Notes under the pieces: generated by a model
Databases searched by the model: none
Told to the model about the DNA's origin: nothing
What the model saw: only the letters and a program-made list of their open reading frames with translations
From: Longimicrobiales bacterium
GTDB taxonomy: Bacteria; Gemmatimonadota; Gemmatimonadetes; Longimicrobiales; Gaopeijiaceae
Reading direction: 5' to 3'
Assembly (NCBI GenBank): GCA_951828585.1
Contig: OX639991.1
Location: 496,001 to 560,000, forward strand
DNA: 64,000 nucleotides
Made by a program: the position numbers and the translations under genes
Part shown: piece after piece, positions 1-64,000 of the stretch
How positions within the stretch are numbered: position 1 is the stretch's first letter
Layout: the number at the start of each line of letters is the position of its first letter

Positions 1-6
1 TGAGAG

Positions 7-1748
7 GCCTCTCACAACCCCGATGGCGGGTCGGGGGCGGTTCCGGGGGCAAAAAACGGGCGTTTCGAGTCCGAAAAGGTTAGTTTGTTCGACCGAACCG
101 AGCCGGTTTCCGGCGCTTGGAGACACCTCGGCGTCCTTGCGGCCGCCGGGGCCGGGAAAGGGTTCGGCGCCTGGCGGCGCCCGCGCTATCCGGAGGGCCC
201 GTGCAGGGTCGCGAGCCCGCGGGCGAGCATGCGCCAGTGCGCCGACGCGCCTCCGATGGTCATCGTAATCCGGCGGCCCGATACGGTGAAGCGCGCCGGG
301 GTGCGGAGCACGCGGTCCGCGAGACGCCGCAGGCTCCAGCCGGTTCCGGTCATGCGCTCCAGCACGGCGCGCTGGACGTGCATGATCTGGTAGCCGAAGC
401 CGGCGAGCAGCAGGCGCACCTGGTTGCACGCGAAGGGGTCCACACCCTTCTCGCGCTTCGCGATCTTCTTGCCCCGGTAGTGGCTCTTGCGGCGCGACGT
501 GGACGACAGGGCCGGGGAGACGACGCTCATCAGCTCGCCCAGGTGGCCCTCCGCCTTGCCGCGCTTGCGGTACAGCGCCAGGAGGTCCTCGCCGGACATC
601 TCCTCCGACGGCATCGAGGTCAGCAGCCAGAAGCAGCGCGGGATGAGTTCGCCCGGCCGCTCGACGACGACCTGCACGACCCGGCGGGAACGGGACCACG
701 ACCCGGCCCGGTAGGACGACTCGCAAACCCAGGTGCGGGGCTCGCCGCCGGGCGCCCCGTTGTTCAGCGCATCCCAGACCACGGCGTCCATGGCCGGCAG
801 CGCCAGGCGCTTCAGCACGGCGTTGTTGCGCACCCGGGCCACGTAGTGCGTGCCCCGCTCCTCCAGCGCCGCCATCAGCGGCTCGCCGGGATATCCCGCG
901 TCGAAGCGCACCGCTGCCTTCCCGCACAGATGCCGCTCCGCCCGCTCCAGCACCTCGAGGACGAACTCCAGCCCGCCGTCCGCCGTGTGCACCTGCCCCT
1001 CGCGCAGCCGCAGATCCAGGATGTCGCCCGTCTCCCCCGCCGCCGCCACGATCGGATGATACACGCGCCGGTGATAGTAGCCGTTCCACGCGCTGCCCGG
1101 CTGTTCCCCATGGACCTCGACCGGCAGGCTGTCGATGTCGATCACCAGCGTCTTCGGACGCCGCCGGCCGCCCATCGCCTTCAGCCGCCACCCCGCCAGC
1201 CGCTGCAACCCCTCGCGCAGCACCTCGACGCCCTCCTTCGCCGACCACGCCGCCACCCGCCGCGACAGCGTCGGCTGCGAGGGCAGGCACCCGCCCTCGC
1301 CCAGCGGAGCCGTGCCCGCCCGGTCGCCGGTGGCCAGCCGCAGCGCCGGATCGTCGCGCAGCTCCGTCGCGTCGCCATGGTCCCGGCGGCCCTGCCCCGC
1401 CAGCAGCAGAAGCGTCCGCGCCAGCCGCCTCTGAGAATGCCGGATCCGGCGCCCGTCCCGCTTGTCCGGCAGCCCCTCCGCCAGAAACCGCACCACCCTG
1501 CTGCGCCGCAGCAGCTCGCGCCCCGTCAGAGCCCCCGAATCCCCCGTGATCCGGTCCCGGCCGGACCCAATCCTGATCGACCTGTTGAAGCTGAACGGCG
1601 CATCCATTATCTTCACCCCCGACGTGATGGCTGGCAGGTGCTCGCGATCCTTCTAACACTCTGAATCTAAAGCACTTGCCGCCTCACGTCGCCTCGCCTC
1701 CCGGCCATTCGTGAATAAGGGGGGATACGGCGAGACGTTGTGAGAGCC
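7..1748 (-). mobile_element. IS1380-family-like insertion sequence, cut into a methylase gene
   Basis: The element holds one DDE transposase gene. Its ends are inferred from a terminal inverted repeat: GCCTCTCACAAC at 7-18 and, inverted, GGCTCTCACAAC at 1737-1748 (11 of 12 identical). The length, about 1.74 kb, suits IS1380 elements. The right end falls exactly where the neighbouring methylase stops resembling its family, which supports it as the true junction. IS1380 elements usually leave a 4-bp target duplication. I see none, but only 6 bases are visible on the left, so a later rearrangement cannot be told from a very old insertion. The first 14 bases of the window form a perfect palindrome, TGAGAGGCCTCTCA, that overlaps the left end. 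Confidence 0.7.
186..1616 (-). CDS. IS1380-family transposase
   Basis: This 476-residue protein has the layout of IS1380/DDE group 1 transposases. An N-terminal region with the motif RELLRRSR is followed by a first catalytic Asp in TLVIDIDSLPVEVHG (about residue 155-170), a second in AVRFDAGYPGE, and a C-terminal basic segment with a Glu in RGKAEGHLGEL. It would cut and rejoin DNA at the element ends. The start shown is a GTG; an in-frame ATG lies three codons later. The frame is intact and very rich in GC, so the element may still be active. It is the only gene in the element. Confidence 0.8.
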   Translation of the reverse strand: MKIMDAPFSFNRSIRIGSGRDRITGDSGALTGRELLRRSRVVRFLAEGLPDKRDGRRIRHSQRRLARTLLLLAGQGRRDHGDATELRDDPALRLATGDRAGTAPLGEGGCLPSQPTLSRRVAAWSAKEGVEVLREGLQRLAGWRLKAMGGRRRPKTLVIDIDSLPVEVHGEQPGSAWNGYYHRRVYHPIVAAAGETGDILDLRLREGQVHTADGGLEFVLEVLERAERHLCGKAAVRFDAGYPGEPLMAALEERGTHYVARVRNNAVLKRLALPAMDAVVWDALNNGAPGGEPRTWVCESSYRAGSWSRSRRVVQVVVERPGELIPRCFWLLTSMPSEEMSGEDLLALYRKRGKAEGHLGELMSVVSPALSSTSRRKSHYRGKKIAKREKGVDPFACNQVRLLLAGFGYQIMHVQRAVLERMTGTGWSLRRLADRVLRTPARFTVSGRRITMTIGGASAHWRMLARGLATLHGPSG

Positions 1749-3807
1749 CTTCATCCGCAACGTTGGAACCAACGGGATGGAAGTCCTCCGCACAAACATC
1801 GCCGAACCCCACGATCTCCTCGCCCTCCACATGAATAGGGTAAAAGCAATTCCGTGCGGTACTGCGTTCCGATTCCCGTCCCCATTTGCGAAGATTGTCG
1901 TACTTCCACTCACTCTGCGACACGGGTTTTCCAGGGATTCCGGCACGCGAGCGTGGAATGCAGAAAAACGCGAAATCATGATTGTAAGAGAAATAGTTGC
2001 CCTGGATGCCCTTTTTGTTGTGGATAACGCTGACACATATCTTATTGTGTTCTGGAAAGTGAAGGGACAGCAAGCGCCCGAGAACCTCTTGCTCGTTCTC
2101 GTCGATAGCAACTATGTGCGATCCGTCGGGGGCAACAAGCAGCCGACTGAGCAACAGCCGATCCGCCATCAACGACAGCCAGGAGGAGTGCTTGTAGGTG
2201 TTCTTATAGAGTATCTCGGAGGTCTTTGAGTTGTACGGTGGATCGATATACACGCACGCCAGCTCCCCACGGTGGCGCTCCCCCAACAGATTGAGGGCCT
2301 GCCAGTTCTCGCTCTGGATCGCCAGCCCGTCCGTCTGGTCCCCGATGTCGTCGATCGCGGCGAGCAGGTCGTCGATGAAGTGCGGTTCGAAATGCCGGGT
2401 GTCGAGGAGGAGTCCCGGATTGCGCTCCAGAAATCCGAGCCGCGCGTCGGGCCCGTCGTCGCCGCCGAACAGTGAGTCGTCATCAACGACACATCCCAGT
2501 CCACGCCACTCTTCCCACTGCGCCTCACATGCCACAACCTGGGAGAGAAGCCGCCCGGGTATCAGCCGTGCCGCCACGCAGTACCGGACATCCACCGCGA
2601 GCTTCCGCTTCTCCCACAGCATCTTCTGGAATCCCTCGATCTGCGCGAGGAACTCGATCACGTTCGTGCCAACCTCCCGTATGATCCGCACCTTGTCGAT
2701 CCAGGCGTCCGCCCGGGCCTCGCCACCTGCGACGAGCGAGCGAAGGGCAAGGACTTCCGACCTGAGATAGTAGTCCAGCTCACGTGCGAGGAACGCCCTG
2801 AGGTCCCGATGAATAAAGAAGTCGGATGTCCGCTTGCGTGCGAAGCGGCGGGCGTGGTGGGTGAAGAGGGTGGGGGCATTGTCGTCGCCCGTGTGGCCAT
2901 CCCAGGCGTCAAGCAGCGCCTTCGCGGCCTCGGGAGTCGTGGCCAACGCTTCGGACACGGACGCCTCCGCACGCTCCAGGATGGCGTCCTGCTGACCGGT
3001 CCTCTTGAGCTCTTTCGCCTCGGCCGGGGTGGGGAGGCGATGGTCGAAGCGCACTTCCAGCGCACGGCGCTCTGCGTCCCAGGCCGCCTCATCCAACAGG
3101 GGGAAGTAGAAGCGAGTCTGTCCCTTGACGTCGTTCTGCTCGACGTTCGCCGAGCGCACCGAGAATCGGACCGACACGCCCGAGCGCGTCCGGTACCGGT
3201 AGTCGGTGAAGTGCTGCGCGGCCTTCACGTAGTACTGGTCGCGGTTGGCCCAGTGGAAGTGAACCTCCTCGCCGTGGTAGGGGACGACGTAGGGGTGTTC
3301 CCACGAGTAGCGCCGCTTCGGAACGAAGTCGCCGTCCTGGTAGTACCGCCGGAAGAACGCGTGGAGGTGGTTGTAGATGTCCTGGCGCACATCACCGGCG
3401 GATTCCGAGTGGCGCGCCCGCTCGCGCCAGAGGTTGTATTTCTGGCCGAGGGGAGTCTCCTGGTACTTCACGAGTTCGCCACTCGGCGCGATGGCGTCCT
3501 CGCCGAAGACCTCGATCATCTGGTCACGAGTCTCCTGGAAGATGCTGGCCCTCTTCGCTTCCGTGTCGATCGCTCCCTCTCCCACGGCCTTCTCGATCGC
3601 GCCGGGCAGTTCCCGGTCTATGTAGCGATCGACGACCTCGCGCTTGTGGTTCATGATCCGGTAGATGCCAAAGTCCAGATCTGAGCAATCGAACTGGAAG
3701 AGTTCGCGGAGGAGAGCCTGGAACTTGACCAGTTCAGGTGAAGGCGGGGGCGGTTCCGCTTGGGCGGTGCGGCCCGGAGCGTACTTGATGTGGAAGGGGG
3801 TGACCAT
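1684..3807 (-). pseudogene. DNA (adenine or cytosine-N4) methyltransferase, C-terminus lost to the IS
   Basis: The first 500 or so residues form an extension like that in large type III-like Mod proteins. It is followed by LAIQSENWQALNLL and the catalytic motif DPPYN (motif IV, Asp near residue 522 from this ATG). Family members continue for several hundred residues. In beta-class enzymes, where motif IV comes first, the SAM-binding FxGxG motif lies in that missing part. Here family-like sequence ends at FHPVGSN, about base 1749, and the last 20 or so residues before the stop are encoded by the IS end. The enzyme is therefore almost certainly inactive. The ATG at 3807 is preferred over a TTG ten codons upstream. 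A restriction or helicase partner that normally follows may lie beyond the window or be deleted. Confidence 0.8.
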
Positions 3808-4082
3808 GGGGTCTACCGGTTCGGGGGGCGGCAGCAAGACATCCCCGCGTCACTCCGGCCAACGCGCCTCAGATCCATGCTATCGATGCTGGGCCGCGAT
3901 CGGAACGCCCGCAACCTCGGTCCGTCATGGCCCCGCGCCCCATGGGCACGAGCACCAGCGGGCCCCGACCCGCTTCGCTAGCACCTGCGGACAGCAGCAG
4001 ACCCTGTCTACGCTCGCCGGTCGCAGAGCATCCGCTCCGCGATCCCGGTTGGCAACAACAGAGATCGCACCTGTGCGAGCTA

Positions 4083-4298
4083 CTACAGTCGAGAGAAGTT
4101 ATATGCATCTCTGATCTCTTGGTTGAAGTACTTGCCCCTTGACTCGCATTGCCGAAACTCATCGAACACCCACTCGTCCACAGCGTCATACACGTACGTC
4201 GCCCCTGTCTTGAGAAAACGTACATGCAACTGCCTCGCGTCCTTGTCGTACCCCACCGCTTCAATGTTCGACGACTCCACATAATGCATCTCAATCAT
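4083..4298 (-). CDS. KTSC domain protein, third gene of the SIR2-HerA operon
   Basis: This 71-residue protein matches the small KTSC domain throughout: VESSNIEAVGYD near the N-terminus, LHVRFLKTGATYVYDAV in the middle and RGKYFNQEIRDAY near the end. KTSC domains occur alone or attached to phage and defence proteins, and their role is not settled. I chose the ATG at 4298 because it overlaps the HerA stop as ATGATTGA (8 bases), a sign of coupled translation; the longer reading from 4340 would lie inside HerA. The neighbourhood suggests a regulator or sensor for the SIR2-HerA pair, which is inference. The 284 bases from its stop to the methylase ATG hold no gene that I recognise. Confidence 0.8.
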   Translation of the reverse strand: MIEMHYVESSNIEAVGYDKDARQLHVRFLKTGATYVYDAVDEWVFDEFRQCESRGKYFNQEIRDAYNFSRL

Positions 4299-6162
4299 GG
4301 CTGTTGTTACCTTCCTCGTTGTTATGGTGTGATTCACCATTAGGCACGGTTTGTTTTCTCCATCCAGCTACTGCGTCTGAATATAGTTGTCGATCTGGCC
4401 TGGCGCCCTCCTGCCACACTCCCGGCAGCCTTGGGTCGTCACCAACCGGTTTGTGTCGTGCGCGGCGAATCCGTACTCGCGATGGTATCGGCATCACTGC
4501 GCCCACGAACAATCCTTCACCCGTTCGCAACGATGAAAGTTGCTGTACAAGCCCACCAAGCTCGTCAGGTAACGACGCGCCCACGATTCCCCTGTCAGCG
4601 CTGTTAGTAGTACGCAAGGCGACGATTGATCCGCATTGACTCAATGCAGCACGCGCAATGTCCGACGGTCGCTGGGTGACCAACATAAGGCCCGTACCGT
4701 ATTTCCTGCCTTCCTTCGCAATCATCGACACAGTACGATGGGCCGGTGACTCCTTCCCCCGCGGCACAAACAAATGTGCTTCATCTAGGACAACCAACAA
4801 TGGCTGCTCTCGGCCACCAATTGCGAGGTTTTGACCCCAGAACAGAACATCATAGACAATCCGCAGCACGGTGCCGACAATTGTAGGCAATACTTGCGAC
4901 GGGACAGCTGACACGTCCAGTATCGTGATCGGACGACTGTGCCCTACCCACGCTGCCACCAGCGCGTCGATATCAGTCTCTATCTTGCCATCACGATCCG
5001 GCGAAAAGCCGCCGCCCGGCCTGAATAGAAAGGAATACCGATTGTCCCGTAACCGACTGCGCATGAGATCGAGGTGCCGCTCGATGTTTCGCTTCTTTCG
5101 ATTCATGTATGGCGACTTGTTGTAAGGACTGGCAGCTGGATAGACGTCGGAGGTCAGCGTCTGCGGGTCGCCCCGCCGTTCGCGCTCGCACGCGTTGTCA
5201 TCTGATTGATTATTCGACTGTGTAAACGTGCGCCTTTCAAAACTATCGAGATCATACCACAGTGTCTCGATGCTAAACGGTATCGGCGAGTCGGCAGTCA
5301 GCGCTTCGACGGGGGGTGGTATTCGCAGGAAGCTGGATGCCTGAGTCTTCATGTCAAGGATCTTGTCTCTAATAGCTACTTCGTGGTTTGGCTGGAGTTC
5401 TCCGAGCGTAAGCATCTGCAGCTCGCGAAAGGGAAGCGCCCAGAACGGAACACACAATGACCGCTTGCCCGCTATCTCCTCAGGCTCAACGCGGAACACC
5501 TTTGCGTAATCGTCCAACGCAGCACCGTATTCTCCGTGCGGATCAATAACGAGTGCCCGAGCCCTCGGGAGGCTGCTGTCCGCGACAGCCTCAAGCAATA
5601 CAGAAACCAGATTCGATTTCCCGGCGCCCGTGGAGCCCACAATAGCGCAGTGGCGACTTACAAGACCCGCAATGTCGACATCTGCCGAAATGTTCGATGT
5701 TCCGGCAATGGTGCCTACGGAGATTCCGCGCTGCGAGTCCTGCCTTGAGCCGTAGATCGTTCTCGCGTCACGATTGGTCACAATGTGGACTTCATCGCCG
5801 ACAGTAGGATACTGGCTCACACCCCTTTCAAACTCTCCACCAAGCGCTTCCCCAAACAACATTACGGTCATCCAGCGGTACCCCGTGAGCTCCCGCTCCA
5901 GTGTAGTGTCAGCCAACGATCCTTCAGAAACCGCACCGGCAATGGCTGCTGGTATCGCATCGGCGCCAGTCTGCGTACACACTGCGTAAATGTCTGTGTA
6001 GCCGATCGGCAGGCGTACAAAACTGCCAATTTGACCAACGCGATATGACTCGCCACCGACCAATAACAGAGTGGACGGCATGTCGTCACGCAATCGAACA
6101 CGAACCGTTGCGCCGGCAACTGACGCGACTCGACCTATATATGTCGGAGCAGAGAGCGACAT
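4291..6162 (-). CDS. HerA-type hexameric DNA translocase/ATPase (DUF87)
   Basis: A 623-residue HerA/FtsK-superfamily ATPase. An N-terminal beta-barrel (HAS-barrel) precedes Walker A GSTGAGKSN at 176-184. Walker B LLVVLDEAH is at about 455-463, followed by the sensor motif MLVTQRPSDIA and a conserved Arg-rich segment. In known Sir2-HerA defence, HerA rings assemble with SIR2 and license NAD hydrolysis during phage infection. A low-complexity, polar stretch at about 310-350 looks like an insertion. The start is one base after the SIR2 stop (TGA G ATG), so the two are translated together. Codon usage and GC content are visibly lower than in the cox genes next door, suggesting horizontal transfer. 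Confidence 0.92.
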   Translation of the reverse strand: MSLSAPTYIGRVASVAGATVRVRLRDDMPSTLLLVGGESYRVGQIGSFVRLPIGYTDIYAVCTQTGADAIPAAIAGAVSEGSLADTTLERELTGYRWMTVMLFGEALGGEFERGVSQYPTVGDEVHIVTNRDARTIYGSRQDSQRGISVGTIAGTSNISADVDIAGLVSRHCAIVGSTGAGKSNLVSVLLEAVADSSLPRARALVIDPHGEYGAALDDYAKVFRVEPEEIAGKRSLCVPFWALPFRELQMLTLGELQPNHEVAIRDKILDMKTQASSFLRIPPPVEALTADSPIPFSIETLWYDLDSFERRTFTQSNNQSDDNACERERRGDPQTLTSDVYPAASPYNKSPYMNRKKRNIERHLDLMRSRLRDNRYSFLFRPGGGFSPDRDGKIETDIDALVAAWVGHSRPITILDVSAVPSQVLPTIVGTVLRIVYDVLFWGQNLAIGGREQPLLVVLDEAHLFVPRGKESPAHRTVSMIAKEGRKYGTGLMLVTQRPSDIARAALSQCGSIVALRTTNSADRGIVGASLPDELGGLVQQLSSLRTGEGLFVGAVMPIPSRVRIRRARHKPVGDDPRLPGVWQEGARPDRQLYSDAVAGWRKQTVPNGESHHNNEEGNNSHD

Positions 6163-6163
6163 C

Positions 6164-7321
6164 TCAGTCCCTTTCTGTTATGGATTCAATGAATCGACAG
6201 AACACCGCAAAATCTCCGATCCTCACCTCAACTTCGGTCGAAGCGTCTGAGCCGCTGGAAGACTCGATGACGTTAGATAGTATAGCTGGCACTGCAGAGG
6301 AGTGCCACGGAGCGTGACGCCCGCTGAGTACGCCCGTCTGAGGGCCAATTACGATCAGATTACGATGCCTGCGTGCTTGTCTGAATAGATGACTATCCGT
6401 GGGCTCCTCCGCGAATTGGAGAGCATAGATGTGGGTTCGCGGTCGATTCTTCAGTGCCGTGAACATTAGGTCGTTGATGTGTTCGTCACTGAAACTGAAT
6501 CCACAGATGACCAATACAGCATCTTGTTGGTTCAAGAACCAGATAAGGCGATCGCGGAAAGCCACATAGGGCTGTTGTCGCGACTCGTCGTACTTCTGAA
6601 ACGACGGATAGATCATCTCCCCGTCGCCTACAGTCCCACCCCGTACGATGACAGATCGATGCCCGCAAGTTATTCGTCGCCACGCCACAGATCCATGCAT
6701 TTTCCACAACCTGGACCACATGGCACCCGGCTGGGCCTCTGGGTCTCTAAGGCTCTCGGGGAAGAAGAACGGCCGGTGGCTCCCGACAAAACCGTCATGT
6801 AATGGAACACGCTCCAATTCCATTCCATGTTCAAGCAACACGTCATAGTTTACGGTAAAGACTTCGACCGGCCGACGGTGCGACGATCGCGATATCCACT
6901 TGGCAAACTGCCGATGCGGGAAGCTTTCCGGAATCAAGGAGATGTCGGGCGTGACAATGCGGGCAATCGCCTTACGCGTAGCGCAGTCTAGCTTCTTGAC
7001 ATCCTCTCTATTCAGTCCTGACAGCTCATCGGAATCACTCATAGCATCTATCATTGCATATAGACGCGACAAGATGTCCTCGATATTGCCCTCACGGCAG
7101 TGACTGGCAATCGAGTCCCATGCGTGGGCAAATTTGTTGCCCAGCGCTTGAGCGGCATTCTTACACGTCGCAGTCATCCCTTTAACGGTTGGAATGAGTG
7201 CGACATCGTCCACCCGCACACTGGATGATGTGCCAGCTCCGAAGAGGAATGCGATGGGCTTGTCGTGCAGCGCCAGGTGATTTCGCAGTTCGTCTAGCGT
7301 CTTGACGGGATCGTGTGTCAC
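6164..7321 (-). CDS. SIR2-like NADase, effector of a Sir2-HerA defence system
   Basis: About 385 residues when read from the GTG at 7321. The SIR2 fold is clear: GAGTS at 28-32 (nucleotide binding), TVNYD at 156-160 with the conserved Asn, KMHGSV at 207-212 with the likely catalytic His209, and GFSFSDEHIN at 274-283. Defence SIR2 proteins hydrolyse NAD to arrest an infected cell. An alternative ATG at 7351 would add ten residues encoded by a poly-C/poly-G tract, so I prefer the GTG. The gene leads the operon SIR2-HerA-KTSC. Its upstream side is the abrupt change from lower-GC to very GC-rich DNA. Confidence 0.9.
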   Translation of the reverse strand: MTHDPVKTLDELRNHLALHDKPIAFLFGAGTSSSVRVDDVALIPTVKGMTATCKNAAQALGNKFAHAWDSIASHCREGNIEDILSRLYAMIDAMSDSDELSGLNREDVKKLDCATRKAIARIVTPDISLIPESFPHRQFAKWISRSSHRRPVEVFTVNYDVLLEHGMELERVPLHDGFVGSHRPFFFPESLRDPEAQPGAMWSRLWKMHGSVAWRRITCGHRSVIVRGGTVGDGEMIYPSFQKYDESRQQPYVAFRDRLIWFLNQQDAVLVICGFSFSDEHINDLMFTALKNRPRTHIYALQFAEEPTDSHLFRQARRHRNLIVIGPQTGVLSGRHAPWHSSAVPAILSNVIESSSGSDASTEVEVRIGDFAVFCRFIESITERD

Positions 7322-7455
7322 CCCCCTCACCCCCCCACCCCCTCCGACCACCTCTCAACTGCCCCCCACCCCACGCTCAGACCACCCCCCCGCACCTCCC
7401 TCACCCACCCCGCCCCGGCTACCATCACCACGCTCATTCGGCCTCTCCACCCCCG
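7322..7455. other. C/G-run spacer between coxL and the SIR2 operon
   Basis: The 134 bases between the coxL stop and the SIR2 start are almost all C on the plus strand, with several runs of 5 to 7. On the minus strand, which carries the SIR2 leader, this gives closely spaced G runs that could form G-quadruplexes. No gene, ordinary -10/-35 pair or clear stem-loop terminator is visible. It marks the island boundary. Confidence 0.5.
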
Positions 7456-9822
7456 TCACTTAGCCACCCCCCTCGCATTCAACACCCCCCAAACCCGATC
7501 CGGCCGAATCGGAATCTCCATATGCGTCACCCCCAGGTGCGCCAACGCATCCACCACCGCATTCGCAATCGCAGGCGGCGCCCCCACCGTAGCCGACTCC
7601 CCCACCCCCTTCGCCCCCAGCGGATGATGCGGCGACGGCGTCACCGTATGCCCGGTCTCCCACGCCGGCGTCTCCACCGCCGTAGGCACCAGATAATCCA
7701 TAAACGACCCGGCCAGATTATTCCCGTCCTCGTCGTAGGTCATCTCCTCATACAGCGCCGGCCCCAGCCCCTGCGTCAGCCCCCCATGGATCTGCCCCTG
7801 CACGATCATCGGGTTGATGATGTTCCCGCAGTCATCCACCGCCACGAACCGCCTCACGCTTACCTCGCCCGTCCCCCGGTCGATGTCCACCACGCAGATA
7901 TACGTCCCGAACGGGAACGTCAGGTTCGGCGGATCATAGTAGTTCGTGGCCTCCATCCCCGGCTCCATCCCCTCGGGCAGGTTCGTATACGCCGCGAACG
8001 CGCAGTCCTGGATGCTCACCGACTTGTCCGGCGCACCCTTCACCGAGAACGTGCCGGGCTCCCACTCCAGGTCCTCCTCCCCCACCTCCAGCAGATGCGC
8101 CGCGATCTTCGCCGCCTTCTCCCGAATCTGCCGCGCGGCCATCACGCCCGCCGCGCCCGCCGTCGGCGTCGACCGGCTCGCGTACGTCCCCAGCCCATAC
8201 GGCGCCGTGTCCGTGTCCCCCTCCTCCACCTGAACATGCGCCGCCGGCAGCCCCAGCTCCTCCGCAATAATCTGCGCGTACGTCGTCTCATGCCCCTGCC
8301 CCTGCGACTTCGTCCCGAACCGCGCGATCGCCTTCCCCGTCGGATGCACCCGCACCTCGGCCGAATCGAACATCTTGATGCCCAGGATATCGAAGTCCTT
8401 CGACGGCCCCGCCCCCAGCACCTCCGTGAAGCTGCACACCCCGATCCCCATCAGCTCCCCCCGCTCGCGCTTCTCGGCCTGCTCCCTGCGCAGGTCGTCG
8501 TAGCCGATCATCTCCTTGGCCTTGTCCATCGCGGCCTGGTAATCACCGCTGTCGTACTCCCAGCCCAGCGGCGAGTGGTACGGGAACGCCTCCTTCGGAA
8601 TGAAGTTCTCCTCGCGCAGCTGCGCCGGGTCCTTCCCCACCTTGTGGGCCAGCGTGTCCACGATCCGCTCCAGGCAGTGCACGGCCTCGGTCACGCGGAA
8701 CGAACAGCGGTACGCGACGCCCCCCGGCGGCTTGTTCGTGTAGACCGCGTCCACCTCGGCGTAGGCATTCTCCATGTCGTACGAACCCGTACAGATCGAA
8801 AACAGGCCCGCGGGGAACTTCGACGGGGCCGCTTGGGCGTCCGCGTAGCCGTGGTCCGCCAGCGTCTTGATGCGTAACGCCCGGATCTTCCCACTCGCGT
8901 CCGCCGCGACCTCCGCGTCCATGTGATAGTCCCGCGCGAAAGAGTCCGCCTGCAGGTTCTCCATCCGGTCCTCGATCCACTTGACCGGCTTGCCGAGCAC
9001 GACCGACGCCGCGATCGCGATCACGTAGCCCGGGTACACGGGGACTTTCCCCCCGAACCCGCCGCCGATGTCGGGCGACACCACGCGGATCTTCTCCTCG
9101 GACAGCCCCACGTGCCCCGCTACCAGGGCCAGCACGGTGCGGATCGCGTGCGGGGCCTGCGTGGTCATGTACACGGTCAGGTGTCCCTCGACCGGGTTGA
9201 AGTCGGCCAGGCAGCCGCACGTCTCGATCGACGCCACATGAATGCGCGGGACGTGCATCTTCTCGCGCACCACCACGTCGGCCTCGTCGAAGATCTTGTC
9301 CGTCGCCTCCTTGTCGCCGGCCTCCCAGTGCCAGATGAGGTTGTCCTCCTGGCCCTCCTTGTCGGTGCGCAGCACGGGGGCGTCGTCCTCGAGCGCCTTG
9401 AAGGGGTCCATGACCGGGGTCATCGCCTCGTATTCGACCTCGACCGCGGCCACGCCGTCCGCAGCCGCGTAGCGCGACGTCGCGATCACCCCCGCGACCT
9501 CCTGGGCCTGGTACATGACCGTGTCGGTCGGCAGCACCATCTGGGTGTCAGACATGAGCGTCGGCATCCAGTGCAGGTTGTAGGCCTCGAGGTCCTTGCC
9601 CGTGAGCACGGCGAGCACGCCGTCGATTTCGAGCGCCTTCGAGGTGTCGATGTTCACGATCTTCCCGTAGGCGATCGGGCTGCGCACGATGTCGAGCCAC
9701 AGCATTCCCGGACGCGTGAAGTCGTCGATGTAGTTGCCCTTGCCCTGCAGGAAGCGCGGGTCCTCCTTGCGCTTCATGGAGTGGCCCATGCCGCAGATCT
9801 TTGCGGAAGTTCTCGGTGCCAT
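7456..9822 (-). CDS. coxL: Aerobic carbon monoxide dehydrogenase, large (Mo/Cu) subunit, form I
   Basis: 788 residues from the ATG at 9822, which overlaps the coxS stop by one base (TGATG). The xanthine-oxidase fold is complete. The motif AYRCSFR at 370-376 has the Cys (373) that binds Cu in the Mo-S-Cu centre. This motif defines form I, true CO-oxidising enzymes; form II homologues have AYRGAGR. GGGFGGK at 253-259 and GVGES with the catalytic Glu742 are also present. The enzyme oxidises CO to CO2 and passes electrons via coxS and coxM to the respiratory chain. A longer reading to 10170 overlaps coxS and was rejected. It is the last gene of coxE-G-M-S-L. Confidence 0.95.
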   Translation of the reverse strand: MAPRTSAKICGMGHSMKRKEDPRFLQGKGNYIDDFTRPGMLWLDIVRSPIAYGKIVNIDTSKALEIDGVLAVLTGKDLEAYNLHWMPTLMSDTQMVLPTDTVMYQAQEVAGVIATSRYAAADGVAAVEVEYEAMTPVMDPFKALEDDAPVLRTDKEGQEDNLIWHWEAGDKEATDKIFDEADVVVREKMHVPRIHVASIETCGCLADFNPVEGHLTVYMTTQAPHAIRTVLALVAGHVGLSEEKIRVVSPDIGGGFGGKVPVYPGYVIAIAASVVLGKPVKWIEDRMENLQADSFARDYHMDAEVAADASGKIRALRIKTLADHGYADAQAAPSKFPAGLFSICTGSYDMENAYAEVDAVYTNKPPGGVAYRCSFRVTEAVHCLERIVDTLAHKVGKDPAQLREENFIPKEAFPYHSPLGWEYDSGDYQAAMDKAKEMIGYDDLRREQAEKRERGELMGIGVCSFTEVLGAGPSKDFDILGIKMFDSAEVRVHPTGKAIARFGTKSQGQGHETTYAQIIAEELGLPAAHVQVEEGDTDTAPYGLGTYASRSTPTAGAAGVMAARQIREKAAKIAAHLLEVGEEDLEWEPGTFSVKGAPDKSVSIQDCAFAAYTNLPEGMEPGMEATNYYDPPNLTFPFGTYICVVDIDRGTGEVSVRRFVAVDDCGNIINPMIVQGQIHGGLTQGLGPALYEEMTYDEDGNNLAGSFMDYLVPTAVETPAWETGHTVTPSPHHPLGAKGVGESATVGAPPAIANAVVDALAHLGVTHMEIPIRPDRVWGVLNARGVAK

Positions 9823-10316
9823 CAGTTGTCCTCCCCCGCGCCGTCGGCGGCGGTTTTGGCGGCGGCGTACTGGACCGCCTTGACGATGTTCACGTATCCG
9901 GTGCAGCGGCAGAGATTCCCGGAGATGGCCTCGCGGATCTCGGCTTCGCTGGGGTTTGCATTGGCGGCGAGCAGCGCGGTCCCGGTCATGAGCATGCCGG
10001 GGGTGCAGAAGCCGCACTGGAGGCCGTGTTCCTGCATGAAGCCCTCCTGGAGCGCGTTCATACCGTCGGCGCCGGCGAGCCCTTCGACCGTGCCGATCTC
10101 GGCGCCGTCGGCCTGGACCGCCAGCACGGTGCACGACTTGGTGGGCACGCCGTCGACGAGCACGGTGCACGCGCCGCAGTGCGTGGTGTCGCAGCCGATG
10201 TGGGTGCCGGTGAGCGCGAGTTCGTCGCGGATGAGGTGGACGAGGAGCAGTCGGGAGTCGACCTCGCGCGTGTGCGCCTCGCCATTGACGGTGACGGTGA
10301 CGTTGTGTCTGGCCAT
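9822..10316 (-). CDS. coxS: CO dehydrogenase small subunit, two [2Fe-2S] clusters
   Basis: 164 residues. The plant-type [2Fe-2S] cluster is bound by Cys42, Cys47, Cys50 and Cys62 (motif [17 protein letters not shown]). The second cluster uses CGFC at 101-104 and CRC at 136-138 in the all-helical C-terminal domain. It carries electrons from the Mo-Cu site in CoxL to FAD in CoxM. The gene lies four bases after coxM and overlaps coxL by one base, so all three are co-translated. Confidence 0.96.
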
Positions 10317-10320
10317 GTCC

Positions 10321-11271
10321 CTACCCTCCTGCCGGCGTGCGGGCGGCGGCGCGCTCGAGCGCCTTGTGGATGGCCCTCGTGGTCAGCACGCGGGCCATGT
10401 TTCGCTTGTAGTCGACCGAACCGCGGCGGTCGGCGACGGGATCGGTGGCGTCGGCGGCGGCCTGGGAGGCGGCGGCGATCAGTTCGTCGTCGGAGGGCGT
10501 CCTGGCGATCGCCTCGCGGACGCGCCGGAAGGCGCCACGGAGGCCGCTGTGGTCGCCGAAGTGCTGTCCGGTGAGCACCTCCTCGGCGGCCGAGGCCCGG
10601 ATGGGCGCCATGCCGAGGTTGGTGAGACCGATGCCGGCCTGGGTGACAGTGCCCTCCTCGTCGAGCGTGAGATGCACGGCCGCGCCCGCGACCGCGTAGT
10701 CGCCCACCTTGCGTTCCAGCTTGAGGTAGGCGCCGCCGGAGTGTTGGCCGGGCGATGGAATACGAATTTCGGTCAGGATCTCGCCGGGCTGAAGCGCAGT
10801 CATGAAGAGGCCGTGGAAGAAATCGTCCACACCGATGCTGCGCTCGCCGTCCGGGCCGGTTGCGACCATGGTGGCCCGCAGCGCGATCATGGTGGCCGGG
10901 TGGTCGTTGGCGGGATCGCCGTGCGCGACGTTGCCGCAGATGGTGGCGCGGTTCCGCACGAGCGGGTCGGCGATGACCTTGGCCGTGTCGAGGAGGATGG
11001 GGTAGCGCGCGGCTACGGTGGCGTTCTCCTCGAGGGCGGTCTCGGTGACGAGCGCGCCGATGCGCAGGTATCCGCCCTCTTCGGAGATCGAATCCAGGCC
11101 GGGAACGCGTCCGATGTCCACGATGTTCGCGGGCGTCGCCAGCCGCAGCTTGAGCATCGGCAGCAGGCTCTGGCCGCCGGACATGACCTTGGCGTCGTCG
11201 AGCCGGCCAAGGAGCGTGAGCGCCTCCTCCAGGCTGCCGGGAGCGTGGTAGTCGAATGGTGGGGGGATCAT
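10321..11271 (-). CDS. coxM: CO dehydrogenase medium subunit, FAD-binding
   Basis: 316 residues of the CoxM/XdhB FAD-binding family. The two FAD pyrophosphate motifs are GGQSLLP (32-38) and TICGN (110-114). The subunit accepts electrons from the iron-sulphur subunit and passes them to quinone. The ATG has a strong ribosome site, GGAGG, eight bases upstream. A 39-bp tandem dyad (11285-11323) lies immediately in front, so expression of the structural genes is probably controlled there as well as from any upstream coxE promoter. Confidence 0.95.
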
Positions 11272-11284
11272 TCGTCGACCTCCA

Positions 11285-11323
11285 TGTAAGGTAGAGATTA
11301 CATTATGTCAAGTACGCTTTACA
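11285..11323. promoter_or_regulatory. Tandem dyad operator, site A (in front of coxM)
   Basis: Two 18-bp boxes with a 3-bp spacer: TGTAAGGTAGAGATTACA (perfect TGTAA-N8-TTACA), TTA, then TGTCAAGTACGCTTTACA (one half-site mismatch). The box nearest coxM ends 13 bases before its ATG, overlapping or abutting the ribosome site. A TTGACA on the minus strand falls inside the distal box and could be a -35 element. The same 18+3+18 layout recurs at four other places in the window. Confidence 0.7.
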
Positions 11324-11333
11324 TCTCTCACGA

Positions 11334-11780
11334 CTATGAAGCCAGTTCCTTTTCCACGATCTCCGTGAACTGCTTGAACATCCTTTTGCTGACGTGCTGC
11401 ATCATGCCGCGCCCGAGCTGGGCGAGGATCCCGGTCACGGCGACGCTCGCCTCCACGGTCACCTCGGTCTCATCCGGCCCGAGGGCCACGACGCTGCTCG
11501 TCATCTGCATGTCCGCGTTGCCCATCCCGGCCTTCCCCTGCCCCCGCGCACGCACCGAAGCGGACCGGTTCTCCTCGTCGAGCATGAACTCCACGGTCCC
11601 GTCATACGCCGCCGACACCGGTCCCACACTCACCCCCATGCCACCCTTGTACGTGTTCTCGTCGACCTTTTCGGTGATCTTCGCGCCGGGCAGCGCGGCC
11701 GCGACGCGTTCGGGGTCGATCAGGAAGGCCCAGACCTCGTCGGCCGGGGCGTTGACGGTGAACTTCTCCTGAATCTTCAC
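11334..11780 (-). CDS. coxG: CoxG, SRPBCC-fold CO dehydrogenase accessory protein
   Basis: 148 residues of the CoxG/SRPBCC family. The N-terminus MKIQEKFTVNAPADEVWAFL and the GAKI and VSAAYDG segments are typical. CoxG is thought to recruit CO dehydrogenase to the membrane. The start overlaps the coxE stop by four bases (ATGA), so the pair is coupled. The coxG stop is separated from coxM by 62 bases that hold regulatory site A. Confidence 0.9.
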   Translation of the reverse strand: MKIQEKFTVNAPADEVWAFLIDPERVAAALPGAKITEKVDENTYKGGMGVSVGPVSAAYDGTVEFMLDEENRSASVRARGQGKAGMGNADMQMTSSVVALGPDETEVTVEASVAVTGILAQLGRGMMQHVSKRMFKQFTEIVEKELAS

Positions 11781-12967
11781 GAGTGCTCCAACATCGGCAG
11801 CAGAGCCTCCAGGGACTCGAGGTTGTGAGCCGGTACCAGGTTGTCGATGTGCGGCAGCGCGGCCCTCATGCCTCTGGCCTCGGGGCGGTACCGCGGATCG
11901 CCCATGAGCGGGTTGAGCCAGATGACGCGGCGCGCCCGCCGCCGGATCAGCAGCAGGGCCTCTTCCAGTACGTCCGTGGCGCCCCGGTCGAGGCCGTCGC
12001 TGAAGATCAGGACCGATGTATCACCCGCAACCACCTGGCGCAAGTAATGATCGGCGAATTCGCGCAGGCACTCGCCGATCCGCGTGCCGCCCGACCAGTC
12101 CTCGACGTTGCGGGCAAATCGCCTCAGGGTGGCCGCCACGTTCCCCGCGGTGATCCAGGGGGTGAGCCGGGTGAGGGAGGTGTTGAAGGCGAAGACCTCC
12201 GTCCTTGGCGCAACGCCGCCCAGCGAGAGCACGAAGGTCAGCAGAAAGCGCGTATAGGGGTCCATCGAGCCACTGGTGTCACAGAGAACAACCAGATGGG
12301 GGCGTTCCACCGCCCGGTCGCGGCGCGCAAGGTCGACCAGTTCGCCACCCCGGGCGAGCGAGCGCCGGAAGCTGCGCCGGATGTCGACGATCCGCCCCCG
12401 CCTGGACGGCGCCAGCCTACGGCTCCGCCGCGTTGCGATTCTCCTAACCACTTGTGAGAGAAGCCGTTCCATTTCGGCCAGCTCATCCTCCGTACAAGAC
12501 TCGAAGGACTTTTGCCGCAGCACCGCGCGGGGGCTGTAGCCGGGGCGTCCATCGTCGGACTGAACCGGTTCGTCAGCCTTAGCCGCCCGCTCTTCCGCCA
12601 GCCGGCGGCTCAGCGTCTTCAGTGGGTTGCCGTTACCGGGCCAGGTGGGGGGCGCGCAACGGGGGCTGCGCGGTCGGCTGCGTTGCCCGGAGGACTTCCC
12701 CAGCCGCCAGCAGCGTTCGAAGGCCGCGTCGAAGATTTCCCAGGCCCGGCGTTCGATCTTGAGACTGGCCCGCAACCCCACCCGGACCTCCTCGCGGTCC
12801 CCGATGTCCACATGCCCCAGCGCCGCCGCGGCGTCGATCTCGTCGCCGGGGGTGACCGGCACACCCGCCTCTCGCAGCTCGCCCGCGAATCGGGCAAGAT
12901 GGGCGACCAGATCGCGGGCGCCCCCTTGCGGGGCGGCAGCCCCGTGTATTAGCTCGTTGGGGACCAT
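11777..12967 (-). CDS. coxE: CoxE-like von Willebrand factor A protein
   Basis: 396 residues. The N-terminal half is a charged CoxE region. The C-terminal half is a vWA domain with the metal-ion motif DTSGSM at 229-234 and a later Thr/Asp pair. With the MoxR ATPase CoxD, CoxE-type proteins help assemble the Mo-S-Cu site. Here the partner coxD is not adjacent but about 6 kb away, beyond the frd operon. The promoter region is shared with the divergent Spondin_N gene at 13032. Confidence 0.88.
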   Translation of the reverse strand: MVPNELIHGAAAPQGGARDLVAHLARFAGELREAGVPVTPGDEIDAAAALGHVDIGDREEVRVGLRASLKIERRAWEIFDAAFERCWRLGKSSGQRSRPRSPRCAPPTWPGNGNPLKTLSRRLAEERAAKADEPVQSDDGRPGYSPRAVLRQKSFESCTEDELAEMERLLSQVVRRIATRRSRRLAPSRRGRIVDIRRSFRRSLARGGELVDLARRDRAVERPHLVVLCDTSGSMDPYTRFLLTFVLSLGGVAPRTEVFAFNTSLTRLTPWITAGNVAATLRRFARNVEDWSGGTRIGECLREFADHYLRQVVAGDTSVLIFSDGLDRGATDVLEEALLLIRRRARRVIWLNPLMGDPRYRPEARGMRAALPHIDNLVPAHNLESLEALLPMLEHS

Positions 12968-13031
12968 GTTACGTTTTTTGGAGAATCTGAGCGTCGCTCA
13001 CCAACGGCAACCCGGAAAGGATGGAACCATC

Positions 13032-14936
13032 ATGGATCACAGCACATCGGTAAGATACTCCTCACTCAGACGTCCCGGAGGAGTGGGACGCTTCCTGTCG
13101 CTGACGGGAATCGTACTTATCGGCGCGCTCGCGACGGCGTGCGATGAGGATCCGACGCCGCCGGTCGAGGGGTCCGTCAGCGGTACGGTGACGCTCGAGG
13201 GAGCGGCGCTTGGCGGTGTCACCGTCGATCTCTCCGGCGTTGGCGGCAACCAGTCCGCGACGACGGGCGGAGACGGCAGCTACAGTTTCTCCAACGTGAT
13301 CGAGGGATCGTACACGGTCACGATCAGCGGCTACCCGTCGGACACCGAGTTCGCCGAGCCAACCGCGTCGGTCAGCATTGCTCCTTCTCAGCGGAGCCCG
13401 ACGGCGGACTTCGCCGGAACGTACATCCGGACGGCGAGCGTGATGGGCTCGGTGACGGTCGAAGGCATGGGACTCGGCGGAATCATGGTCGCCCTGACCG
13501 GGACGGAATCCCAGACCGGGACGACCGCCGATGACGGCAGCTTCTCGTTCAGCAACCTGCGGATGGGCGAATACACGGTGGAGATGTCGGGATGGGATCC
13601 GGCCCGTCATGTGTTCGACAACACCACGGAATCGTTCTCCGTCAGCGTCGGCCAGCAGCAGATGGTCGACTTCATGGGAACCAGGAGGGAGTACGGCTTC
13701 CAGGTCATGATCGAGAACGTGGCGGTGCCCTATCCCTTCTCCGCCAGCGGGCATTTCGCGGTTCCGGTCGGCGCGATGGAACCCGGACCCCTCCTGCCGG
13801 GCAACGCCTACGCCTTCGAGTTCGAGGCGGGACCGGGAAACAACCTGTCCTTCGCCACCAAGATGGTGCATTCCAACGATCTCTTCTACGCGCCGGGTCC
13901 AACGGGCATCCCCCTCTGGGACGGCCACGAGCAGATCACCGGCGACATCACCGACCAGATCCAGCTGTGGGACGCCGGCACCGAAATGAATGAGGAGCCG
14001 GGAGAGGGACCGAACCAGCCGCTGCAGGGCGGACCCGATTCCGGAGAGGCCGACCCCGACCCCAACGTGCGACTGGCCGACGATGAATGGGAGACCCTCC
14101 CCGACGTGGACTCCGTCATTCGTGTCACGCTCGAATCCACGGGCCCCACGACCTTCCGTGTCACCATCGAGAACGTGAGCCTCGATCATACGCTGGTTAC
14201 GGTCAGGGGCCTGTGCCTGGAGGTGCCGCTCCTACCGGGCGTCTTCGTCGTGCACCGCGATCCCAATCCGCTCTTCACGGTCGGCGAGCCCGACAGAGGT
14301 GACGGACTGGAGGGTCTGGCCGAGGACGGCAACATCGACATGGCCGCCGAGGCCGTACAGATGAGCACCGGGCTGTTCAACCTGATCGCGCCGGGAATCT
14401 ACGCCTCCCACGCCGACGCCGGCCTCCTGTTCCACCCGGGAACGACCGCGAGCCCCGGCGTCGAGGCCATGGCCGAAGACGCCGACCCGGCCATTCTGGA
14501 TGCCGAGGTAATGGCCGCCGGTGGATTCCGGACCGCCGGCGCCTTCACCGTTCCGGTCGGCGGCATGGCACCGGGGCCGTTGGACCCCGGTGGGACGTAC
14601 GCGTTCGAGGTGACCGCCGTGCACGGCGAGTACCTGTCGTTCGTCACCATGCTGTTCCAGACCAACGACCTCTTCTTCGCCCCCCCACCGGAGGGCATAG
14701 CCCTGTTCCCCGACGATCAGCCGCTGAGCGGCGACGTTACGAGCATGGTCATGCTCTGGGACGCGGGCACCGAGGTCAATGAAATGCCGGGCGTCGGGTT
14801 GTTCCAGGCCCCCAGGCAGCTGGCGCCCAATACGGGCATGGACGAGATGGGCATGGTCCGGCTCCTGGACGACGAGATGTTCACCTACCCCGAAACGGGC
14901 CACGTGATCAGGGTGACGGTCACCCCGATCGGCTAG
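13032..14936 (+). CDS. Exported lipoprotein: two CarboxypepD_reg-like domains and two Spondin_N domains
   Basis: 634 residues, starting at the ATG after AAAGGATGG. A hydrophobic signal ends at ATACDED, a weak lipobox (Cys about residue 37). Two similar beta-sandwich repeats follow, each with SG/MGSVTVEG...DGSYSFSN/DGSFSFSN...YTV (about 45-110 and 135-200). The rest is two Spondin_N-like repeats with (V/L)IENV, FEFEAGPGN or FEVTAVHGE, NDLF(Y/F)AP and MLWDAGTE(V/M)NE. The first is followed by FVVHRDPNPLF and GLEGLAEDGN, the classic Spondin_N tail. It probably lies on the cell surface, and its ligand is unknown. It is transcribed away from coxE. Confidence 0.85.
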   Translation: MDHSTSVRYSSLRRPGGVGRFLSLTGIVLIGALATACDEDPTPPVEGSVSGTVTLEGAALGGVTVDLSGVGGNQSATTGGDGSYSFSNVIEGSYTVTISGYPSDTEFAEPTASVSIAPSQRSPTADFAGTYIRTASVMGSVTVEGMGLGGIMVALTGTESQTGTTADDGSFSFSNLRMGEYTVEMSGWDPARHVFDNTTESFSVSVGQQQMVDFMGTRREYGFQVMIENVAVPYPFSASGHFAVPVGAMEPGPLLPGNAYAFEFEAGPGNNLSFATKMVHSNDLFYAPGPTGIPLWDGHEQITGDITDQIQLWDAGTEMNEEPGEGPNQPLQGGPDSGEADPDPNVRLADDEWETLPDVDSVIRVTLESTGPTTFRVTIENVSLDHTLVTVRGLCLEVPLLPGVFVVHRDPNPLFTVGEPDRGDGLEGLAEDGNIDMAAEAVQMSTGLFNLIAPGIYASHADAGLLFHPGTTASPGVEAMAEDADPAILDAEVMAAGGFRTAGAFTVPVGGMAPGPLDPGGTYAFEVTAVHGEYLSFVTMLFQTNDLFFAPPPEGIALFPDDQPLSGDVTSMVMLWDAGTEVNEMPGVGLFQAPRQLAPNTGMDEMGMVRLLDDEMFTYPETGHVIRVTVTPIG

Positions 14937-15145
14937 GCAGAGACGAGGCCCCGCGGAGGCTCGTTGACGCGGGGAAGCTGGAGGTGGTCGGTGAAGGCCG
15001 GGCCACCCGATACCGCGTGGCAGGCGGGGAATCCGTCCTGGCACATCCTCTTACGCCCGTCCATCTCTGCCCGCAGGCAGGATATATCCCGTACCTGCAA
15101 CCGTTCGCGGACGTGAACAAGGCCGATCTGGCCCCGGTGTCCTAA
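14937..15145 (+). pseudogene. Remnant of a Fic-type protein with C-terminal winged helix
   Basis: An open frame without a start codon reads RRLVDAGKLEVVGEGRATRYRV, shortened here as LVDAGKLEVVGEGRATRY: the usual closing segment of winged-helix domains on Fic and similar regulators. It continues into a stretch containing YLQPFADVNK, which resembles the Fic-family FxDVNKR region, then stops at TAA. The order of the pieces is not that of an intact protein, so this is a rearranged fragment. It overlaps the 3' end of frdD by a few bases on the opposite strand. Confidence 0.45.
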
Positions 15146-15492
15146 ATCCTCCAGAGAAGCATCGCCGCCCAGATGGTCGCGGCCAGGGCGCCGCCGTAGC
15201 ACGGCACCTTGAGCAGTCCCGAAAAACGCCTGAGTCCCAGATCCATGAGCGTGTGGCGGATGCGGTGTCCGCAGTGGACGAAGGAGAGCGCGAGTACGCC
15301 GAGCAGCGCCAGCTTCACGGGCCACCACCCCACCGCCGCCGCAAACTGCGCCGTCCGCTCGGCGGCCACCGCCTCGTCGCCGGCGGGCAGAAGAAACCCC
15401 GTCACCAGAACGAAGGCCGGCACGAAGAGCGCCGCCATCACGCCCCCGGCCGAAAACAGGGCCCACCAGAACGCTTCGCCGGAACGCTTCAT
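15142..15492 (-). CDS. frdD: Fumarate reductase membrane anchor subunit D
   Basis: 116 residues with three predicted membrane helices (about 10-35, 55-80, 95-116) and the FrdD-like segment SFVHCGHRIRHTLMDLG. With FrdC it anchors the catalytic dimer and forms the quinone site. It starts by ATGA overlap with frdC. The length matches the E. coli-type separate FrdD (about 119). Confidence 0.87.
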   Translation of the reverse strand: MKRSGEAFWWALFSAGGVMAALFVPAFVLVTGFLLPAGDEAVAAERTAQFAAAVGWWPVKLALLGVLALSFVHCGHRIRHTLMDLGLRRFSGLLKVPCYGGALAATIWAAMLLWRI

Positions 15493-15875
15493 CTGAGCAC
15501 CCACCAGACGATCACGGCCGTCACCGTAAGCCACGGCCCGTACCCCATGACCACGGCGGCGAGCGGCGCGGGCAGCCTTTTCTCGCCAAGGTAGATCGGC
15601 ATCGCCTGCGGCACGGCCGCGAACCAGGTGATCGAGTGCCACGCGGCCGCGACCAGCGCGATGACGTGCGCCGCCATCCAGCCCGGCCCGCTCACAGCGC
15701 CCAGCCATTCGGCGAAGGCCGCCTCGCCGCCCCCGAGTCTGCCCAGCGTAACGAGGAACACGATCAGGTAGCCGGCCACGAAGAAGCTGGTGAACTCGCG
15801 CACCATGAAGCGCACGTAGCCCGGACGTTCGAGGAACCAGGCCCAGCCGTGGGGGCGGTGGTACTGCCCGCTCAC
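15489..15875 (-). CDS. frdC: Fumarate reductase membrane anchor subunit C
   Basis: 128 residues with three membrane helices. The motifs YVRFMVREFTS and HSITWFAAVPQA line up with YRFYMLREGT and LHTKTWFELAP of E. coli FrdC. It starts at a GTG that overlaps the frdB stop as GTGA. Two short anchor subunits place this enzyme in the Frd class rather than the single-cytochrome class. It could run as fumarate reductase or as succinate dehydrogenase. Confidence 0.88.
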   Translation of the reverse strand: MSGQYHRPHGWAWFLERPGYVRFMVREFTSFFVAGYLIVFLVTLGRLGGGEAAFAEWLGAVSGPGWMAAHVIALVAAAWHSITWFAAVPQAMPIYLGEKRLPAPLAAVVMGYGPWLTVTAVIVWWVLR

Positions 15876-16630
15876 ACGCCCGCTCCTTTCGGCGCGACAA
15901 ACCGCTTGAAATACTCCTGCGCCCCCACCGCCTTCGCCTGCTGGATCGCGCCTGCCGGGTCCACGTGCTTCGGACACACCACCGTGCACTCGCCCACGAA
16001 CGTGCACCCCCAGATCGCCTCGCCCACCAGCATGACGTCGAGGCGCTCGGACTGGCCTTGGTCGCGCGAGTCCTTGTTGTAGCGGTGGCCGAGCGCGAGC
16101 GCGGCGGGCCCCAGGAACTCGTCCTCGTGGCCGGCGACGGGACAGGCCGCGTAGCAGAGCATGCAGTTGATGCACATCGAGTACTGCTTGTACTGGGCCA
16201 GCTCGGCGGGGGACTGCAGGTACTCGCCGCCGGAAGTGTCGTTCACGTCGTCGCGGATGATGTACGGCTTGACTGCCTCCAGCTTCTCCATGAAGCCGTC
16301 CAGCGAGACCACCAGGTCCCTCTCGACGGGGAAGTTCACGAGCGGCTCGACCTTGATCGGGCGCGGGTAGTAGTCCTTCAGGAAGGCCGCGCAGGTCAGC
16401 TTCGGGTCGCCGTTGACCATCATACCGCAGCTTCCGCACACGCCCATGCGGCAGCTCCATCGGTGCGTGAGCGACCCGTCGACGTGGTCCTTGATCCAGT
16501 TGAGGGCGTCGAGCACCACCCAGTCCTCGTCGTAGGGGACCTCGTACGCCTGGAAGCGCGGCTCGTCGTCGGTCTCGGGGTGGTACCGGAAGACCTCGAT
16601 CGTCATGGTTTGTTGAGCGGACATGGTCAT
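15872..16630 (-). CDS. frdB: Fumarate reductase/succinate dehydrogenase iron-sulphur subunit
   Basis: 252 residues. [2Fe-2S] ligands are Cys60, 65, 68 and 80 ([10 protein letters not shown]). [4Fe-4S] ligands are in [11 protein letters not shown] (153-163) plus a later Cys, and [3Fe-4S] in [12 protein letters not shown] (209-219). It links the flavin in FrdA to the membrane quinone. The ATG at 16630 overlaps the frdA stop (ATGA); the longer reading to 16690 lies inside frdA and was rejected. Confidence 0.95.
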
Positions 16631-18435
16631 GTGGATTCGCTCTTCTTGAGTCCCGAGCCGGCTCCGTAGGTGCGAGCTCCAGGCGGCCACTTGGTGATCG
16701 TGACGGGCTTGTACTCGATTCGCGGTGGCGATCCGTCATTCTGGTGGAAGGCCATCGAATGGGCGAGGAAATCGTCGTCGTTGCGCTCGGTGTGGTCGAG
16801 GCGCTGGTGGGAACCGCGCGACTCGGTGCGCTCGACCGCCGAATGCGCCATGGCCTCGGCGACGTCCAGCAGGGATCCCAGCTCGAGAGCCGCCGTGAGT
16901 TCGGTGTTGAAGCTGTTGGTGTGGTCGTCGAGGGTGACGTTGCGGTAGCGTTCGTGCAGGTCGGCGATGGTCTCGCACGCGGCTTGCAGCGAGTCGGCGT
17001 TCCGGTAGATGCCTGCGCCGTCTTCCATGGCTTCGTGGAGTTCGGTGCGGAGGGTGACGATGCGTTCCCCGTCCTTGCGGGAGGTGTCGAACCAGGCGCG
17101 GCGGATGCGGGCGCCCTCGTCCTCGGCCTGGGCCTCCAGATCCGGTACGTCGTAGTCGGGGTTGTCCATGGCGAAACGGGCCGCGTGCCTGCCCGCCTGC
17201 GCGCCGAAGACCAGCAGCTCGGTGAGCGAATTCGAGCCGAGCCGGTTCGCCCCGTTGATCGAGACGCAGGCGCACTCGCCGGCGGCGTAGAGCCCCGGCA
17301 CGCTGGTGGCCGAGTTGCTGTCGACGTCGATTCCGCCCATCACGTAGTGGACGACCGGGCGCACGGGGATCGGCTTGTACACGGGATCGATCCCGGCGTA
17401 GTTGCGCGACAGCTCCCGCACGAACGGGATCTTCTTGTCGATCTTGGCCTCGCCCAGGTGGCGCAGATCGAGGTGCACCACGTGCCCGTCCTTGGTCTCG
17501 ATGGTGCGGCCCGCCCACCTTTCCTTGATGAAGCACTGGCTGAGCCGGTCGCGTGGCCCCAGCTCCATGGCGCGTTTCTGCGGGTGCCGGGGATCGCTCA
17601 CGTCGAGCGCTTCGCCCAACTCGTAGTCCTGCAAGTAGCGGTAGCCGTCCTTGTTGACCAGGATGCCGCCCTCGCCGCGCGAGGCCTCGGTGATCAGGAT
17701 GCCCGTACCGGGGAGCCCCGTCGGGTGGTACTGGATGAACTCCATGTCCTTGAGCGCGACCCCGGCCCGATACGCCATTGACATCCCGTCCCCCGTCTTG
17801 ATCGACCCGTTGGTCGTGAAGGGGAAAACGCGCCCGGCGCCGCCCGTGCAGATGATCACCGCCTTGCCCAGAATCGCCCGGACCGTCCCGGTGCGGAGCT
17901 CGATCGCGGCGCAACCGCGGCAGCGCCCGTTGCCGTCGATCAGGAGCCGCGTTGCGAAATGCTCGTCGTAGCGGACGATGTTGCCGTACTTGAGCGTGGT
18001 CTGGAAGAGCGAGTGCAGCATGTGGAAGCCGGTCTTGTCGGCCGCGAACCAGGTCCGCTCGATCTTCATTCCCCCGAACGGGCGAACCGCGACGGACCCG
18101 TCGGGCTCCCGGCTCCAGGGGCAGCCCCAGTGCTCCAGCTGGATCATCTCGGTCGGAGCCTCGTTGACGAAGTATTCGACCGCGTCCTGGTCGGCGAGCC
18201 AGTCGGCCCCGCTGATGGTGTCGTAGATGTGGTCTTCGAGGCTGTCGTTCGGCTTGATCTTCGCCGCGGCCCCGCCCTCGGCCGTAACCGTATGGCTGCG
18301 CATCGGATAGACCTTCGACACGCAGGCCACCGAGAAGTCGGGGTTCTCCTGCGCGATCGCGATCGAGGCGCGGAGCCCCGCCCCGCCGCCACCGATGATG
18401 ATCACGTCGTGCTCGTGGGTGGTTCCGTGAGCCAT
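16627..18435 (-). CDS. frdA: Fumarate reductase/succinate dehydrogenase flavoprotein subunit
   Basis: 602 residues from the ATG at 18435, which gives the standard N-terminus before [13 protein letters not shown]. His48 in SHTVTAEGG is the covalent FAD site. [20 protein letters not shown] holds the catalytic Arg region, and [12 protein letters not shown] is the FAD-binding end. It interconverts succinate and fumarate. All four frd genes are joined by 4-base overlaps, so this is one translationally coupled operon. It splits the cox locus in two. Confidence 0.95.
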
Positions 18436-18597
18436 CGTGGGGGGGTTCGTCCTGGTGGCGGGGTTGGAGGGGGTCGTGGTTGGAGAAGCGCGGCTTCCGA
18501 CGCTATGCATTCGACGAAGAGCCGAAACAGGTTAGCGCCGGAGATAGCCGGGATCAAGGTTCCGCCATCGCGCCGTTTGTTGAGGGGTTGCCTCGGT

Positions 18598-18702
18598 CTA
18601 CCAGAGCACATCCGCCGTGTAGGCGGCCATCCGTCGATCCCGGCTGACCAGCGTCATCCTCTCCGCGATGGCCTGCGCGACCAGCATGCGGGTGTCCCTT
18701 GA
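18598..18702 (-). pseudogene. C-terminal remnant of a PIN-domain (VapC) toxin
   Basis: The last 34 codons before a TAG read DTRMLVAQAIAERMTLVSRD followed by RRMAAYTADVLW, the typical end of VapC ribonuclease toxins (LLVAQAL...TLVTRD...Y.V.VLW). Nothing upstream resembles the first two thirds of the domain or an antitoxin; the longer frames here are low-complexity. It is read as a decayed toxin fragment between frdA and coxD. Confidence 0.6.
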
Positions 18703-18846
18703 CTTGCCGCGGCGGCGGGTGGGCGGAAGGTCGGGCGGGCCGCAGACCGCGGGCCAATCTGTCCGTCTTCGAGCAACAGCGTGGCTCCAAGCGGGTGACC
18801 GCCGATCGGCCAACCGTCGATCGCCCGACCGTCGCCGCGGCTGGCT

Positions 18847-19839
18847 CTAGTCGGCGCCCCCACCGCCAGCACTACCGGCCAGCACCTGGGGCCCAGCCCC
18901 CGCCACCTCCACCAGCGCCCCCACCTCCCTCCCACCCAGTTGCAGCATGTCATGCCGATCCTTCACCAGGCACCCCAGGGTCTCGGTCGCCGTCTCGGCG
19001 TCCAAACGATCCCTGTGCAGGGTGATCAGCGCGCGTGCCCAGTCCAGCGTCTCCGCGACACCGGGCGGTTTCATCAGCCGAAGCCCCCTCAACTCCTGCA
19101 CGAAGCCGGTGATCTCGGCGGCCAGCCGATCCTCGATGCCCGGCACCTTCGCGCGGATGATCTCGACCTCCTTCTCGAAGGGCGGATGTTCGATGTACAG
19201 GTAGAGGCAGCGGCGGCGGAGCGCGTCGCCGATCTCGCGGGTGCGGTTCGAGGTCAGAACCACGAACGGCCGGTGGGTCGCCCGGATGGTGCCCAGTTCG
19301 GGGATGGTGACTTGGAAGTCGGAGAGAACCTCAAGCAGGAAGGCCTCGAAGCCCTCGTCGGCGCGGTCGACTTCGTCGATGAGGAGAACCGGGGACTTGT
19401 CCGGGACGGTGATGGCGCGCAGCAGCGGGCGCTCGAGGAGGAAGCGGCGGCTGAAGATGAGGTCTTCAAGGTCGTCGTGGGCCGGCCTGGTGCCTCCGTC
19501 GGCCGATCCAGCCATTGACTCGCCCGCCGCAGGGGCGCCCGCACCACGCCCGCCCTCCTCCGCCGCAATCCGCAGGCTGAGCAACTGCTTCTGGTAGTTC
19601 CACTCGTACAGGGCCGTGTTCACGTCGAGCCCCTCGTAGCACTGCAGCCTGATCAGCTCGGTGTCCAGCACCCCGGCCATGACCTTCGCGATCTCGGTCT
19701 TCCCGACCCCCGCGTCGCCTTCGACCAGGAGCGGTTTCTCCATTGCGCGGGCAAGGTGGACCGCGGTGACGATCGACGGCTCGGCGACGTAGTCGAAGCC
19801 GCGCATGTCGGCCTGCAGGCGCGCGATCTCGGGTCTCAT
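18847..19839 (-). CDS. coxD: CoxD-type MoxR AAA+ ATPase
   Basis: 330 residues. Walker A is GDAGVGKT at 41-48, Walker B LLIDEVDRAD, and sensor region VLTSNRTREIGDALRRRC. The segment after the first helix has a Gly/Ala-rich insertion (about residues 95-125) absent from most homologues. CoxD ATPases work with vWA partners such as CoxE to insert S and Cu into the CO dehydrogenase cofactor. It follows the XdhC/CoxI gene by 33 bases, and its proposed partner coxE is about 6 kb away. Confidence 0.88.
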   Translation of the reverse strand: MRPEIARLQADMRGFDYVAEPSIVTAVHLARAMEKPLLVEGDAGVGKTEIAKVMAGVLDTELIRLQCYEGLDVNTALYEWNYQKQLLSLRIAAEEGGRGAGAPAAGESMAGSADGGTRPAHDDLEDLIFSRRFLLERPLLRAITVPDKSPVLLIDEVDRADEGFEAFLLEVLSDFQVTIPELGTIRATHRPFVVLTSNRTREIGDALRRRCLYLYIEHPPFEKEVEIIRAKVPGIEDRLAAEITGFVQELRGLRLMKPPGVAETLDWARALITLHRDRLDAETATETLGCLVKDRHDMLQLGGREVGALVEVAGAGPQVLAGSAGGGGAD

Positions 19840-19872
19840 GGCCGGCCGAGCACCCTGACGGGCCGGGGACCA

Positions 19873-20976
19873 CTACACATACGCCGCCGGATCGGCCTCG
19901 AAGCGTGCGCGACACCCGGGGCAGCAGAAGTGCACGGTCTGGCCCTGGTAGGTGGATGAGGGCCGCGACCCATCGGCGGGGACGGTCATGCCGCAGACAG
20001 GGTCGGTGGCGGTTGCAGTTGCGCCTGCGGGAGTTTGGGCGTCCTTCCCGGCGGCCACCTCCCCGGCTCGCCACTCTGCGGCGCCCTGCTCTGCGGCGAT
20101 CGGCCCTTCCCTGTCCGTCGCTCCCGCCCGCGGTTCTCCCGCGCGCGGCTCCTCCGTATCCGGCTCGGCCACACCCGACCCGGTCCTCGCCAGCGCCACG
20201 ATCTCCGCCAGAATGCTGATCGCCACCTCTTCGGGACGCACGGCCCCGATATCCAGCCCGGCCGGGCCACGCACCTTCGCGCTACGGCTGCGGCACACGC
20301 CCCGGGCGGCCAGGTATTCGCGCACCTGGCCCATGCGCTTCGGCGAGACGACCACGCCCAAGTAGTCCGCGCGCGCGGCAAGAAGCTGCTCGACCGCGTC
20401 TTCGTCGCCCTGCCCCATGGTGGCCACGACGGCATACAGCGCGGCCCCGGGGGGACGCGCCGCGTACCGGGCGGCGAGCTGGCCATCGAGGGTCTCGACG
20501 CGGGTCCCAGTGGGGGCCTCACCCGAGTCCGCCGCCGCGGCCGCGTCTCCACCACCCGCCACCACGACCCGATAGCCCATTGCTTCGCCCAGCCGCGCCA
20601 CCGCGTCGGCGATCGGCGAGGCGCCGGCCACGACCAGACGGGGAGCGGGATACACCGGATTGATGTGCACTTCGACCTTCCCTTCGCTGCCGCAGGACAT
20701 GGGGACGGAGATGATGTCGCCGCGTGGTTCCGGAGAGCCGCCGAAGGCCAGCAGGCGCGGTTGCCGGTCCGCGAGCGACGCCATGGCGTGGCGGGTCACC
20801 TCGGGCAGGGTGCAACTGCCGCCGATCCATCCGTGGACGGTCCCGTCGGCGGTGACGACCGCGGTGTTGCCGGACGCCGCCGAGCTGGGGCGTTCCCGCC
20901 GGACCACGGTCGCTATCGCGTAGGGTGTCTCGTCGTCCAGCAGGCGCGCCGCGAGGCGGAGCAGGTTGCTATCCAT
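19873..20976 (-). CDS. XdhC/CoxI-family Mo-cofactor protein fused to a YHS domain
   Basis: 367 residues from the ATG at 20976. The XdhC part has GWIGGSC near the start, PMSCGSEGKVEVHI, a Rossmann segment (RLVVAGASPIADAVARL) and the conserved MGQGDEDAVEQLLAA and YLGVVVSPKR regions. After an Ala/Glu-rich linker, residues 325-367 are a YHS domain (DPVCGM, then HFCCPGC and FEADPAAY). YHS domains bind metal, often Cu. Together with CO dehydrogenase this suggests a role in loading the Mo-S-Cu centre, which is inference. It overlaps the MocA-like gene by eight bases. Confidence 0.87.
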   Translation of the reverse strand: MDSNLLRLAARLLDDETPYAIATVVRRERPSSAASGNTAVVTADGTVHGWIGGSCTLPEVTRHAMASLADRQPRLLAFGGSPEPRGDIISVPMSCGSEGKVEVHINPVYPAPRLVVAGASPIADAVARLGEAMGYRVVVAGGGDAAAAADSGEAPTGTRVETLDGQLAARYAARPPGAALYAVVATMGQGDEDAVEQLLAARADYLGVVVSPKRMGQVREYLAARGVCRSRSAKVRGPAGLDIGAVRPEEVAISILAEIVALARTGSGVAEPDTEEPRAGEPRAGATDREGPIAAEQGAAEWRAGEVAAGKDAQTPAGATATATDPVCGMTVPADGSRPSSTYQGQTVHFCCPGCRARFEADPAAYV

Positions 20977-21577
20977 GGCTCGCGAGTGCTTCCCGGATCC
21001 ACTCGTAGTCGGCGGGGTGGTCCAGGTCCCGCGCGGCCTCGGCGGGCCACTCGACCTCGACCGCTTCATGGCGGTGGCGCCGCACGACCTGGCGGCCGCA
21101 ACGGGCGTCCATGTTCTCGAGTTCGGCGAAGAGGCGGCGGTCGTAGAGGATGGGCGGGGCGTTGACTTCGCCGCCGTAGCGCGATGCCACCACCGGCGCG
21201 CCGGACTCGAGGTAGCGTGCGGTCAGCGTGCGCAGCATCGAAGGCGTGACGAGGGGCATGTCGGCCAGCATCACAACCGCGGCCGCACACGCGGTCGGTT
21301 TCACCGCCCCGATCCCCACCGCCACCGACGTGTGCGTCCCGTTCGCGTGCTCGCCATTAAAGACGCTTCGGCACTGCAAACCGTGCAATTCGCTCTCCAC
21401 CTCATCGCGCGCATGCCCCATCACCACGACCACCGGATCCAGCCCGGCCTCAATCGCCGTGCGGGCGGCACGCCGCACCACCTTCTCCCCGTTCAGCTCC
21501 AGCAGCAACTTGTTGCGCCCCATGCGCCTGGAGGAGCCCGCCGCCAGAACCACGGCCGCGATGTCGAGCGTGGCCAC
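20969..21577 (-). CDS. MocA-like molybdenum cofactor cytidylyltransferase
   Basis: 202 residues from the GTG at 21577. The nucleotidyltransferase signature LAAGSSRRMGRNKLLL lies at 11-26 and the metal-binding Asp in MLADMPLVT. CO dehydrogenase needs molybdopterin cytosine dinucleotide, which MocA makes from Mo-MPT and CTP. The gene belongs with XdhC/CoxI and CoxD as a maturation module. An earlier start up to 21691 is possible but would add a low-complexity stretch overlapping the upstream gene. Confidence 0.85.
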   Translation of the reverse strand: MATLDIAAVVLAAGSSRRMGRNKLLLELNGEKVVRRAARTAIEAGLDPVVVVMGHARDEVESELHGLQCRSVFNGEHANGTHTSVAVGIGAVKPTACAAAVVMLADMPLVTPSMLRTLTARYLESGAPVVASRYGGEVNAPPILYDRRLFAELENMDARCGRQVVRRHRHEAVEVEWPAEAARDLDHPADYEWIREALASHG

Positions 21578-21630
21578 GCCGTCCCGTCGACCGGCTGCCA
21601 CGGCCCTCGCCGACCGTACCCGGCCGTTCT

Positions 21631-22578
21631 TCACCCGCCGGCTCCGCCCCGCTCCAGCGGCGATGCGCTCTCCACCCACGCCGACCACCACAGCGACGCC
21701 AGCATGCGCGCCCCCGCGGCGATCCGCTCCGCCGCGAAGTCACGGGCGGCGGGGGCGGCGGGCTGCTCCGGGTCGAAGCCCACGTCCCGGTCCAGCCGGT
21801 AGAGCGTTTCCACCTCGGCGTGCGACTCGAGGATGTGGCGGCGCACGGCCTGGCCGATCTCGCCGGCCACCGACGCCGGTTCTCCCGCTGGCATGTAGCG
21901 GGCCAGGTCGGCGTACTTCACATGCGCCTCCACGAAATAGCGCTCGAAGCGGGCATGGAACCCGTTGTCGCGGGTGTATCCTTCCGGGTTCGGGGTGTCC
22001 CGGTCCCAGCCGTTGAAGTGGATGGTGGTGTGGTGGGGCTGGGAGGCGTCGGTCACGTAGTGCCCCAGGATTCCGGCATCGTTGACGATCCGCTCTGCGA
22101 TCCATCCGCGCCGCTCTGCCGACCTCTCCGCGCGCCACATCCGAAATCCGTTGACCGTGCGCTGGTACAGCTCGGTGATCCGGTAGGGAAGGAAGCCCGC
22201 GTCGCGTTCGGGACGCTCCAGACCGGCTTCGTAGAGCCGCCGCAGATAGGAGAACCGGTCGGGCGCATCAAGGGCGCCGTCGGGCACGTTTTCCAGGTCG
22301 ATGTAGTGGTCGTACTGGAACGCCTGGTCCATTTCGCGCTGCTCGCGCACGCGCCAGCGGTCCGGTTCCGGGTTGAGGTGCACCAACTGGGGACCCGCGT
22401 CGCGGAAGAATGCGGGCATCTGCGTGGGAAGCGTGGCGGCGGCGGCCCGTGCAGCCATTTCATGGCCCACGAATCCCCAAGGCGGCGAGGACCCGGAGTC
22501 AAGCGACGCCGAAGAGCCGGTAAGGAGCAAAGCCAGGCAGCTCGCCCCTCCCAACGCGGTCATTCGCATCAACCTCAT
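21631..22578 (-). CDS. Exported S1/P1 nuclease / phospholipase C-fold protein
   Basis: 315 residues with a signal peptide (MRLMRMTALGGASCLALLL). The mature N-terminus PWGFVGHEMAARAA carries the Trp1/His pattern of the zinc-dependent S1-P1 nuclease and phospholipase C superfamily. Further ligands appear in DHYIDLE and LGHYVTDASQPHHTT. It would cleave nucleic acids or phospholipids outside the cytoplasm. It is translationally coupled to the SDR upstream (ATGA). The exact substrate cannot be told. Confidence 0.7.
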   Translation of the reverse strand: MRLMRMTALGGASCLALLLTGSSASLDSGSSPPWGFVGHEMAARAAAATLPTQMPAFFRDAGPQLVHLNPEPDRWRVREQREMDQAFQYDHYIDLENVPDGALDAPDRFSYLRRLYEAGLERPERDAGFLPYRITELYQRTVNGFRMWRAERSAERRGWIAERIVNDAGILGHYVTDASQPHHTTIHFNGWDRDTPNPEGYTRDNGFHARFERYFVEAHVKYADLARYMPAGEPASVAGEIGQAVRRHILESHAEVETLYRLDRDVGFDPEQPAAPAARDFAAERIAAGARMLASLWWSAWVESASPLERGGAGG

Positions 22579-23354
22579 CGGTCCACCTCCTCCCGCGCCA
22601 TCACGAACGGCGATCTCTGCACCGTCGGCATGATCAGCATGTTCAGCACGTTCACCCTCTGCCTCTGGTTCAGCACATAGTACACGGCGTCGGCGATGTC
22701 CTCGGGCATGAGTGAATCCACCCCTTCGTAGATGGTCTTGGCCCGCTCGGCGTCCCCCCGGAAACGGACCAGCGAAAACTCCGTCTCCACGAGCCCGGGA
22801 TCCACCGAGGACATGCGAACCTTCGTCCCTACCAGGTCCAGATTCGTGGCGTCGGTCAGGGCCCGCACGGCATATTTCGTTGCGCAGTATACGTTCCCCT
22901 TCGGGTAGACCATGTGCCCCGCGATGCTCCCGATGTTGACCACATGGCCACTGTCGCGCGCGATCATTCCGGGCAGGATCGCGCGGGTCACGTTGAGGAG
23001 GCCCTTGATGTTTGTGTCGATCATGTCGTCCCAGTCCTCGTGACTTCCGTCGTGGAGGTCGTCGAGGCCCCGGGAAAGTCCCGCGTTGTTGAGCAGGATG
23101 TCGACCGTCACGCCCACGTCCTCGAGCCAGTCCGTGAACTTCGTCACGCGATCGCGGTTCCTCACGTCGACCGCATGCGTGAGGACATCGACGCCGGTCG
23201 CATCAAGCTCCGTGGCCAGCGCGCGCAGCCTGTCGCCCCGCCGCGCTAGGAGCACGAGGTGGACGCCGGCCTCGGCCAGGGTTCGCGCACATGCCTCGCC
23301 GATTCCGGCCGTGGCGCCGGTGACCATCGCCATCTTCCCTCGGATTCGGTTCAT
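22575..23354 (-). CDS. Short-chain dehydrogenase/reductase, YdfG-like
   Basis: 259 residues. NADP-binding TGATAGIG at 13-20, NNAG, a Ser in NIGSIAGH and the catalytic YCATK. The closing MLIMPTVQRSPF resembles YdfG-type 3-hydroxy-acid dehydrogenases. Substrate unknown. It heads a minus-strand run into the nuclease and cox maturation genes. Regulatory site B lies about 190 bases upstream and could serve this gene or the divergent cupin. Confidence 0.85.
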   Translation of the reverse strand: MNRIRGKMAMVTGATAGIGEACARTLAEAGVHLVLLARRGDRLRALATELDATGVDVLTHAVDVRNRDRVTKFTDWLEDVGVTVDILLNNAGLSRGLDDLHDGSHEDWDDMIDTNIKGLLNVTRAILPGMIARDSGHVVNIGSIAGHMVYPKGNVYCATKYAVRALTDATNLDLVGTKVRMSSVDPGLVETEFSLVRFRGDAERAKTIYEGVDSLMPEDIADAVYYVLNQRQRVNVLNMLIMPTVQRSPFVMAREEVDR

Positions 23355-23541
23355 GTGGTCGGGTGGGAGTTCGTTGGCGGGGAACGTGAAAGGCTCAGTC
23401 GGGACGCTTCAAGGCCGCGAAGTCCGACGCGGGATGCGTCGGCGGCCGCCGATGCAGGCCCATTCTAACCGGGCGGAAACGGGGCCAGCAAGGCCGGGAA
23501 ACACCAGGAACGGACCATCGGCGTCGAATCCGGGAACCAAC

Positions 23542-23580
23542 TGTCAACTGTAGATTACATAATGTTATGTTGCCACCTTG
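23542..23580. promoter_or_regulatory. Tandem dyad operator, site B (SDR/cupin intergenic)
   Basis: TGTCAACTGTAGATTACA is a TGTMA-N8-TTACA box. After the 3-bp spacer TAA comes a weaker second box with a good left half (TGTTA) and a poor right half. It lies between the divergent SDR (start 23354) and cupin (start 23647), 67 bases before the latter. The rest of this 292-base spacer shows no gene. Confidence 0.5.
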
Positions 23581-23646
23581 TCCCGCGGGTCGATCCAACG
23601 TTCCCGCACCCCTTTCTCCGCCAACCGTTTCGCCAGGAGCCAACCG

Positions 23647-24039
23647 TTGAGCAACGCCAGGGTCACCCACTACCGCGTCGCGGACCAGCCGACCGAAGAG
23701 CTGAACCCGCTGATCTCCCGCAGCCTGATCACCGGTGAGCGGGCCATGCTCGCGCACGTTTACCTGAAGAAGGGCGCCGTCGTGCCGATGCACTCGCACG
23801 ACAACGAGCAGATCACCTACGTCCTCGAAGGGGCACTCAAGTTCCGCATCGGCGACGGGGGGCCGCAGGATCTGGTGGTGCGTACAGGCGAGGTGCTGCA
23901 CCTGCCCAGCAACGTCCCCCACGAGGCCGAAGCGCTCGAGGACACCATTGATGTGGACGTGTTCACGCCGCCGCGGCAGGACTGGCTGGACGGCACGGAT
24001 TCGTACCTGAGGGGTGGCGACACCGGGGGGAAGGAATAG
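23647..24039 (+). CDS. Cupin domain protein
   Basis: 130 residues from a TTG with the ribosome site AGGAG upstream. Cupin motif 1 is PMHSHDNEQITYVLEG (His, His, Glu) and motif 2 LHLPSNVPHEAEAL (His). These could bind a metal. The stop shares a base with the aminotransferase start (TAGTG), so the two are coupled. Its role is unknown; small cupins next to enzymes are often sensors or isomerases. Confidence 0.8.
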   Translation: MSNARVTHYRVADQPTEELNPLISRSLITGERAMLAHVYLKKGAVVPMHSHDNEQITYVLEGALKFRIGDGGPQDLVVRTGEVLHLPSNVPHEAEALEDTIDVDVFTPPRQDWLDGTDSYLRGGDTGGKE

Positions 24040-24971
24040 TGGGAATGGCCGGCAGGCTGGCGAGCAGCCCCTGGATCTGGAAGGACGGAGAGTTCATCCG
24101 CTGGGAGGACGCCAACGTCCACATTTTGAGCCTGGCGGTGCAGTTCGCGGCTTCAGTGTTCGAAGGCGTCCGCTGCTACGAGACGCCCAGGGGACCGGCG
24201 GTCTTCCGCCTGCACGACCACCTGCGCCGGCTCATGACGTCGAGCCGCACCTACCGGATGCAGCCGGACTACACGATCGACGAACTGGTGGATGCGACGC
24301 TGGCGACGATCCACAGGAACGAGCTCACCTCGTGCTACATCCGGCCGATGGTGCTCAGGGGCTACGGGTCGTCGAGCATGCACCCGGAGCACAGCCCGAT
24401 CGAGACGTATATCCCGGTGTGGCCCTGGGGCGCGTACCTGGGCGAGGACGCGCTCGAGCGGGGCGTGGACGTGTGCGTGTCGTCGTGGAACCGGCCGCGG
24501 CCCAACACGATCCCGAGCGGGGCGAAGTCGTCGGGGAACTATACGCTGTCGACGCTGATGGTCACGGAGGCGTCCAGGCACGGGTACGCTGAGGCGATCG
24601 GGCTGGGGCCGAGCGGACTGGTCAGCGAGGGGAGCGGCCAGAACCTGTTTCTGGTCGTGGACGGCGAGGTCGTCACGCCGATCCTGGACGGGACTTCGCT
24701 GTCGGGGATCACCCGCCACACGGTGTTGAAGATCGCCGAGGAGCTGGGCTACACGGTGCGCGAACAACTGGTGTCGCGTGAAATGCTCTATGGCGCCGAC
24801 GAGATGTTCTTCACCGGAACCGCTTCGGAGGTGACTCCGATCCGGTCGGTTGACGGGCTTGAGGTGGGCGAGGGGCGGCGGGGGGCCGTGACAGGGGCAA
24901 TTCAGGGGAGGTATCTGGAGCTGGCGAAGGGGGAGGGGCCGGATCCGTGGGGGTGGGTGAGGTATCTGTAG
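24039..24971 (+). CDS. ilvE: Branched-chain amino acid aminotransferase
   Basis: 310 residues of the fold-type IV PLP aminotransferases. Key segments are FEGVRCYET, RLHDHLRRL, the PLP Lys in GAKSSGNYT, EGSGQNLF and FFTGTASEVTPI. It makes or degrades leucine, isoleucine and valine. The gene starts at GTG (or ATG two codons later). A leucine dehydrogenase gene lies elsewhere in the window. Confidence 0.93.
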   Translation: MGMAGRLASSPWIWKDGEFIRWEDANVHILSLAVQFAASVFEGVRCYETPRGPAVFRLHDHLRRLMTSSRTYRMQPDYTIDELVDATLATIHRNELTSCYIRPMVLRGYGSSSMHPEHSPIETYIPVWPWGAYLGEDALERGVDVCVSSWNRPRPNTIPSGAKSSGNYTLSTLMVTEASRHGYAEAIGLGPSGLVSEGSGQNLFLVVDGEVVTPILDGTSLSGITRHTVLKIAEELGYTVREQLVSREMLYGADEMFFTGTASEVTPIRSVDGLEVGEGRRGAVTGAIQGRYLELAKGEGPDPWGWVRYL

Positions 24972-24975
24972 GGGG

Positions 24976-26346
24976 TTACCCCACCCCATCCAGCGCCAAC
25001 ACCGCCCCGAGCAGCACATCCGCCCCGCGGGCGATGTCTTCCGGGGCGGTGTATTCCTGCGGTGAGTGGCTGATCCCATCCCGGCTCGAGACGAAGATCA
25101 TCCCGACGGGACCGAGTTCCGCCATGCTCTGAGCGTCGTGTCCGGCGCCGGACGGCATGCGCACATGTGTGTATCCGAGCGCCTCCGCCGACGCCTCGAT
25201 GATGTCGCGGAAGCGGGGTTCGGTGGGCGCGGCCAGGCTCTCGTAGAAGCGGTCGAGTTCGATGGTGACTTCGTGGTCCTCCCCGACCTGGCGGGCGCGG
25301 CTCTCGACCTCGTCGAAGACCCGGCCGATCTTCTCCATCTCCAGGTCGCGAATCTCGAGCGTGGCGCGCACCTCGCCCGGCACGACGTTGGGCGCGCCCG
25401 GCACGGCCTCGATCCGGCCGACGGTAGCTACCTGCCTCCCCTCCGTGTTGGTGGCGACATCGTTCACGGCGCGGATGAAGTCGGCGGCAGCAACGAGCGC
25501 GTCGCGTCGCTGGTTCATGGGGGTCGTCCCGGCGTGGTTCTGGGCGCCGCGCACGGTGACGTTCCAGCGCCGGATGCCCACGATGCCCTCGACCACGCCG
25601 ATCTGGATGCCGGCCGCCGCCAGCACGGCGCCCTGCTCGATGTGCAGTTCGAGGAAGCCGGCCATGGAACCGGGGTCGCGCCGGGCCTCGTCGAGTCGCG
25701 CGGGGTCGCCGCCGAGGCGGGCGATGCCGTCCCGTATGGTGAGGCCCGAGGCGGTCACGATGTCGAGTTCGTGCGGTTCGACGCGGCCGACGAGCGCGCG
25801 GCTGCCGGTCTTGCCGCCCTCTTCGTTCTGGAAGATCACGATCTCGAGGGGGTGGCGGAGTTCCACGCGGTGGTGGTGCAGGGTCAGGGCGATTTCGAGG
25901 GCGCTGGCCACGCCCACCTGTCCGTCGTAGCTGCCGCCGCCGGGTACGGTGTCCATGTGGGAGCCGATGATGACTGGGAGGGCTTCGGGGTCGGTGCCGG
26001 GACGACGACCGATCAGGTTGGCCGCGAGGTCGGTCGATACTTCGAGGCCGCTCTGTTCCATGGCCTCGGCGGCGTAGCGGCGGCCCGCGATGTCCACGGC
26101 GCTGTAGGCGAGGCGGGTCGTGCCGCCGTCGTCGGTGCCGCCGAACTGACGGAAGACGCCGAGGATGGCGTTGAGGCGCTGGCCGTCGACGCGGGGGGGT
26201 TGGGGGAGTGGGGGGGTGGGGGCGGGGGGGGTTGGCGAACGGACGGAAATCCGCGAGGGAAGCGTGGCCGCCAGGGCCGCCGCAACCTTGAGGAAGCCCC
26301 GGCGCGGGTGCGGGTAGCCGGAATTCAGTAGCGGATCGAAGGTCAT
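24976..26346 (-). CDS. Tat-exported M20-family amidohydrolase (hydantoinase/carbamoylase type)
   Basis: 456 residues. A twin-arginine signal, RRGFLK at 15-20 with a short hydrophobic stretch, is followed by a Pro-rich linker and a Zn-dependent M20 catalytic domain. Metal ligands appear in GSHMDTVPGGG, YDGQVGV, NEEGG and LELHIEQG, and a late His in DGISHSPQEYT. Closest in pattern to N-carbamoyl-L-amino acid hydrolases and allantoate amidohydrolases. The linker is encoded by dense G runs on the plus strand (26195-26235). Confidence 0.87.
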   Translation of the reverse strand: MTFDPLLNSGYPHPRRGFLKVAAALAATLPSRISVRSPTPPAPTPPLPQPPRVDGQRLNAILGVFRQFGGTDDGGTTRLAYSAVDIAGRRYAAEAMEQSGLEVSTDLAANLIGRRPGTDPEALPVIIGSHMDTVPGGGSYDGQVGVASALEIALTLHHHRVELRHPLEIVIFQNEEGGKTGSRALVGRVEPHELDIVTASGLTIRDGIARLGGDPARLDEARRDPGSMAGFLELHIEQGAVLAAAGIQIGVVEGIVGIRRWNVTVRGAQNHAGTTPMNQRRDALVAAADFIRAVNDVATNTEGRQVATVGRIEAVPGAPNVVPGEVRATLEIRDLEMEKIGRVFDEVESRARQVGEDHEVTIELDRFYESLAAPTEPRFRDIIEASAEALGYTHVRMPSGAGHDAQSMAELGPVGMIFVSSRDGISHSPQEYTAPEDIARGADVLLGAVLALDGVG

Positions 26347-26485
26347 TGGTCGTATCCTGGCAGGCCGTGAAGGGCGGTTCCGGGGGCGATCCGTGGCCGC
26401 GCGGAGGACGGGCCGTCGGCGTGATCGCAAGACGCCCCGGGCCGTGCTCACTTGCTTCCCTCCAGAATAAGGCAAATCGACCCCG

Positions 26486-27193
26486 TTGCACGAGGACATC
26501 TTCGACTTTGACGGCAACTACGGGGAGCGCTACGAGGCGCTCGCCCGTCGGGTGATTCCCGGGTACCGTACGCTGTTTCCGATGTTCACGGCGCTGATCG
26601 AGCCGGATCTGCCGCGGCGCGGGCGGGTGCTCGTGGTGGGCGCGGGAACCGGTATCGAGATCGTCCACCTCAAGCGGGCGCGGCCGGATCTGCGCGTGCA
26701 CGGGGTCGATCCGTCGGACCACATGCTGGAGCTGGCCGAACGGCGTGTTGCGGAGGCGGGCGTGGGTGACGGGGTGACGCTTCAACTCGGTTACGCGACC
26801 GATGTGCCCATTGACCCGCCCTTCGATGCCGCTACCCTGATCAACGTCCTCCACTTCGTCCCCGACGACGGGGGGAAGGCCGGGTTGCTGGCCGACATCG
26901 CGCGGCGTCTTCGGTCCGGCGGCGTCTTCGTCTTCTACGACCTGCACGGCGGCGACACGCCTGAAGAGCACGAGCGGTATCTTGCGGCGTGGCGGCGCTA
27001 CTGGAAGATCCGCGACATGTCCCCCGAAGAGATGCGCGAATTCAACGACCGGATCCGTGAGGGGATTCACTTTTCGCCGGCGGCGAGGAGCATCGAGCTG
27101 GCGCTGGCGGCGGGGTTTGAGGAGCCGGAGCGGTTCTACAAGAGTTTGTTGTATGGGGGATGGACGTTTCGGCGGAAAGGACAGGGCGTATGA
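26486..27193 (+). CDS. SAM-dependent class I methyltransferase
   Basis: 235 residues from a TTG. Motif I is VLVVGAGTGIEIV, followed by VHGVDPSDHML and INVLHFVPDD. The C-terminal part resembles methyltransferases on small molecules. Substrate unknown. Its stop overlaps the next gene as ATGA, coupling it to a lipoprotein propeller. Confidence 0.82.
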   Translation: MHEDIFDFDGNYGERYEALARRVIPGYRTLFPMFTALIEPDLPRRGRVLVVGAGTGIEIVHLKRARPDLRVHGVDPSDHMLELAERRVAEAGVGDGVTLQLGYATDVPIDPPFDAATLINVLHFVPDDGGKAGLLADIARRLRSGGVFVFYDLHGGDTPEEHERYLAAWRRYWKIRDMSPEEMREFNDRIREGIHFSPAARSIELALAAGFEEPERFYKSLLYGGWTFRRKGQGV

Positions 27194-28458
27194 TGGCGGC
27201 ATTCGGTCTGGGAGACCGGCGCGTTGTGGGTCAGGTGAGAACGGGCATGGGCTGGTTCGGGATGGCTCTCGCGCTGGCAGTGGTCACGTGCGGTGAAGAT
27301 GCAGGCGATCCTGGTTCGGGTTCGGGGGGCGAATGGGATCTCCAACCCGAACGCCGGTGGCAGTTGACCGAGAGTCTGCGGATTGGAGAACTCCTCGCGG
27401 AAGGGCCGGCCGCATTCGGAGACGTGCGATGCATCGCGGTCGATCCGATGGACCGGATCTGGGTGGTCGATGAGTTGGCCCAGGAAATACAGGTGTTCGG
27501 AGCCGATGGTGCGTACGTGCGCACGGTGGGGAGGAAGGGGGAGGGGCCGGGGGAATTCCGACGCATCGGGGACGTGTTTCCGGGACCGGGAGCGGAGATC
27601 TGGGTCGAGGACCGGGTTGGCAGACGATATGAGATCTTCGACACCGCCGGAGACAGGATCGGCGGCCATCCGACTGTTCTCGCCAACGTCGGCAACGCGC
27701 GACGAAGCTGGACCCGGCAGGGGCTGCTGGTTGTTTCGGATCCCGTCTCGCGAACGACAAGGTTTTTCGAGCGGGTGGAAGGGGAGCTCCGGGATACGGG
27801 GCGGGAGGCGGTGCGGCCTAACAGGGAATCTCCGGAGCCCTTCGGATCCATGCCGGCGCTGCGATTCGAGTTCACCGGACCCATCCCGGGGTACACCAGC
27901 GGGCAGGTTCCGTTTTCGCCTCGATCTCGCGGTTTCTTCGGCTCCGACCTCGACCGCTGGGGGGCGCGCCAGATCGCCGCGGATGAGTACGAGGTCCGCC
28001 GGACGAGCCTGGAAACGGGCGACGATCTGCTTGCGATCACCCATCGGTACGAACCGGCTGCGATTCCCGACTCGTTGCGCAGGGCCGCGGCGGACTCGGT
28101 AGTCGAGAACTACACGCAGGGCGGCAGCAAGTTGGTCACTGACTTCGACTGGACAATGGTCCCGCGCCACTACCGCGCGTTCGAGGGCCTGCATGTGTCG
28201 GCAAGTGGGGAAGTGTGGGTTCGTCGCACACTCGCCGGGGGCATCGTCGGATTCGATGTCTTTGCGTCCGATGGCCGGTACCTGGGACAGCCGGGGGTGC
28301 CGGCGAGTTTCGTCGCGACGATGAACGTGCAGGTGATCACTGAGAGCGGTGTCTACGTCATCGACACCGACGACGTTGGGGCGCAATATGTGGTTCGATT
28401 CGATGTCGTGGGGGCGGGTGGAGGGCGTACCAGAACCGGCGTCATCACGGGGTGCTGA
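27190..28458 (+). CDS. Six-bladed beta-propeller lipoprotein (paralogue 1)
   Basis: 422 residues. A signal peptide ends near VVTCGED (lipobox-like Cys). The body shows NHL/6-bladed repeats: DVRCIAVDPMDRIWVVDE, then EIQVFGADGAYVRTVGRKGEGPGEF and VFASDGRYLGQPGVP. The GEGPGEF loop recurs in five other genes of this window. Such lipoproteins are numerous in Gemmatimonadota-like genomes and their role is unknown. It is coupled to the methyltransferase by ATGA. Confidence 0.8.
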   Translation: MMAAFGLGDRRVVGQVRTGMGWFGMALALAVVTCGEDAGDPGSGSGGEWDLQPERRWQLTESLRIGELLAEGPAAFGDVRCIAVDPMDRIWVVDELAQEIQVFGADGAYVRTVGRKGEGPGEFRRIGDVFPGPGAEIWVEDRVGRRYEIFDTAGDRIGGHPTVLANVGNARRSWTRQGLLVVSDPVSRTTRFFERVEGELRDTGREAVRPNRESPEPFGSMPALRFEFTGPIPGYTSGQVPFSPRSRGFFGSDLDRWGARQIAADEYEVRRTSLETGDDLLAITHRYEPAAIPDSLRRAAADSVVENYTQGGSKLVTDFDWTMVPRHYRAFEGLHVSASGEVWVRRTLAGGIVGFDVFASDGRYLGQPGVPASFVATMNVQVITESGVYVIDTDDVGAQYVVRFDVVGAGGGRTRTGVITGC

Positions 28459-28535
28459 GAACGGGAAGCCGCGACCCGGGACTCTGCTGACCAGCCCCGT
28501 CCGCGTTGCTTCGGCGGGGACCGGCCCGCCCCGGA

Positions 28536-30935
28536 TCACCCCCCCGGCCCCGTAATCCTGTACTCCTGCGGCGGCTCCACCCCCAGCAGGTGCTCGACGA
28601 AGTAGTCCCACGTGCGGCGCACCGCGTACGGCTCGTTGGCGTAGCCGTGGTTCCGGTTCGGCAGCACGAACATGTCGAAGTCCTTGTTGTGCGCGATCAG
28701 TTCGTCGATGACGCGGATGGTCAGGTTGGGGTGGACGTTGTCGTCGAGCGTGCCGTAGTGCAGCAGCAGCTTGCCCTTCAGGTTCGCGGCCAGATCCTGG
28801 TTGGCCTGGCTGTCGAAGTTGTCGCCGCCGTCGGGGTTCTTGACGAGCTGACCCTGGTACTTCTCGCCCCAGGTGTAGAAGTAGCCGCGGTTGTCGTGGT
28901 TGCCGGCTCCCGAGACCGCGACCTTGAAGAAGTCCGGGTGTCTGAGAATCGCGTCGGTGGACGAGAAGCCGCCTCCGGAGTGGCCGAAGATGCCCACGCG
29001 GCCGAGGTCCATCTGGGGATGGCGTCCCGCGAGTTCCTTCAGCGCCGAGATGTGATCGGGGAGGCCGTTGTCGCCCATGTTGCCGTAGTAGGCGTCGTGG
29101 AAGGCCTTGGAGCGGAACGGGCTGCCGAAGGCGTCGACCTGGAAGACGATGAAGCCGAGTTCGGCGAGCGCGGCGCCATTGCCCCGCCCGGAGGTCGAGA
29201 AATCGTACAGGGTGACTCCGCCGATCTGGGGGCCGGGGTAGATGTAGTCGACCACCGGGTAGGTCGCTTCGGGGTCGAAGTTGGAGGGGAACCAGAGGAG
29301 GCCGTAGACGTTGGTGGTCCCGTCGCGGCCCTTGGCTTCGAAGGGGACAGGGGGGACCCAGCCGGCTTCCTCGAGGCGCGAGATGTCGGCGGTTTCGACG
29401 GTCTGGACTGTGCGGCCGTTGTTGTCGCGCATGACCGCGATCGGCGCCGTCGTCGGGGTGGAGTACTGGTCGACGAAGTAGCGGCCCGAGGGCGAGGGCG
29501 TGATCTGGTGGACGGCGTCTTCGGGGGTGAGCAGGCGGGTCTCCGAGCCGTCGAAGCTTGTCCGGTAGAGGTGGGCGTGATAGGGGTGGCGGCCTTCTTC
29601 GCGGCCTATTCCAATGAAGTAGACCGCGCGGTTCGCGTCGTCGACGTGCATGACATCGAGGACGAGCCACGGGCCGGAGGTGACGCGGTTCTTCAGGTTC
29701 CCTTCGCCGTCGTAGAGGTAGAGGTGGCCGAAGCCGTCGCGCTCGGACCACCACAGGAACTCGGAGCCGTCGCCGATCACGCGCCACGCGGGCTCGTAGG
29801 ACATGAACTGGTTGAGTTCGAGGTAGGTGGGGCCGGTTTCCTCGAGGAGCCGGGTCGCGGCGCCGGTGGCGGCGTCGACGCGGTAGAGTCTGTACGTCTT
29901 GAAGTCGCGCGCGCGGTGGGTGTAGAAGACCTGGTTGCCGTCGGCGGTCCACTGTACCGCTGCGTAGGTGGTGTCGCCGCGGGTGTAGTCGCCGGGGTTG
30001 GGATCGACCTCCGCGCGTACGCCTGAGCGGCCCTCCACGTCGAAGATCCACAGCTCCGAGGTGGGGATGATCGAGTCGCCGGGGAGCGGGTAGGCCCATG
30101 AATGCAGGATGGGGCGGTCGTTGGTAGCCTCGAGGAGGTGGAAGCGGCCCACCTCGCGTTCGTCGTAGCGGTGGGTGGCGATGCGGCGCGAGTCGGGTGA
30201 CCACTTGAGCACGGGTGAGCGCTCGCGACCCTCGCGGCGCACGGTGATCTCCTGGCAGCAGCCCTCGGGGATCGCGCCGTAGCCGTAGTCCTCCTCGCCG
30301 TCGTGGCTGAGTTGGATCTCGTCGCCGGTCTCGGCGTCGCGCACCCAGAGGTTCTCGTCGCGCGTGAAGGCGATCCAGCGGCCGTCGGGCGAGGGGCGTT
30401 CGGTGGGGGATGGTGCGGGCGTGGCGCTGGGGCCGGCGCAGGTGTAGGCGGTGATATCGCAGTGCCAATGGACGGTGTCGGCGAGGTGGAACTCGATGGC
30501 GCGGCCGCCGTCGGCAAACTCGAAGGTGCTGAAGGGGAGTTTGTTGCCTTCGTAGGCGGTGTCGGCGGCCAGGGAGAGGGCGGCCGCGAGGCGGGCGTGG
30601 TCGAAGGCGAGGGCGCGTGAGGGGGCCGACGGGTCGACGACGATGAACTCGTGTCCTGACTCGGTGCGGCTGCGGAACCAGAAGCGGTCGCCGTCGAAGA
30701 ATTCGGGCTGCACCTCGTCGCCGGATACGAGTTTGGTCGCGTGCCAGTGCAGGAATTGCTCGGCGCGGGCGTAGTCGCGTGCGGTGACCTGTTGGGCGGG
30801 GGCGGGGGTGGTGGACGCGAGGGCGGCGGCGGTGGCCGCGAGGGCCGCGACGAGGAGGGGGACGGGTGGGGGAGGGGCAGCGACGGTGAGTGGTCCAGTC
30901 AGCTTGCGCGGGAGTGGGCGAAGGAATGTCGCCAT
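28536..30935 (-). CDS. Exported S9B (dipeptidyl peptidase IV-type) peptidase
   Basis: 799 residues from the ATG at 30935, which gives a proper signal peptide ending at PAPAQQ. A beta-propeller (DPPIV_N) fills about residues 90-560. The alpha/beta-hydrolase domain has the triad Ser653 in GHSGGG, Asp732 in LDDNVH and His763 in RNHGY. It removes X-Pro-type dipeptides from peptides outside the cytoplasm. The long upstream extension in the same frame crosses a repeat and was rejected. MITE-like copy C and its operator lie about 350-580 bases upstream. Confidence 0.9.
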   Translation of the reverse strand: MATFLRPLPRKLTGPLTVAAPPPPVPLLVAALAATAAALASTTPAPAQQVTARDYARAEQFLHWHATKLVSGDEVQPEFFDGDRFWFRSRTESGHEFIVVDPSAPSRALAFDHARLAAALSLAADTAYEGNKLPFSTFEFADGGRAIEFHLADTVHWHCDITAYTCAGPSATPAPSPTERPSPDGRWIAFTRDENLWVRDAETGDEIQLSHDGEEDYGYGAIPEGCCQEITVRREGRERSPVLKWSPDSRRIATHRYDEREVGRFHLLEATNDRPILHSWAYPLPGDSIIPTSELWIFDVEGRSGVRAEVDPNPGDYTRGDTTYAAVQWTADGNQVFYTHRARDFKTYRLYRVDAATGAATRLLEETGPTYLELNQFMSYEPAWRVIGDGSEFLWWSERDGFGHLYLYDGEGNLKNRVTSGPWLVLDVMHVDDANRAVYFIGIGREEGRHPYHAHLYRTSFDGSETRLLTPEDAVHQITPSPSGRYFVDQYSTPTTAPIAVMRDNNGRTVQTVETADISRLEEAGWVPPVPFEAKGRDGTTNVYGLLWFPSNFDPEATYPVVDYIYPGPQIGGVTLYDFSTSGRGNGAALAELGFIVFQVDAFGSPFRSKAFHDAYYGNMGDNGLPDHISALKELAGRHPQMDLGRVGIFGHSGGGFSSTDAILRHPDFFKVAVSGAGNHDNRGYFYTWGEKYQGQLVKNPDGGDNFDSQANQDLAANLKGKLLLHYGTLDDNVHPNLTIRVIDELIAHNKDFDMFVLPNRNHGYANEPYAVRRTWDYFVEHLLGVEPPQEYRITGPGG

Positions 30936-31103
30936 GTGGGCCTCGGGGTAGGGGGTGTCGGGGCTGCCGGGCATCCCGGAATCTGCCGGGAATCGTGCGA
31001 CGGCGGGATTTTGGTTGCCCGGTTGTACCGCCGATATTCTGGCCCAGCGCAGAGTCCTCTGCCAGACCTGTTCACCCTTTCGCGGCCAAGGAGCCGTCTC
31101 GTC

Positions 31104-31241
31104 ATGCGGCGTGTCCCCTTCCCGCTGATCCTGTTGGGCGTGCTCGCTCCGCTCCTTCCAAGCGTCAATGGCGATCGAGCCCTTCATGCCGCGAGCCGGC
31201 GATACTTCCAGGAGCACCTGTTGGGGGCTGAGAGAGCGTGA
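31104..31241 (+). CDS. Small ORF with signal-like N-terminus
   Basis: 45 codons with AAGGAG nine bases before the ATG. The N-terminus MRRVPFPLILLGVLAPLLPS looks like a signal or membrane segment; the remaining 25 residues show no family. It ends 40 bases before a MITE-like repeat, so it may be the 5' remnant of a larger exported protein cut by that repeat. The rest of 30936-31280 shows no gene. Confidence 0.3.
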   Translation: MRRVPFPLILLGVLAPLLPSVNGDRALHAASRRYFQEHLLGAERA

Positions 31242-31280
31242 GCGGGGAGTGATTCCGTAGGCTTGGCCGGACCCCCCCGG

Positions 31281-31516
31281 CAGCCCGTGGAGAAACCCCG
31301 CATCGCACCGAGGGCGGCGAGGCGCTGCGCCGGTAACGCGCGACGGAGAAGAGCAGCGCCCTTCGACTGAGGAGCAACGCAGAGCGAAATTCTTCAGAAG
31401 AAACGAGTATAGTACAGATGACATTTTGTAAATCAAACTTTACAATACGAATGAAGCGAAGTGGGCGCGGTGCGGATGCCGGCCTCCGCGTCCCGAATCG
31501 CCGGTTCACAGGCCCG
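31281..31516 (+). repeat. MITE-like repeat, copy C (diverged)
   Basis: Starts CAGCCCGTGGAGAAA and matches the copy at 51731 over its length. Shared blocks are the left end, CACCGAG...GGCGAGGCGC, the identical 16-mer GGAGCAACGCAGAGCG (here 31371-31386), the tandem dyad at nearly the same offset (125 versus 129 bases), AGCGAAG, GCGGATGC and a CGAAT/GCCGG tail. The right end is degenerate, so the boundary is approximate. No coding capacity. Confidence 0.6.
31406..31444. promoter_or_regulatory. Tandem dyad operator, site C (inside repeat copy C)
   Basis: Box 1 AGTATAGTACAGATGACA has a weak left half. After the spacer TTT, box 2 is TGTAAATCAAACTTTACA, a perfect TGTAA-N8-TTACA. It lies between the DPP-IV gene (start 30935) and the HNH gene (start 31810). 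Confidence 0.6.
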
Positions 31517-31554
31517 TTCGAGCATCAGTGTCCCAAATCGCCGGTTCTCAGGCC
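31491..31554 (+). repeat. Two 24-bp direct repeats, 40-bp period
   Basis: TCCCGAATCGCCGGTTCACA followed by GGCC (31491-31514) and TCCCAAATCGCCGGTTCTCA followed by GGCC (31531-31554), 22 of 24 identical. They straddle the degenerate right end of repeat copy C. Beyond them, 31555-31809 shows only a possible promoter (CATATATTGTAG, about 31734) and the ribosome site CAGGAG before the HNH gene. Confidence 0.6.
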
Positions 31555-31809
31555 GATCTGACTATGTACAGTTTGAATTCTCCGCTCTTGCAACGGCCGG
31601 GATCGCTTCCGGGATGCCCCCCAGGCCCCCCCGCAGGCCCAGGACCGCGTCTGCCGGCCTCGTGACCCATTCGTGCCATCCCCACCCCCCGTTTGCCCCT
31701 CCTGAGCCATCCTGAGAGGTCGAAATCACCGCGCATATATTGTAGCCAGCGCACACCTCGCGCCGCACTTAACCTCTTGTTCCACTTGCATTTCAGGAGA
31801 CTCAAGACC

Positions 31810-33054
31810 ATGTCCGACGACCTCTTCGAACTCGGCGAACGCATCGCCGAACTCGCCGCCCGCATCAACATCGCCACCTGTGACATGCTCACCCTCGTCG
31901 CCGACTTCGACCGGCGCGAAGGCTGGGCCGACAACTTCACCTCCTGCGCCGAATGGCTCGCGTGGCGCACCGGCCGTACGCTGGCCGCCGCCCGGGAGAA
32001 TGTGCGGGTCGCTCACGCGCTCGAGAAACTCCCCCTCACGGCCGGGGCCATGAAAAGCGGCCAGCTCTCCTACACCAAGGCACGCACCATGACCCGTGTG
32101 GCCACCCCCGAGACCGAAGCCACGCTGCTCGAGTACGCGCAGTCCACCTCCGCCGCGCGGCTGGAATGGCTGGCGCGGGGCTGGAAGACCCTGTCACGGG
32201 ACGGTGAACTCGCGGCCGAGGAGGTACGTCACCGCAGCCGCACCTTCTCGGTGGTGATCGACGCCGACGGGATGTACGTGGTGCGGGGGCGGCTCGAACC
32301 CGAGGTGGGCGCCATGCTGATGCGGGCGATCGAGGCGGCGAGCGACGCGCTGTACCGGGGGGAGGATGCGGAGGCCCGGCCGCGGGGGCGGCAGCGGCGT
32401 GCCGATGCGGCGGGACTGGTGGCCGAGCGGGCGCTGGCGGCGGGGTTCGGGGGTGGATCAGGCAGCCGCGCCGAGCGCTACCAGGTGGTGGTCCACACGG
32501 AGACCGCGACACTGTGCGAGCGCGGCGAGACGGGACGCTCCGAGCTCGACGGGGTGCGGGTCTCGGCGGAGACCTCACGGCGCATGGCGTGCGACGCCGC
32601 GCGGGTCGCGATGTGTCACCGTGACGGTGAGGTGGTGAGCGTGGGGCGGCGGACGCGCACCATCCCCCCGCACATCCGCCGCGCGCTCGAGGAACGTGAC
32701 CGTGGCTGTCGCCATCCGGGGTGCGCGAGCCGCTTCACCGAAGCCCACCACGTCAAGCACTGGGCCGATGGCGGCGAAACCAGTCTGGCCAACACGGTGC
32801 TGCTCTGCCGGCGCCACCACCGCCTGGTCCACGAGGGCAAGACCCACATGGCCCTGGACCGGGATGGCAAGGCGGCGTTCTTCACGCGGACGGGTCAGGT
32901 GATAGGGAGCGCGCCGCCGTTGCCGGAACAGTCGCGGAAGCTGCCCCAACCTCCGGCCCCACCTCCCGACCGCCTGTCCAACGGCGCTCCCCGTTTCGCC
33001 GACTCCGCGGTCCCGCTTTCGCTGGAACTCGAGGCGCTGGAGGCGGTGGCCTGA
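31810..33054 (+). CDS. DUF222 / 13E12-repeat HNH endonuclease-like protein
   Basis: 414 residues. The N-terminal helical DUF222 region (GWADNFTSCAEWLAW, LSYTKARTMTRVATP) leads to a C-terminal HNH motif: CRHPGC, HHVKHWADGGETSLANTVLL and CRRHHRLVHEG, with the two zinc-binding Cys pairs and catalytic His. Such genes are multicopy in several phyla and often sit in repeat-rich sites, hinting at a homing role; no function is proven. The start ATG follows CAGGAG. Confidence 0.85.
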   Translation: MSDDLFELGERIAELAARINIATCDMLTLVADFDRREGWADNFTSCAEWLAWRTGRTLAAARENVRVAHALEKLPLTAGAMKSGQLSYTKARTMTRVATPETEATLLEYAQSTSAARLEWLARGWKTLSRDGELAAEEVRHRSRTFSVVIDADGMYVVRGRLEPEVGAMLMRAIEAASDALYRGEDAEARPRGRQRRADAAGLVAERALAAGFGGGSGSRAERYQVVVHTETATLCERGETGRSELDGVRVSAETSRRMACDAARVAMCHRDGEVVSVGRRTRTIPPHIRRALEERDRGCRHPGCASRFTEAHHVKHWADGGETSLANTVLLCRRHHRLVHEGKTHMALDRDGKAAFFTRTGQVIGSAPPLPEQSRKLPQPPAPPPDRLSNGAPRFADSAVPLSLELEALEAVA

Positions 33055-33130
33055 GTTGGAGGGCCAGGCTGGCCGGCGGCTCGGGCCCACCGCGGCATCT
33101 TTCGACCGCGCCCCGCCCTACCCCGCCGCC

Positions 33131-33242
33131 GCCGCCGCGGCAAGACCCGGGACACGAGCATGTCACAATGGGACAGGGGCCGGGACGGGGCGCCGCCGCG
33201 GCAAAACCCGGGACGCGAACATGTCACAATGGGACAGGGGCC
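33131..33242 (+). repeat. 51-bp direct repeat, two copies, 61-bp period
   Basis: Copies at 33131-33181 and 33192-33242 differ at about four positions. Both contain the block CATGTCACAATGGGACAGGG preceded by CCGCCGCGGCAA. The core TGTCACAATGGGACA is partly dyad-symmetric and could be a protein-binding site or the relic of an insertion-sequence end; no transposase is near. Confidence 0.75.
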
Positions 33243-33514
33243 TTTCGTGGGGCTGAAGAGCAGCAGGTGTCGATCGCCAGCGCGCACGGGCGGGTAAACG
33301 GATCATCAATGAGCAGGCCCGGTGCCAGTCCGAACCTTCCTCGATGAGATGAAGAACGGCGCCCGGAATACAGGACGGTTTCTCTTTTCGGACTTCGCCG
33401 GAATCTGCCGGCTCGCGCAGAGCCCCAGGGGAGCCGAACGAGAGTGTCGGCAATAGGGGGCTTCGCTACAGAGGATTCGGCACGGAACCCGTCGTGGACT
33501 GGTCGCGGAAACAG

Positions 33515-33571
33515 CTTGCCAGCCCGATCCCTCACCGCTCTCGGTGCTCGCGCGGCTTTGTCCACGGACTG
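33515..33571 (-). repeat. Solo end of the MITE-like repeat
   Basis: 57 bases that match, in inverse orientation, the left end of the copy at 51731-51787 with about five mismatches. The last 34 bases, CTCTCGGTGCTCGCGCGGCT and TTGTCCACGGACTG, have one mismatch. Nothing else of the element is recognisable here, so it is a truncated relic. Confidence 0.7.
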
Positions 33572-33669
33572 CCACTACCAATCCGTCCCAACCTACGATT
33601 CAGGCCAGGAAACCCGATTCACGCCCCCTGAACTCGCTTGATTTCCAGTACGACAATCCGTCGTTTTCT

Positions 33670-34338
33670 CTACGCAAACGCCCTGCGAAACGACTCCTCG
33701 CCGCCGGGCCGGAGTCCTTCGATCGCGCCGGATTCCAGAGCCGCCAGGGCGAAGGTCTCCCCGTAGCCGCGGGCGAAAGTCATCACCACCAGGTCGACCG
33801 CGAAAGTGACGATCTGACAGGGTACGTGCAGCACCGGTCCCTGGGTGAGGAAGGGGGTGGCGCGGGCCGGGTCGAAGAGGTCGAGGGGAGTGAGGTGCTC
33901 CAGTGCCTGCGGGACGCCGGGGCCGACGAACGCCAGCATGCAGTGGCCGTCGGTGGTCTCGGTGAAGCCGGTTTCGGGTGGTGTGGATGGCGGATCTCCA
34001 TCACCCAAGTGCCAGATGGCCACCTGGGTCCGGTTCAAGCGGTTGATGACAAGCGGGCCGTGAACGCCAACCGCGCCAATTCGCTCGGGAACGGGCAAGT
34101 CCATGGGTGTTTGAGCCCCGATGTCCCGGTCCTGGAAGTCCCAACGTCGCCGGTGGCTTAGATCGACGAGCCACGGACCCGGATGGTCGTCCTCGCCTTC
34201 GTAGCGCAGAACCACGGTCCAGCCATCGCGCAGTTCGGTCTCGGGCGGGGTGGCAGGGAAGGCGACGGGAGAACGGCGGAAGCGGATCCGGTCTCCGGGC
34301 CCGGTGGAGAGCGGTTCACCACCGCGGCCGCGGATCAC
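33670..34338 (-). CDS. soxG: Sarcosine oxidase gamma subunit-like protein
   Basis: 222 residues, GTG start. The C-terminal half has the GcvT-like pattern of SoxG: GHCMLAFVGPGVPQALEHLTPLDL, VLHVPCQIVTFAVDLVVMTFARGYGETF. The N-terminal half is less typical and a little longer than usual. It follows soxA by 58 bases in the order soxB-soxD-soxA-soxG expected for heterotetrameric sarcosine oxidase. Alternative: a more distant GcvT-family protein. Confidence 0.75.
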   Translation of the reverse strand: MIRGRGGEPLSTGPGDRIRFRRSPVAFPATPPETELRDGWTVVLRYEGEDDHPGPWLVDLSHRRRWDFQDRDIGAQTPMDLPVPERIGAVGVHGPLVINRLNRTQVAIWHLGDGDPPSTPPETGFTETTDGHCMLAFVGPGVPQALEHLTPLDLFDPARATPFLTQGPVLHVPCQIVTFAVDLVVMTFARGYGETFALAALESGAIEGLRPGGEESFRRAFA

Positions 34339-34396
34339 TGGAGTGGCCTCATCTTCATGAACGCAGCCTCGTCTGCGCGAGCGCAGCCCTCAATCT

Positions 34397-37300
34397 TCAC
34401 GCGCGCAGCCTCCTTCCCCCGGGGTCGTAGAAGGGCGTCGGGACGACCGTGGCAGAGCAGGACTCGCCCCGGCCCGGTGTCTCTTCCTGCCGGATGTGGG
34501 TCCTGCCCCCCCTCACGGCTACCCCCTCACGCACCATCGCCATCCCATACTGCCACCCCAGCGCCTCGCTGCGGCGCGTCGTGCACACGTAACCGACGAT
34601 TTTGGCGCCATCGACGACCACCGCCCCGTCGCGGGGCGATCCCGACCCTTCGTCCACCCGGAATCCCACCAGCCTCATGCGGCCCGGCTGTTTCTCGCAG
34701 GCCCGCAGTGCCGGCGCCCCCACCTTCTTCGCCGCCGTGTCCCCACAATCCCAGAGCCACCCCATCCCGATGTCCGTCAGGGTAACCCGCGCTTCCGACT
34801 CGGCCCCGATGATCACATGTCCCTTCTCGGCACGGAGGCAGTACTGCGCCTCCAGGCCGAAGGGTCGAATCCCGAAGTCGGCACCTGCTTCAACCACCAG
34901 GTCCCACACGAACTGGCAATAGCTGGACGGGACATGCAGTTCGAAGGACAGCTCGCCCACGAACCCCAGACGCAGACAGCGTGCCTCGACCCCGTCCGCA
35001 ACGGTGATGCGCCGGCATCCCAGATACGGGAGCACCTCGTTCGAGACTTCGTCGTCGGTCACCCGCTCGAGCACCCTGCGCGCGTTCGGCCCCGCGATGT
35101 TCAGCGAACCCAGCACGTCGGTGAGATTGACCAGGTTGTAGTCCCAGCGGTCGTAGCGGGTGTGATAGCGGAACCACTCCACCGTCGAGCCCGCGCGGCC
35201 GGAGCTGGTGGTGAAGTAGTACTCGTTCTCGCCTTCCCTGATCACCACACCGTCGTCGACAAGCTGCCCCATGTCGTTGCACATCGCCGAATACTTGCAG
35301 TGACCGCGAGGGGCCTTGCGCATGTCCGAGATGTAGACTCGCTGCAGAGCCTTGAGCGCATCCGGACCGAAGATGCGGAACTTTCCGAGCGGCGAGCTGT
35401 CCAGGATTCCCACGTTGCGGCGCACGTTGCGGATCTCCTTGCGGCAGCTCGTGTCTTCGGAGAAGTAGCGGGGACGCAGCCATGGCCCCGCCCGGCGGAA
35501 GATTGCCCCCCTCGCGGCCAGCTCCCCATGCAGCGGCGTGCGCTTGTGAACGTCGTGGCCCGGGCCCGCCAGCGTGGCCAGGCTGGGAGGAACCAGCGGG
35601 GGCCGTACCGTGGTGGGGGTGGCGGTTTCGACCGGATCGCCCCTCAAATCGGCCATGATCATCGCCAGATTCTGTCCCGCGACGCGGTACTGGCCCGGAC
35701 CGAGCCCGAAGCCGCCGAAGCGTTTTGCGAGTTCCGGCACGTCGAAGCCCTGCGCGGCCGACTCGACGACATTCTTGTAGGTGCCGTCTTCGTCGAAGTC
35801 CACGAAGGCCTTCGCGCCGCGACCGATGTCGGGACCGTGGCGGATGTCACATCCCGGGGCCGGTTCGGGGAGGGACTCGTCGGGGCCCGGGGCCGACCCA
35901 CCACACGATTCCACCGCCCGTTCCCCCGCAAGCCGCCCCGACGCCTCGATCGCGCGGGGATCGCGCAGTCCGGTCATGCTTCCCGCCGCGAAGACGCCGC
36001 CGGGCAACTCGACGGGCTGGTAGGTGTGCGTATGTCCGCAGTACGCAAGCCGTGCTCCAACCGTCGCCAGCGCACCGATCCGCGGCTGCATCCCCGCGTT
36101 GGCAACCACCAGGTCGCACCCGAACCGCCGTGACGCCTCGCCCTTCAGGGCCCCCAATTCGCACCCCTTCACCTGCTTGCGTCCCATCACCCGCGACGCA
36201 GCCCATCCCGCCAACACGGGGATCCCCCGTTCCTCCAGCGCCGTCACCAGCGCGGCATCCTGCCGCACGGCCTCTCGCGCATCGGCAACGGCCCGGATCT
36301 TCACGCCCAGATCGGCCAGATCTGCCGCGGCCTCCAAACTCAGGTCGTCTCCGACGCTGAAGATGGCCACTCCACCAGGCAGGACCGCATACGTCCGCGC
36401 CAGCCGCCAGACCGCGCCCACCTGCATCACACCCGGACGGTCGTTGTGATTGAAGACGAGCGGCCGTTCCATGCACCCTGCGGCCACCACGACCGTCTTC
36501 GCGCGGCACTCCCAGTGGCACTCGCGGAACAGGTCCCCCTCGGCCCCGCTTGTGAAACCGGTCACAAGGTTCTCGCCCCACACACCGGTGACCGGCGAGC
36601 TTGTGAAGACTTTCACATTCTCCGCCGCGCGCAGCCGGACGGCCAGCTTCTCGGCCCGCCGGTGCAGCGGCTCCCCCTCGAAGTCGCGCACCCGCCAGAC
36701 CAGGTGTCCTCCCAACCAAGGTCGCCTCTCGAACAGGCAGACTCTGAGTCCGCGTTCCGCGGCCGCCAGCGCCGCCGACATGCCCGCCGCTCCGCCGCCG
36801 ACAATCGCCACCTCAGCGTTCAGATACCGCTCCGCGCGCACGTCGCTCCCCATCCGAGCGCCTTCCACCTCAATGCCGCCCTCCACCCGGATACCGCCCT
36901 CGCCCCGGATGCCCTCCTCGAGCCCCCGCCGCGGATCCAGCACCCCCGTCCCCGCCATGCGCCTCAGCCCGTTCTGAAAGAGCGGCCAGAGCCGGTACGG
37001 ACGATGGAAGAGCCGATAGTAGAACCCCGCCGGCATCATTCGGTCGAAGCGGTCGATGAACGCGAAGCGATCGGTTTGGGGGTCGCCCCGGACATTCTGG
37101 GCCCGAACCGACATTCCCGCCTTCAGTTCGGTCGTCTCCGCGCACTCGTTGGGTACCTTGTCGATCGCCATCAGGGTGTTCGACGACTCGCCCTCCATGC
37201 TGTACAGACCGCGCGGGCGGTGGTACTTGAGGCTGCGGCCGAAGATTCGGACTCCGCTGGCGTAGAGCGCCGAGGCCACCGTGTCCCCCGCGAATCCGGT

Positions 37301-37492
37301 CACCGGCCGGCCGAGGAAGGAGAACTCCAGCGGTTGCGACAAGTCGACCCGGCAGGTGGGTCCCGGGGGCAGGCGGCCCTCCGGCAGGCGGCCGTGGGAG
37401 GGTGGGCGCCGACAGTCCGGCCTGCCGACCGAAGGATCCGGGCTGCCCCGGTCAGCCAACCCTCCGCCGGTCTTCGCCCCTGCGTCAGCCAC
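34397..37492 (-). CDS. soxA: Sarcosine oxidase alpha subunit
   Basis: About 1031 residues from a GTG that overlaps the soxD stop (GTGGCTGA). An N-terminal Fer2_4-like domain (GDTVASALYASGV, RSLKYHRPRGLY) precedes a pyridine-nucleotide/FAD domain (AEVAIVGGGAAGMSAALAA, about residue 235) and a C-terminal GcvT-type folate domain (from about 680, with SGRAGSTVEWFRYH and FGLEAQYCLRAEKGH). The enzyme demethylates sarcosine to glycine, forming methylene-tetrahydrofolate and H2O2. A short acidic repeat (GIRGEGGIRVEGGIEVEG) sits between the first two domains. The first 50 residues are low-complexity, so the true start could be later. Confidence 0.92.
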   Translation of the reverse strand: MADAGAKTGGGLADRGSPDPSVGRPDCRRPPSHGRLPEGRLPPGPTCRVDLSQPLEFSFLGRPVTGFAGDTVASALYASGVRIFGRSLKYHRPRGLYSMEGESSNTLMAIDKVPNECAETTELKAGMSVRAQNVRGDPQTDRFAFIDRFDRMMPAGFYYRLFHRPYRLWPLFQNGLRRMAGTGVLDPRRGLEEGIRGEGGIRVEGGIEVEGARMGSDVRAERYLNAEVAIVGGGAAGMSAALAAAERGLRVCLFERRPWLGGHLVWRVRDFEGEPLHRRAEKLAVRLRAAENVKVFTSSPVTGVWGENLVTGFTSGAEGDLFRECHWECRAKTVVVAAGCMERPLVFNHNDRPGVMQVGAVWRLARTYAVLPGGVAIFSVGDDLSLEAAADLADLGVKIRAVADAREAVRQDAALVTALEERGIPVLAGWAASRVMGRKQVKGCELGALKGEASRRFGCDLVVANAGMQPRIGALATVGARLAYCGHTHTYQPVELPGGVFAAGSMTGLRDPRAIEASGRLAGERAVESCGGSAPGPDESLPEPAPGCDIRHGPDIGRGAKAFVDFDEDGTYKNVVESAAQGFDVPELAKRFGGFGLGPGQYRVAGQNLAMIMADLRGDPVETATPTTVRPPLVPPSLATLAGPGHDVHKRTPLHGELAARGAIFRRAGPWLRPRYFSEDTSCRKEIRNVRRNVGILDSSPLGKFRIFGPDALKALQRVYISDMRKAPRGHCKYSAMCNDMGQLVDDGVVIREGENEYYFTTSSGRAGSTVEWFRYHTRYDRWDYNLVNLTDVLGSLNIAGPNARRVLERVTDDEVSNEVLPYLGCRRITVADGVEARCLRLGFVGELSFELHVPSSYCQFVWDLVVEAGADFGIRPFGLEAQYCLRAEKGHVIIGAESEARVTLTDIGMGWLWDCGDTAAKKVGAPALRACEKQPGRMRLVGFRVDEGSGSPRDGAVVVDGAKIVGYVCTTRRSEALGWQYGMAMVREGVAVRGGRTHIRQEETPGRGESCSATVVPTPFYDPGGRRLRA

Positions 37493-37790
37493 CACCGCCC
37501 CCCTCCACCTCCCGGTTCGTCCCCGGGTCCCTTGTCGTCCTGAACCACACCCCACACCCCTGCCCGTGATACCACCATTCCTCCTGCGGCGCAGCCCTGT
37601 CCCCCTCCCGCACCCCGCCACCTTCCCCACCCTCCCATCCCCCCGGAATCATCCGAAACTGCACCCACCGGAAGTGCTCCTCCGCACTCAGCCCCTCCTG
37701 CGCCGGACGCGGCCCCCTGTCCTGCCCCCCGAAGGTGAACTCATACACATCGCGCTTGCCGCACACCGGACAGGTCAGCCGAAAGGTCAT
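37485..37790 (-). CDS. soxD: Sarcosine oxidase delta subunit
   Basis: 101 residues. The zinc-site Cys pair CPVCGKRDVYEF is near the N-terminus, followed by a conserved EEWWYHGQGCGVWF segment with the His/Cys ligands. The middle and end are Gly-rich. It is a structural subunit of heterotetrameric sarcosine oxidase. It overlaps soxA and follows soxB by 72 bases. Confidence 0.9.
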   Translation of the reverse strand: MTFRLTCPVCGKRDVYEFTFGGQDRGPRPAQEGLSAEEHFRWVQFRMIPGGWEGGEGGGVREGDRAAPQEEWWYHGQGCGVWFRTTRDPGTNREVEGGGGG

Positions 37791-37862
37791 GGGCCCGATC
37801 CTTCGCGGGCGGGCCGCCGAGCGGATCGAAGCCGGAACCTGGGGGCGGACCGCGTCATGCCA

Positions 37863-39074
37863 TCAATCCCAATGCCCGTACTTCATGACCGCCGCCGTCT
37901 CCCCCGAGTAGCGATTCTCCAAAAAACGTTTCAGCTGAAACGCCTCGAGGATCTCCGGCCGCTCGCCCGTCGCCATGTACTCCGCCATGTACTTTCCCGC
38001 CACCGGCCCCGACTTGAAGCCGAAGTACCCCCAGCCGGCGTCGAGAAAGAGGCCGTCGTAGCCGAGGTGTCCCTCCATGATCGGCGCCATATCCGGGGTC
38101 ATGTCGGCGAGGCCCGCCCAGATGCGCATGAAGCGGACGCCGCGCAGGGCCGGCATGAGGTCGACGAGCGCCTCGGCCTGGTGCTTCAGGTAGTACGCGG
38201 TCGCGTCGGTCGTGTAGTTGACCTGCGGGTCCATGTGTGCGCCGGTCGCGATCTCGCCCTTGAGCGTCTGGTTGGCGTAGACGTGGTACGCGGTCGAGCT
38301 GAAGACGTGGTGCAGGAAGGGCTTGAGGGGATGGGTGACCATCGCCTGGATCGTGAGGGGGTGGATGGGGAGTTCGATCCCCAGCATGGCGGCGATGGCG
38401 GAACTGTACCCCCCCGCCATGATGCCCAGACGGTTGCAGCCGATGTCGCCCAGGCTGGTGCGGACGCCGGTCACGCGACCGCGATCCGTGTCGATCCCGC
38501 GCACCTCGCACCCCTGGTGGATATGCACCCCGTGTGCCGCGGCCCCCTTGGCGAGCCCCCACACCACCGCGTCGTGCCGCACGATCCCGCCCGGCGGATG
38601 GTAAAGCCCCGCATGGATCGGGAATGCCGGACGGTCGGAGATGTCCAGCCCCGGAATCACCTCGGCGCACTGCCGCGGGTCGAGCAGCTCCGAATGCACC
38701 CCCATGAAGTTGTGCGTGCTGGCCGCCATCCGGAACGCGCCGACCGAGGCCTCGCTGTGCCCCAGCAACAGGCTGCCGCAGTTGAAAAACATGAGGTTGA
38801 AGTCGAGTTCGTCGGTGAGGACGCGCCACAGCTTCAACCCCTCGTCGTAGAGGCGGACGTTTTCAGGGGTGCGCTGGTTCGCGCGAACGATGGCGGTGTT
38901 CCGCCCGGATCCGCCGAAGCCGAGGTACTGCGACTCGAGGACGGCCACGTCGGTAATACCAAAATCGCGACTTAGGTAATACGCGGTCGCCAGCCCGTGG
39001 ACGCCGCCGCCGATGATGATCACATCGTAGTGGCGCTTGAGGGGGGTGGGGCGCCAGAGGCGGCGGAGTCTCAC
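37863..39074 (-). CDS. soxB: Sarcosine oxidase beta subunit
   Basis: 403 residues, the standard SoxB length, from a GTG that overlaps the upstream stop (GTGA). The Rossmann motif VIIIGGGVHGLATAYYL binds FAD. Also typical are YLGFGGSGRNTAIVRANQ, NQTLKGEIATGAHMDPQ and LDAGWGYFGFKSGPVAGK. It holds the sarcosine-oxidising flavin. A longer reading to 39140 lies inside the neighbouring gene. Confidence 0.93.
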   Translation of the reverse strand: MRLRRLWRPTPLKRHYDVIIIGGGVHGLATAYYLSRDFGITDVAVLESQYLGFGGSGRNTAIVRANQRTPENVRLYDEGLKLWRVLTDELDFNLMFFNCGSLLLGHSEASVGAFRMAASTHNFMGVHSELLDPRQCAEVIPGLDISDRPAFPIHAGLYHPPGGIVRHDAVVWGLAKGAAAHGVHIHQGCEVRGIDTDRGRVTGVRTSLGDIGCNRLGIMAGGYSSAIAAMLGIELPIHPLTIQAMVTHPLKPFLHHVFSSTAYHVYANQTLKGEIATGAHMDPQVNYTTDATAYYLKHQAEALVDLMPALRGVRFMRIWAGLADMTPDMAPIMEGHLGYDGLFLDAGWGYFGFKSGPVAGKYMAEYMATGERPEILEAFQLKRFLENRYSGETAAVMKYGHWD

Positions 39075-40378
39075 CCGATCACCGAATACGACGAATCCGG
39101 ATTCAGCGACCTCCGCCGGCTGAAGAAGCCGATGTCGCACGCCCTGCGCGTGTACTTGAGCGGCATCGTGACCGGCTCGGCGTCGTGGTCGCGTCCCCCT
39201 TCAACCCTCTCGATCAGCTCCGCCATCAGCTTCCCCGCCACCGGCGCGTTCTTGAACTGGTTCCCCGAAGTCCCCACGGCCATGTAGAAGCCCGGCAAGT
39301 CCGACTTGTCGTAGATCGGGATCCAGTCGTCGGATACATCGTACAGGTCGACCAGCCCACCCGTCTGACCGGGAATCCCCAGCCCCTTCACCCGCTGCGC
39401 CTCGCGCATCACCTGGGTCTCCCACTGGTGGGTGAAGCCGGTGTTGTAGTCGTCGGGATCGTCGACCCACTCCAGCACGTCGCAGGGCGGGTCCTCGGAG
39501 CCGATGAGGATGTGATTGCCGGTGGTCGGGCGTGAGTAGCAGCCGATGTCACCGTCCGAGATCAGGGGGGCAATCTGGTGGTAGTCCATTTCGGCGGGGG
39601 CCGGCACGTAGCAGACCTCCTGCTTGAGGGGACGGGTGGTGATGTTCATTCCGTCGAGGACGCCGGCCATGCCGTTGATGATGGCGGAGTGGGGGCCGCC
39701 GACGTTGACGACGATGGGGGCGTGGAGGGTGGCGCCGTCGGCCAGCCGCACTCCAGCGGCCCGTCCACCCTCCTTCAGGATCTCGACCACCTCGGTCTTG
39801 AACCGGAACTCGCCGCCCCGCGCCTCGCACGCTCGCTGCACGTTGTGGCAGGCCAGCGTCGGGTCGTCGATGTACCCGGACTCGGGGATGTAGACGGCGC
39901 CGCGGATATGTCCGCCGGTGGGCGTGCCGAAGCGGTCGTTATCAAGGGTGACGGGGGGACCGTAGGTGCGGGTGTCAAGCCAGGGAAAACGGGTCGCGAC
40001 CTCGGCTGCGGTGAGGTCCTCGTAGGCGACATGGAGCTCGTCGAGGGCCGCCATCACGTTCGCGAGATCGTGGTTGCGGTCGTTCTTGACCACGAGGCAC
40101 CCCGTGTTGACGTACTTCGCCAGCCCCATCTCGTCGGGCACGCCCAGGTACCGCCCCCAGTCGAGCCAGTAGAAGTAGCTCTCGCGGGCCATCGCGCAGC
40201 CATCCGGGGTGGAGTAGTGGAGGCGGATGATCGCGCAGGTGTTGCAGGTCGAGCCGGACCCCGCGGCGGGCTGCTTGTCCACGTTGAGGGTGCGGTAGCC
40301 GCGCTTTGCGAGTTCGAACCCGGTGCAGACGCCGATGACGCCGGCGCCGATGATGATTGCGTCGTAGTCGTGGTTCAT
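39071..40378 (-). CDS. FAD-dependent oxidoreductase (DAO family), SoxB-like
   Basis: 435 residues. IIIGAGVIGVCTGFELAKRG binds FAD, and the C-terminal GFYMAVGTSGNQFKNAPVAG resembles the closing FAD motif of SoxB and dimethylglycine oxidases. The substrate is probably another N-methylated amino acid such as dimethylglycine (inference). It overlaps soxB by four bases and the propeller gene upstream by four bases, so it belongs to the sox operon. Confidence 0.87.
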   Translation of the reverse strand: MNHDYDAIIIGAGVIGVCTGFELAKRGYRTLNVDKQPAAGSGSTCNTCAIIRLHYSTPDGCAMARESYFYWLDWGRYLGVPDEMGLAKYVNTGCLVVKNDRNHDLANVMAALDELHVAYEDLTAAEVATRFPWLDTRTYGPPVTLDNDRFGTPTGGHIRGAVYIPESGYIDDPTLACHNVQRACEARGGEFRFKTEVVEILKEGGRAAGVRLADGATLHAPIVVNVGGPHSAIINGMAGVLDGMNITTRPLKQEVCYVPAPAEMDYHQIAPLISDGDIGCYSRPTTGNHILIGSEDPPCDVLEWVDDPDDYNTGFTHQWETQVMREAQRVKGLGIPGQTGGLVDLYDVSDDWIPIYDKSDLPGFYMAVGTSGNQFKNAPVAGKLMAELIERVEGGRDHDAEPVTMPLKYTRRACDIGFFSRRRSLNPDSSYSVIG

Positions 40379-41484
40379 GATTTCACGATGTGCGTACCAG
40401 ACGCAGTCCGGATCGGCCCCTCGTCCACTCGCTTACGCACCGCGTACCAGATGCCCGAGTCGTCCTCCCCCGCGGGGCGGAACCAGATCTCCCCGTTCGA
40501 CATGGGACGTATCCCGAGGGTCGCGGGCCAGTACCCCGGGATGATCATTGCGTCGCGAACCGCGTCCCTCTTCTGCGCGGCAGTGCCATCGGCGAGAAAC
40601 GGTGCAAACTCATCGACCGCTGCCTCGATTTCGTCTTCCGTCACCGCGATGGGCGGCAGGTGGATCTGTCGAGTCCACAGCGTGTCGCCCGATATGGAGA
40701 CTTCGATGAGTTCCAACACAACCGGGGGCGGTCCCGGCGAACGGCTGAACACCACGCTGCCGTTTCGGGGGTCCATGTCAAACTCGTCGGGCGAAACAAA
40801 CGGCTGCCTGACCGCAAGGCTTCCCTGCGAGCCAAGCGTGAGCCATGCATCGCGATAGCCCAACAGGCCGAGGGTGTCGACTCCGAAGGACCCACCGTCC
40901 CGTGTGATCCTGACTACCGGATGGGCATCTTCGGACAACTCTTCGGTCATTGAACCGAACCACATCTGAACAGCCGATGGGACCGCCCCTACGCTCCGGT
41001 CGTCGAACATAGCGGTGGCATGATAGCGCCTCCCGAAGGATGCGCTCCCCGATGGGTACGGGTTCATCGCGCGCTCGAGCCCATCAGCCCGGACAAGGCC
41101 GCCGTCGAGCGAAAACGTGGTGATCTGGCGCTCCTCGGCCACCTGGAACCCGTCATCGAAAAGAAAGAGACTACCCGGTCTCATGAAGTCGCCCGGTCCG
41201 TCCCCCTCGCGGCCCACTCGTCCGATCAGGGTCCCATCGGGAGTCCAGATCGTCACCTCGAACGCTTGCCGGTCAAGGACATAGACCCTCGATCCGTCGG
41301 CGGTCGGCACTACGCTGGAGATCCGGCCAAACAGAGCATCGCCCTCCATCTCATCGCCGATTTCGTAGTCCGGCTGGGTGGTCCACTCCTCAACGGGGGT
41401 AAGGGTTGGGATGGTGGTGTCATCCGCGCAGGCGGCGAGCGTGCACGCGGCCAGCGTTGCGAGTGCGGCGATCTTCTGCTTCAT
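40375..41484 (-). CDS. Six-bladed beta-propeller lipoprotein (paralogue 2)
   Basis: 369 residues. Signal peptide with a good lipobox, CTLAACADD. Propeller repeats include GSRVYVLDRQAFEVTIWTPD, LIGRVGREGDGPGDF and the C-terminal GIRPMSNGEIWFRPAG. Tandem paralogue of the gene at 41571, with long identical segments (WTPDGT, LPPI.VTED, MSNGEIWF). The stop overlaps the start of the FAD oxidoreductase (ATGA), so this lipoprotein is made together with sarcosine-degradation enzymes. Confidence 0.83.
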   Translation of the reverse strand: MKQKIAALATLAACTLAACADDTTIPTLTPVEEWTTQPDYEIGDEMEGDALFGRISSVVPTADGSRVYVLDRQAFEVTIWTPDGTLIGRVGREGDGPGDFMRPGSLFLFDDGFQVAEERQITTFSLDGGLVRADGLERAMNPYPSGSASFGRRYHATAMFDDRSVGAVPSAVQMWFGSMTEELSEDAHPVVRITRDGGSFGVDTLGLLGYRDAWLTLGSQGSLAVRQPFVSPDEFDMDPRNGSVVFSRSPGPPPVVLELIEVSISGDTLWTRQIHLPPIAVTEDEIEAAVDEFAPFLADGTAAQKRDAVRDAMIIPGYWPATLGIRPMSNGEIWFRPAGEDDSGIWYAVRKRVDEGPIRTASGTHIVKS

Positions 41485-41570
41485 GGGCGGTCTCTTCTCC
41501 ATGCGGAGGCTGGTTCCATTGCGGACCCGCAGGGAACGCCGAGGATGATCGTGCCTCGAATGGAGGCGCG

Positions 41571-42824
41571 TCAAGCGCTATTCCCTGCTCCCCGCTCCAG
41601 CCGAAACCCCGCCACATACCCCACCTCCATCTCGTCGCGCCGCACCCCCCACACGTGGGTGGCGTTCACGTCCAGAGGCCTGAACCGCTCGGGCAGGACG
41701 ACACTCCGGATCGGCCCTTCGTCCTCCCCTTTGCGCACCGCGTACCACATGCCCGGATTCTCGTGTCCGGCCGGCTGAAACCAGATCTCCCCGTTCGACA
41801 TGAGCCGGATCTCGCGGGTCGCTGGCCAGTGATCGGGAATGATGAACGCGTTGCGAACCGTGCGCCTCAGCAGCAGCGGCACGCCGGCGTCCTCATCCTC
41901 GCCGAAGAACGGTGCATGGTCATCCACCGCGGTCTCGATGTCGTCCTCCGTGACCGGGATGGGCGGCAGCTGGACCTGGCGAGTCCACAGGGTATCGCCC
42001 GCGATCGAGACCTCGACGAGTTCCAGCACGCCCGGTTGCGTTCTCAGCGGACGGCTGATCACCGCGCTGCCGTTCCAGGGATCCATCTGAAAGTGGTCGG
42101 GCGGAATCCACGGCTGCACTACCCTACTGTCACCGTATTCCGGATGAGGAAGCCACCCATACGCATCCTGAAAGCTCAGCAGGCCCAGCGTGTCGAGTCC
42201 CCAGTCCCCGCCGTCCCGTGAGGCCCGAAGCACGGCGACGTCCGCGGCATCCCCCTCCGGGACCTCTCCGTCCTGCAACCACCATGGCAGGCCAAGCGCC
42301 CCAACGCTCCCGTCGTCGAACATCGCGAAGGCCTGGAACGGCGTGAAGACCCGGCGGTACGTGGCCAAGTCCATCCCGGGCTCCAACGGACCGACGCCAA
42401 GCGGGAAGCCATCCGTTCTCACGACCTCGCCTTCGAGCGTGAACGTGGTGTATCGACGCTGGGCGTTGTCACCTACCTGGAGGCGGTCGTCATGGAGGAA
42501 GAGCGGACCGGGATCCGTGAACTCCCCGGGGCCCTCGCCGTGCCCGCCCACCCGTCCGACCCGGGTGCCGTCGGGAGTCCACATCGTCACCTCCGCACTC
42601 TGCGCGTCGAGCACGTAGATCGTGGATCCATCGGCGGTGGGACGGACGTCGCGGATCCGGCCGAAGACCGCGTCGCCCTCCATCTGGTCGCCGAATTCGT
42701 ATTCCGGCGCGGCGATCCAGTTCTCGATGGGTGTGAGGCTGATGAGGGTGGTGTCGTCCGCGCAGGCGGTGAGGGCGCAGGCGGTGAGTGTGAGGAGTAC
42801 CGGGTTCTGGTTCTGCATGGCCAT
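41571..42824 (-). CDS. Six-bladed beta-propeller lipoprotein (paralogue 3)
   Basis: 417 residues. Signal peptide with the lipobox ALTACADD. It has the same repeats as paralogue 2: GSTIYVLDAQSAEVTMWTPD, RVGRVGGHGEGPGEF, MSNGEIWFQPAG. It is probably the first gene of the sox operon. Just upstream (about 42866-42884) is a short A/T-rich dyad, ACTAGTATCTTAGT, that may hold the promoter. Confidence 0.83.
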   Translation of the reverse strand: MAMQNQNPVLLTLTACALTACADDTTLISLTPIENWIAAPEYEFGDQMEGDAVFGRIRDVRPTADGSTIYVLDAQSAEVTMWTPDGTRVGRVGGHGEGPGEFTDPGPLFLHDDRLQVGDNAQRRYTTFTLEGEVVRTDGFPLGVGPLEPGMDLATYRRVFTPFQAFAMFDDGSVGALGLPWWLQDGEVPEGDAADVAVLRASRDGGDWGLDTLGLLSFQDAYGWLPHPEYGDSRVVQPWIPPDHFQMDPWNGSAVISRPLRTQPGVLELVEVSIAGDTLWTRQVQLPPIPVTEDDIETAVDDHAPFFGEDEDAGVPLLLRRTVRNAFIIPDHWPATREIRLMSNGEIWFQPAGHENPGMWYAVRKGEDEGPIRSVVLPERFRPLDVNATHVWGVRRDEMEVGYVAGFRLERGAGNSA

Positions 42825-42954
42825 CCTGTCTGTCTGCGGGCCTGTCCACCCGCGCCGAATCCGTCAAACTAGTATCTTAGTACCCTGGCCTGGGGCGGGT
42901 TGTTCCATGCGGCTCGCGAAGGCATTTCGGCCCGGGTGCCCGGTGGCACGGAAA

Positions 42955-43860
42955 TCACCAATCGACCTCGAGCAGTCGCCGCCACGGGACCACCTCCGTC
43001 CCACCTCGCGACTGGCGCTGGTCGCCCCCGTACACGAGACGTTTCTCGACCGCGAGTCCGGCGCCCTCAAGCTCACCTGCCAGCCTGCCGATCCCCCCAA
43101 AGAAACGAGGCGTGATCGTACTCCCCGCCTTTGCCTCGGCGAGGACGAGCCGCGTCCTCTGGTCCACCACCAGATCGACTTCGGTGCCGGCAGCCCGGTA
43201 GTGGCTCAGCCGGGGTTGCTCTCCACGGTGGGTCACGGCCTTGAAGACTTCGGACGTCACCCAGCTCTCGAAGACGGCGCCCCGCAGCGGATGGTGGCGC
43301 AACTCCTCGGCGGATCGGATTCCGAGCAGGTGACAAGCCAGCCCGGAATCCGGAAAATGCAGCTTCGGCGCCTTGATCTGCCGTTTGCGCACGTTGCTCC
43401 GGTACGCGAGCATGCGGAGGACCAGGAAGCTGGCTTCCAGAACCGTCAACCATGCGCGAATCGTGTTGTGTCGCACCCCGACATCGCTCGCCAGCGCGGA
43501 AAGGCTGACTTCCGATGCGGTGCGTCCCGCGGCCGTCCGGACGAACGCCGAGAAGGCCTCGAGATTCGTGACATTGCGGAGCGACCGGACATCACGCTCC
43601 ACGTAGGTGGCGAAGTAGTCGCGCAACCAAACGTGCGGCGGGATGCGGCGGTCGTGGATTCTGGGATAGGCGCCGGTCCAGAGCACTTCCAGCAAATCGC
43701 GTGGCGGCGCTTCAAAGCGCGCCAGCTCGTCGAGGCCGGGCGGCAGCAGGTACAACACGCCCACGCGTCCCGCCAGCGACTGGCTCACCGCCTGGCTGAG
43801 CCCGAAGTGCTGCGAACCGGTCAGGACGAAACGGCCCGGCTGCGGGTCCTCGTCCACCAC
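42955..43860 (-). pseudogene. DUF4143-type AAA ATPase, P-loop half missing
   Basis: 301 residues. The sequence begins in the middle of the ATPase domain (VDEDPQPGRFVLTGSQ) and continues through the winged-helix DUF4143 part (YFATYVERDVR, VGVRHNTIRAWL, FESWVTSEVFKA) to the nuclease-like end (AAGTEVDLVVDQ, VLAEAKAG). Family members have about 90 more residues at the N-terminus, with Walker A and B. Family-like codons extend a little upstream (LLQEV) to a TAA at about 43878, then stop. It cannot bind ATP normally. GTG codons after AGGAGG could still start translation. Confidence 0.75.
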
Positions 43861-43881
43861 CTCCTGGAGTAACGCTTACAG

Positions 43882-43902
43882 ATTGTCAATCGAAATGACA
43901 AT
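43882..43902. promoter_or_regulatory. 21-bp perfect dyad upstream of the DUF4143 gene
   Basis: ATTGTCA, seven-base spacer ATCGAAA, TGACAAT. The symmetry is exact over both arms and the base composition is far more A/T-rich than the surroundings. It looks like the operator of a dimeric repressor. It lies at the breakpoint where the DUF4143 gene loses homology, and 98 bases before the divergent HTTM gene. Confidence 0.55.
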
Positions 43903-43999
43903 TGGCAAGGATTTCCCCGGGATGGACGGGATCGCGAATCATGGACGATAGTTATAGCGGATACCGATACACGGCAACTCGCCATCAGCGGATCACCAC

Positions 44000-45457
44000 T
44001 TGACCGCCCTCACCACCCCCCTCCCCGCCCTCCCCCTGGACATCGCCCGCATCCTCATCGGCGCCGTCCTCTTCTTCTACTTCCTGAACGCGCTCAGACA
44101 ATCGCGCGACTTCAGCGATCCGGACGGCCTGATCGACCACCGGCTCACCACCCGACTCCTCCCCCCCACCCGCATCAGCCTGTTTCAGCCGGGCTTGCCC
44201 GGCATCCTCTTCCGCGCGGTCCACCTGGCCACCTGCGCCGCCTCGCTCCTCGTCATCACCGGCTATCACCCCCGCATCGCCGCGCTCTTCCTCTTCGTCG
44301 CAGCGGTGTCGACCTACCGCTGGAACGTGCTCGTCGCCTACCTCGACGACGCCATGATCCACATTTTCTGCCTTTGGCTGGTGCTGCTGCCGGTCGGACA
44401 AACGCTGACCCTGCCGCAATTGCTGGCGGACATGGGCGGCGACAGTGTCGGCACCCAGGCGTGGCTCACCGCCACCGTCCCCGGCCTCACCCCCCGCGTC
44501 TTCCTTGCCAACATGGCCCTCGTCTACCTGGTCGCCGGCGCCTACAAGTTCACGAGCCCGATGTGGCGCGACGGATCGGCCATGCACGCGGCGCTCCGCA
44601 TGCCGATTGCGCGCACCCCCGGCTTCTGGACCCTCCGCTGGCGCACGCCGTTGCGCCTGGTCACCTGGGCCGCACTGGTCATGGAGCCCCTCTTCGCGCT
44701 CATCTTCTTGCTTCCGGCCGGGTCGCTCCTCAAGTGGCCGCTGGTGGCGGGGGCGCTGGTCTTCCACCTGGGGATCGCGCTGACGCTCAAGATTCCGTAC
44801 TCGAATGCAGTCATGCTGGCGGCAATGGTCATCCCCTTCGGGCCGGAGATCTTGCAGGGGGCGCTTGGAGTCGCCCCGCTGGAGGGCGTCGCCGCCACCG
44901 GGCTTGCGCCTCTGGAGGTTGTCGCGATCGTCCTGGTCGCGCTGATCGCGGTCAATCTCGTCTGGGAGGCCGCGAACACGGGTCTGCGGCTTCACGAGCG
45001 ATACTCGTCGACCGGCTGGGACAACCCCGCGCGCGCCCTCCTCTGGACGGCGGGCATCTTCCAGAGCTACCGGCTCTTCGACTGGGTCGACAAACGCAAC
45101 TATCACCTGCGCTTCGAGGTGACGGCCACCGCAGACGACGACGCCACGATCACCCTCGACCCCGACGCGCTCTTCCCCCGGACCATGCGCCACCTGCTCC
45201 TCCAGTCCTACCTGGTCGGCAACATCTGGCTTCGCATGAGCCCCGACAAACTCGAGGCCGTCCGACGCTCCCTCCTGTTCCGTCACGCCCGCCGCTACGC
45301 CCGCACGCATCCCGACGCGGGCACAGTCGACGTGGTCGCCATCGTGCAGCGCATCACCGAAGATAATCTTGAGTTAACCCAAGGCGAGCGGCGGCCGCTC
45401 ATGCGCTTTACCTGCCGGGGTGGCGACGCGGTCATGCATTTTCCGGAAGAGGAGTAG
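44000..45457 (+). CDS. HTTM-domain membrane protein (vitamin K-dependent carboxylase-like)
   Basis: 485 residues, TTG start. At least seven hydrophobic helices fill residues 10-330, with the HTTM pattern (DIARILIGAVLFFYFLNAL, RWNVLVAYLDDAMIHIFCLW, FLANMALVYLVAGAYKFTSP). The last 130 residues are soluble. The domain is shared with vitamin K-dependent gamma-carboxylase, but bacterial members have varied or unknown roles. The stop is nine bases before the asparagine synthetase start, so they are likely co-transcribed. Confidence 0.78.
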   Translation: MTALTTPLPALPLDIARILIGAVLFFYFLNALRQSRDFSDPDGLIDHRLTTRLLPPTRISLFQPGLPGILFRAVHLATCAASLLVITGYHPRIAALFLFVAAVSTYRWNVLVAYLDDAMIHIFCLWLVLLPVGQTLTLPQLLADMGGDSVGTQAWLTATVPGLTPRVFLANMALVYLVAGAYKFTSPMWRDGSAMHAALRMPIARTPGFWTLRWRTPLRLVTWAALVMEPLFALIFLLPAGSLLKWPLVAGALVFHLGIALTLKIPYSNAVMLAAMVIPFGPEILQGALGVAPLEGVAATGLAPLEVVAIVLVALIAVNLVWEAANTGLRLHERYSSTGWDNPARALLWTAGIFQSYRLFDWVDKRNYHLRFEVTATADDDATITLDPDALFPRTMRHLLLQSYLVGNIWLRMSPDKLEAVRRSLLFRHARRYARTHPDAGTVDVVAIVQRITEDNLELTQGERRPLMRFTCRGGDAVMHFPEEE

Positions 45458-45466
45458 AGGGCGAAG

Positions 45467-47395
45467 ATGTGCGGCATTGCAGCGATTCTGTCCCAAGACG
45501 GGCCGGTCGACGCGGCTGCCCTGCGCCGCGCCACCCAGGCACTGCGGCATCGTGGGCCGGACGCGGAGCGCACCTGGGTTTCGCCGAGCGGCAGGGTGGG
45601 GCTGGGCCACACGCTGCTGGTGATCAACGACCCCCAGGGCCACCAGCCGATCGCCAGCGAGGACGGGCGGCTGCAGATCATCGTCAACGGGCAGTTCTAC
45701 GATTTCAAGCGGATTCGGGCGGAGTTGGAGGCGCGGGGGCACCGCTTTCGCACCCGGTCGGACAGCGAGATTGCGCTGCATCTGTATGAGGATCTGGGCG
45801 CGGGGTGTCTGGAGCAGCTGCGCGGCCAGTTCGCGTTCGTCATCTGGGACGAGGAGACGGGGCGGCTGTTTGCGGCGCGGGACCGGTTTGGGCTGAAGCC
45901 GTTCTTCTACGCGGAGCACGAGGGGGTGCTGTATCTGGCGTCCGAGGCGAAGGCGCTGTTTGCGGCGGGGGTGCCGCGGGGGTGGGATGAGCGTGGGGTG
46001 TACCACTGGCTGCTCGCGTGTCCGGATGAGAGGCTGTCGCTGTTCAAGGGGATTCGGCAGGTGCCGCCGGGGCATGTGTTGAGGGCGGGGGGTGGGGGGG
46101 TGCGATTGGAGCGGTACTGGGACTTGCCGGCGTCGCCGCGGCGGCGGAAATCCCCGGGCGCCCCGCCTGCGGCCGCGAGCGCCGAATTCGACCGCGTCGT
46201 CGAGCGCACCCGCGAACTCACCGAGGAAGCGGTCCGCTTGCGTATGGTCGCCGGGGTTCCCGTCGGGTGCCTGATCAGCGGCGGGCTGGATTCGTCGTCG
46301 GTACTGGGGATGGCGGCCACCTGCACGGACGGCCCGGTCGCCGCGTTCACGGTTGGCTTCGAGCGCCGCGAATTCGACGAGAGCGCGGGGGCGCGCGAGA
46401 TGGCCGCCGCCGCGGGCGCCGACCACACCGTCGTCACACTCAGCGACGCCGATCTGGCCGACCATTTCGCCGACGCCGTCTGGCACGCCGAGACCCTTCA
46501 GTACAACACTCACGGCGCGGCGCGCTACCTGCTCAGCCGGGGCGTGCGCGAAGCCGGCTACCGCTCGGTTCTCGCGGGCGAGGGCGCCGACGAGGCCTTC
46601 TTCGGCTACGAGTTCCTGCGCGCGGCGACGGGAGCGTCCCGTGGCGGCCTCGGACCCCGCAAACTGCTGCGCATCCTGTCCGGACTCCTTCGCTCCCCCA
46701 GACGCCACCACCCCACCCTGGCCGCCGTCTCCCCCTGGCTGGCCCGTCTCGCGCTCCTCCTCCCGGCGGCCCCGTCACTCTTCACCCGGCTCTCCGGCGG
46801 CCTCGGCCTCATCCAGTCGGTCTGCTCACGCGACTTCCTGCACGGCTTCGACGGCTACGACCCCTACCGCACCTACTACCGCCGCTGCAAGGAGGCGGCC
46901 GACCTCTCCCGTCGCGAACCGGCCCGGCGGCTCCTCTACCTCTGGCAGCACTCAATCTTCGCCAACTACCACATGGCCGCCGACCGCCTCGACATGGCGC
47001 ACGGCGTCGAGGTCCGCCTCCCGTTCCTCGACCACGAGCTCTTCGAGTACTGCAACAGCCTCCCGCTCGCGGTGCTGACGGATCACGCCCGGGAAAAGCA
47101 CCTGCTGCGCCAGGCTGTTCGGTCCTACATCCCGGACTCGGTGTACGGGGCGGTGAAGCGGCCGTTCATGGCGCCGTCGGCGGTTGGGGTGGAGGGGCCG
47201 CTGCATGATTTTCTGCAGGATACGCTGCGGGGTGAGGCGATGAAGGCGGTGCCGTTTGTGGATGCGGGGGCGGTGGGGGGGGTGCTGGATGGGCTGGGGG
47301 GGTTGGGGGAGTGGGATCGGGGGTCGGTGGATTCGCTGCTGTTGATGCTGGCGTCGGTGGCGGTGTTGCAGGGGCGGTGGGGGTTGGGGTCATGA
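45467..47395 (+). CDS. asnB: Glutamine-hydrolysing asparagine synthetase-like protein
   Basis: 642 residues. Cys2 is the glutaminase nucleophile (MCGIAAI); RHRGPDA, NGQFYDF and RDRFGLKPFFY complete that domain. SGGLDSSSV at 271-279 is the ATP-pyrophosphatase loop, and AEGADEAFFGYEF follows. It would amidate aspartate or, as in many paralogues, a carboxylate of a natural product or cell-wall part. Pairing with an HTTM protein is unusual for housekeeping AsnB. The 3' end is very rich in G runs. Confidence 0.9.
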   Translation: MCGIAAILSQDGPVDAAALRRATQALRHRGPDAERTWVSPSGRVGLGHTLLVINDPQGHQPIASEDGRLQIIVNGQFYDFKRIRAELEARGHRFRTRSDSEIALHLYEDLGAGCLEQLRGQFAFVIWDEETGRLFAARDRFGLKPFFYAEHEGVLYLASEAKALFAAGVPRGWDERGVYHWLLACPDERLSLFKGIRQVPPGHVLRAGGGGVRLERYWDLPASPRRRKSPGAPPAAASAEFDRVVERTRELTEEAVRLRMVAGVPVGCLISGGLDSSSVLGMAATCTDGPVAAFTVGFERREFDESAGAREMAAAAGADHTVVTLSDADLADHFADAVWHAETLQYNTHGAARYLLSRGVREAGYRSVLAGEGADEAFFGYEFLRAATGASRGGLGPRKLLRILSGLLRSPRRHHPTLAAVSPWLARLALLLPAAPSLFTRLSGGLGLIQSVCSRDFLHGFDGYDPYRTYYRRCKEAADLSRREPARRLLYLWQHSIFANYHMAADRLDMAHGVEVRLPFLDHELFEYCNSLPLAVLTDHAREKHLLRQAVRSYIPDSVYGAVKRPFMAPSAVGVEGPLHDFLQDTLRGEAMKAVPFVDAGAVGGVLDGLGGLGEWDRGSVDSLLLMLASVAVLQGRWGLGS

Positions 47396-47507
47396 GCTCA
47401 ACGGGCCAGAGACATTTCCTGCGTGACGCCGACTGGTGGCCCGAAGACAACGACGTGGACGAAGCCGGGCGGATGTGGTTATTCATCAATCAAATCAAGG
47501 AGGAGTC

Positions 47508-48671
47508 ATGGAAGAATCACGCGTCGCCCGCGCTCTTGGGGCACTGACCGTTTTCACCGCCCACGTCCTCCTTACAGCGCCCGGTCCCGCCCGCGCCCAG
47601 GAAGTCACCATCCTCGTGGAAGACCTCTGCGAGACGTGCTCGATCGAGATCACCCCCGATGTCGTGCTCGGCACCGACGGCGAATCCGTGACCGAGTACG
47701 CGCGGGACCTCCATCGGCTCGCCGATGGCCGTTTCGTGATGACCTTCCAGATCCATTCGGGGGGCGAATTCACCGTCTTCGCGGCCGACGGGTCGTCGTT
47801 CCGCCGGATCGGGCGGCAGGGAGAGGGACCGGGCGAGTACCAGCGTGTATACCGGGTGAGGGATCACGGCAGCCAATTCCACGTCTTCGACATGTTCAGG
47901 CGAATGACCGTGCTTGACGCAGACTTCAAGGTCGTTCGAACGGCGTTGGTGCCTTGCCTGGAGTGCACCGGCCGGGACATGGAGATCCTGCCCGACGGAT
48001 CGGCCGTACTGAATTCCCTGGAAGCCCGGAAGGGGGAGCCATGGGCGACCGCCCGGGACTGGTTCGCCATCCAGGTCGTGGGCCAGGACGGTGAGTTCCT
48101 CCAACAGCTGGACCCGGTTCCCGTTGTGGGTCCCGCTCACCCGGTCGAGGAGTTTCGGCGCCATCTCGAGGTCGCGCCGGACGGTTCCGTCCTGTCGGCC
48201 CACGTGGAGAGATACAGAATCGATCGCTGGGATCCGGAAACGGGGGAGCTGCTCTCCGCCCATGCCCGCGACGTCGCCTGGTTCCCCGCCCCGGACCCGG
48301 ATGGGATGCGCGGCCCGCCCAACGATCCTCCCCGGTCCGTAGTTAGGGGAATGGAACCGGACGCGGAAGGAAGGCTTTGGCTCAGCTTCTTCCGGCCGGT
48401 CGCGGACTGGCGGGACCGGCTGGAACGGCCCGGGCGCTCCAGGAGTCCGGAGGGTGGAGGGGGAGGCTGGCAATACGGTCCCGGCTCGTGGGAGAGTGTC
48501 CTGGAGGTGCTCGACCTCGACTCGGGGCGCGTGCTCTTCTTTGGGGTCCTGGAGGTGCCGGGCAGTCCGTACCTGATCGCCCCCGGCTGGCTGGCCGTCT
48601 ACGACGATGAAGCGATCGTGCCGGCTTACCGGATGTACCGCGTGCAGCTGGTGGGGTTGGAGAAACACTGA
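47508..48671 (+). CDS. Six-bladed beta-propeller exported protein (paralogue 4)
   Basis: 387 residues from the ATG preceded by AAGGAGG. Signal peptide ends at PARAQEV, with no lipobox. Propeller segments include GEFTVFAADGSSFRRIGRQGEGPGEY and a C-terminal WLAVYDDEAIVPAYRMYRV. It stands in tandem with the frameshifted paralogue 5 downstream. Confidence 0.8.
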   Translation: MEESRVARALGALTVFTAHVLLTAPGPARAQEVTILVEDLCETCSIEITPDVVLGTDGESVTEYARDLHRLADGRFVMTFQIHSGGEFTVFAADGSSFRRIGRQGEGPGEYQRVYRVRDHGSQFHVFDMFRRMTVLDADFKVVRTALVPCLECTGRDMEILPDGSAVLNSLEARKGEPWATARDWFAIQVVGQDGEFLQQLDPVPVVGPAHPVEEFRRHLEVAPDGSVLSAHVERYRIDRWDPETGELLSAHARDVAWFPAPDPDGMRGPPNDPPRSVVRGMEPDAEGRLWLSFFRPVADWRDRLERPGRSRSPEGGGGGWQYGPGSWESVLEVLDLDSGRVLFFGVLEVPGSPYLIAPGWLAVYDDEAIVPAYRMYRVQLVGLEKH

Positions 48672-48709
48672 CGCGGCCAGCAGTGCGTACCGTTACAATG
48701 ACTCCCGCA

Positions 48710-49770
48710 ATGAAGCCGTTTGTTCCCTTGGCCTTCCTGGCCCTGACCGGCATCGCCTGTGCCGAATCGGGCGATCCCGCACCCGCGCCTCCCGCGGAAT
48801 CGGTGCCGGACTTCGAGATTTCGGACACCGCCGGGGTCGACATCGTCGAAAACGCCCGCCCGCCCGCCGACTCAAGACTGGATTGGCGGGTCGGCGAACA
48901 ACCCGTCCTATCGATCGGGGAGATCGACGGACCGGACCCGTACCTGCTGGACATTTCCGATGTGCTCCGCATGCCCGACGGCCGGATCATCGTGGCGGAC
49001 CGCGTTTCCCGCGAGCTGCGGGTCTTCGACACCGTGGGGGGCCACCTGGCTACCTGGGGTGGCGCGGGAGAAGGACCCGGGGAGTTCACAAACCTCACAA
49101 GTCTCGACCGCTGGCCGGGGGATTCACTCGTTGCCCGTTGGTCGCAGGGCAATCGCCTGACCGTCTTTGACTCACAGGGCAACTACGGGCGCGTCTTCGG
49201 GATGCAGGACCGGGACCGCATCTATGTCGAAACTGTGCTTCCGGACGGTCTGGTCCTCGCTTCAAGAGCGGTTTCCTCCGAGTCATCCCGGAACGGGCTC
49301 TCGTCTCCTCGAACGACGCCTACGAGTTCCGGGTCTACTCGACTGACGGGACGCTGAAACGCATCGTCCGCAGAAAACACGATCTCGTCCCCACGACGCC
49401 GGCGCACCTTGACGCGTATATCGAGCGCCGGGTGGCGGGATCGCCCGAGCCGGAACGGGCGGCGAGAAGGCGTGAGGAGCAAGATCGGTACCGGGACGTG
49501 CGCCTCCCGGACACCCACCCGGCGTTCCGCAGAGTCCGGGCCGACGAGCTGGACCACCTATGGGTTCAGGAGTACATCCTGCCGGAAGAAGCGGGGCCGA
49601 ATCCAATTTGGACGGTCTTCGACCCCGAGGGACACGTCCTGGGCTTCATGGAGACCCCCGCCGGGCTGCGCATCTTCCAGATCGGGGCGGACTACATCCT
49701 CGGCTACGCCACGGACGAGTTGGGTGTGGAATACGTTCAGGTGTGGTCGTTGAGCCGGTCGGGGGGCTAA
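48710..49770 (+). pseudogene. Six-bladed beta-propeller lipoprotein (paralogue 5), frameshifted
   Basis: The first frame gives a signal peptide with LTGIACAESG, then MPDGRIIVADRVSRELRVFD and WGGAGEGPGEF, and ends out of frame at 49357. The second frame continues the same fold, SNDAYEFRVYSTDG, HLWVQEYILPEE, WTVFDPEGHVLGFME, to 49770. The join is at about 49258-49262 and needs one missing base restored. Either a recent loss or a sequencing error. Its 38-base spacing from paralogue 4 suggests one operon. Confidence 0.75.
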
Positions 49771-49862
49771 TGCATTCCGCAGATAGAACATCGCGGATGC
49801 CTTGTCCCAGCCGTGGCAGCTTCCTGCTGGACGAATGAACGTAAGCCGCTTATGATAAGTGC

Positions 49863-50675
49863 ATGGACACTGCAATCCAGCGCTACCTGGCGGAAATCGG
49901 CCGCAGAGGGGGCAGAAAGAGCCGCCGCAAGCTGGACCCCGAGACCGCCAGGGCCATGGTTCGAGTTCGCGAGGCAGGGCGGACGTATCGGAAGTTCTAC
50001 GCCATGTGTTTCTGGTCCTACCGCAAGGACCTGGAAATCGGGCTGGCCGATGTGGACTGGGTGGTGGAAACGCTGAAGAAGAACGGTGACATGAGGGCGT
50101 GGAAGGCGGCGGAGCGACTCGTCGGAGCCGGAGATCAGACAGCGCTCATTAACTGGAGTCACGACCCGACTTGGTGCTTCATGCCCCCGGTGTCAGACGA
50201 GAGGTGCGGCGTAACCCTCCACGAAGTCGACCTCGTCATCAACAGGGTCCTGACTCTCGCGGGTCGCGACGAGGCGCGCGACTTCGTGGACACCCTCCAC
50301 GCGCATCGGCACATCCTGCCCCTGGGCGCCATGATCTGGGCAGCCGTCGCGAAGGATCCGGGGTTCACTCCAGCCTCGCTTCTCGAGCAGCTGAAGCGCC
50401 GGGGTCGATACCAGCCGGAGGATATCGCCCGGCTCACCCTTGCCGCACCCCTGGATCTGGTCGAAGTGAAGGAGACCTGGCGGGCCGCGCTCTCCGACGC
50501 GGACAAGTTCATTGGCGAGCGGCCCCACGAAGAGGTCGGATGCCTTTACTACTCTCCGAGCCGTGACTGTTTCGTCGCCCCGTCACCAGGCATTTGCCTG
50601 AAGGAACAGGGTCTGGTCCCCCACTTTGGACGATCTGAAGGCATTCTGCCGAAGGTTGCTGAACTGAAGTGCTAG
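49863..50675 (+). CDS. Antitoxin-like domain fused to the C-terminal half of an AbiEii-like protein
   Basis: 270 residues. Residues 1-70 (IGRRGGRKSRRKLDPETARAM, FWSYRKDLEIG) resemble small stand-alone proteins often encoded beside AbiEii-type nucleotidyltransferases. From about residue 105 the sequence resembles the closing half of such a transferase: EVDLVINRVLTLAGRDEARD, like the family's DLATNKVLAL.GR.E.RD. The catalytic GS...D.D core is absent, so the product is not expected to be an active toxin. An internal deletion that fused two neighbouring genes explains it best. An 11-bp palindrome, CTTATGATAAG, lies just before the ATG. Confidence 0.55.
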   Translation: MDTAIQRYLAEIGRRGGRKSRRKLDPETARAMVRVREAGRTYRKFYAMCFWSYRKDLEIGLADVDWVVETLKKNGDMRAWKAAERLVGAGDQTALINWSHDPTWCFMPPVSDERCGVTLHEVDLVINRVLTLAGRDEARDFVDTLHAHRHILPLGAMIWAAVAKDPGFTPASLLEQLKRRGRYQPEDIARLTLAAPLDLVEVKETWRAALSDADKFIGERPHEEVGCLYYSPSRDCFVAPSPGICLKEQGLVPHFGRSEGILPKVAELKC

Positions 50676-50719
50676 CCTGGCTCAGCTCAGCGAGACCAAC
50701 TCAGACTGGTAATCTCCCC

Positions 50720-51730
50720 TCAGCTCGCCACCGCCCTCACCACCACCGTCACCTTTACATCCGTCAACAACCCCCCATCATCCGCCCGGCCACGCAGCAA
50801 ATACGTCCCCGGCCGGTCGAACGTCACGTTCACCGTCCACCGCCCATCCTCGGGCAACTCCGGTGGCACCCATAGCGGCGCCCACGGCGAGTTCGCCCCG
50901 GCGCGCGTGTCCTCCCACACCTTGACCTGCGGAGGATCGAAGGCCACCGCGCCCGCGGCGCCTACATCCCCTGCACCACCCACCCCCTCCCCTCCCCGGT
51001 ACAGGAACCACGACATGAACAGTCCGTTCACCTTCTGCACGGTGATGCGGGTCGGCGGAGTCAGCTGACGGCGGCTGAAGGTCGGCGGCGCGTTCCAGAT
51101 CGAGTCGGCGCGCGCGGAGTCTGCGGCGGTTGCCAGGCGCGGGGGACGGGGGCGGCGCGCTCTCAGCAGCCCATCGTCCTCGACGAGCACGGTGAGAGTC
51201 ACAGGGCTGCCGACCGTCGTCTCCCGCTCTGCGGGGCCCTCGAGGGTGATGGTCGGGAGTTCGTTGGAGCGCGTTTCCGCATTGCTGTGCCCCGCCCCGA
51301 GTGCCCCCGTCTCCGACATGAACACCATGTTGTCCACGATGTAGTCGGGCCTGAGCGATGCATAGGCCCGCTCGGTCACGCCGTTGGCGGTCAGCGTCCA
51401 CACCAGCTCCTGGTCCCCCCAGTCGGCCGGCACGCGGACCTTGAAGACGAAGCGGTTGCGGCGCGGCAGGAAATGGGTCGGCTGGCCGCGGTCCGCGGGT
51501 CCGGGAGAAAAGCCGTTAAGCTCACCGACTGGCACGTCGAGCTCTTCCAGCCAGTTGCGGTTCATGTAGCCGAAGAGGAAGCTGAACGAGCCGTCCTCGT
51601 TGCGTTCCCAGCCTTCGAAGGCGGGGGCGACGCTCTGGCCGCGCTGGTAGGTCTGGGCGGCGGCCTGGCGGGAGGCACCGGCGGCGATGAGCAGGAGGAC
51701 CACGCACAGGAGGGCTGAAGTCAGCTCTAG
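50720..51730 (-). CDS. Exported protein of unknown function, native start lost
   Basis: About 335 residues of coherent protein: a signal-like LTSALLCVVLLLIAAG ending in AAAQTYQRG, then two beta-rich segments (FVFKVRVPADWGDQELVWTL and VNVTFDRPGTYLLRGRADDGG). No ATG, GTG or TTG stands where the signal should begin; the first usable GTG (51703) is inside the hydrophobic core. The reading frame runs straight into a MITE-like repeat whose end is at 51731. The repeat seems to have removed the original start and promoter. Function unknown; it neighbours an exported cytochrome c protein. Confidence 0.65.
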   Translation of the reverse strand, partial: LELTSALLCVVLLLIAAGASRQAAAQTYQRGQSVAPAFEGWERNEDGSFSFLFGYMNRNWLEELDVPVGELNGFSPGPADRGQPTHFLPRRNRFVFKVRVPADWGDQELVWTLTANGVTERAYASLRPDYIVDNMVFMSETGALGAGHSNAETRSNELPTITLEGPAERETTVGSPVTLTVLVEDDGLLRARRPRPPRLATAADSARADSIWNAPPTFSRRQLTPPTRITVQKVNGLFMSWFLYRGGEGVGGAGDVGAAGAVAFDPPQVKVWEDTRAGANSPWAPLWVPPELPEDGRWTVNVTFDRPGTYLLRGRADDGGLLTDVKVTVVVRAVAS

Positions 51731-51975
51731 CAGTCCGTGGATAAAGCCGCGCGAGCACCGAGAGTGGCGAGGCGCCGGGCTGGCAAGGCGCGACGAAGGG
51801 CGAATAGCACCGCTATTCGTCCAAGGAGCAACGCAGAGCGGAGCCGCGAACGGGCGAAAAGTACAGTAAACATTACAAATTATGAAGTACAGTTTACAGT
51901 GTGACCAAGTCGAGCGAAGCGCCCAGCGCGGATGCATCGCCGCTCGAATGCCGGGGGGATTTTGTCCACGGGCTG
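51731..51975 (+). repeat. MITE-like element, complete copy D (245 bp)
   Basis: Imperfect terminal inverted repeats, CAGTCCGTGGATAAA and (inverted) CAGCCCGTGGACAAA, 13 of 15 identical, bound 245 bp without coding capacity. Inside are a perfect 8-bp hairpin with a 3-base loop, CGAATAGC/GCTATTCG (51802-51820), the 16-mer GGAGCAACGCAGAGCG shared with copy C, and the tandem dyad. No clear target duplication was seen. The 65 bases from 51976 to 52040 hold no gene. Confidence 0.65.
51860..51898. promoter_or_regulatory. Tandem dyad operator, site D (inside MITE copy D)
   Basis: AGTACAGTAAACATTACA, spacer AAT, TATGAAGTACAGTTTACA. Each box keeps a perfect TTACA right half and a weaker left half. The 18+3+18 layout matches the other four sites. 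Confidence 0.55.
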
Positions 51976-52040
51976 CCGGGGGCTGCGACATAATCCGCGA
52001 GCGGTGAAACACGGGTCCCCTTCGACGGCTTCCCATCCCC

Positions 52041-53582
52041 CTACCGCCCCCCCCGACCACGCCCCACCCCCGTCGAATCACCGGCTTGGTCGCCCGACCC
52101 GGTTTTCCCATCCCCATCCCCCGCGAAATACCTCGGATTCCCGTTCGCCGGGATCACCATGCAGAGCGGACACCCTACCACATGATCGTTTACCCCCAGC
52201 GCAAGCCGCTCCCGCCTCAGAGCCATCTCCTCGACGAACTGCTCGTCGGTGAGCGAGACCCGCATGCCGAGGTCGATGAACATGTTCGCCACCGAGCGGT
52301 TCCCCGAACCCTGCCAGTTCCGCGTGTCCGGCACGTTGCGGTTCGCGTCCGAAGTGTCCATGTAGCCGATGATGTGCAGGATCGTGCCCGCGGGCAGCAG
52401 CGGCTGGTGGTCCTGCGCGTAGGTGTAGCCGCGCACCCAGTTGTGGTCGTAGCCGACGCAGTTGATCGTCTCGACGTTGAAGCCCCAGATCGCCTCGAGG
52501 CACATGCGCATTCCGGGCGCGTGCAGGTGGGGTTCGAAGGTGACGATCTTGGTGTGCTGGTTCAGGACCTGGTAGGCGTGCAGTTCCTGCCCCGCCTCGC
52601 CGGCCCGGATGTCGATGTCGCTGCCGTTTCCGAGCCCGAAGGACGTGCGAAGGTACCTGGGCTCGTAGTCTGGCGGGTGGAAGCGGAAGCCGATCTCCAG
52701 GTGGGCGCGGGTGTCGCGGCCGTTGGAGTGGAGGTGGAGGGAGTTGGAGTAGATGGACGAGTTCGCGCGGAGAAGGCGGCCGGCCTCGTCATCGAAGATG
52801 TCGGGCTCGCGGCCGACTTCGTGGACGGGCCAGGTCACGCTCCTGGGGCCGTCCCCAGCCTGGGCGCGCGGGACGACCGTGCTCCAGATCATGTGGTGGA
52901 CGACGAAGCGGCCTCCGACGGTGTGGCGGCCTTCGTGTCCGCCCTCCGGGTTGCGGCCGACGTCGTTGACCTCGCGGATTTCGACGGACTTTACATAACG
53001 ATCTTCGGTGAGGCCGGTGGGGATGGGCTCGATGTCGCCCCACCAATCGGGGACGTCGCCTTTGACGAGCACCTCGGGGAAGCGGATGATGAGGTCGGGT
53101 TCGCCGGCGACCCACACGACGTCGTCGTTGAACTCGAGGGGGGGCGGAAGGTCGGCGGGGTCGCCCTCCGGCGTGCCGGCGCGCCACCAGCGTTCCAGCG
53201 CGTCGATCTCCTTGTCGTCGAGCGACATGTCGTCCTTGAAGTGCTGGATGCCGATGTCCTTCTCGACGTACCAGGGGGGCATCGCGCCGGCCCGGTCGCG
53301 AATCCGCGTGCGGCGGACGATCCGGGGGGCGTATTCGCGCACCTGGTGGAATTCGGTGAGCGCCATCGGGGCCACGCCGTTGTCGCGGTGGCAGCGGACA
53401 CAGGCGCGCTGGAGGATGGGGGCGATGTCGCGGGTGTAGGTGACTTCGTCCCTATCGGCGCCGTTTGGGGCCGGGGCCGTCTGGGCGGCGAGGCCGTGGG
53501 TTGCGAGGCCCATGCCGGCAAGTCCAGGCAGGGTGAGGGTCATCAGCAACAGTGGCAACCTGGTCGGCTTCATCATCGACAT
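52041..53582 (-). CDS. Exported c-type cytochrome with Cu-monooxygenase-like C-terminus
   Basis: 513 residues from the ATG at 53582 (AAGAGG upstream). Signal peptide ends near GLAAQT. One haem site, CVRCH at 61-65, lies in a cytochrome c domain with distal ligand MPPW. The C-terminal half has HHMIW, HLHSNGRD, FEPHLHAPGMRM and AGTILHIIGYMDTSDANRN, the His-rich pattern of proteins related to copper type II, ascorbate-dependent monooxygenases. It probably acts in the periplasm in an oxidative step on an unknown substrate. Confidence 0.78.
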   Translation of the reverse strand: MSMMKPTRLPLLLMTLTLPGLAGMGLATHGLAAQTAPAPNGADRDEVTYTRDIAPILQRACVRCHRDNGVAPMALTEFHQVREYAPRIVRRTRIRDRAGAMPPWYVEKDIGIQHFKDDMSLDDKEIDALERWWRAGTPEGDPADLPPPLEFNDDVVWVAGEPDLIIRFPEVLVKGDVPDWWGDIEPIPTGLTEDRYVKSVEIREVNDVGRNPEGGHEGRHTVGGRFVVHHMIWSTVVPRAQAGDGPRSVTWPVHEVGREPDIFDDEAGRLLRANSSIYSNSLHLHSNGRDTRAHLEIGFRFHPPDYEPRYLRTSFGLGNGSDIDIRAGEAGQELHAYQVLNQHTKIVTFEPHLHAPGMRMCLEAIWGFNVETINCVGYDHNWVRGYTYAQDHQPLLPAGTILHIIGYMDTSDANRNVPDTRNWQGSGNRSVANMFIDLGMRVSLTDEQFVEEMALRRERLALGVNDHVVGCPLCMVIPANGNPRYFAGDGDGKTGSGDQAGDSTGVGRGRGGR

Positions 53583-53651
53583 TCGGCGAACCTCTTTTCG
53601 TTGGGGGACAACTCGCCCGTGGTCCACAGTCTACCCGGCACGCTCGCTGTG

Positions 53652-53685
53652 CGCAAAGCACCGGGTAGCCATAGGTTGCTTTGCG
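53652..53685. promoter_or_regulatory. 9-bp inverted repeat between divergent genes
   Basis: CGCAAAGCA (53652-53660) and TGCTTTGCG (53677-53685) are exact complements separated by 16 bases. They lie between the divergent cytochrome (53582) and TPR lipoprotein (53735) genes. Could be a wide operator or a hairpin in the TPR leader. Confidence 0.45.
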
Positions 53686-53734
53686 TCATACCACATCCCC
53701 GACACCCCCACAGCCCCCCAGCCACCACACCCGC

Positions 53735-54775
53735 ATGCGCCACACACCCTCCCCTGCACAGACCGCGAGCCCCGCTCCCAGACTACGCCACGCATGGTGG
53801 GAAGCCATCGCCACCACCGCGCTCTTCGCCAGCCTCCTCAGCACCTGCGGTCCTGCGGACAGCGACTCAAGCGACGCTCCCGCGACCCAGTCTCCAGGCA
53901 CGATCACCCCTGCCCTTCCCGGGGGCGCCGAGGCCATCTCCCTGCTCGGCACACCCCTCCACCCCACCCCCCCTCCCCCCGACGTGGCGGCCCAGCGCGA
54001 AGCGGACATCGCCGCCGCCCTCGCCGACTACGAGGCCGACCCCGACGACGCGGACGCGATCATCTGGCTCGGCCGCCGCATCGGCTACACGGGACGGTAC
54101 CGCGACGCGATCGAGGTCTTCTCGGAGGGAATCTTCAAGCACATCGACGACGCGCGCATGTACCGCCACCGCGGCCACCGCTGGATCAGCGTGCGCAGAT
54201 TCGACCGGGCAATCGAGGACCTGTCCCACGCGGCCACGCTCGTCGAGGGCGAGCCGGAAGAGGTCGAACCGGACGGCCAGCCGAACGAGCGCGGCATCCC
54301 CACGAGCACGCTGCAGTCGAACATCCACTACCACCTCGCGCTGGCCCACTACCTGAAGGGCGACTTCGAGGCGGCGCTCAAGTCGTACGAAGACTACTTC
54401 GCGGTCACCACCAACCCCGACCAGCTCGTCGCGATCTCACACTGGTGGTACATGGCGCTGCGCCGCCTGGGGCGCGACGAGGAGGCCGCGGCCGTCCTGG
54501 AGCCGGTCACCGCGGAGCTGGACGTGATCGAGAACACCAGCTACCACCGCCTCCTCCTGATGTACAAGGGGGAGATCGAGGCCGACGAGCTGTGGGACCC
54601 GGAGAGCGAGGACCCCGCGGGCGTGGCGATCGCGTACGGGGTCGCGAACTGGCACTTCTACAATGGGCGCGCGGAGCAGGCCGAGGAGATGTTTCGGCGG
54701 ATTCTGGAGGGGTCGGGCTGGGCGGGGTTCGGCTACATCGCGGCGGAGGCTGAGATCGCTCGGCTCGGCGGCTAA
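53735..54775 (+). CDS. TPR-repeat lipoprotein
   Basis: 346 residues. A hydrophobic stretch ends in LLSTCGPADS, a lipobox-like Cys at about 41. Three or more TPR units follow (AIIWLGRRIGYTGRYRDAIEVF, YRHRGHRWISVRRFDRAIEDL, YHLALAHYLKGDFEAALKSY). Likely a scaffold at the membrane; partner unknown. The start is uncertain because the first 30 residues are low-complexity. It converges with the M28 peptidase, whose stop it overlaps by four bases. Confidence 0.78.
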   Translation: MRHTPSPAQTASPAPRLRHAWWEAIATTALFASLLSTCGPADSDSSDAPATQSPGTITPALPGGAEAISLLGTPLHPTPPPPDVAAQREADIAAALADYEADPDDADAIIWLGRRIGYTGRYRDAIEVFSEGIFKHIDDARMYRHRGHRWISVRRFDRAIEDLSHAATLVEGEPEEVEPDGQPNERGIPTSTLQSNIHYHLALAHYLKGDFEAALKSYEDYFAVTTNPDQLVAISHWWYMALRRLGRDEEAAAVLEPVTAELDVIENTSYHRLLLMYKGEIEADELWDPESEDPAGVAIAYGVANWHFYNGRAEQAEEMFRRILEGSGWAGFGYIAAEAEIARLGG

Positions 54776-56142
54776 CGCGCCACCGTCACCCCCGTCAACT
54801 GCGCGATCGCTGCCAGCGTCGTCTGCGCCGCGTTCAGCCCCAGCCGGAAGTCGTCGTCCGTGTAGGTCGTCCAAACGTCTGTGGGCTGGTGCCAATTCGG
54901 GTTCCATCCGGCACCCACCTGCGCCCCACGTTCATTCTCCCGCAGGCTGATCGCGGCGACGATGTTCATGAAGGGCGTGGAATCGGTGTTGGTCATGTGC
55001 GGGCCCACGGTGGCGGGGTAGTCGGTGGCGTAGCGCTCGTTGGCGGCCTTGAAGAGGAACGCCAGGTCCATCGATTCGCGCGCCATCTCCGAGTTGGATT
55101 GGAACTCGATGTTGACGTCGGCCTCGGGACGCTGATTCCGGCTGACGCGCCCGTCGGGGCCCGGCGCGCCGTGATCCCAGAGCATCATGTCGTGCTGGAT
55201 CATCCCCAGCCAGCGCGGTTCGGGGTATTGCCCGGAGCCTGGCGGATCTTCCACCCCCTGGAGCTCCTGCCGCTGCTCCACGTACGCCCGCGCGCCGTTG
55301 AGCCCCGTCTCTTCGTTGTTCCACAGCACGAAGCGGATCGAGCGTTCGGTCTGGACATCGGGGGAACTGAAGATGCGGGCGAGTTCCATGACCAGAGCGG
55401 TGCCGGAACCGTCGTCGTCCACGGCCTCGTTCACGCCGTGTCCGTCCATGTGCGCGCCCACGATGTACATCTCGTCGGGGTTCGTGGTGCCGATCTTGGT
55501 GCAGTAGACCTGCGAGCGGTCTCCGTCGACCGGTTCCTCGCGGTTGAGCTCGCGGATGCGCTCGTCGGGCTGGGCCATGAGGTCGCGGTTGACGCCGGTG
55601 CGGGCGCGGTAGCCGAAGATGACGCTGCCGCCGGGACCCGATCCGCGGCGGCCGACGCGTCCTCCGGTGGCCGTGGTGAGGTCGTCGTCCTGAGCGCGCG
55701 GAGGCGGACGGCGGACGGGCCCGCGGGGCTGGGTTGGGGCACGCCGGGGCGTCTGGTCGGTGCGGGGCGGGGGGAACGTGTAGAAAATGCGTTCGGTGGT
55801 GGTGCAGCCGAAGTCCTGCAGGGTGGATTCGATCCAGTCGACCGCGTCGCGGTTGCGCTGCGTGCCCTGGCGGCGGTCGCCGAATTGGGTCAGGCCCTTC
55901 AGCGTACCCTTGTAGTTGTCGAGAGTGAGGCGGGCGACGAGCTCGGCCACAGGGTCGGCAGTCTCCTCCGGCTCCTGGGCGGGGAGCGAGGAGAACGCGG
56001 CCGCCGCGGCCAGCAGGGCGACCGGCAGTGCGTGGACGAGTCTCCGTGAGCGGGAGCTTTGAGACGCCGGTTCGGCTCTTCTTCCGCGGACCGTCAATGG
56101 GCCCGTGATCCCCGTCACTGCGGCAGTGGAACGCCTGAACAT
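54772..56142 (-). CDS. Exported M28-family zinc aminopeptidase
   Basis: 456 residues from the ATG after GGGAGGAATTC. A long N-region and signal end at SLPAQE. Zinc ligands and catalytic residues appear in order: VGAHMDGHG, EAVDDDGSGTA, WNNEETG, IQHDMMLWD and HQPTDVW. It removes N-terminal residues from peptides outside the cytoplasm. A Pro/Arg-rich insertion lies at about 130-180. Confidence 0.9.
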   Translation of the reverse strand: MFRRSTAAVTGITGPLTVRGRRAEPASQSSRSRRLVHALPVALLAAAAAFSSLPAQEPEETADPVAELVARLTLDNYKGTLKGLTQFGDRRQGTQRNRDAVDWIESTLQDFGCTTTERIFYTFPPPRTDQTPRRAPTQPRGPVRRPPPRAQDDDLTTATGGRVGRRGSGPGGSVIFGYRARTGVNRDLMAQPDERIRELNREEPVDGDRSQVYCTKIGTTNPDEMYIVGAHMDGHGVNEAVDDDGSGTALVMELARIFSSPDVQTERSIRFVLWNNEETGLNGARAYVEQRQELQGVEDPPGSGQYPEPRWLGMIQHDMMLWDHGAPGPDGRVSRNQRPEADVNIEFQSNSEMARESMDLAFLFKAANERYATDYPATVGPHMTNTDSTPFMNIVAAISLRENERGAQVGAGWNPNWHQPTDVWTTYTDDDFRLGLNAAQTTLAAIAQLTGVTVAR

Positions 56143-56265
56143 GAATTCCTCCCGTGTCTGGTTCCGGGCGGCGGCTCCGGCCGTCTCGCCTCGGATCGTG
56201 ATTGCGCAGCCACCGTAGATCTCCAGGGGAGCGACCGCAAGCAACCGGGCGGGAAAACCGGGATA

Positions 56266-56280
56266 CGCTTAGCTTAAGCG
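56266..56280. promoter_or_regulatory. 15-bp dyad upstream of leucine dehydrogenase
   Basis: CGCTTA-GCT-TAAGCG, exact symmetry with a 3-base centre, 95 bases before the dehydrogenase ATG in the spacer shared with the divergent M28 gene. Possible operator. Confidence 0.4.
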
Positions 56281-56374
56281 GCGCTGTTTCTCGACCACAC
56301 CGCTCTCCGGCGCAGGCGAAACGAGGGCGGTCCGTTCCCTTCAACCACAATTGGAGACAGGAGGTCACGAATCC

Positions 56375-57424
56375 ATGCAGGTGTTCCAGCAACTTGGTGA
56401 ACACGACTACGAGAAGGTGGTTTTTTGTAACGACAACGACTCGGGACTCCGAGCGATCATCGCGATACACGACACGACTTTGGGACCGGCGCTGGGCGGC
56501 GTCCGCATGCTGCCCTACGCCACGGAGGAGGAAGCGCTTGAGGACGTGCTGCGGCTGTCCCGGGGCATGACCTACAAGGCCGCGATCAGCGGCGTCGACC
56601 TGGGTGGCGGCAAGTCCGTCATCATCGGGGACGCGAGGTCCGGCAAGAACCCGGCGCTGCTGCGGGCGATGGGCACATTCGTCAACACGATGGCGGGCGA
56701 GTACATAGCGGGACAGGACATCGGCACGAATTCGCACGACATGGCGGTGATTCGGGGGGCGACCAGGCACGTGGCGTGCGTGAACGAGTCGGCCGGAGGG
56801 GCGGGTGACCCGTCGCGGGCAACCGCGTACGGGGTGAGCTGCGGGATCCGGGCCGTGCTCAAGGCGACCAACGGGAGCGACTCGATCGGCGGGCGGCACA
56901 TCGTCGTGCAGGGACTCGGCAACGTGGGGTACGCGCTGGCCAAGTTCTGCCACGAAGCGGGCGCACGGCTGACGGTCTCCGAGATCTACAAGCCGCTGGC
57001 GAAGAAGGCGGCCCGGGAGATGGGCGCCGAGGTGGTGGACGCGGACGCGATCTACGACGTGGAATGCGACGTCTTCTCACCCAACTCGATCGGCGGTGTG
57101 ATCAACGACAAGACGATCGCGCGGCTTCGCTGCAAGGCGGTGGCCGGGGGCGCCAACAATATCCTGGCGGAGCCCCGCCACGGCGATGAGCTGATGCAGC
57201 GGGGGATCGTGTATGCACCCGACTATCTGGTCAATTCCGGTGGCTTGATTCGTTGCCAGGAGGAGGTCTTCGGGCGACCCACGGAGGACTTCACGATCTA
57301 CTCCAAGGTCACGCAGATCTACGACCAGACGCTGCACGTGATCGGTCTGGCGGAAGAACTGGGGATCAGCACTGCAGCTGCCGCGGACTGGATGGCCGAG
57401 GAGAGGATCGCGGGGGCGGGGTAG
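56375..57424 (+). CDS. Leucine/Glu/Phe/Val dehydrogenase family enzyme
   Basis: 349 residues, ATG after AGGAGG. N-terminal catalytic domain with GPALGGVRM and the catalytic Lys in GVDLGGGKS; then the Rossmann motif VVQGLGNVGYALAKF. Size and motifs fit the leucine dehydrogenase branch, which reversibly deaminates branched-chain amino acids with NAD. It could work with the aminotransferase at 24039. Confidence 0.9.
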   Translation: MQVFQQLGEHDYEKVVFCNDNDSGLRAIIAIHDTTLGPALGGVRMLPYATEEEALEDVLRLSRGMTYKAAISGVDLGGGKSVIIGDARSGKNPALLRAMGTFVNTMAGEYIAGQDIGTNSHDMAVIRGATRHVACVNESAGGAGDPSRATAYGVSCGIRAVLKATNGSDSIGGRHIVVQGLGNVGYALAKFCHEAGARLTVSEIYKPLAKKAAREMGAEVVDADAIYDVECDVFSPNSIGGVINDKTIARLRCKAVAGGANNILAEPRHGDELMQRGIVYAPDYLVNSGGLIRCQEEVFGRPTEDFTIYSKVTQIYDQTLHVIGLAEELGISTAAAADWMAEERIAGAG

Positions 57425-57435
57425 CAGTCGGCGGG

Positions 57436-58257
57436 CTACACCTTCTGCACATGCTCCGGCCCGGGGAATTTCCCCTGGCGCACCTCTTCGGCGTAGCTGG
57501 CGACCGCCGCCAGCACCTCGTCCCCCAACTCGGCATAGCGCTTGACGTGGAGTGGGGCGTGGCCCCCCAGCCCCAGCATTTCGTGGAGCATGAGCACCTG
57601 CCCGTCGCAGCGGGGACCTGATCCGATCCCGATCGTGGGCACCGAGGCGGCTTCAGTCAGCCTCCGGGCGATGACCGCGGGCATCAGCGCCAACACGATG
57701 GCGAACACCCCGGCGTTCTCCAGCGCCTTGAGTTCGCGGATGAGCTTCTCGAACGCACCCTGACCCCGGTCCCGCACACGGCCAGCTCCCATTCGGTGCA
57801 CCGACTGGGGCGTGTAGCCCAGGTGACCCATGACGGGCACTCCCGCGGTGACCAGTGCTTCGACGGCGGGTGCGACCGCGGCCCCGCCCTCGAGCTTCAC
57901 CGCGCCGGCACCCGTCTCCTTGAGGATCCGTCCCCCGTTGCGCACCGCATCGGTGGGCGAGACCTGGTAGCTCAGAAAGGGCATGTCCACGACGACCAGC
58001 GCCCGCTCCGTGCCGCGCTGCACGATGCGCCCGTGGTAGATCATCTGATCGACGGTGGCGCCGAGCGTCGTCTCCTCTCCCGCGAGCACCGTCTGGAGCG
58101 AGTCCCCGACCAGGATCGAGTCCACACCGGCGGAATCGGCCAGCGATGCGAAGAGGGCGTCGTAGGCCGTGATCATGACGATGGGCTCGCCCGCCTTCTT
58201 GCGGCGCGCGAAGTCGAGGGTGGTGACCTTGTCCGTTCCGGCTTTGTTCATCTTCAC
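57436..58257 (-). CDS. panB: 3-methyl-2-oxobutanoate hydroxymethyltransferase
   Basis: 273 residues. MITAYDALFASLADSAGVDSILVGDS at the N-terminus, the metal-binding Asp in ILVGDSL and DMPF, GAVKLEGG, VMGHLGYTPQS and IGIGSGPRCDGQVLML. First step of pantothenate synthesis. A GTG start overlaps the ferredoxin stop as GTGA, so the two are translated together. Confidence 0.95.
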   Translation of the reverse strand: MKMNKAGTDKVTTLDFARRKKAGEPIVMITAYDALFASLADSAGVDSILVGDSLQTVLAGEETTLGATVDQMIYHGRIVQRGTERALVVVDMPFLSYQVSPTDAVRNGGRILKETGAGAVKLEGGAAVAPAVEALVTAGVPVMGHLGYTPQSVHRMGAGRVRDRGQGAFEKLIRELKALENAGVFAIVLALMPAVIARRLTEAASVPTIGIGSGPRCDGQVLMLHEMLGLGGHAPLHVKRYAELGDEVLAAVASYAEEVRQGKFPGPEHVQKV

Positions 58258-58496
58258 ACCTCGTAGGGTTTCCCCGTCGCGGCGTCAATCACGCTGATCG
58301 CCGCGGTTGGGCAGTTCTCGGCCGCTACAAGTATATCCTGCAGCGCGTCCCCCTCGGGGTCGATGACCTCGGACTGGCGGCGCGCGTTGAGCTGGAAGAC
58401 ACCCGGCGCGAAGGTCAGGCACATGCCGTTGCCCACGCAGCGGTCGTGGTCGACCTCGATGTGCAGCTGGGGCGGCGGACGCTTCATTCGCGGCAC
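58254..58496 (-). CDS. Small ferredoxin, single cluster
   Basis: 80 residues. Ligands appear as CVGNGMC and a distant CPTAAI, that is C-x5-C and a third Cys-Pro. This three-Cys pattern fits [3Fe-4S] ferredoxins of the type that serve cytochromes P450. Its coupling to panB is unexpected. Regulatory site E lies 73 bases upstream. Confidence 0.87.
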   Translation of the reverse strand: MPRMKRPPPQLHIEVDHDRCVGNGMCLTFAPGVFQLNARRQSEVIDPEGDALQDILVAAENCPTAAISVIDAATGKPYEV

Positions 58497-58568
58497 CTCT
58501 TGCCCGCCACCCGCGGGGCATACGCGGGTCGGGGATTCACGGAGAGGTCACCGAAATGATCTGCGCAC

Positions 58569-58607
58569 TGTAAGCTGTAGTTTACATTCTGTAATGCCTG
58601 CATTACA
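58569..58607. promoter_or_regulatory. Tandem dyad operator, site E (best copy, in front of ferredoxin-panB)
   Basis: TGTAAGCTGTAGTTTACA, spacer TTC, TGTAATGCCTGCATTACA. Both boxes are perfect TGTAA-N8-TTACA. The second box includes the stop codon of the upstream beta-lactamase-fold gene. This is the clearest example of the 18+3+18 layout. Confidence 0.75.
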
Positions 58608-60138
58608 TCCGGCCGGCCCGATCGCCGCTCTCCACCCGGGTGAAGCGCAGATTCTTCACACGCCCCGCGTCCAGCATGAACGACGAAAAGCGGCCCGCGG
58701 CAAGGTTGCCGAAGCGGAAGGTCAACACCCCACCCCGCAGGACCCCGTCGTCCACCTGCGCGAGCGTGATGGGATCCCACCTTCCCGCCGCCACGGAGAG
58801 TCCCTCGGCCCCGGCTGCGCGGATGTGATAGGTGACGTCCAGTTCGGGGCTGTAGTACGACCCGCCGTACCGGTCGCGGCCGGCCACCTCTTCGCTCGGT
58901 TCGACCCGGTCGGCTTCCTCGGATCCGGTGCTCGCAGCCGTCGCCTCCCCGGACTCGCCGGCCTCTTCAACCGGCGCCATCCGGTCCTCCAGGTAGACCT
59001 CCGCCGTGGCGGCAATGAGGCCCATCGGATCGATCTGCGAGCGGTTGCAGAGGGCGACGAAGGAGTAGCCGGTTTCGGGATAGCGGGTCATTCCGGCCCG
59101 GTATCCGACCCAGGCGCCGCCGTGGCCGACGGTGGCCAGTCCACGGTGCTCGCCGTGGGCGATGCCGAAGGCGTACGGGATCGTGTCGCCCGAGTTGAGC
59201 ACGCCCCGTTGGTGCATCAGCGCGACCCAATCGGGTCCGCCCACCGCGCCGGTCTCCAGATTGCTGTCCCACGCGACCCAGTCCTCGACCGTGGTGAAGA
59301 CGCCGCCGTCGCCGACCATGTCCAGGGTGGTGACGTTGATGCGGAAGCCATCGTCGGTGGGGGAGTATCCGGTGGCCCGGCGGGCGACGACTTCGTTGTG
59401 GTCGTCGTGGAAGTGGGTGTGGCGCATTCCGAGCGGGTCGAAGAGGTGGGTCCGGGCGAATTCGCGGAGCGACTGACCCGAGACGGCGGCCACGATCTGG
59501 CCGAGCAGAAAGTACCCGGCGTTGCTGTAGAGGTATTCCGCGCCCGGCTCGAAGTTGAGCTCGCGCTGGCGGTTGATGGCGGCGATGACCTCGTCGTTGG
59601 TGAAGTAGTCCTGGGATCGGTTCCCGGCCAGCGACATGAGCCCGATGTAGTCGCGCACCCCAGACGTGTGGTGGACCAGGTGGCGGACGGTCGGGGGATC
59701 GGGGTGGTCGGGGAAGTCGGGGAGGTAGCGGCGGACGGGCGCGTCGAGGACGAGGTCGCCGCGAAGGGCCAGCAGGGCGATCGTGCCCGCCGTGAACTGC
59801 TTGGCGACCGAACCCGTGCGAAAGACGGTGGCGGGGCTGTTGCGGATTCCGTGGTCCAGATTGGCCATTCCATAGCCCTCGGAACCGATGAGCCGGCCGT
59901 CCTGGATGACACCGACCGAACACCCGGGACCGTCCGCGCCGGCGTATTCGGCGAAGATGGCGTCCACGGCGGCAGGGAGGCTGCCGGTTCGGTCGAGTTG
60001 GTCGGGAGCCGCGCAGCCCGTGGCCAGCACGGCGAGCAGGCCGGGAACGAGTACGCGCCGGCACCGGGACCGGCAAGGCGCCGGGCTGTCTCCTTGGGCG
60101 GCCAGGGCGGCTGCCATGATCGGTTGCCTTACTTTCAT
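58603..60138 (-). CDS. Serine beta-lactamase-fold lipoprotein (class C/DD-peptidase-like)
   Basis: 511 residues. Lipobox ATGCAAPD (Cys about 42). SVAK at 110-113 is the acylation motif, YSN at 204-206 the second, and GHGGAWVGYRAG near 355 stands for the third (HGG). The last 100 residues form a separate beta-rich domain after an acidic linker. More likely a peptidase or esterase acting outside the cell than a resistance enzyme. A start at 60117 is also possible. Confidence 0.85.
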   Translation of the reverse strand: MKVRQPIMAAALAAQGDSPAPCRSRCRRVLVPGLLAVLATGCAAPDQLDRTGSLPAAVDAIFAEYAGADGPGCSVGVIQDGRLIGSEGYGMANLDHGIRNSPATVFRTGSVAKQFTAGTIALLALRGDLVLDAPVRRYLPDFPDHPDPPTVRHLVHHTSGVRDYIGLMSLAGNRSQDYFTNDEVIAAINRQRELNFEPGAEYLYSNAGYFLLGQIVAAVSGQSLREFARTHLFDPLGMRHTHFHDDHNEVVARRATGYSPTDDGFRINVTTLDMVGDGGVFTTVEDWVAWDSNLETGAVGGPDWVALMHQRGVLNSGDTIPYAFGIAHGEHRGLATVGHGGAWVGYRAGMTRYPETGYSFVALCNRSQIDPMGLIAATAEVYLEDRMAPVEEAGESGEATAASTGSEEADRVEPSEEVAGRDRYGGSYYSPELDVTYHIRAAGAEGLSVAAGRWDPITLAQVDDGVLRGGVLTFRFGNLAAGRFSSFMLDAGRVKNLRFTRVESGDRAGRM

Positions 60139-60141
60139 GGC

Positions 60142-62034
60142 ATGGAATCTGGAGATCATCACCGCTCGCCGCCAATCGCAGACCCTACCGCGCTTTACCG
60201 GGACCGCGCCGACCGCTTCGACCGGGAGGCGGCCACGAGACTCGGCACCGTGCGACTGTACGGCCGCCTCCGTCTCGCCCTCTTCGCGGCCACCGTCGCC
60301 GGCGCCTGGATCCTCTTCGCCGCGGGGCAGGGCGCGGCCGCCTGGGCACTCATGGCCGTCGCGGCGGCGACCTTCGCGTTCCTGGTCGCACGGCACCACG
60401 TCGCGCAAAGACGCCTCTTCCGCGCCCGGTTGATGGCCGGTTTCAACCGGGAAGGCATCGCACGCATCGGCCGCCGCTGGTCCGAGTTGCCCGCTCCACC
60501 CACCACCCCGCCCCAGAACGATCACGACTACGCCGACGACCTCGATCTCTGCGGCCACGCGTCGCTCCTGCACCTGGCGGGGGTGTGCGGCACGGCCCCC
60601 GGGAGGACGACACTGCAGCGCTGGCTGTTCGGGCGCGCCGACCCGGAGACCATCGCGCGGCGCCAGGCAGCGGCGCGGGAGATGGCCGGCGCATACGATT
60701 TTCGTGACCGTCTCGCGGCCGAGGCCCGGATGATGGAGGGCGGCGGGGAGGGGGATGGAATCGACGGATTCCTGGCGTGGGCGGAAGGTGGGGCGTGGCT
60801 GGAAGGCCGTTGGTGGGTCCGGGTTGCGGGCATCCTGCTGCCGGCCGTCAACCTGACCGCCATTGTTCTCTATTCCATCGGTCTGGTTCCGGTTCCAGCC
60901 ATGGTGTGGCCACTCGTCGTCTCGACATTGCTGTATACCCGGCTCCGCAAAGGCCTCAACCCGAACTTCGACGAGGCGGATGACGGGGAGTCCGGGGTAC
61001 GGCGCTTCGCTCCGCTCCTCACCGTCCTGGCCAAGGCACCTCTGCAGTCGGCCTACGCGGTGGAGATTCTACGGCGATTGGGGGCGACCCCGGCCAATGA
61101 CCAGCAAGCGGAGCAAGGGCCCGCCCGCCACCCCTCCCCCCGTACCGCCCCCAAAGAGATCGCCACCCTGCGCCGTCTCCTCGACCTGTCCGATGCCAGG
61201 CGCTCACCCCTCTTCCACCTCCCCGTGGCCATCGTCCTGTTCTGGGATGTGCACGTGCTGGTCGCGCTTGAACGCTGGAAGACGCGGTCGGGCTCCCGCG
61301 TGCGCGGCTGGCTCGAAGCCGCCGGCGAGGCTGAGGCACTGGCCGCGCTGGCAGCCCTCGCCGCCGATCACCCCGCCTGGACCTTCCCGGTGATCGATCC
61401 GGGCGCGACCACCGTTCGTGGCAAGGCTCTCGGTCATCCCCTTCTCGAGTCCGCCACCTGCGTGCGCAACGACGTCGAGGTCGGCCCCGCCGGCTCCTTC
61501 CTTCTCGTCACCGGCTCGAACATGTCCGGGAAGTCGACGCTGCTGAAGGCGGTCGGCATCAACGCGGTCCTGGCCCAGGCGGGCGGGCCGGTGTGCGCGC
61601 GCCGCCTGCGGATGCCGCCCCTGCGAATCGTGACGAGCATGCGCATCGAGGATTCGCTGGTGGACGGAGTGTCGTACTTCATGGCCGGCCTGCAACGTCT
61701 CCGACACGTCGTGGACGCTGCCCGGGAGCGGGGCGCCCTCTACCTTCTCGACGAGATCCTCCAGGGCACCAACAGCGCCGAACGCAGGATCGCGGCACGC
61801 ACCGTCCTGCGGCACCTCCTCGCCACCGGTGCGATCGGCGCCGTGACCACACACGATCTCACCCTTGCCGACGCGGACGACCTGATCGAGCGGGCCGTGG
61901 CCGTGCACTTCACCGAGTCGGTGGGCAGCGACGATGAGGGGCTCACCTTCGACTACCGGCTACGCTACGGGATCGCCACCTCGACGAATGCGCTCAGGTT
62001 GCTGGAGCTAGTGGGGCTGGGGGATGGGGGGTAG
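60142..62034 (+). CDS. Membrane-associated MutS-like ATPase
   Basis: 630 residues. Two hydrophobic hairpins near the N-terminus (about 47-85) and in the middle (about 225-265) suggest membrane anchoring. The C-terminal ATPase has Walker A TGSNMSGKS at 457-465, MRIEDSLVDGVSYF and Walker B YLLDEILQGTNSAER. It lacks the MutS mismatch-binding N-terminus. The family is common in Bacteroidota- and Gemmatimonadota-like genomes, but its role is unknown. The start is three bases from the divergent lipoprotein start, so the two share a promoter region. Confidence 0.83.
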   Translation: MESGDHHRSPPIADPTALYRDRADRFDREAATRLGTVRLYGRLRLALFAATVAGAWILFAAGQGAAAWALMAVAAATFAFLVARHHVAQRRLFRARLMAGFNREGIARIGRRWSELPAPPTTPPQNDHDYADDLDLCGHASLLHLAGVCGTAPGRTTLQRWLFGRADPETIARRQAAAREMAGAYDFRDRLAAEARMMEGGGEGDGIDGFLAWAEGGAWLEGRWWVRVAGILLPAVNLTAIVLYSIGLVPVPAMVWPLVVSTLLYTRLRKGLNPNFDEADDGESGVRRFAPLLTVLAKAPLQSAYAVEILRRLGATPANDQQAEQGPARHPSPRTAPKEIATLRRLLDLSDARRSPLFHLPVAIVLFWDVHVLVALERWKTRSGSRVRGWLEAAGEAEALAALAALAADHPAWTFPVIDPGATTVRGKALGHPLLESATCVRNDVEVGPAGSFLLVTGSNMSGKSTLLKAVGINAVLAQAGGPVCARRLRMPPLRIVTSMRIEDSLVDGVSYFMAGLQRLRHVVDAARERGALYLLDEILQGTNSAERRIAARTVLRHLLATGAIGAVTTHDLTLADADDLIERAVAVHFTESVGSDDEGLTFDYRLRYGIATSTNALRLLELVGLGDGG

Positions 62035-62051
62035 GACGCAGGACACAGGAG

Positions 62052-62930
62052 TCAATCCAGGGTCCGGGCGACTCGAAACCCGAGGTCCTTGTTCCGGATC
62101 CCGGCAGGGACACCGAAGCGGAGCGCGGATCGGAGGAACCTCGGTCTGAGGTCGTAGGAGCCGCCGCGCACCACAATCCGGGAACAGTCCCCCTGCAGCC
62201 TGGCACTCCCATCGGCCGGCGCACCCGAATGGTCGCCATTCCAACAATCCCCCGTCCACTCGAAGACGTTGCCCAGCATGTCGTACATCCCGAAGCGGTT
62301 CGGCTCGAACGAACCGACTGGGGCCGTATACACATTGCCATCGGAGCAACCCACGAAGAATGAGTCCGCAGCACTGGGATATGCCTCATGTGCTGTCGCA
62401 TCCGCACCATTCGCATACTGGCACTGCTCCCTCTCGCCCTCCCCCCAGTATCGCGCCGTCTGCGTACCCGCTCGCGCCACGTACTCCCACTCCGCCTCGC
62501 TCAACAGCCGGTACTGTGCCCCCGTCTCCCCAGACAACCACCTCACGTACTCCTGCGCATCCTCCCTGCTCACATTCATCACCGGACGGCTTCCCCGGCC
62601 CCACACCTCGTCGCGAGGACGGAATCCTCCGCACCCCCCCGCCTCCACACAAGCGTCCCACTCCGCGAACGTCACCTCGTACACCCCGACAGCGAACGGC
62701 GAGCCGATCGTCACCAGGTGCTGCGGCCCTTCGTCGCCCTGCCTTTCCTCCTCCGATGACGGCGACCCCATCGTGAAGCTCCCCTCCGGCACCACCACCA
62801 TCTCCGGACACGACGCGCAGTCTCTGAACCGCTCTCCAGGCTCGCGGCCGGCCCCTTCCTGGGCCTCCAGGCGGGAACCTCCGGCCAGCAACAGAATCCC
62901 TGCCAGCGCGCTTCGTGTGATCGTCTTCAT
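62052..62930 (-). CDS. Exported formylglycine-generating enzyme-fold protein
   Basis: 292 residues. Signal peptide ends at RLEAQEG. The FGE-sulfatase fold is clear: VVVPEGSFTMGSP, PVMNVSREDAQEYVRWLS, YRLLSEAEWEYVARAG, GNVFEWTGDCW and RVVRGGS-like RIVVRGGSYD ending in LGFRVART. The Cys pair needed by true formylglycine enzymes is not evident, so it may be a related carbohydrate- or protein-binding member. Confidence 0.85.
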   Translation of the reverse strand: MKTITRSALAGILLLAGGSRLEAQEGAGREPGERFRDCASCPEMVVVPEGSFTMGSPSSEEERQGDEGPQHLVTIGSPFAVGVYEVTFAEWDACVEAGGCGGFRPRDEVWGRGSRPVMNVSREDAQEYVRWLSGETGAQYRLLSEAEWEYVARAGTQTARYWGEGEREQCQYANGADATAHEAYPSAADSFFVGCSDGNVYTAPVGSFEPNRFGMYDMLGNVFEWTGDCWNGDHSGAPADGSARLQGDCSRIVVRGGSYDLRPRFLRSALRFGVPAGIRNKDLGFRVARTLD

Positions 62931-63026
62931 CAGGGGCCTCCTTCGAGCCGGAGATCAAACGGTGTGGTGGGATGTTGCTGACAGTCTACGCAGGAGGCGC
63001 TGGCTGCGCACTTCGTGGGGGGGCGG

Positions 63027-63760
63027 TCACCGTAGTGGCAGCGGCGCCCTGACCACATACTGGACATCCAGTTCGTCCACCACCCAGGTGTAGATGTTGC
63101 CGTGCTGCACCCAGAGCACTGTGTTCGGTGCCGGTGTGAACCCAAGCCGGACGGAATCCAGGTAGTCGCCGTCTTCGGAGAACAGGTCGTAGAAGGGTGA
63201 AGCATCGTTCGGGACAACTCGTCTGACGATGTACTCCCGGTAGACGTCCTCACCCATGTAGACCGAATCCACGCCACCGGTGGCCAGGTCGTAGGACTTG
63301 TAGTAGCTGCGATACTCGTGGTTGAACAAGCCGGTCGCCTGCTCCCGGCGCGCGTCCATCACCTCGTCCGCGTGTCTGGTTGTACCCCCGGATCCAGACG
63401 GGCTTGGTGAACCGGCGAAGCTCATTCTTGTCGGGATCAACCCCGATGATCGTCCACTGCCGGGTCTCGTTCACCCTAAGCAGAGTGTCGCCCGACAGGA
63501 TGATTCCGTTGGTTCTGAGGATTTCTCCCTCCCCGCGCCGGACGATCGTGCGCAGGTATTCCCCCGCGGACGAAAACACCCGGACCTCGAGCGCCTGGCT
63601 GTCCGCCACGTACATGGTGCCGTCGCTCGCGGCCTGAATGCCCCGGAGGCCCCGTCTCGGGGTCCAGAAGGTAGGTGCGCACCGCCTCAACGTGCTACCG
63701 ATCTCCGATGCGCTCGTATTGCAGGACGACATGGCCCGACTGTGTCGATCTGTAAATGAA
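63027..63760 (-). pseudogene. Six-bladed beta-propeller protein (paralogue 6), decayed
   Basis: Three reading frames must be joined to recover the fold. From upstream: VVLQYERIGDR, a TAG, then RTYLLDPETG; GIQAASDGTMYVADSQALEVRVFSSAG with the family motif weakened to VRRGEGEI; and, after a shift at about 63380, EYIVRRVVPNDASPFYDLFS to VQHGNIYTWVVDELDVQYVV. No signal peptide or start remains. Confidence 0.65.
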
Positions 63761-63864
63761 ACCTGGGAGATTGCGGAGCAGGCCGGGAATGAGTCACATT
63801 GTCGTCGCCCTTCATCGCTCCCGGACGGGAATCGTAACGCCCGCCAAGACCTTGAGACGGATCC

Positions 63865-64000
63865 ATGACAACAGCGCAGAATATGGACACGACTCGTCGG
63901 CGGAGGAATTGGACCATCCTGGCGCTCGTCACGGGCGTTGTTGTCGGCTTCGTCCTCGGTCGTCAGGGGCTCTTGCCGATCCCCGAAGTACGCTGGCACC
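63865..64000 (+). CDS. Membrane-anchored protein, N-terminal part only
   Basis: 45 codons to the window edge. A short polar start with RRRR leads into one hydrophobic helix (TILALVTGVVVGFVLG), a signal-anchor pattern. The product extends beyond the window, so no family can be named. It runs divergently from the decayed propeller. Confidence 0.5.
   Translation, partial: MTTAQNMDTTRRRRNWTILALVTGVVVGFVLGRQGLLPIPEVRWH

Follow-up and report, generated by a model that had tools for sequence, protein, structure and literature searches.

A YHS domain at the C-terminus of CoxF accompanies form I carbon monoxide dehydrogenases and may supply their copper

The window analysed here, a stretch of 64,000 nucleotides from a Longimicrobiales bacterium (Gemmatimonadota; contig OX639991.1, positions 496,001 to 560,000), encodes a protein of the XdhC family with a C-terminal YHS domain. 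Judging from its sequence, the protein is an ortholog of CoxF, and most likely it represents CoxF in an ancestral two-domain form, the copper-insertion chaperone of the Mo-Cu carbon monoxide dehydrogenase (CODH). The YHS tail is confined to clusters of form I CODH, the enzyme with a copper ligand, in every group sampled. We consider it probable that the fused protein is a Cu(I) donor for the maturation of form I CODH, with the tail supplying the copper. Copper delivery had been proposed in the initial annotation of this gene; the idea is strengthened here and made specific.

The coxF-YHS gene (19873..20976, minus strand) encodes 367 amino acids, with the ATG codon at 20974-20976 and the stop codon at 19873-19875. 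The reading frame is open back to 21069, and alignments with homologs begin near the ATG at 20976. All three domains score above the curated Pfam gathering thresholds: XdhC_CoxI (PF02625, residues 13-79, 20740..20940) with 56.8 bits (cut-off 24.3), the Rossmann domain XdhC_C (PF13478, residues 114-259, 20200..20637, also seen in structure search) with 87.2 bits (cut-off 29.7), and YHS (PF04945, residues 324-367, 19876..20007) with 43.2 bits (cut-off 30.3), all on the minus strand. A CxSxG motif (C95, S97, G99; 20680..20694, minus strand) lies between the two XdhC domains. The YHS domain is preceded by a low-complexity linker rich in A, G, E and P (residues approximately 268-320, 20017..20175, minus strand), delimited from the predicted structure. 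In the AlphaFold monomer the XdhC body (pLDDT about 95) and the YHS domain (pLDDT about 93) are both well folded and the linker is disordered (pLDDT below 50 at residues 268-275 and 283-317); in this model the YHS domain and the XdhC body do not touch. Structure search relates the body to the XdhC-type structures 2we8 and 3on5, and the same search with the YHS sequence found no significant relative. The predicted metal ligands of the tail, by analogy to the copper-responsive YHS domain of Mycobacterium phlei (PMC4626032), are D325, C328, C351 and C355. The fusion was found in at least ten phyla, and therefore it is neither a frameshift nor a chance artefact; the protein architecture given in the initial annotation is real. 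The closest named matches of the genome are from sponge or marine Gemmatimonadota metagenome-assembled genomes (MAGs).

The surrounding genes form a CO dehydrogenase cluster, as had been supposed, and its enzyme is of form I. The coxL gene (7456..9825, minus strand) matches TIGR02416, the model for the large subunit of form I aerobic CODH, with 1210 bits (cut-off 991) and contains the active-site motif VAYRCSFR (8696..8718, minus strand), in which the cysteine ligates copper (PMC4240915). It lies 10 kb downstream of coxF on the same strand. In the order of transcription, right to left, the region contains a MobA/MocA-like NTP transferase gene (PF12804, 20969..21691, minus strand), which overlaps the start of coxF by 8 bases, coxF-YHS, the adjoining coxD gene for a MoxR-like AAA ATPase (18847..19839, minus strand; 33 bases downstream of coxF), genes of succinate dehydrogenase/fumarate reductase (15142..18510, minus strand), a repeat protein gene on the plus strand, and then coxE (VWA_CoxE, PF05762, 11777..12967), coxG (COXG, PF06240, 11334..11780), coxM for the FAD subunit (10321..11271), coxS for the 2x[2Fe-2S] subunit (9822..10316) and coxL, all five on the minus strand. 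The form I cluster is thus split, with coxF-coxD set apart from coxE-G-M-S-L. The succinate dehydrogenase/fumarate reductase genes between coxD and coxE play no part in the mechanism. The same order, coxF-coxD, succinate dehydrogenase/fumarate reductase, coxE-G-M-S-L, recurs in related genomes (locus L047 and partly L054). The gene inserted into the cluster on the plus strand (12627-14936) encodes a protein with carboxypeptidase-regulatory-like and SdrD B-like repeats. On the other side, coxL is adjoined by DNA methylase-like, HerA-like helicase and SIR2-like genes (1684-7351) that resemble a defence island.

The complete genome of 4.47 Mb encodes three XdhC proteins, one of which carries a YHS domain; no other YHS domain is encoded in the genome. 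It also encodes several molybdenum hydroxylase large subunits. Four full-length subunits were inspected at the active site: one belongs to form I, and the other three have no copper-ligand cysteine. The single YHS domain of the genome resides on the CoxF of its single form I enzyme.

O. carboxidovorans carries two XdhC proteins, CoxF and CoxI, and the window protein had initially been named CoxI. This name does not hold. A rooted maximum-likelihood tree of 40 rows (IQ-TREE) places the window protein with CoxF of O. carboxidovorans, separated from CoxI and other XdhC proteins with support 100/97, and the CoxI row of O. carboxidovorans sits in the outgroup, which rules out a CoxI identity. The insertion that CoxI has between the two XdhC domains is absent from the window protein. 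It is 32% identical to O. carboxidovorans CoxF, and its CxSxG motif aligns with M107CPSHGTM, the suspected copper site of the latter. The distinction matters because coxE and coxF mutants of O. carboxidovorans yield CODH that lacks copper and has partly sulfurated Mo (PMC4240915). In the published model, which builds on these mutants together with short motifs for a copper site and a phytase, CoxF is proposed to supply the copper; M107CPSHGTM is one of the sequence motifs behind this proposal, and YHS is not mentioned (PMC4240915). The copper donor had been called poorly known in the initial annotation; this is not wholly so, since CoxF is already implicated genetically (PMC4240915).

Form I loci were collected by searching genomes for the DNA of the coxL copper-ligand motif and reading the flanks; neither XdhC nor YHS was used in picking them. 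The suggested link between the fusion and form I coxL is borne out by these loci. The tail is present on 45/45 complete CoxF proteins in Chloroflexota, where four further stretches have no complete CoxF owing to contig ends, and on 23/23 in Actinomycetota with the centre genome excluded, where three CoxF genes are cut and seven stretches have no CoxF. Among the 44 form I genomes of Gemmatimonadota, 39 have the tail, in 35 of these 39 on one contig with coxL. In G085, G185, G387 and G279 a contig end leaves no complete CoxF, and in G053 the protein is truncated. In Pseudomonadota the count is 1/9. A scan with two peptide patterns of the XdhC domain yielded 75 loci in about ten phyla. Almost all of them have the fusion and an adjoining form I coxL; most of the others are cut by contig ends. 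Plasmid records of Thermomicrobium roseum, the archaeon Natronorubrum bangense, Deinococcus, Paraburkholderia and Caballeronia contain the fusion beside a form I large subunit. Paraburkholderia xenovorans LB400 has two copies of fused coxF, each in a cox cluster (L096 and L097). Overall, 143 fused CoxF proteins lie on one stretch with form I coxL; in 143/143 cases both genes are on the same strand, and the median gap between the open frames is 21 nt. The seed of the CoxF model consisted mostly of fused proteins. Form I coxL without a CoxF gene in the 15-20 kb stretch read occurs at L229 and L230, two of the seven such stretches of Actinomycetota, and at L211. In Actinomycetota the genomes concerned hold further form I copies.

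Several apparent counter-examples were considered and rejected. Fused genes in Gemmatimonadota MAGs without form I coxL are mostly an effect of contig ends: in G045, G151 and G238 pieces of coxL with 83-94% identity are found at contig ends, and most other contigs terminate before the position of coxL. Two cases are not explained in this way, G247, where the contig runs on for 15.6 kb without coxL, and G192, which has a coxL fragment only. The coxL rows labelled "other" are not enzymes without copper, as the readable sites retain the cysteine (VSYRCSFR, VAYRCSLR, VAYRCSFM). In the G192 locus (L190, G192:C15) coxL is present as a C-terminal fragment and coxF-YHS is retained, with a long cysteine-containing linker. 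CoxL proteins of Gemmatimonadota MAGs are 92-95% identical across genera and families (G045, G151, G085, G279 and others), and contigs often break there, a pattern that points to recent transfer or to strong constraint.

As a control, 20 loci were anchored on the motif of form II, which has no copper ligand; all are from Actinomycetota. XdhC genes are present in 13 of them, and YHS on none (0/13). Within Actinomycetota the difference in tail occurrence between form I and form II gives Fisher p of approximately 4e-10, a descriptive value, as the loci are related by descent. Neither was YHS found on CoxI-type or other XdhC paralogs in form I loci; a single "frameshift" flag among these paralogs proved to be a decayed CoxF in L121. 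The initial annotation would have been refuted by the fusion being equally frequent at xanthine dehydrogenases, which lack copper; this is not what the form II loci and the paralogs show. One locus, L188 (G119:C7:40001-60000), contains a CoxF-type gene near coxD-, coxE- and coxG-like genes, and its large subunit has RGAGR with no cysteine. This CoxF-type gene has neither YHS nor CxSxG, and the genome G119 gave no form I match. Recorded under L188 and L151, this arrangement constitutes a natural negative control.

This distribution bears on two other possible roles of the tail. One possibility is a structural or docking module that binds zinc, iron or no metal and places CoxF on CODH, CoxD or CoxE. 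Treble-clef-like TRASH and YHS domains can bind other metals, such as Cd in the crystal of the L24e TRASH domain, and the YHS domain of toluene-4-hydroxylase binds none (both reported in PMC4626032). However, the tail is limited to the sole copper-requiring enzyme of the family, and form II enzymes and xanthine dehydrogenase mature without it; we regard the docking role as improbable. The other is that the YHS cysteines carry sulfur, as persulfide, for Mo sulfuration. It draws on the fact that XdhC proteins act in Mo sulfuration or protect it (PMC2997495), but xanthine dehydrogenase needs the sulfido ligand too and XdhC-type paralogs have no YHS, and the coxF mutant retains partly sulfurated Mo (PMC4240915). 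A sulfur carrier is therefore very unlikely.

The copper-responsive YHS domain of M. phlei has the ligand set D178, C181, C204, C208 (PMC4626032). Among 163 distinct fusions the corresponding positions are occupied by D or N in 161 and by cysteine in 161, 162 and 163 proteins, respectively, so that conservation at the four ligand positions is about 99%. The second cysteine of the FCC triple varies (113/163), in agreement with the ligand model for M. phlei (PMC4626032). The CxSxG motif is specific to CoxF: it occurs in 158/164 fused and 12/13 unfused CoxF proteins and in 0/51 other XdhC proteins. Fused CoxF proteins of different phyla are about 31-45% identical, and the non-ligand YHS columns vary. 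Some fusions have an additional CC motif, in the linker (L012, L027, L029, L190) or at the C-terminus (L067), possibly a further metal site. In Deinococcus sp. AJ005 (L013) the signature of the YHS fold is kept, and the aspartate and two of the three cysteine ligands are lost.

The fusion apparently has a single origin. The survey counts are not independent events because they descend from one old fusion, and common ancestry has shaped them in addition to selection. The tail might have no copper-tied function at all and have been kept by inheritance and shared transfer of the gene cluster; the apparent single origin, with co-occurrences that are not independent, is what such hitch-hiking would produce. 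We consider this extremely improbable in view of the ligands, which are retained at about 99% over the 163 sequences at inter-phylum identities as low as those above while other YHS columns vary, and of L188, where both the tail and CxSxG are lost and the enzyme is not of form I.

The tail-less proteobacterial CoxF proteins form a single clade (support 99, and 99/94, in two trees) within the fused lineages, as a sister to the fused proteins of Burkholderia and Dyella. Altogether the state of the tail changes three times: in this clade, in L188 and in the truncated L189. Since the outgroup root falls among fused lineages, loss is the better reading: the tail would be ancestral to CoxF, and a single proteobacterial clade would have lost it. 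Three members of this clade are named, Afipia, Maritimibacter and Pseudohalocynthiibacter, and the label "alphaproteobacterial" rests on them. The clade includes CoxF of O. carboxidovorans, the sole CoxF studied experimentally. No separate YHS gene was found in the clade within the stretches read. In L189 (G053:C46) form I coxL is intact and CoxF ends at DPACGC; either the YHS tail was lost recently in nature, or the sequence contains an error.

A mechanism consistent with these observations can be outlined. The XdhC body would dock onto folded apo-CODH, with the flexibly tethered YHS domain holding Cu(I) by Asp/Asn and three cysteines. Cu(I) would then be passed to Mo-SH and the CoxL cysteine, perhaps via the CoxF-specific CxSxG site, and CoxD and CoxE would act in the same maturation. 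CoxF of the studied proteobacteria may depend on the CxSxG site only or on a different source of copper; where the tail is lost, this site could serve as the remaining relay. In the broader version, a dedicated Cu(I) donor working from YHS through CxSxG to Mo-SH was the original design of aerobic CODH maturation, and the loading domain disappeared later from the proteobacterial lineage that has been studied; we hold this for an evenly balanced proposition. The domain would then have been missed because the only studied lineage had lost it. Several observations run counter to a donor role of the tail: a whole proteobacterial clade, including the sole CoxF tested in vivo, works without it, G053 has intact form I coxL with a cut CoxF, the YHS of Deinococcus sp. 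AJ005 is short of two cysteines, and in the predicted monomer the tail makes no contact with the rest of CoxF.

On the other hand, the tail could be a copper sensor or gate that allows CoxF to act only when copper is present and does not carry the ion. The sole functional study of a YHS domain describes a switch of this kind, a copper-dependent adenylyl cyclase (PMC4626032), and a tail dispensable in one clade is what regulation would predict. However, CoxF itself is required for copper insertion (PMC4240915), and thus a donor role can do without an additional partner. The genetic and sequence evidence does not distinguish between donor and sensor, and we consider the sensor rather unlikely, keeping the copper donor as the preferred reading.

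A role of CoxF in copper insertion had already been implicated by genetics; what is new is a conserved, separable domain of metal-binding type on most CoxF proteins. In the literature searched, where subscription journals are thinly covered, neither XdhC with "YHS domain" nor "YHS domain" with carbon monoxide dehydrogenase was found. The Mo-S-Cu site of aerobic CODH, an enzyme that removes atmospheric CO, has been described as unprecedented in nature, and the conserved tail provides a concrete part to assay for the open step of copper insertion. It may also help in producing active CODH in foreign hosts.

Among known systems, the chaperones of the molybdenum cofactor of CoxI/XdhC/PaoD type share with the window CoxF the domains PF02625 and PF13478 and the fold of 2we8 (a homolog of Rv0376c), but belong to the separate clade, have neither CxSxG nor YHS, and serve enzymes without copper or represent the second XdhC of the cluster. 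The cluster of O. carboxidovorans OM5 (Oligotropha/Afipia) is similar to that of the window in having coxMSL, coxD, coxE and coxG, and its CoxF is an orthologous XdhC-family protein with CxSxG and without the inter-domain insertion; it differs in having 280 amino acids and ending after the Rossmann domain, with no YHS. The YHS domain of the M. phlei adenylyl cyclase, which confers copper-specific activation, is likewise C-terminal, is tethered by a flexible linker and has the ligand set of an aspartate and three cysteines (PMC4626032). However, there it is fused to a cyclase and acts as a copper sensor, whereas the YHS domain of the window is fused to a maturation protein of a metal cluster.
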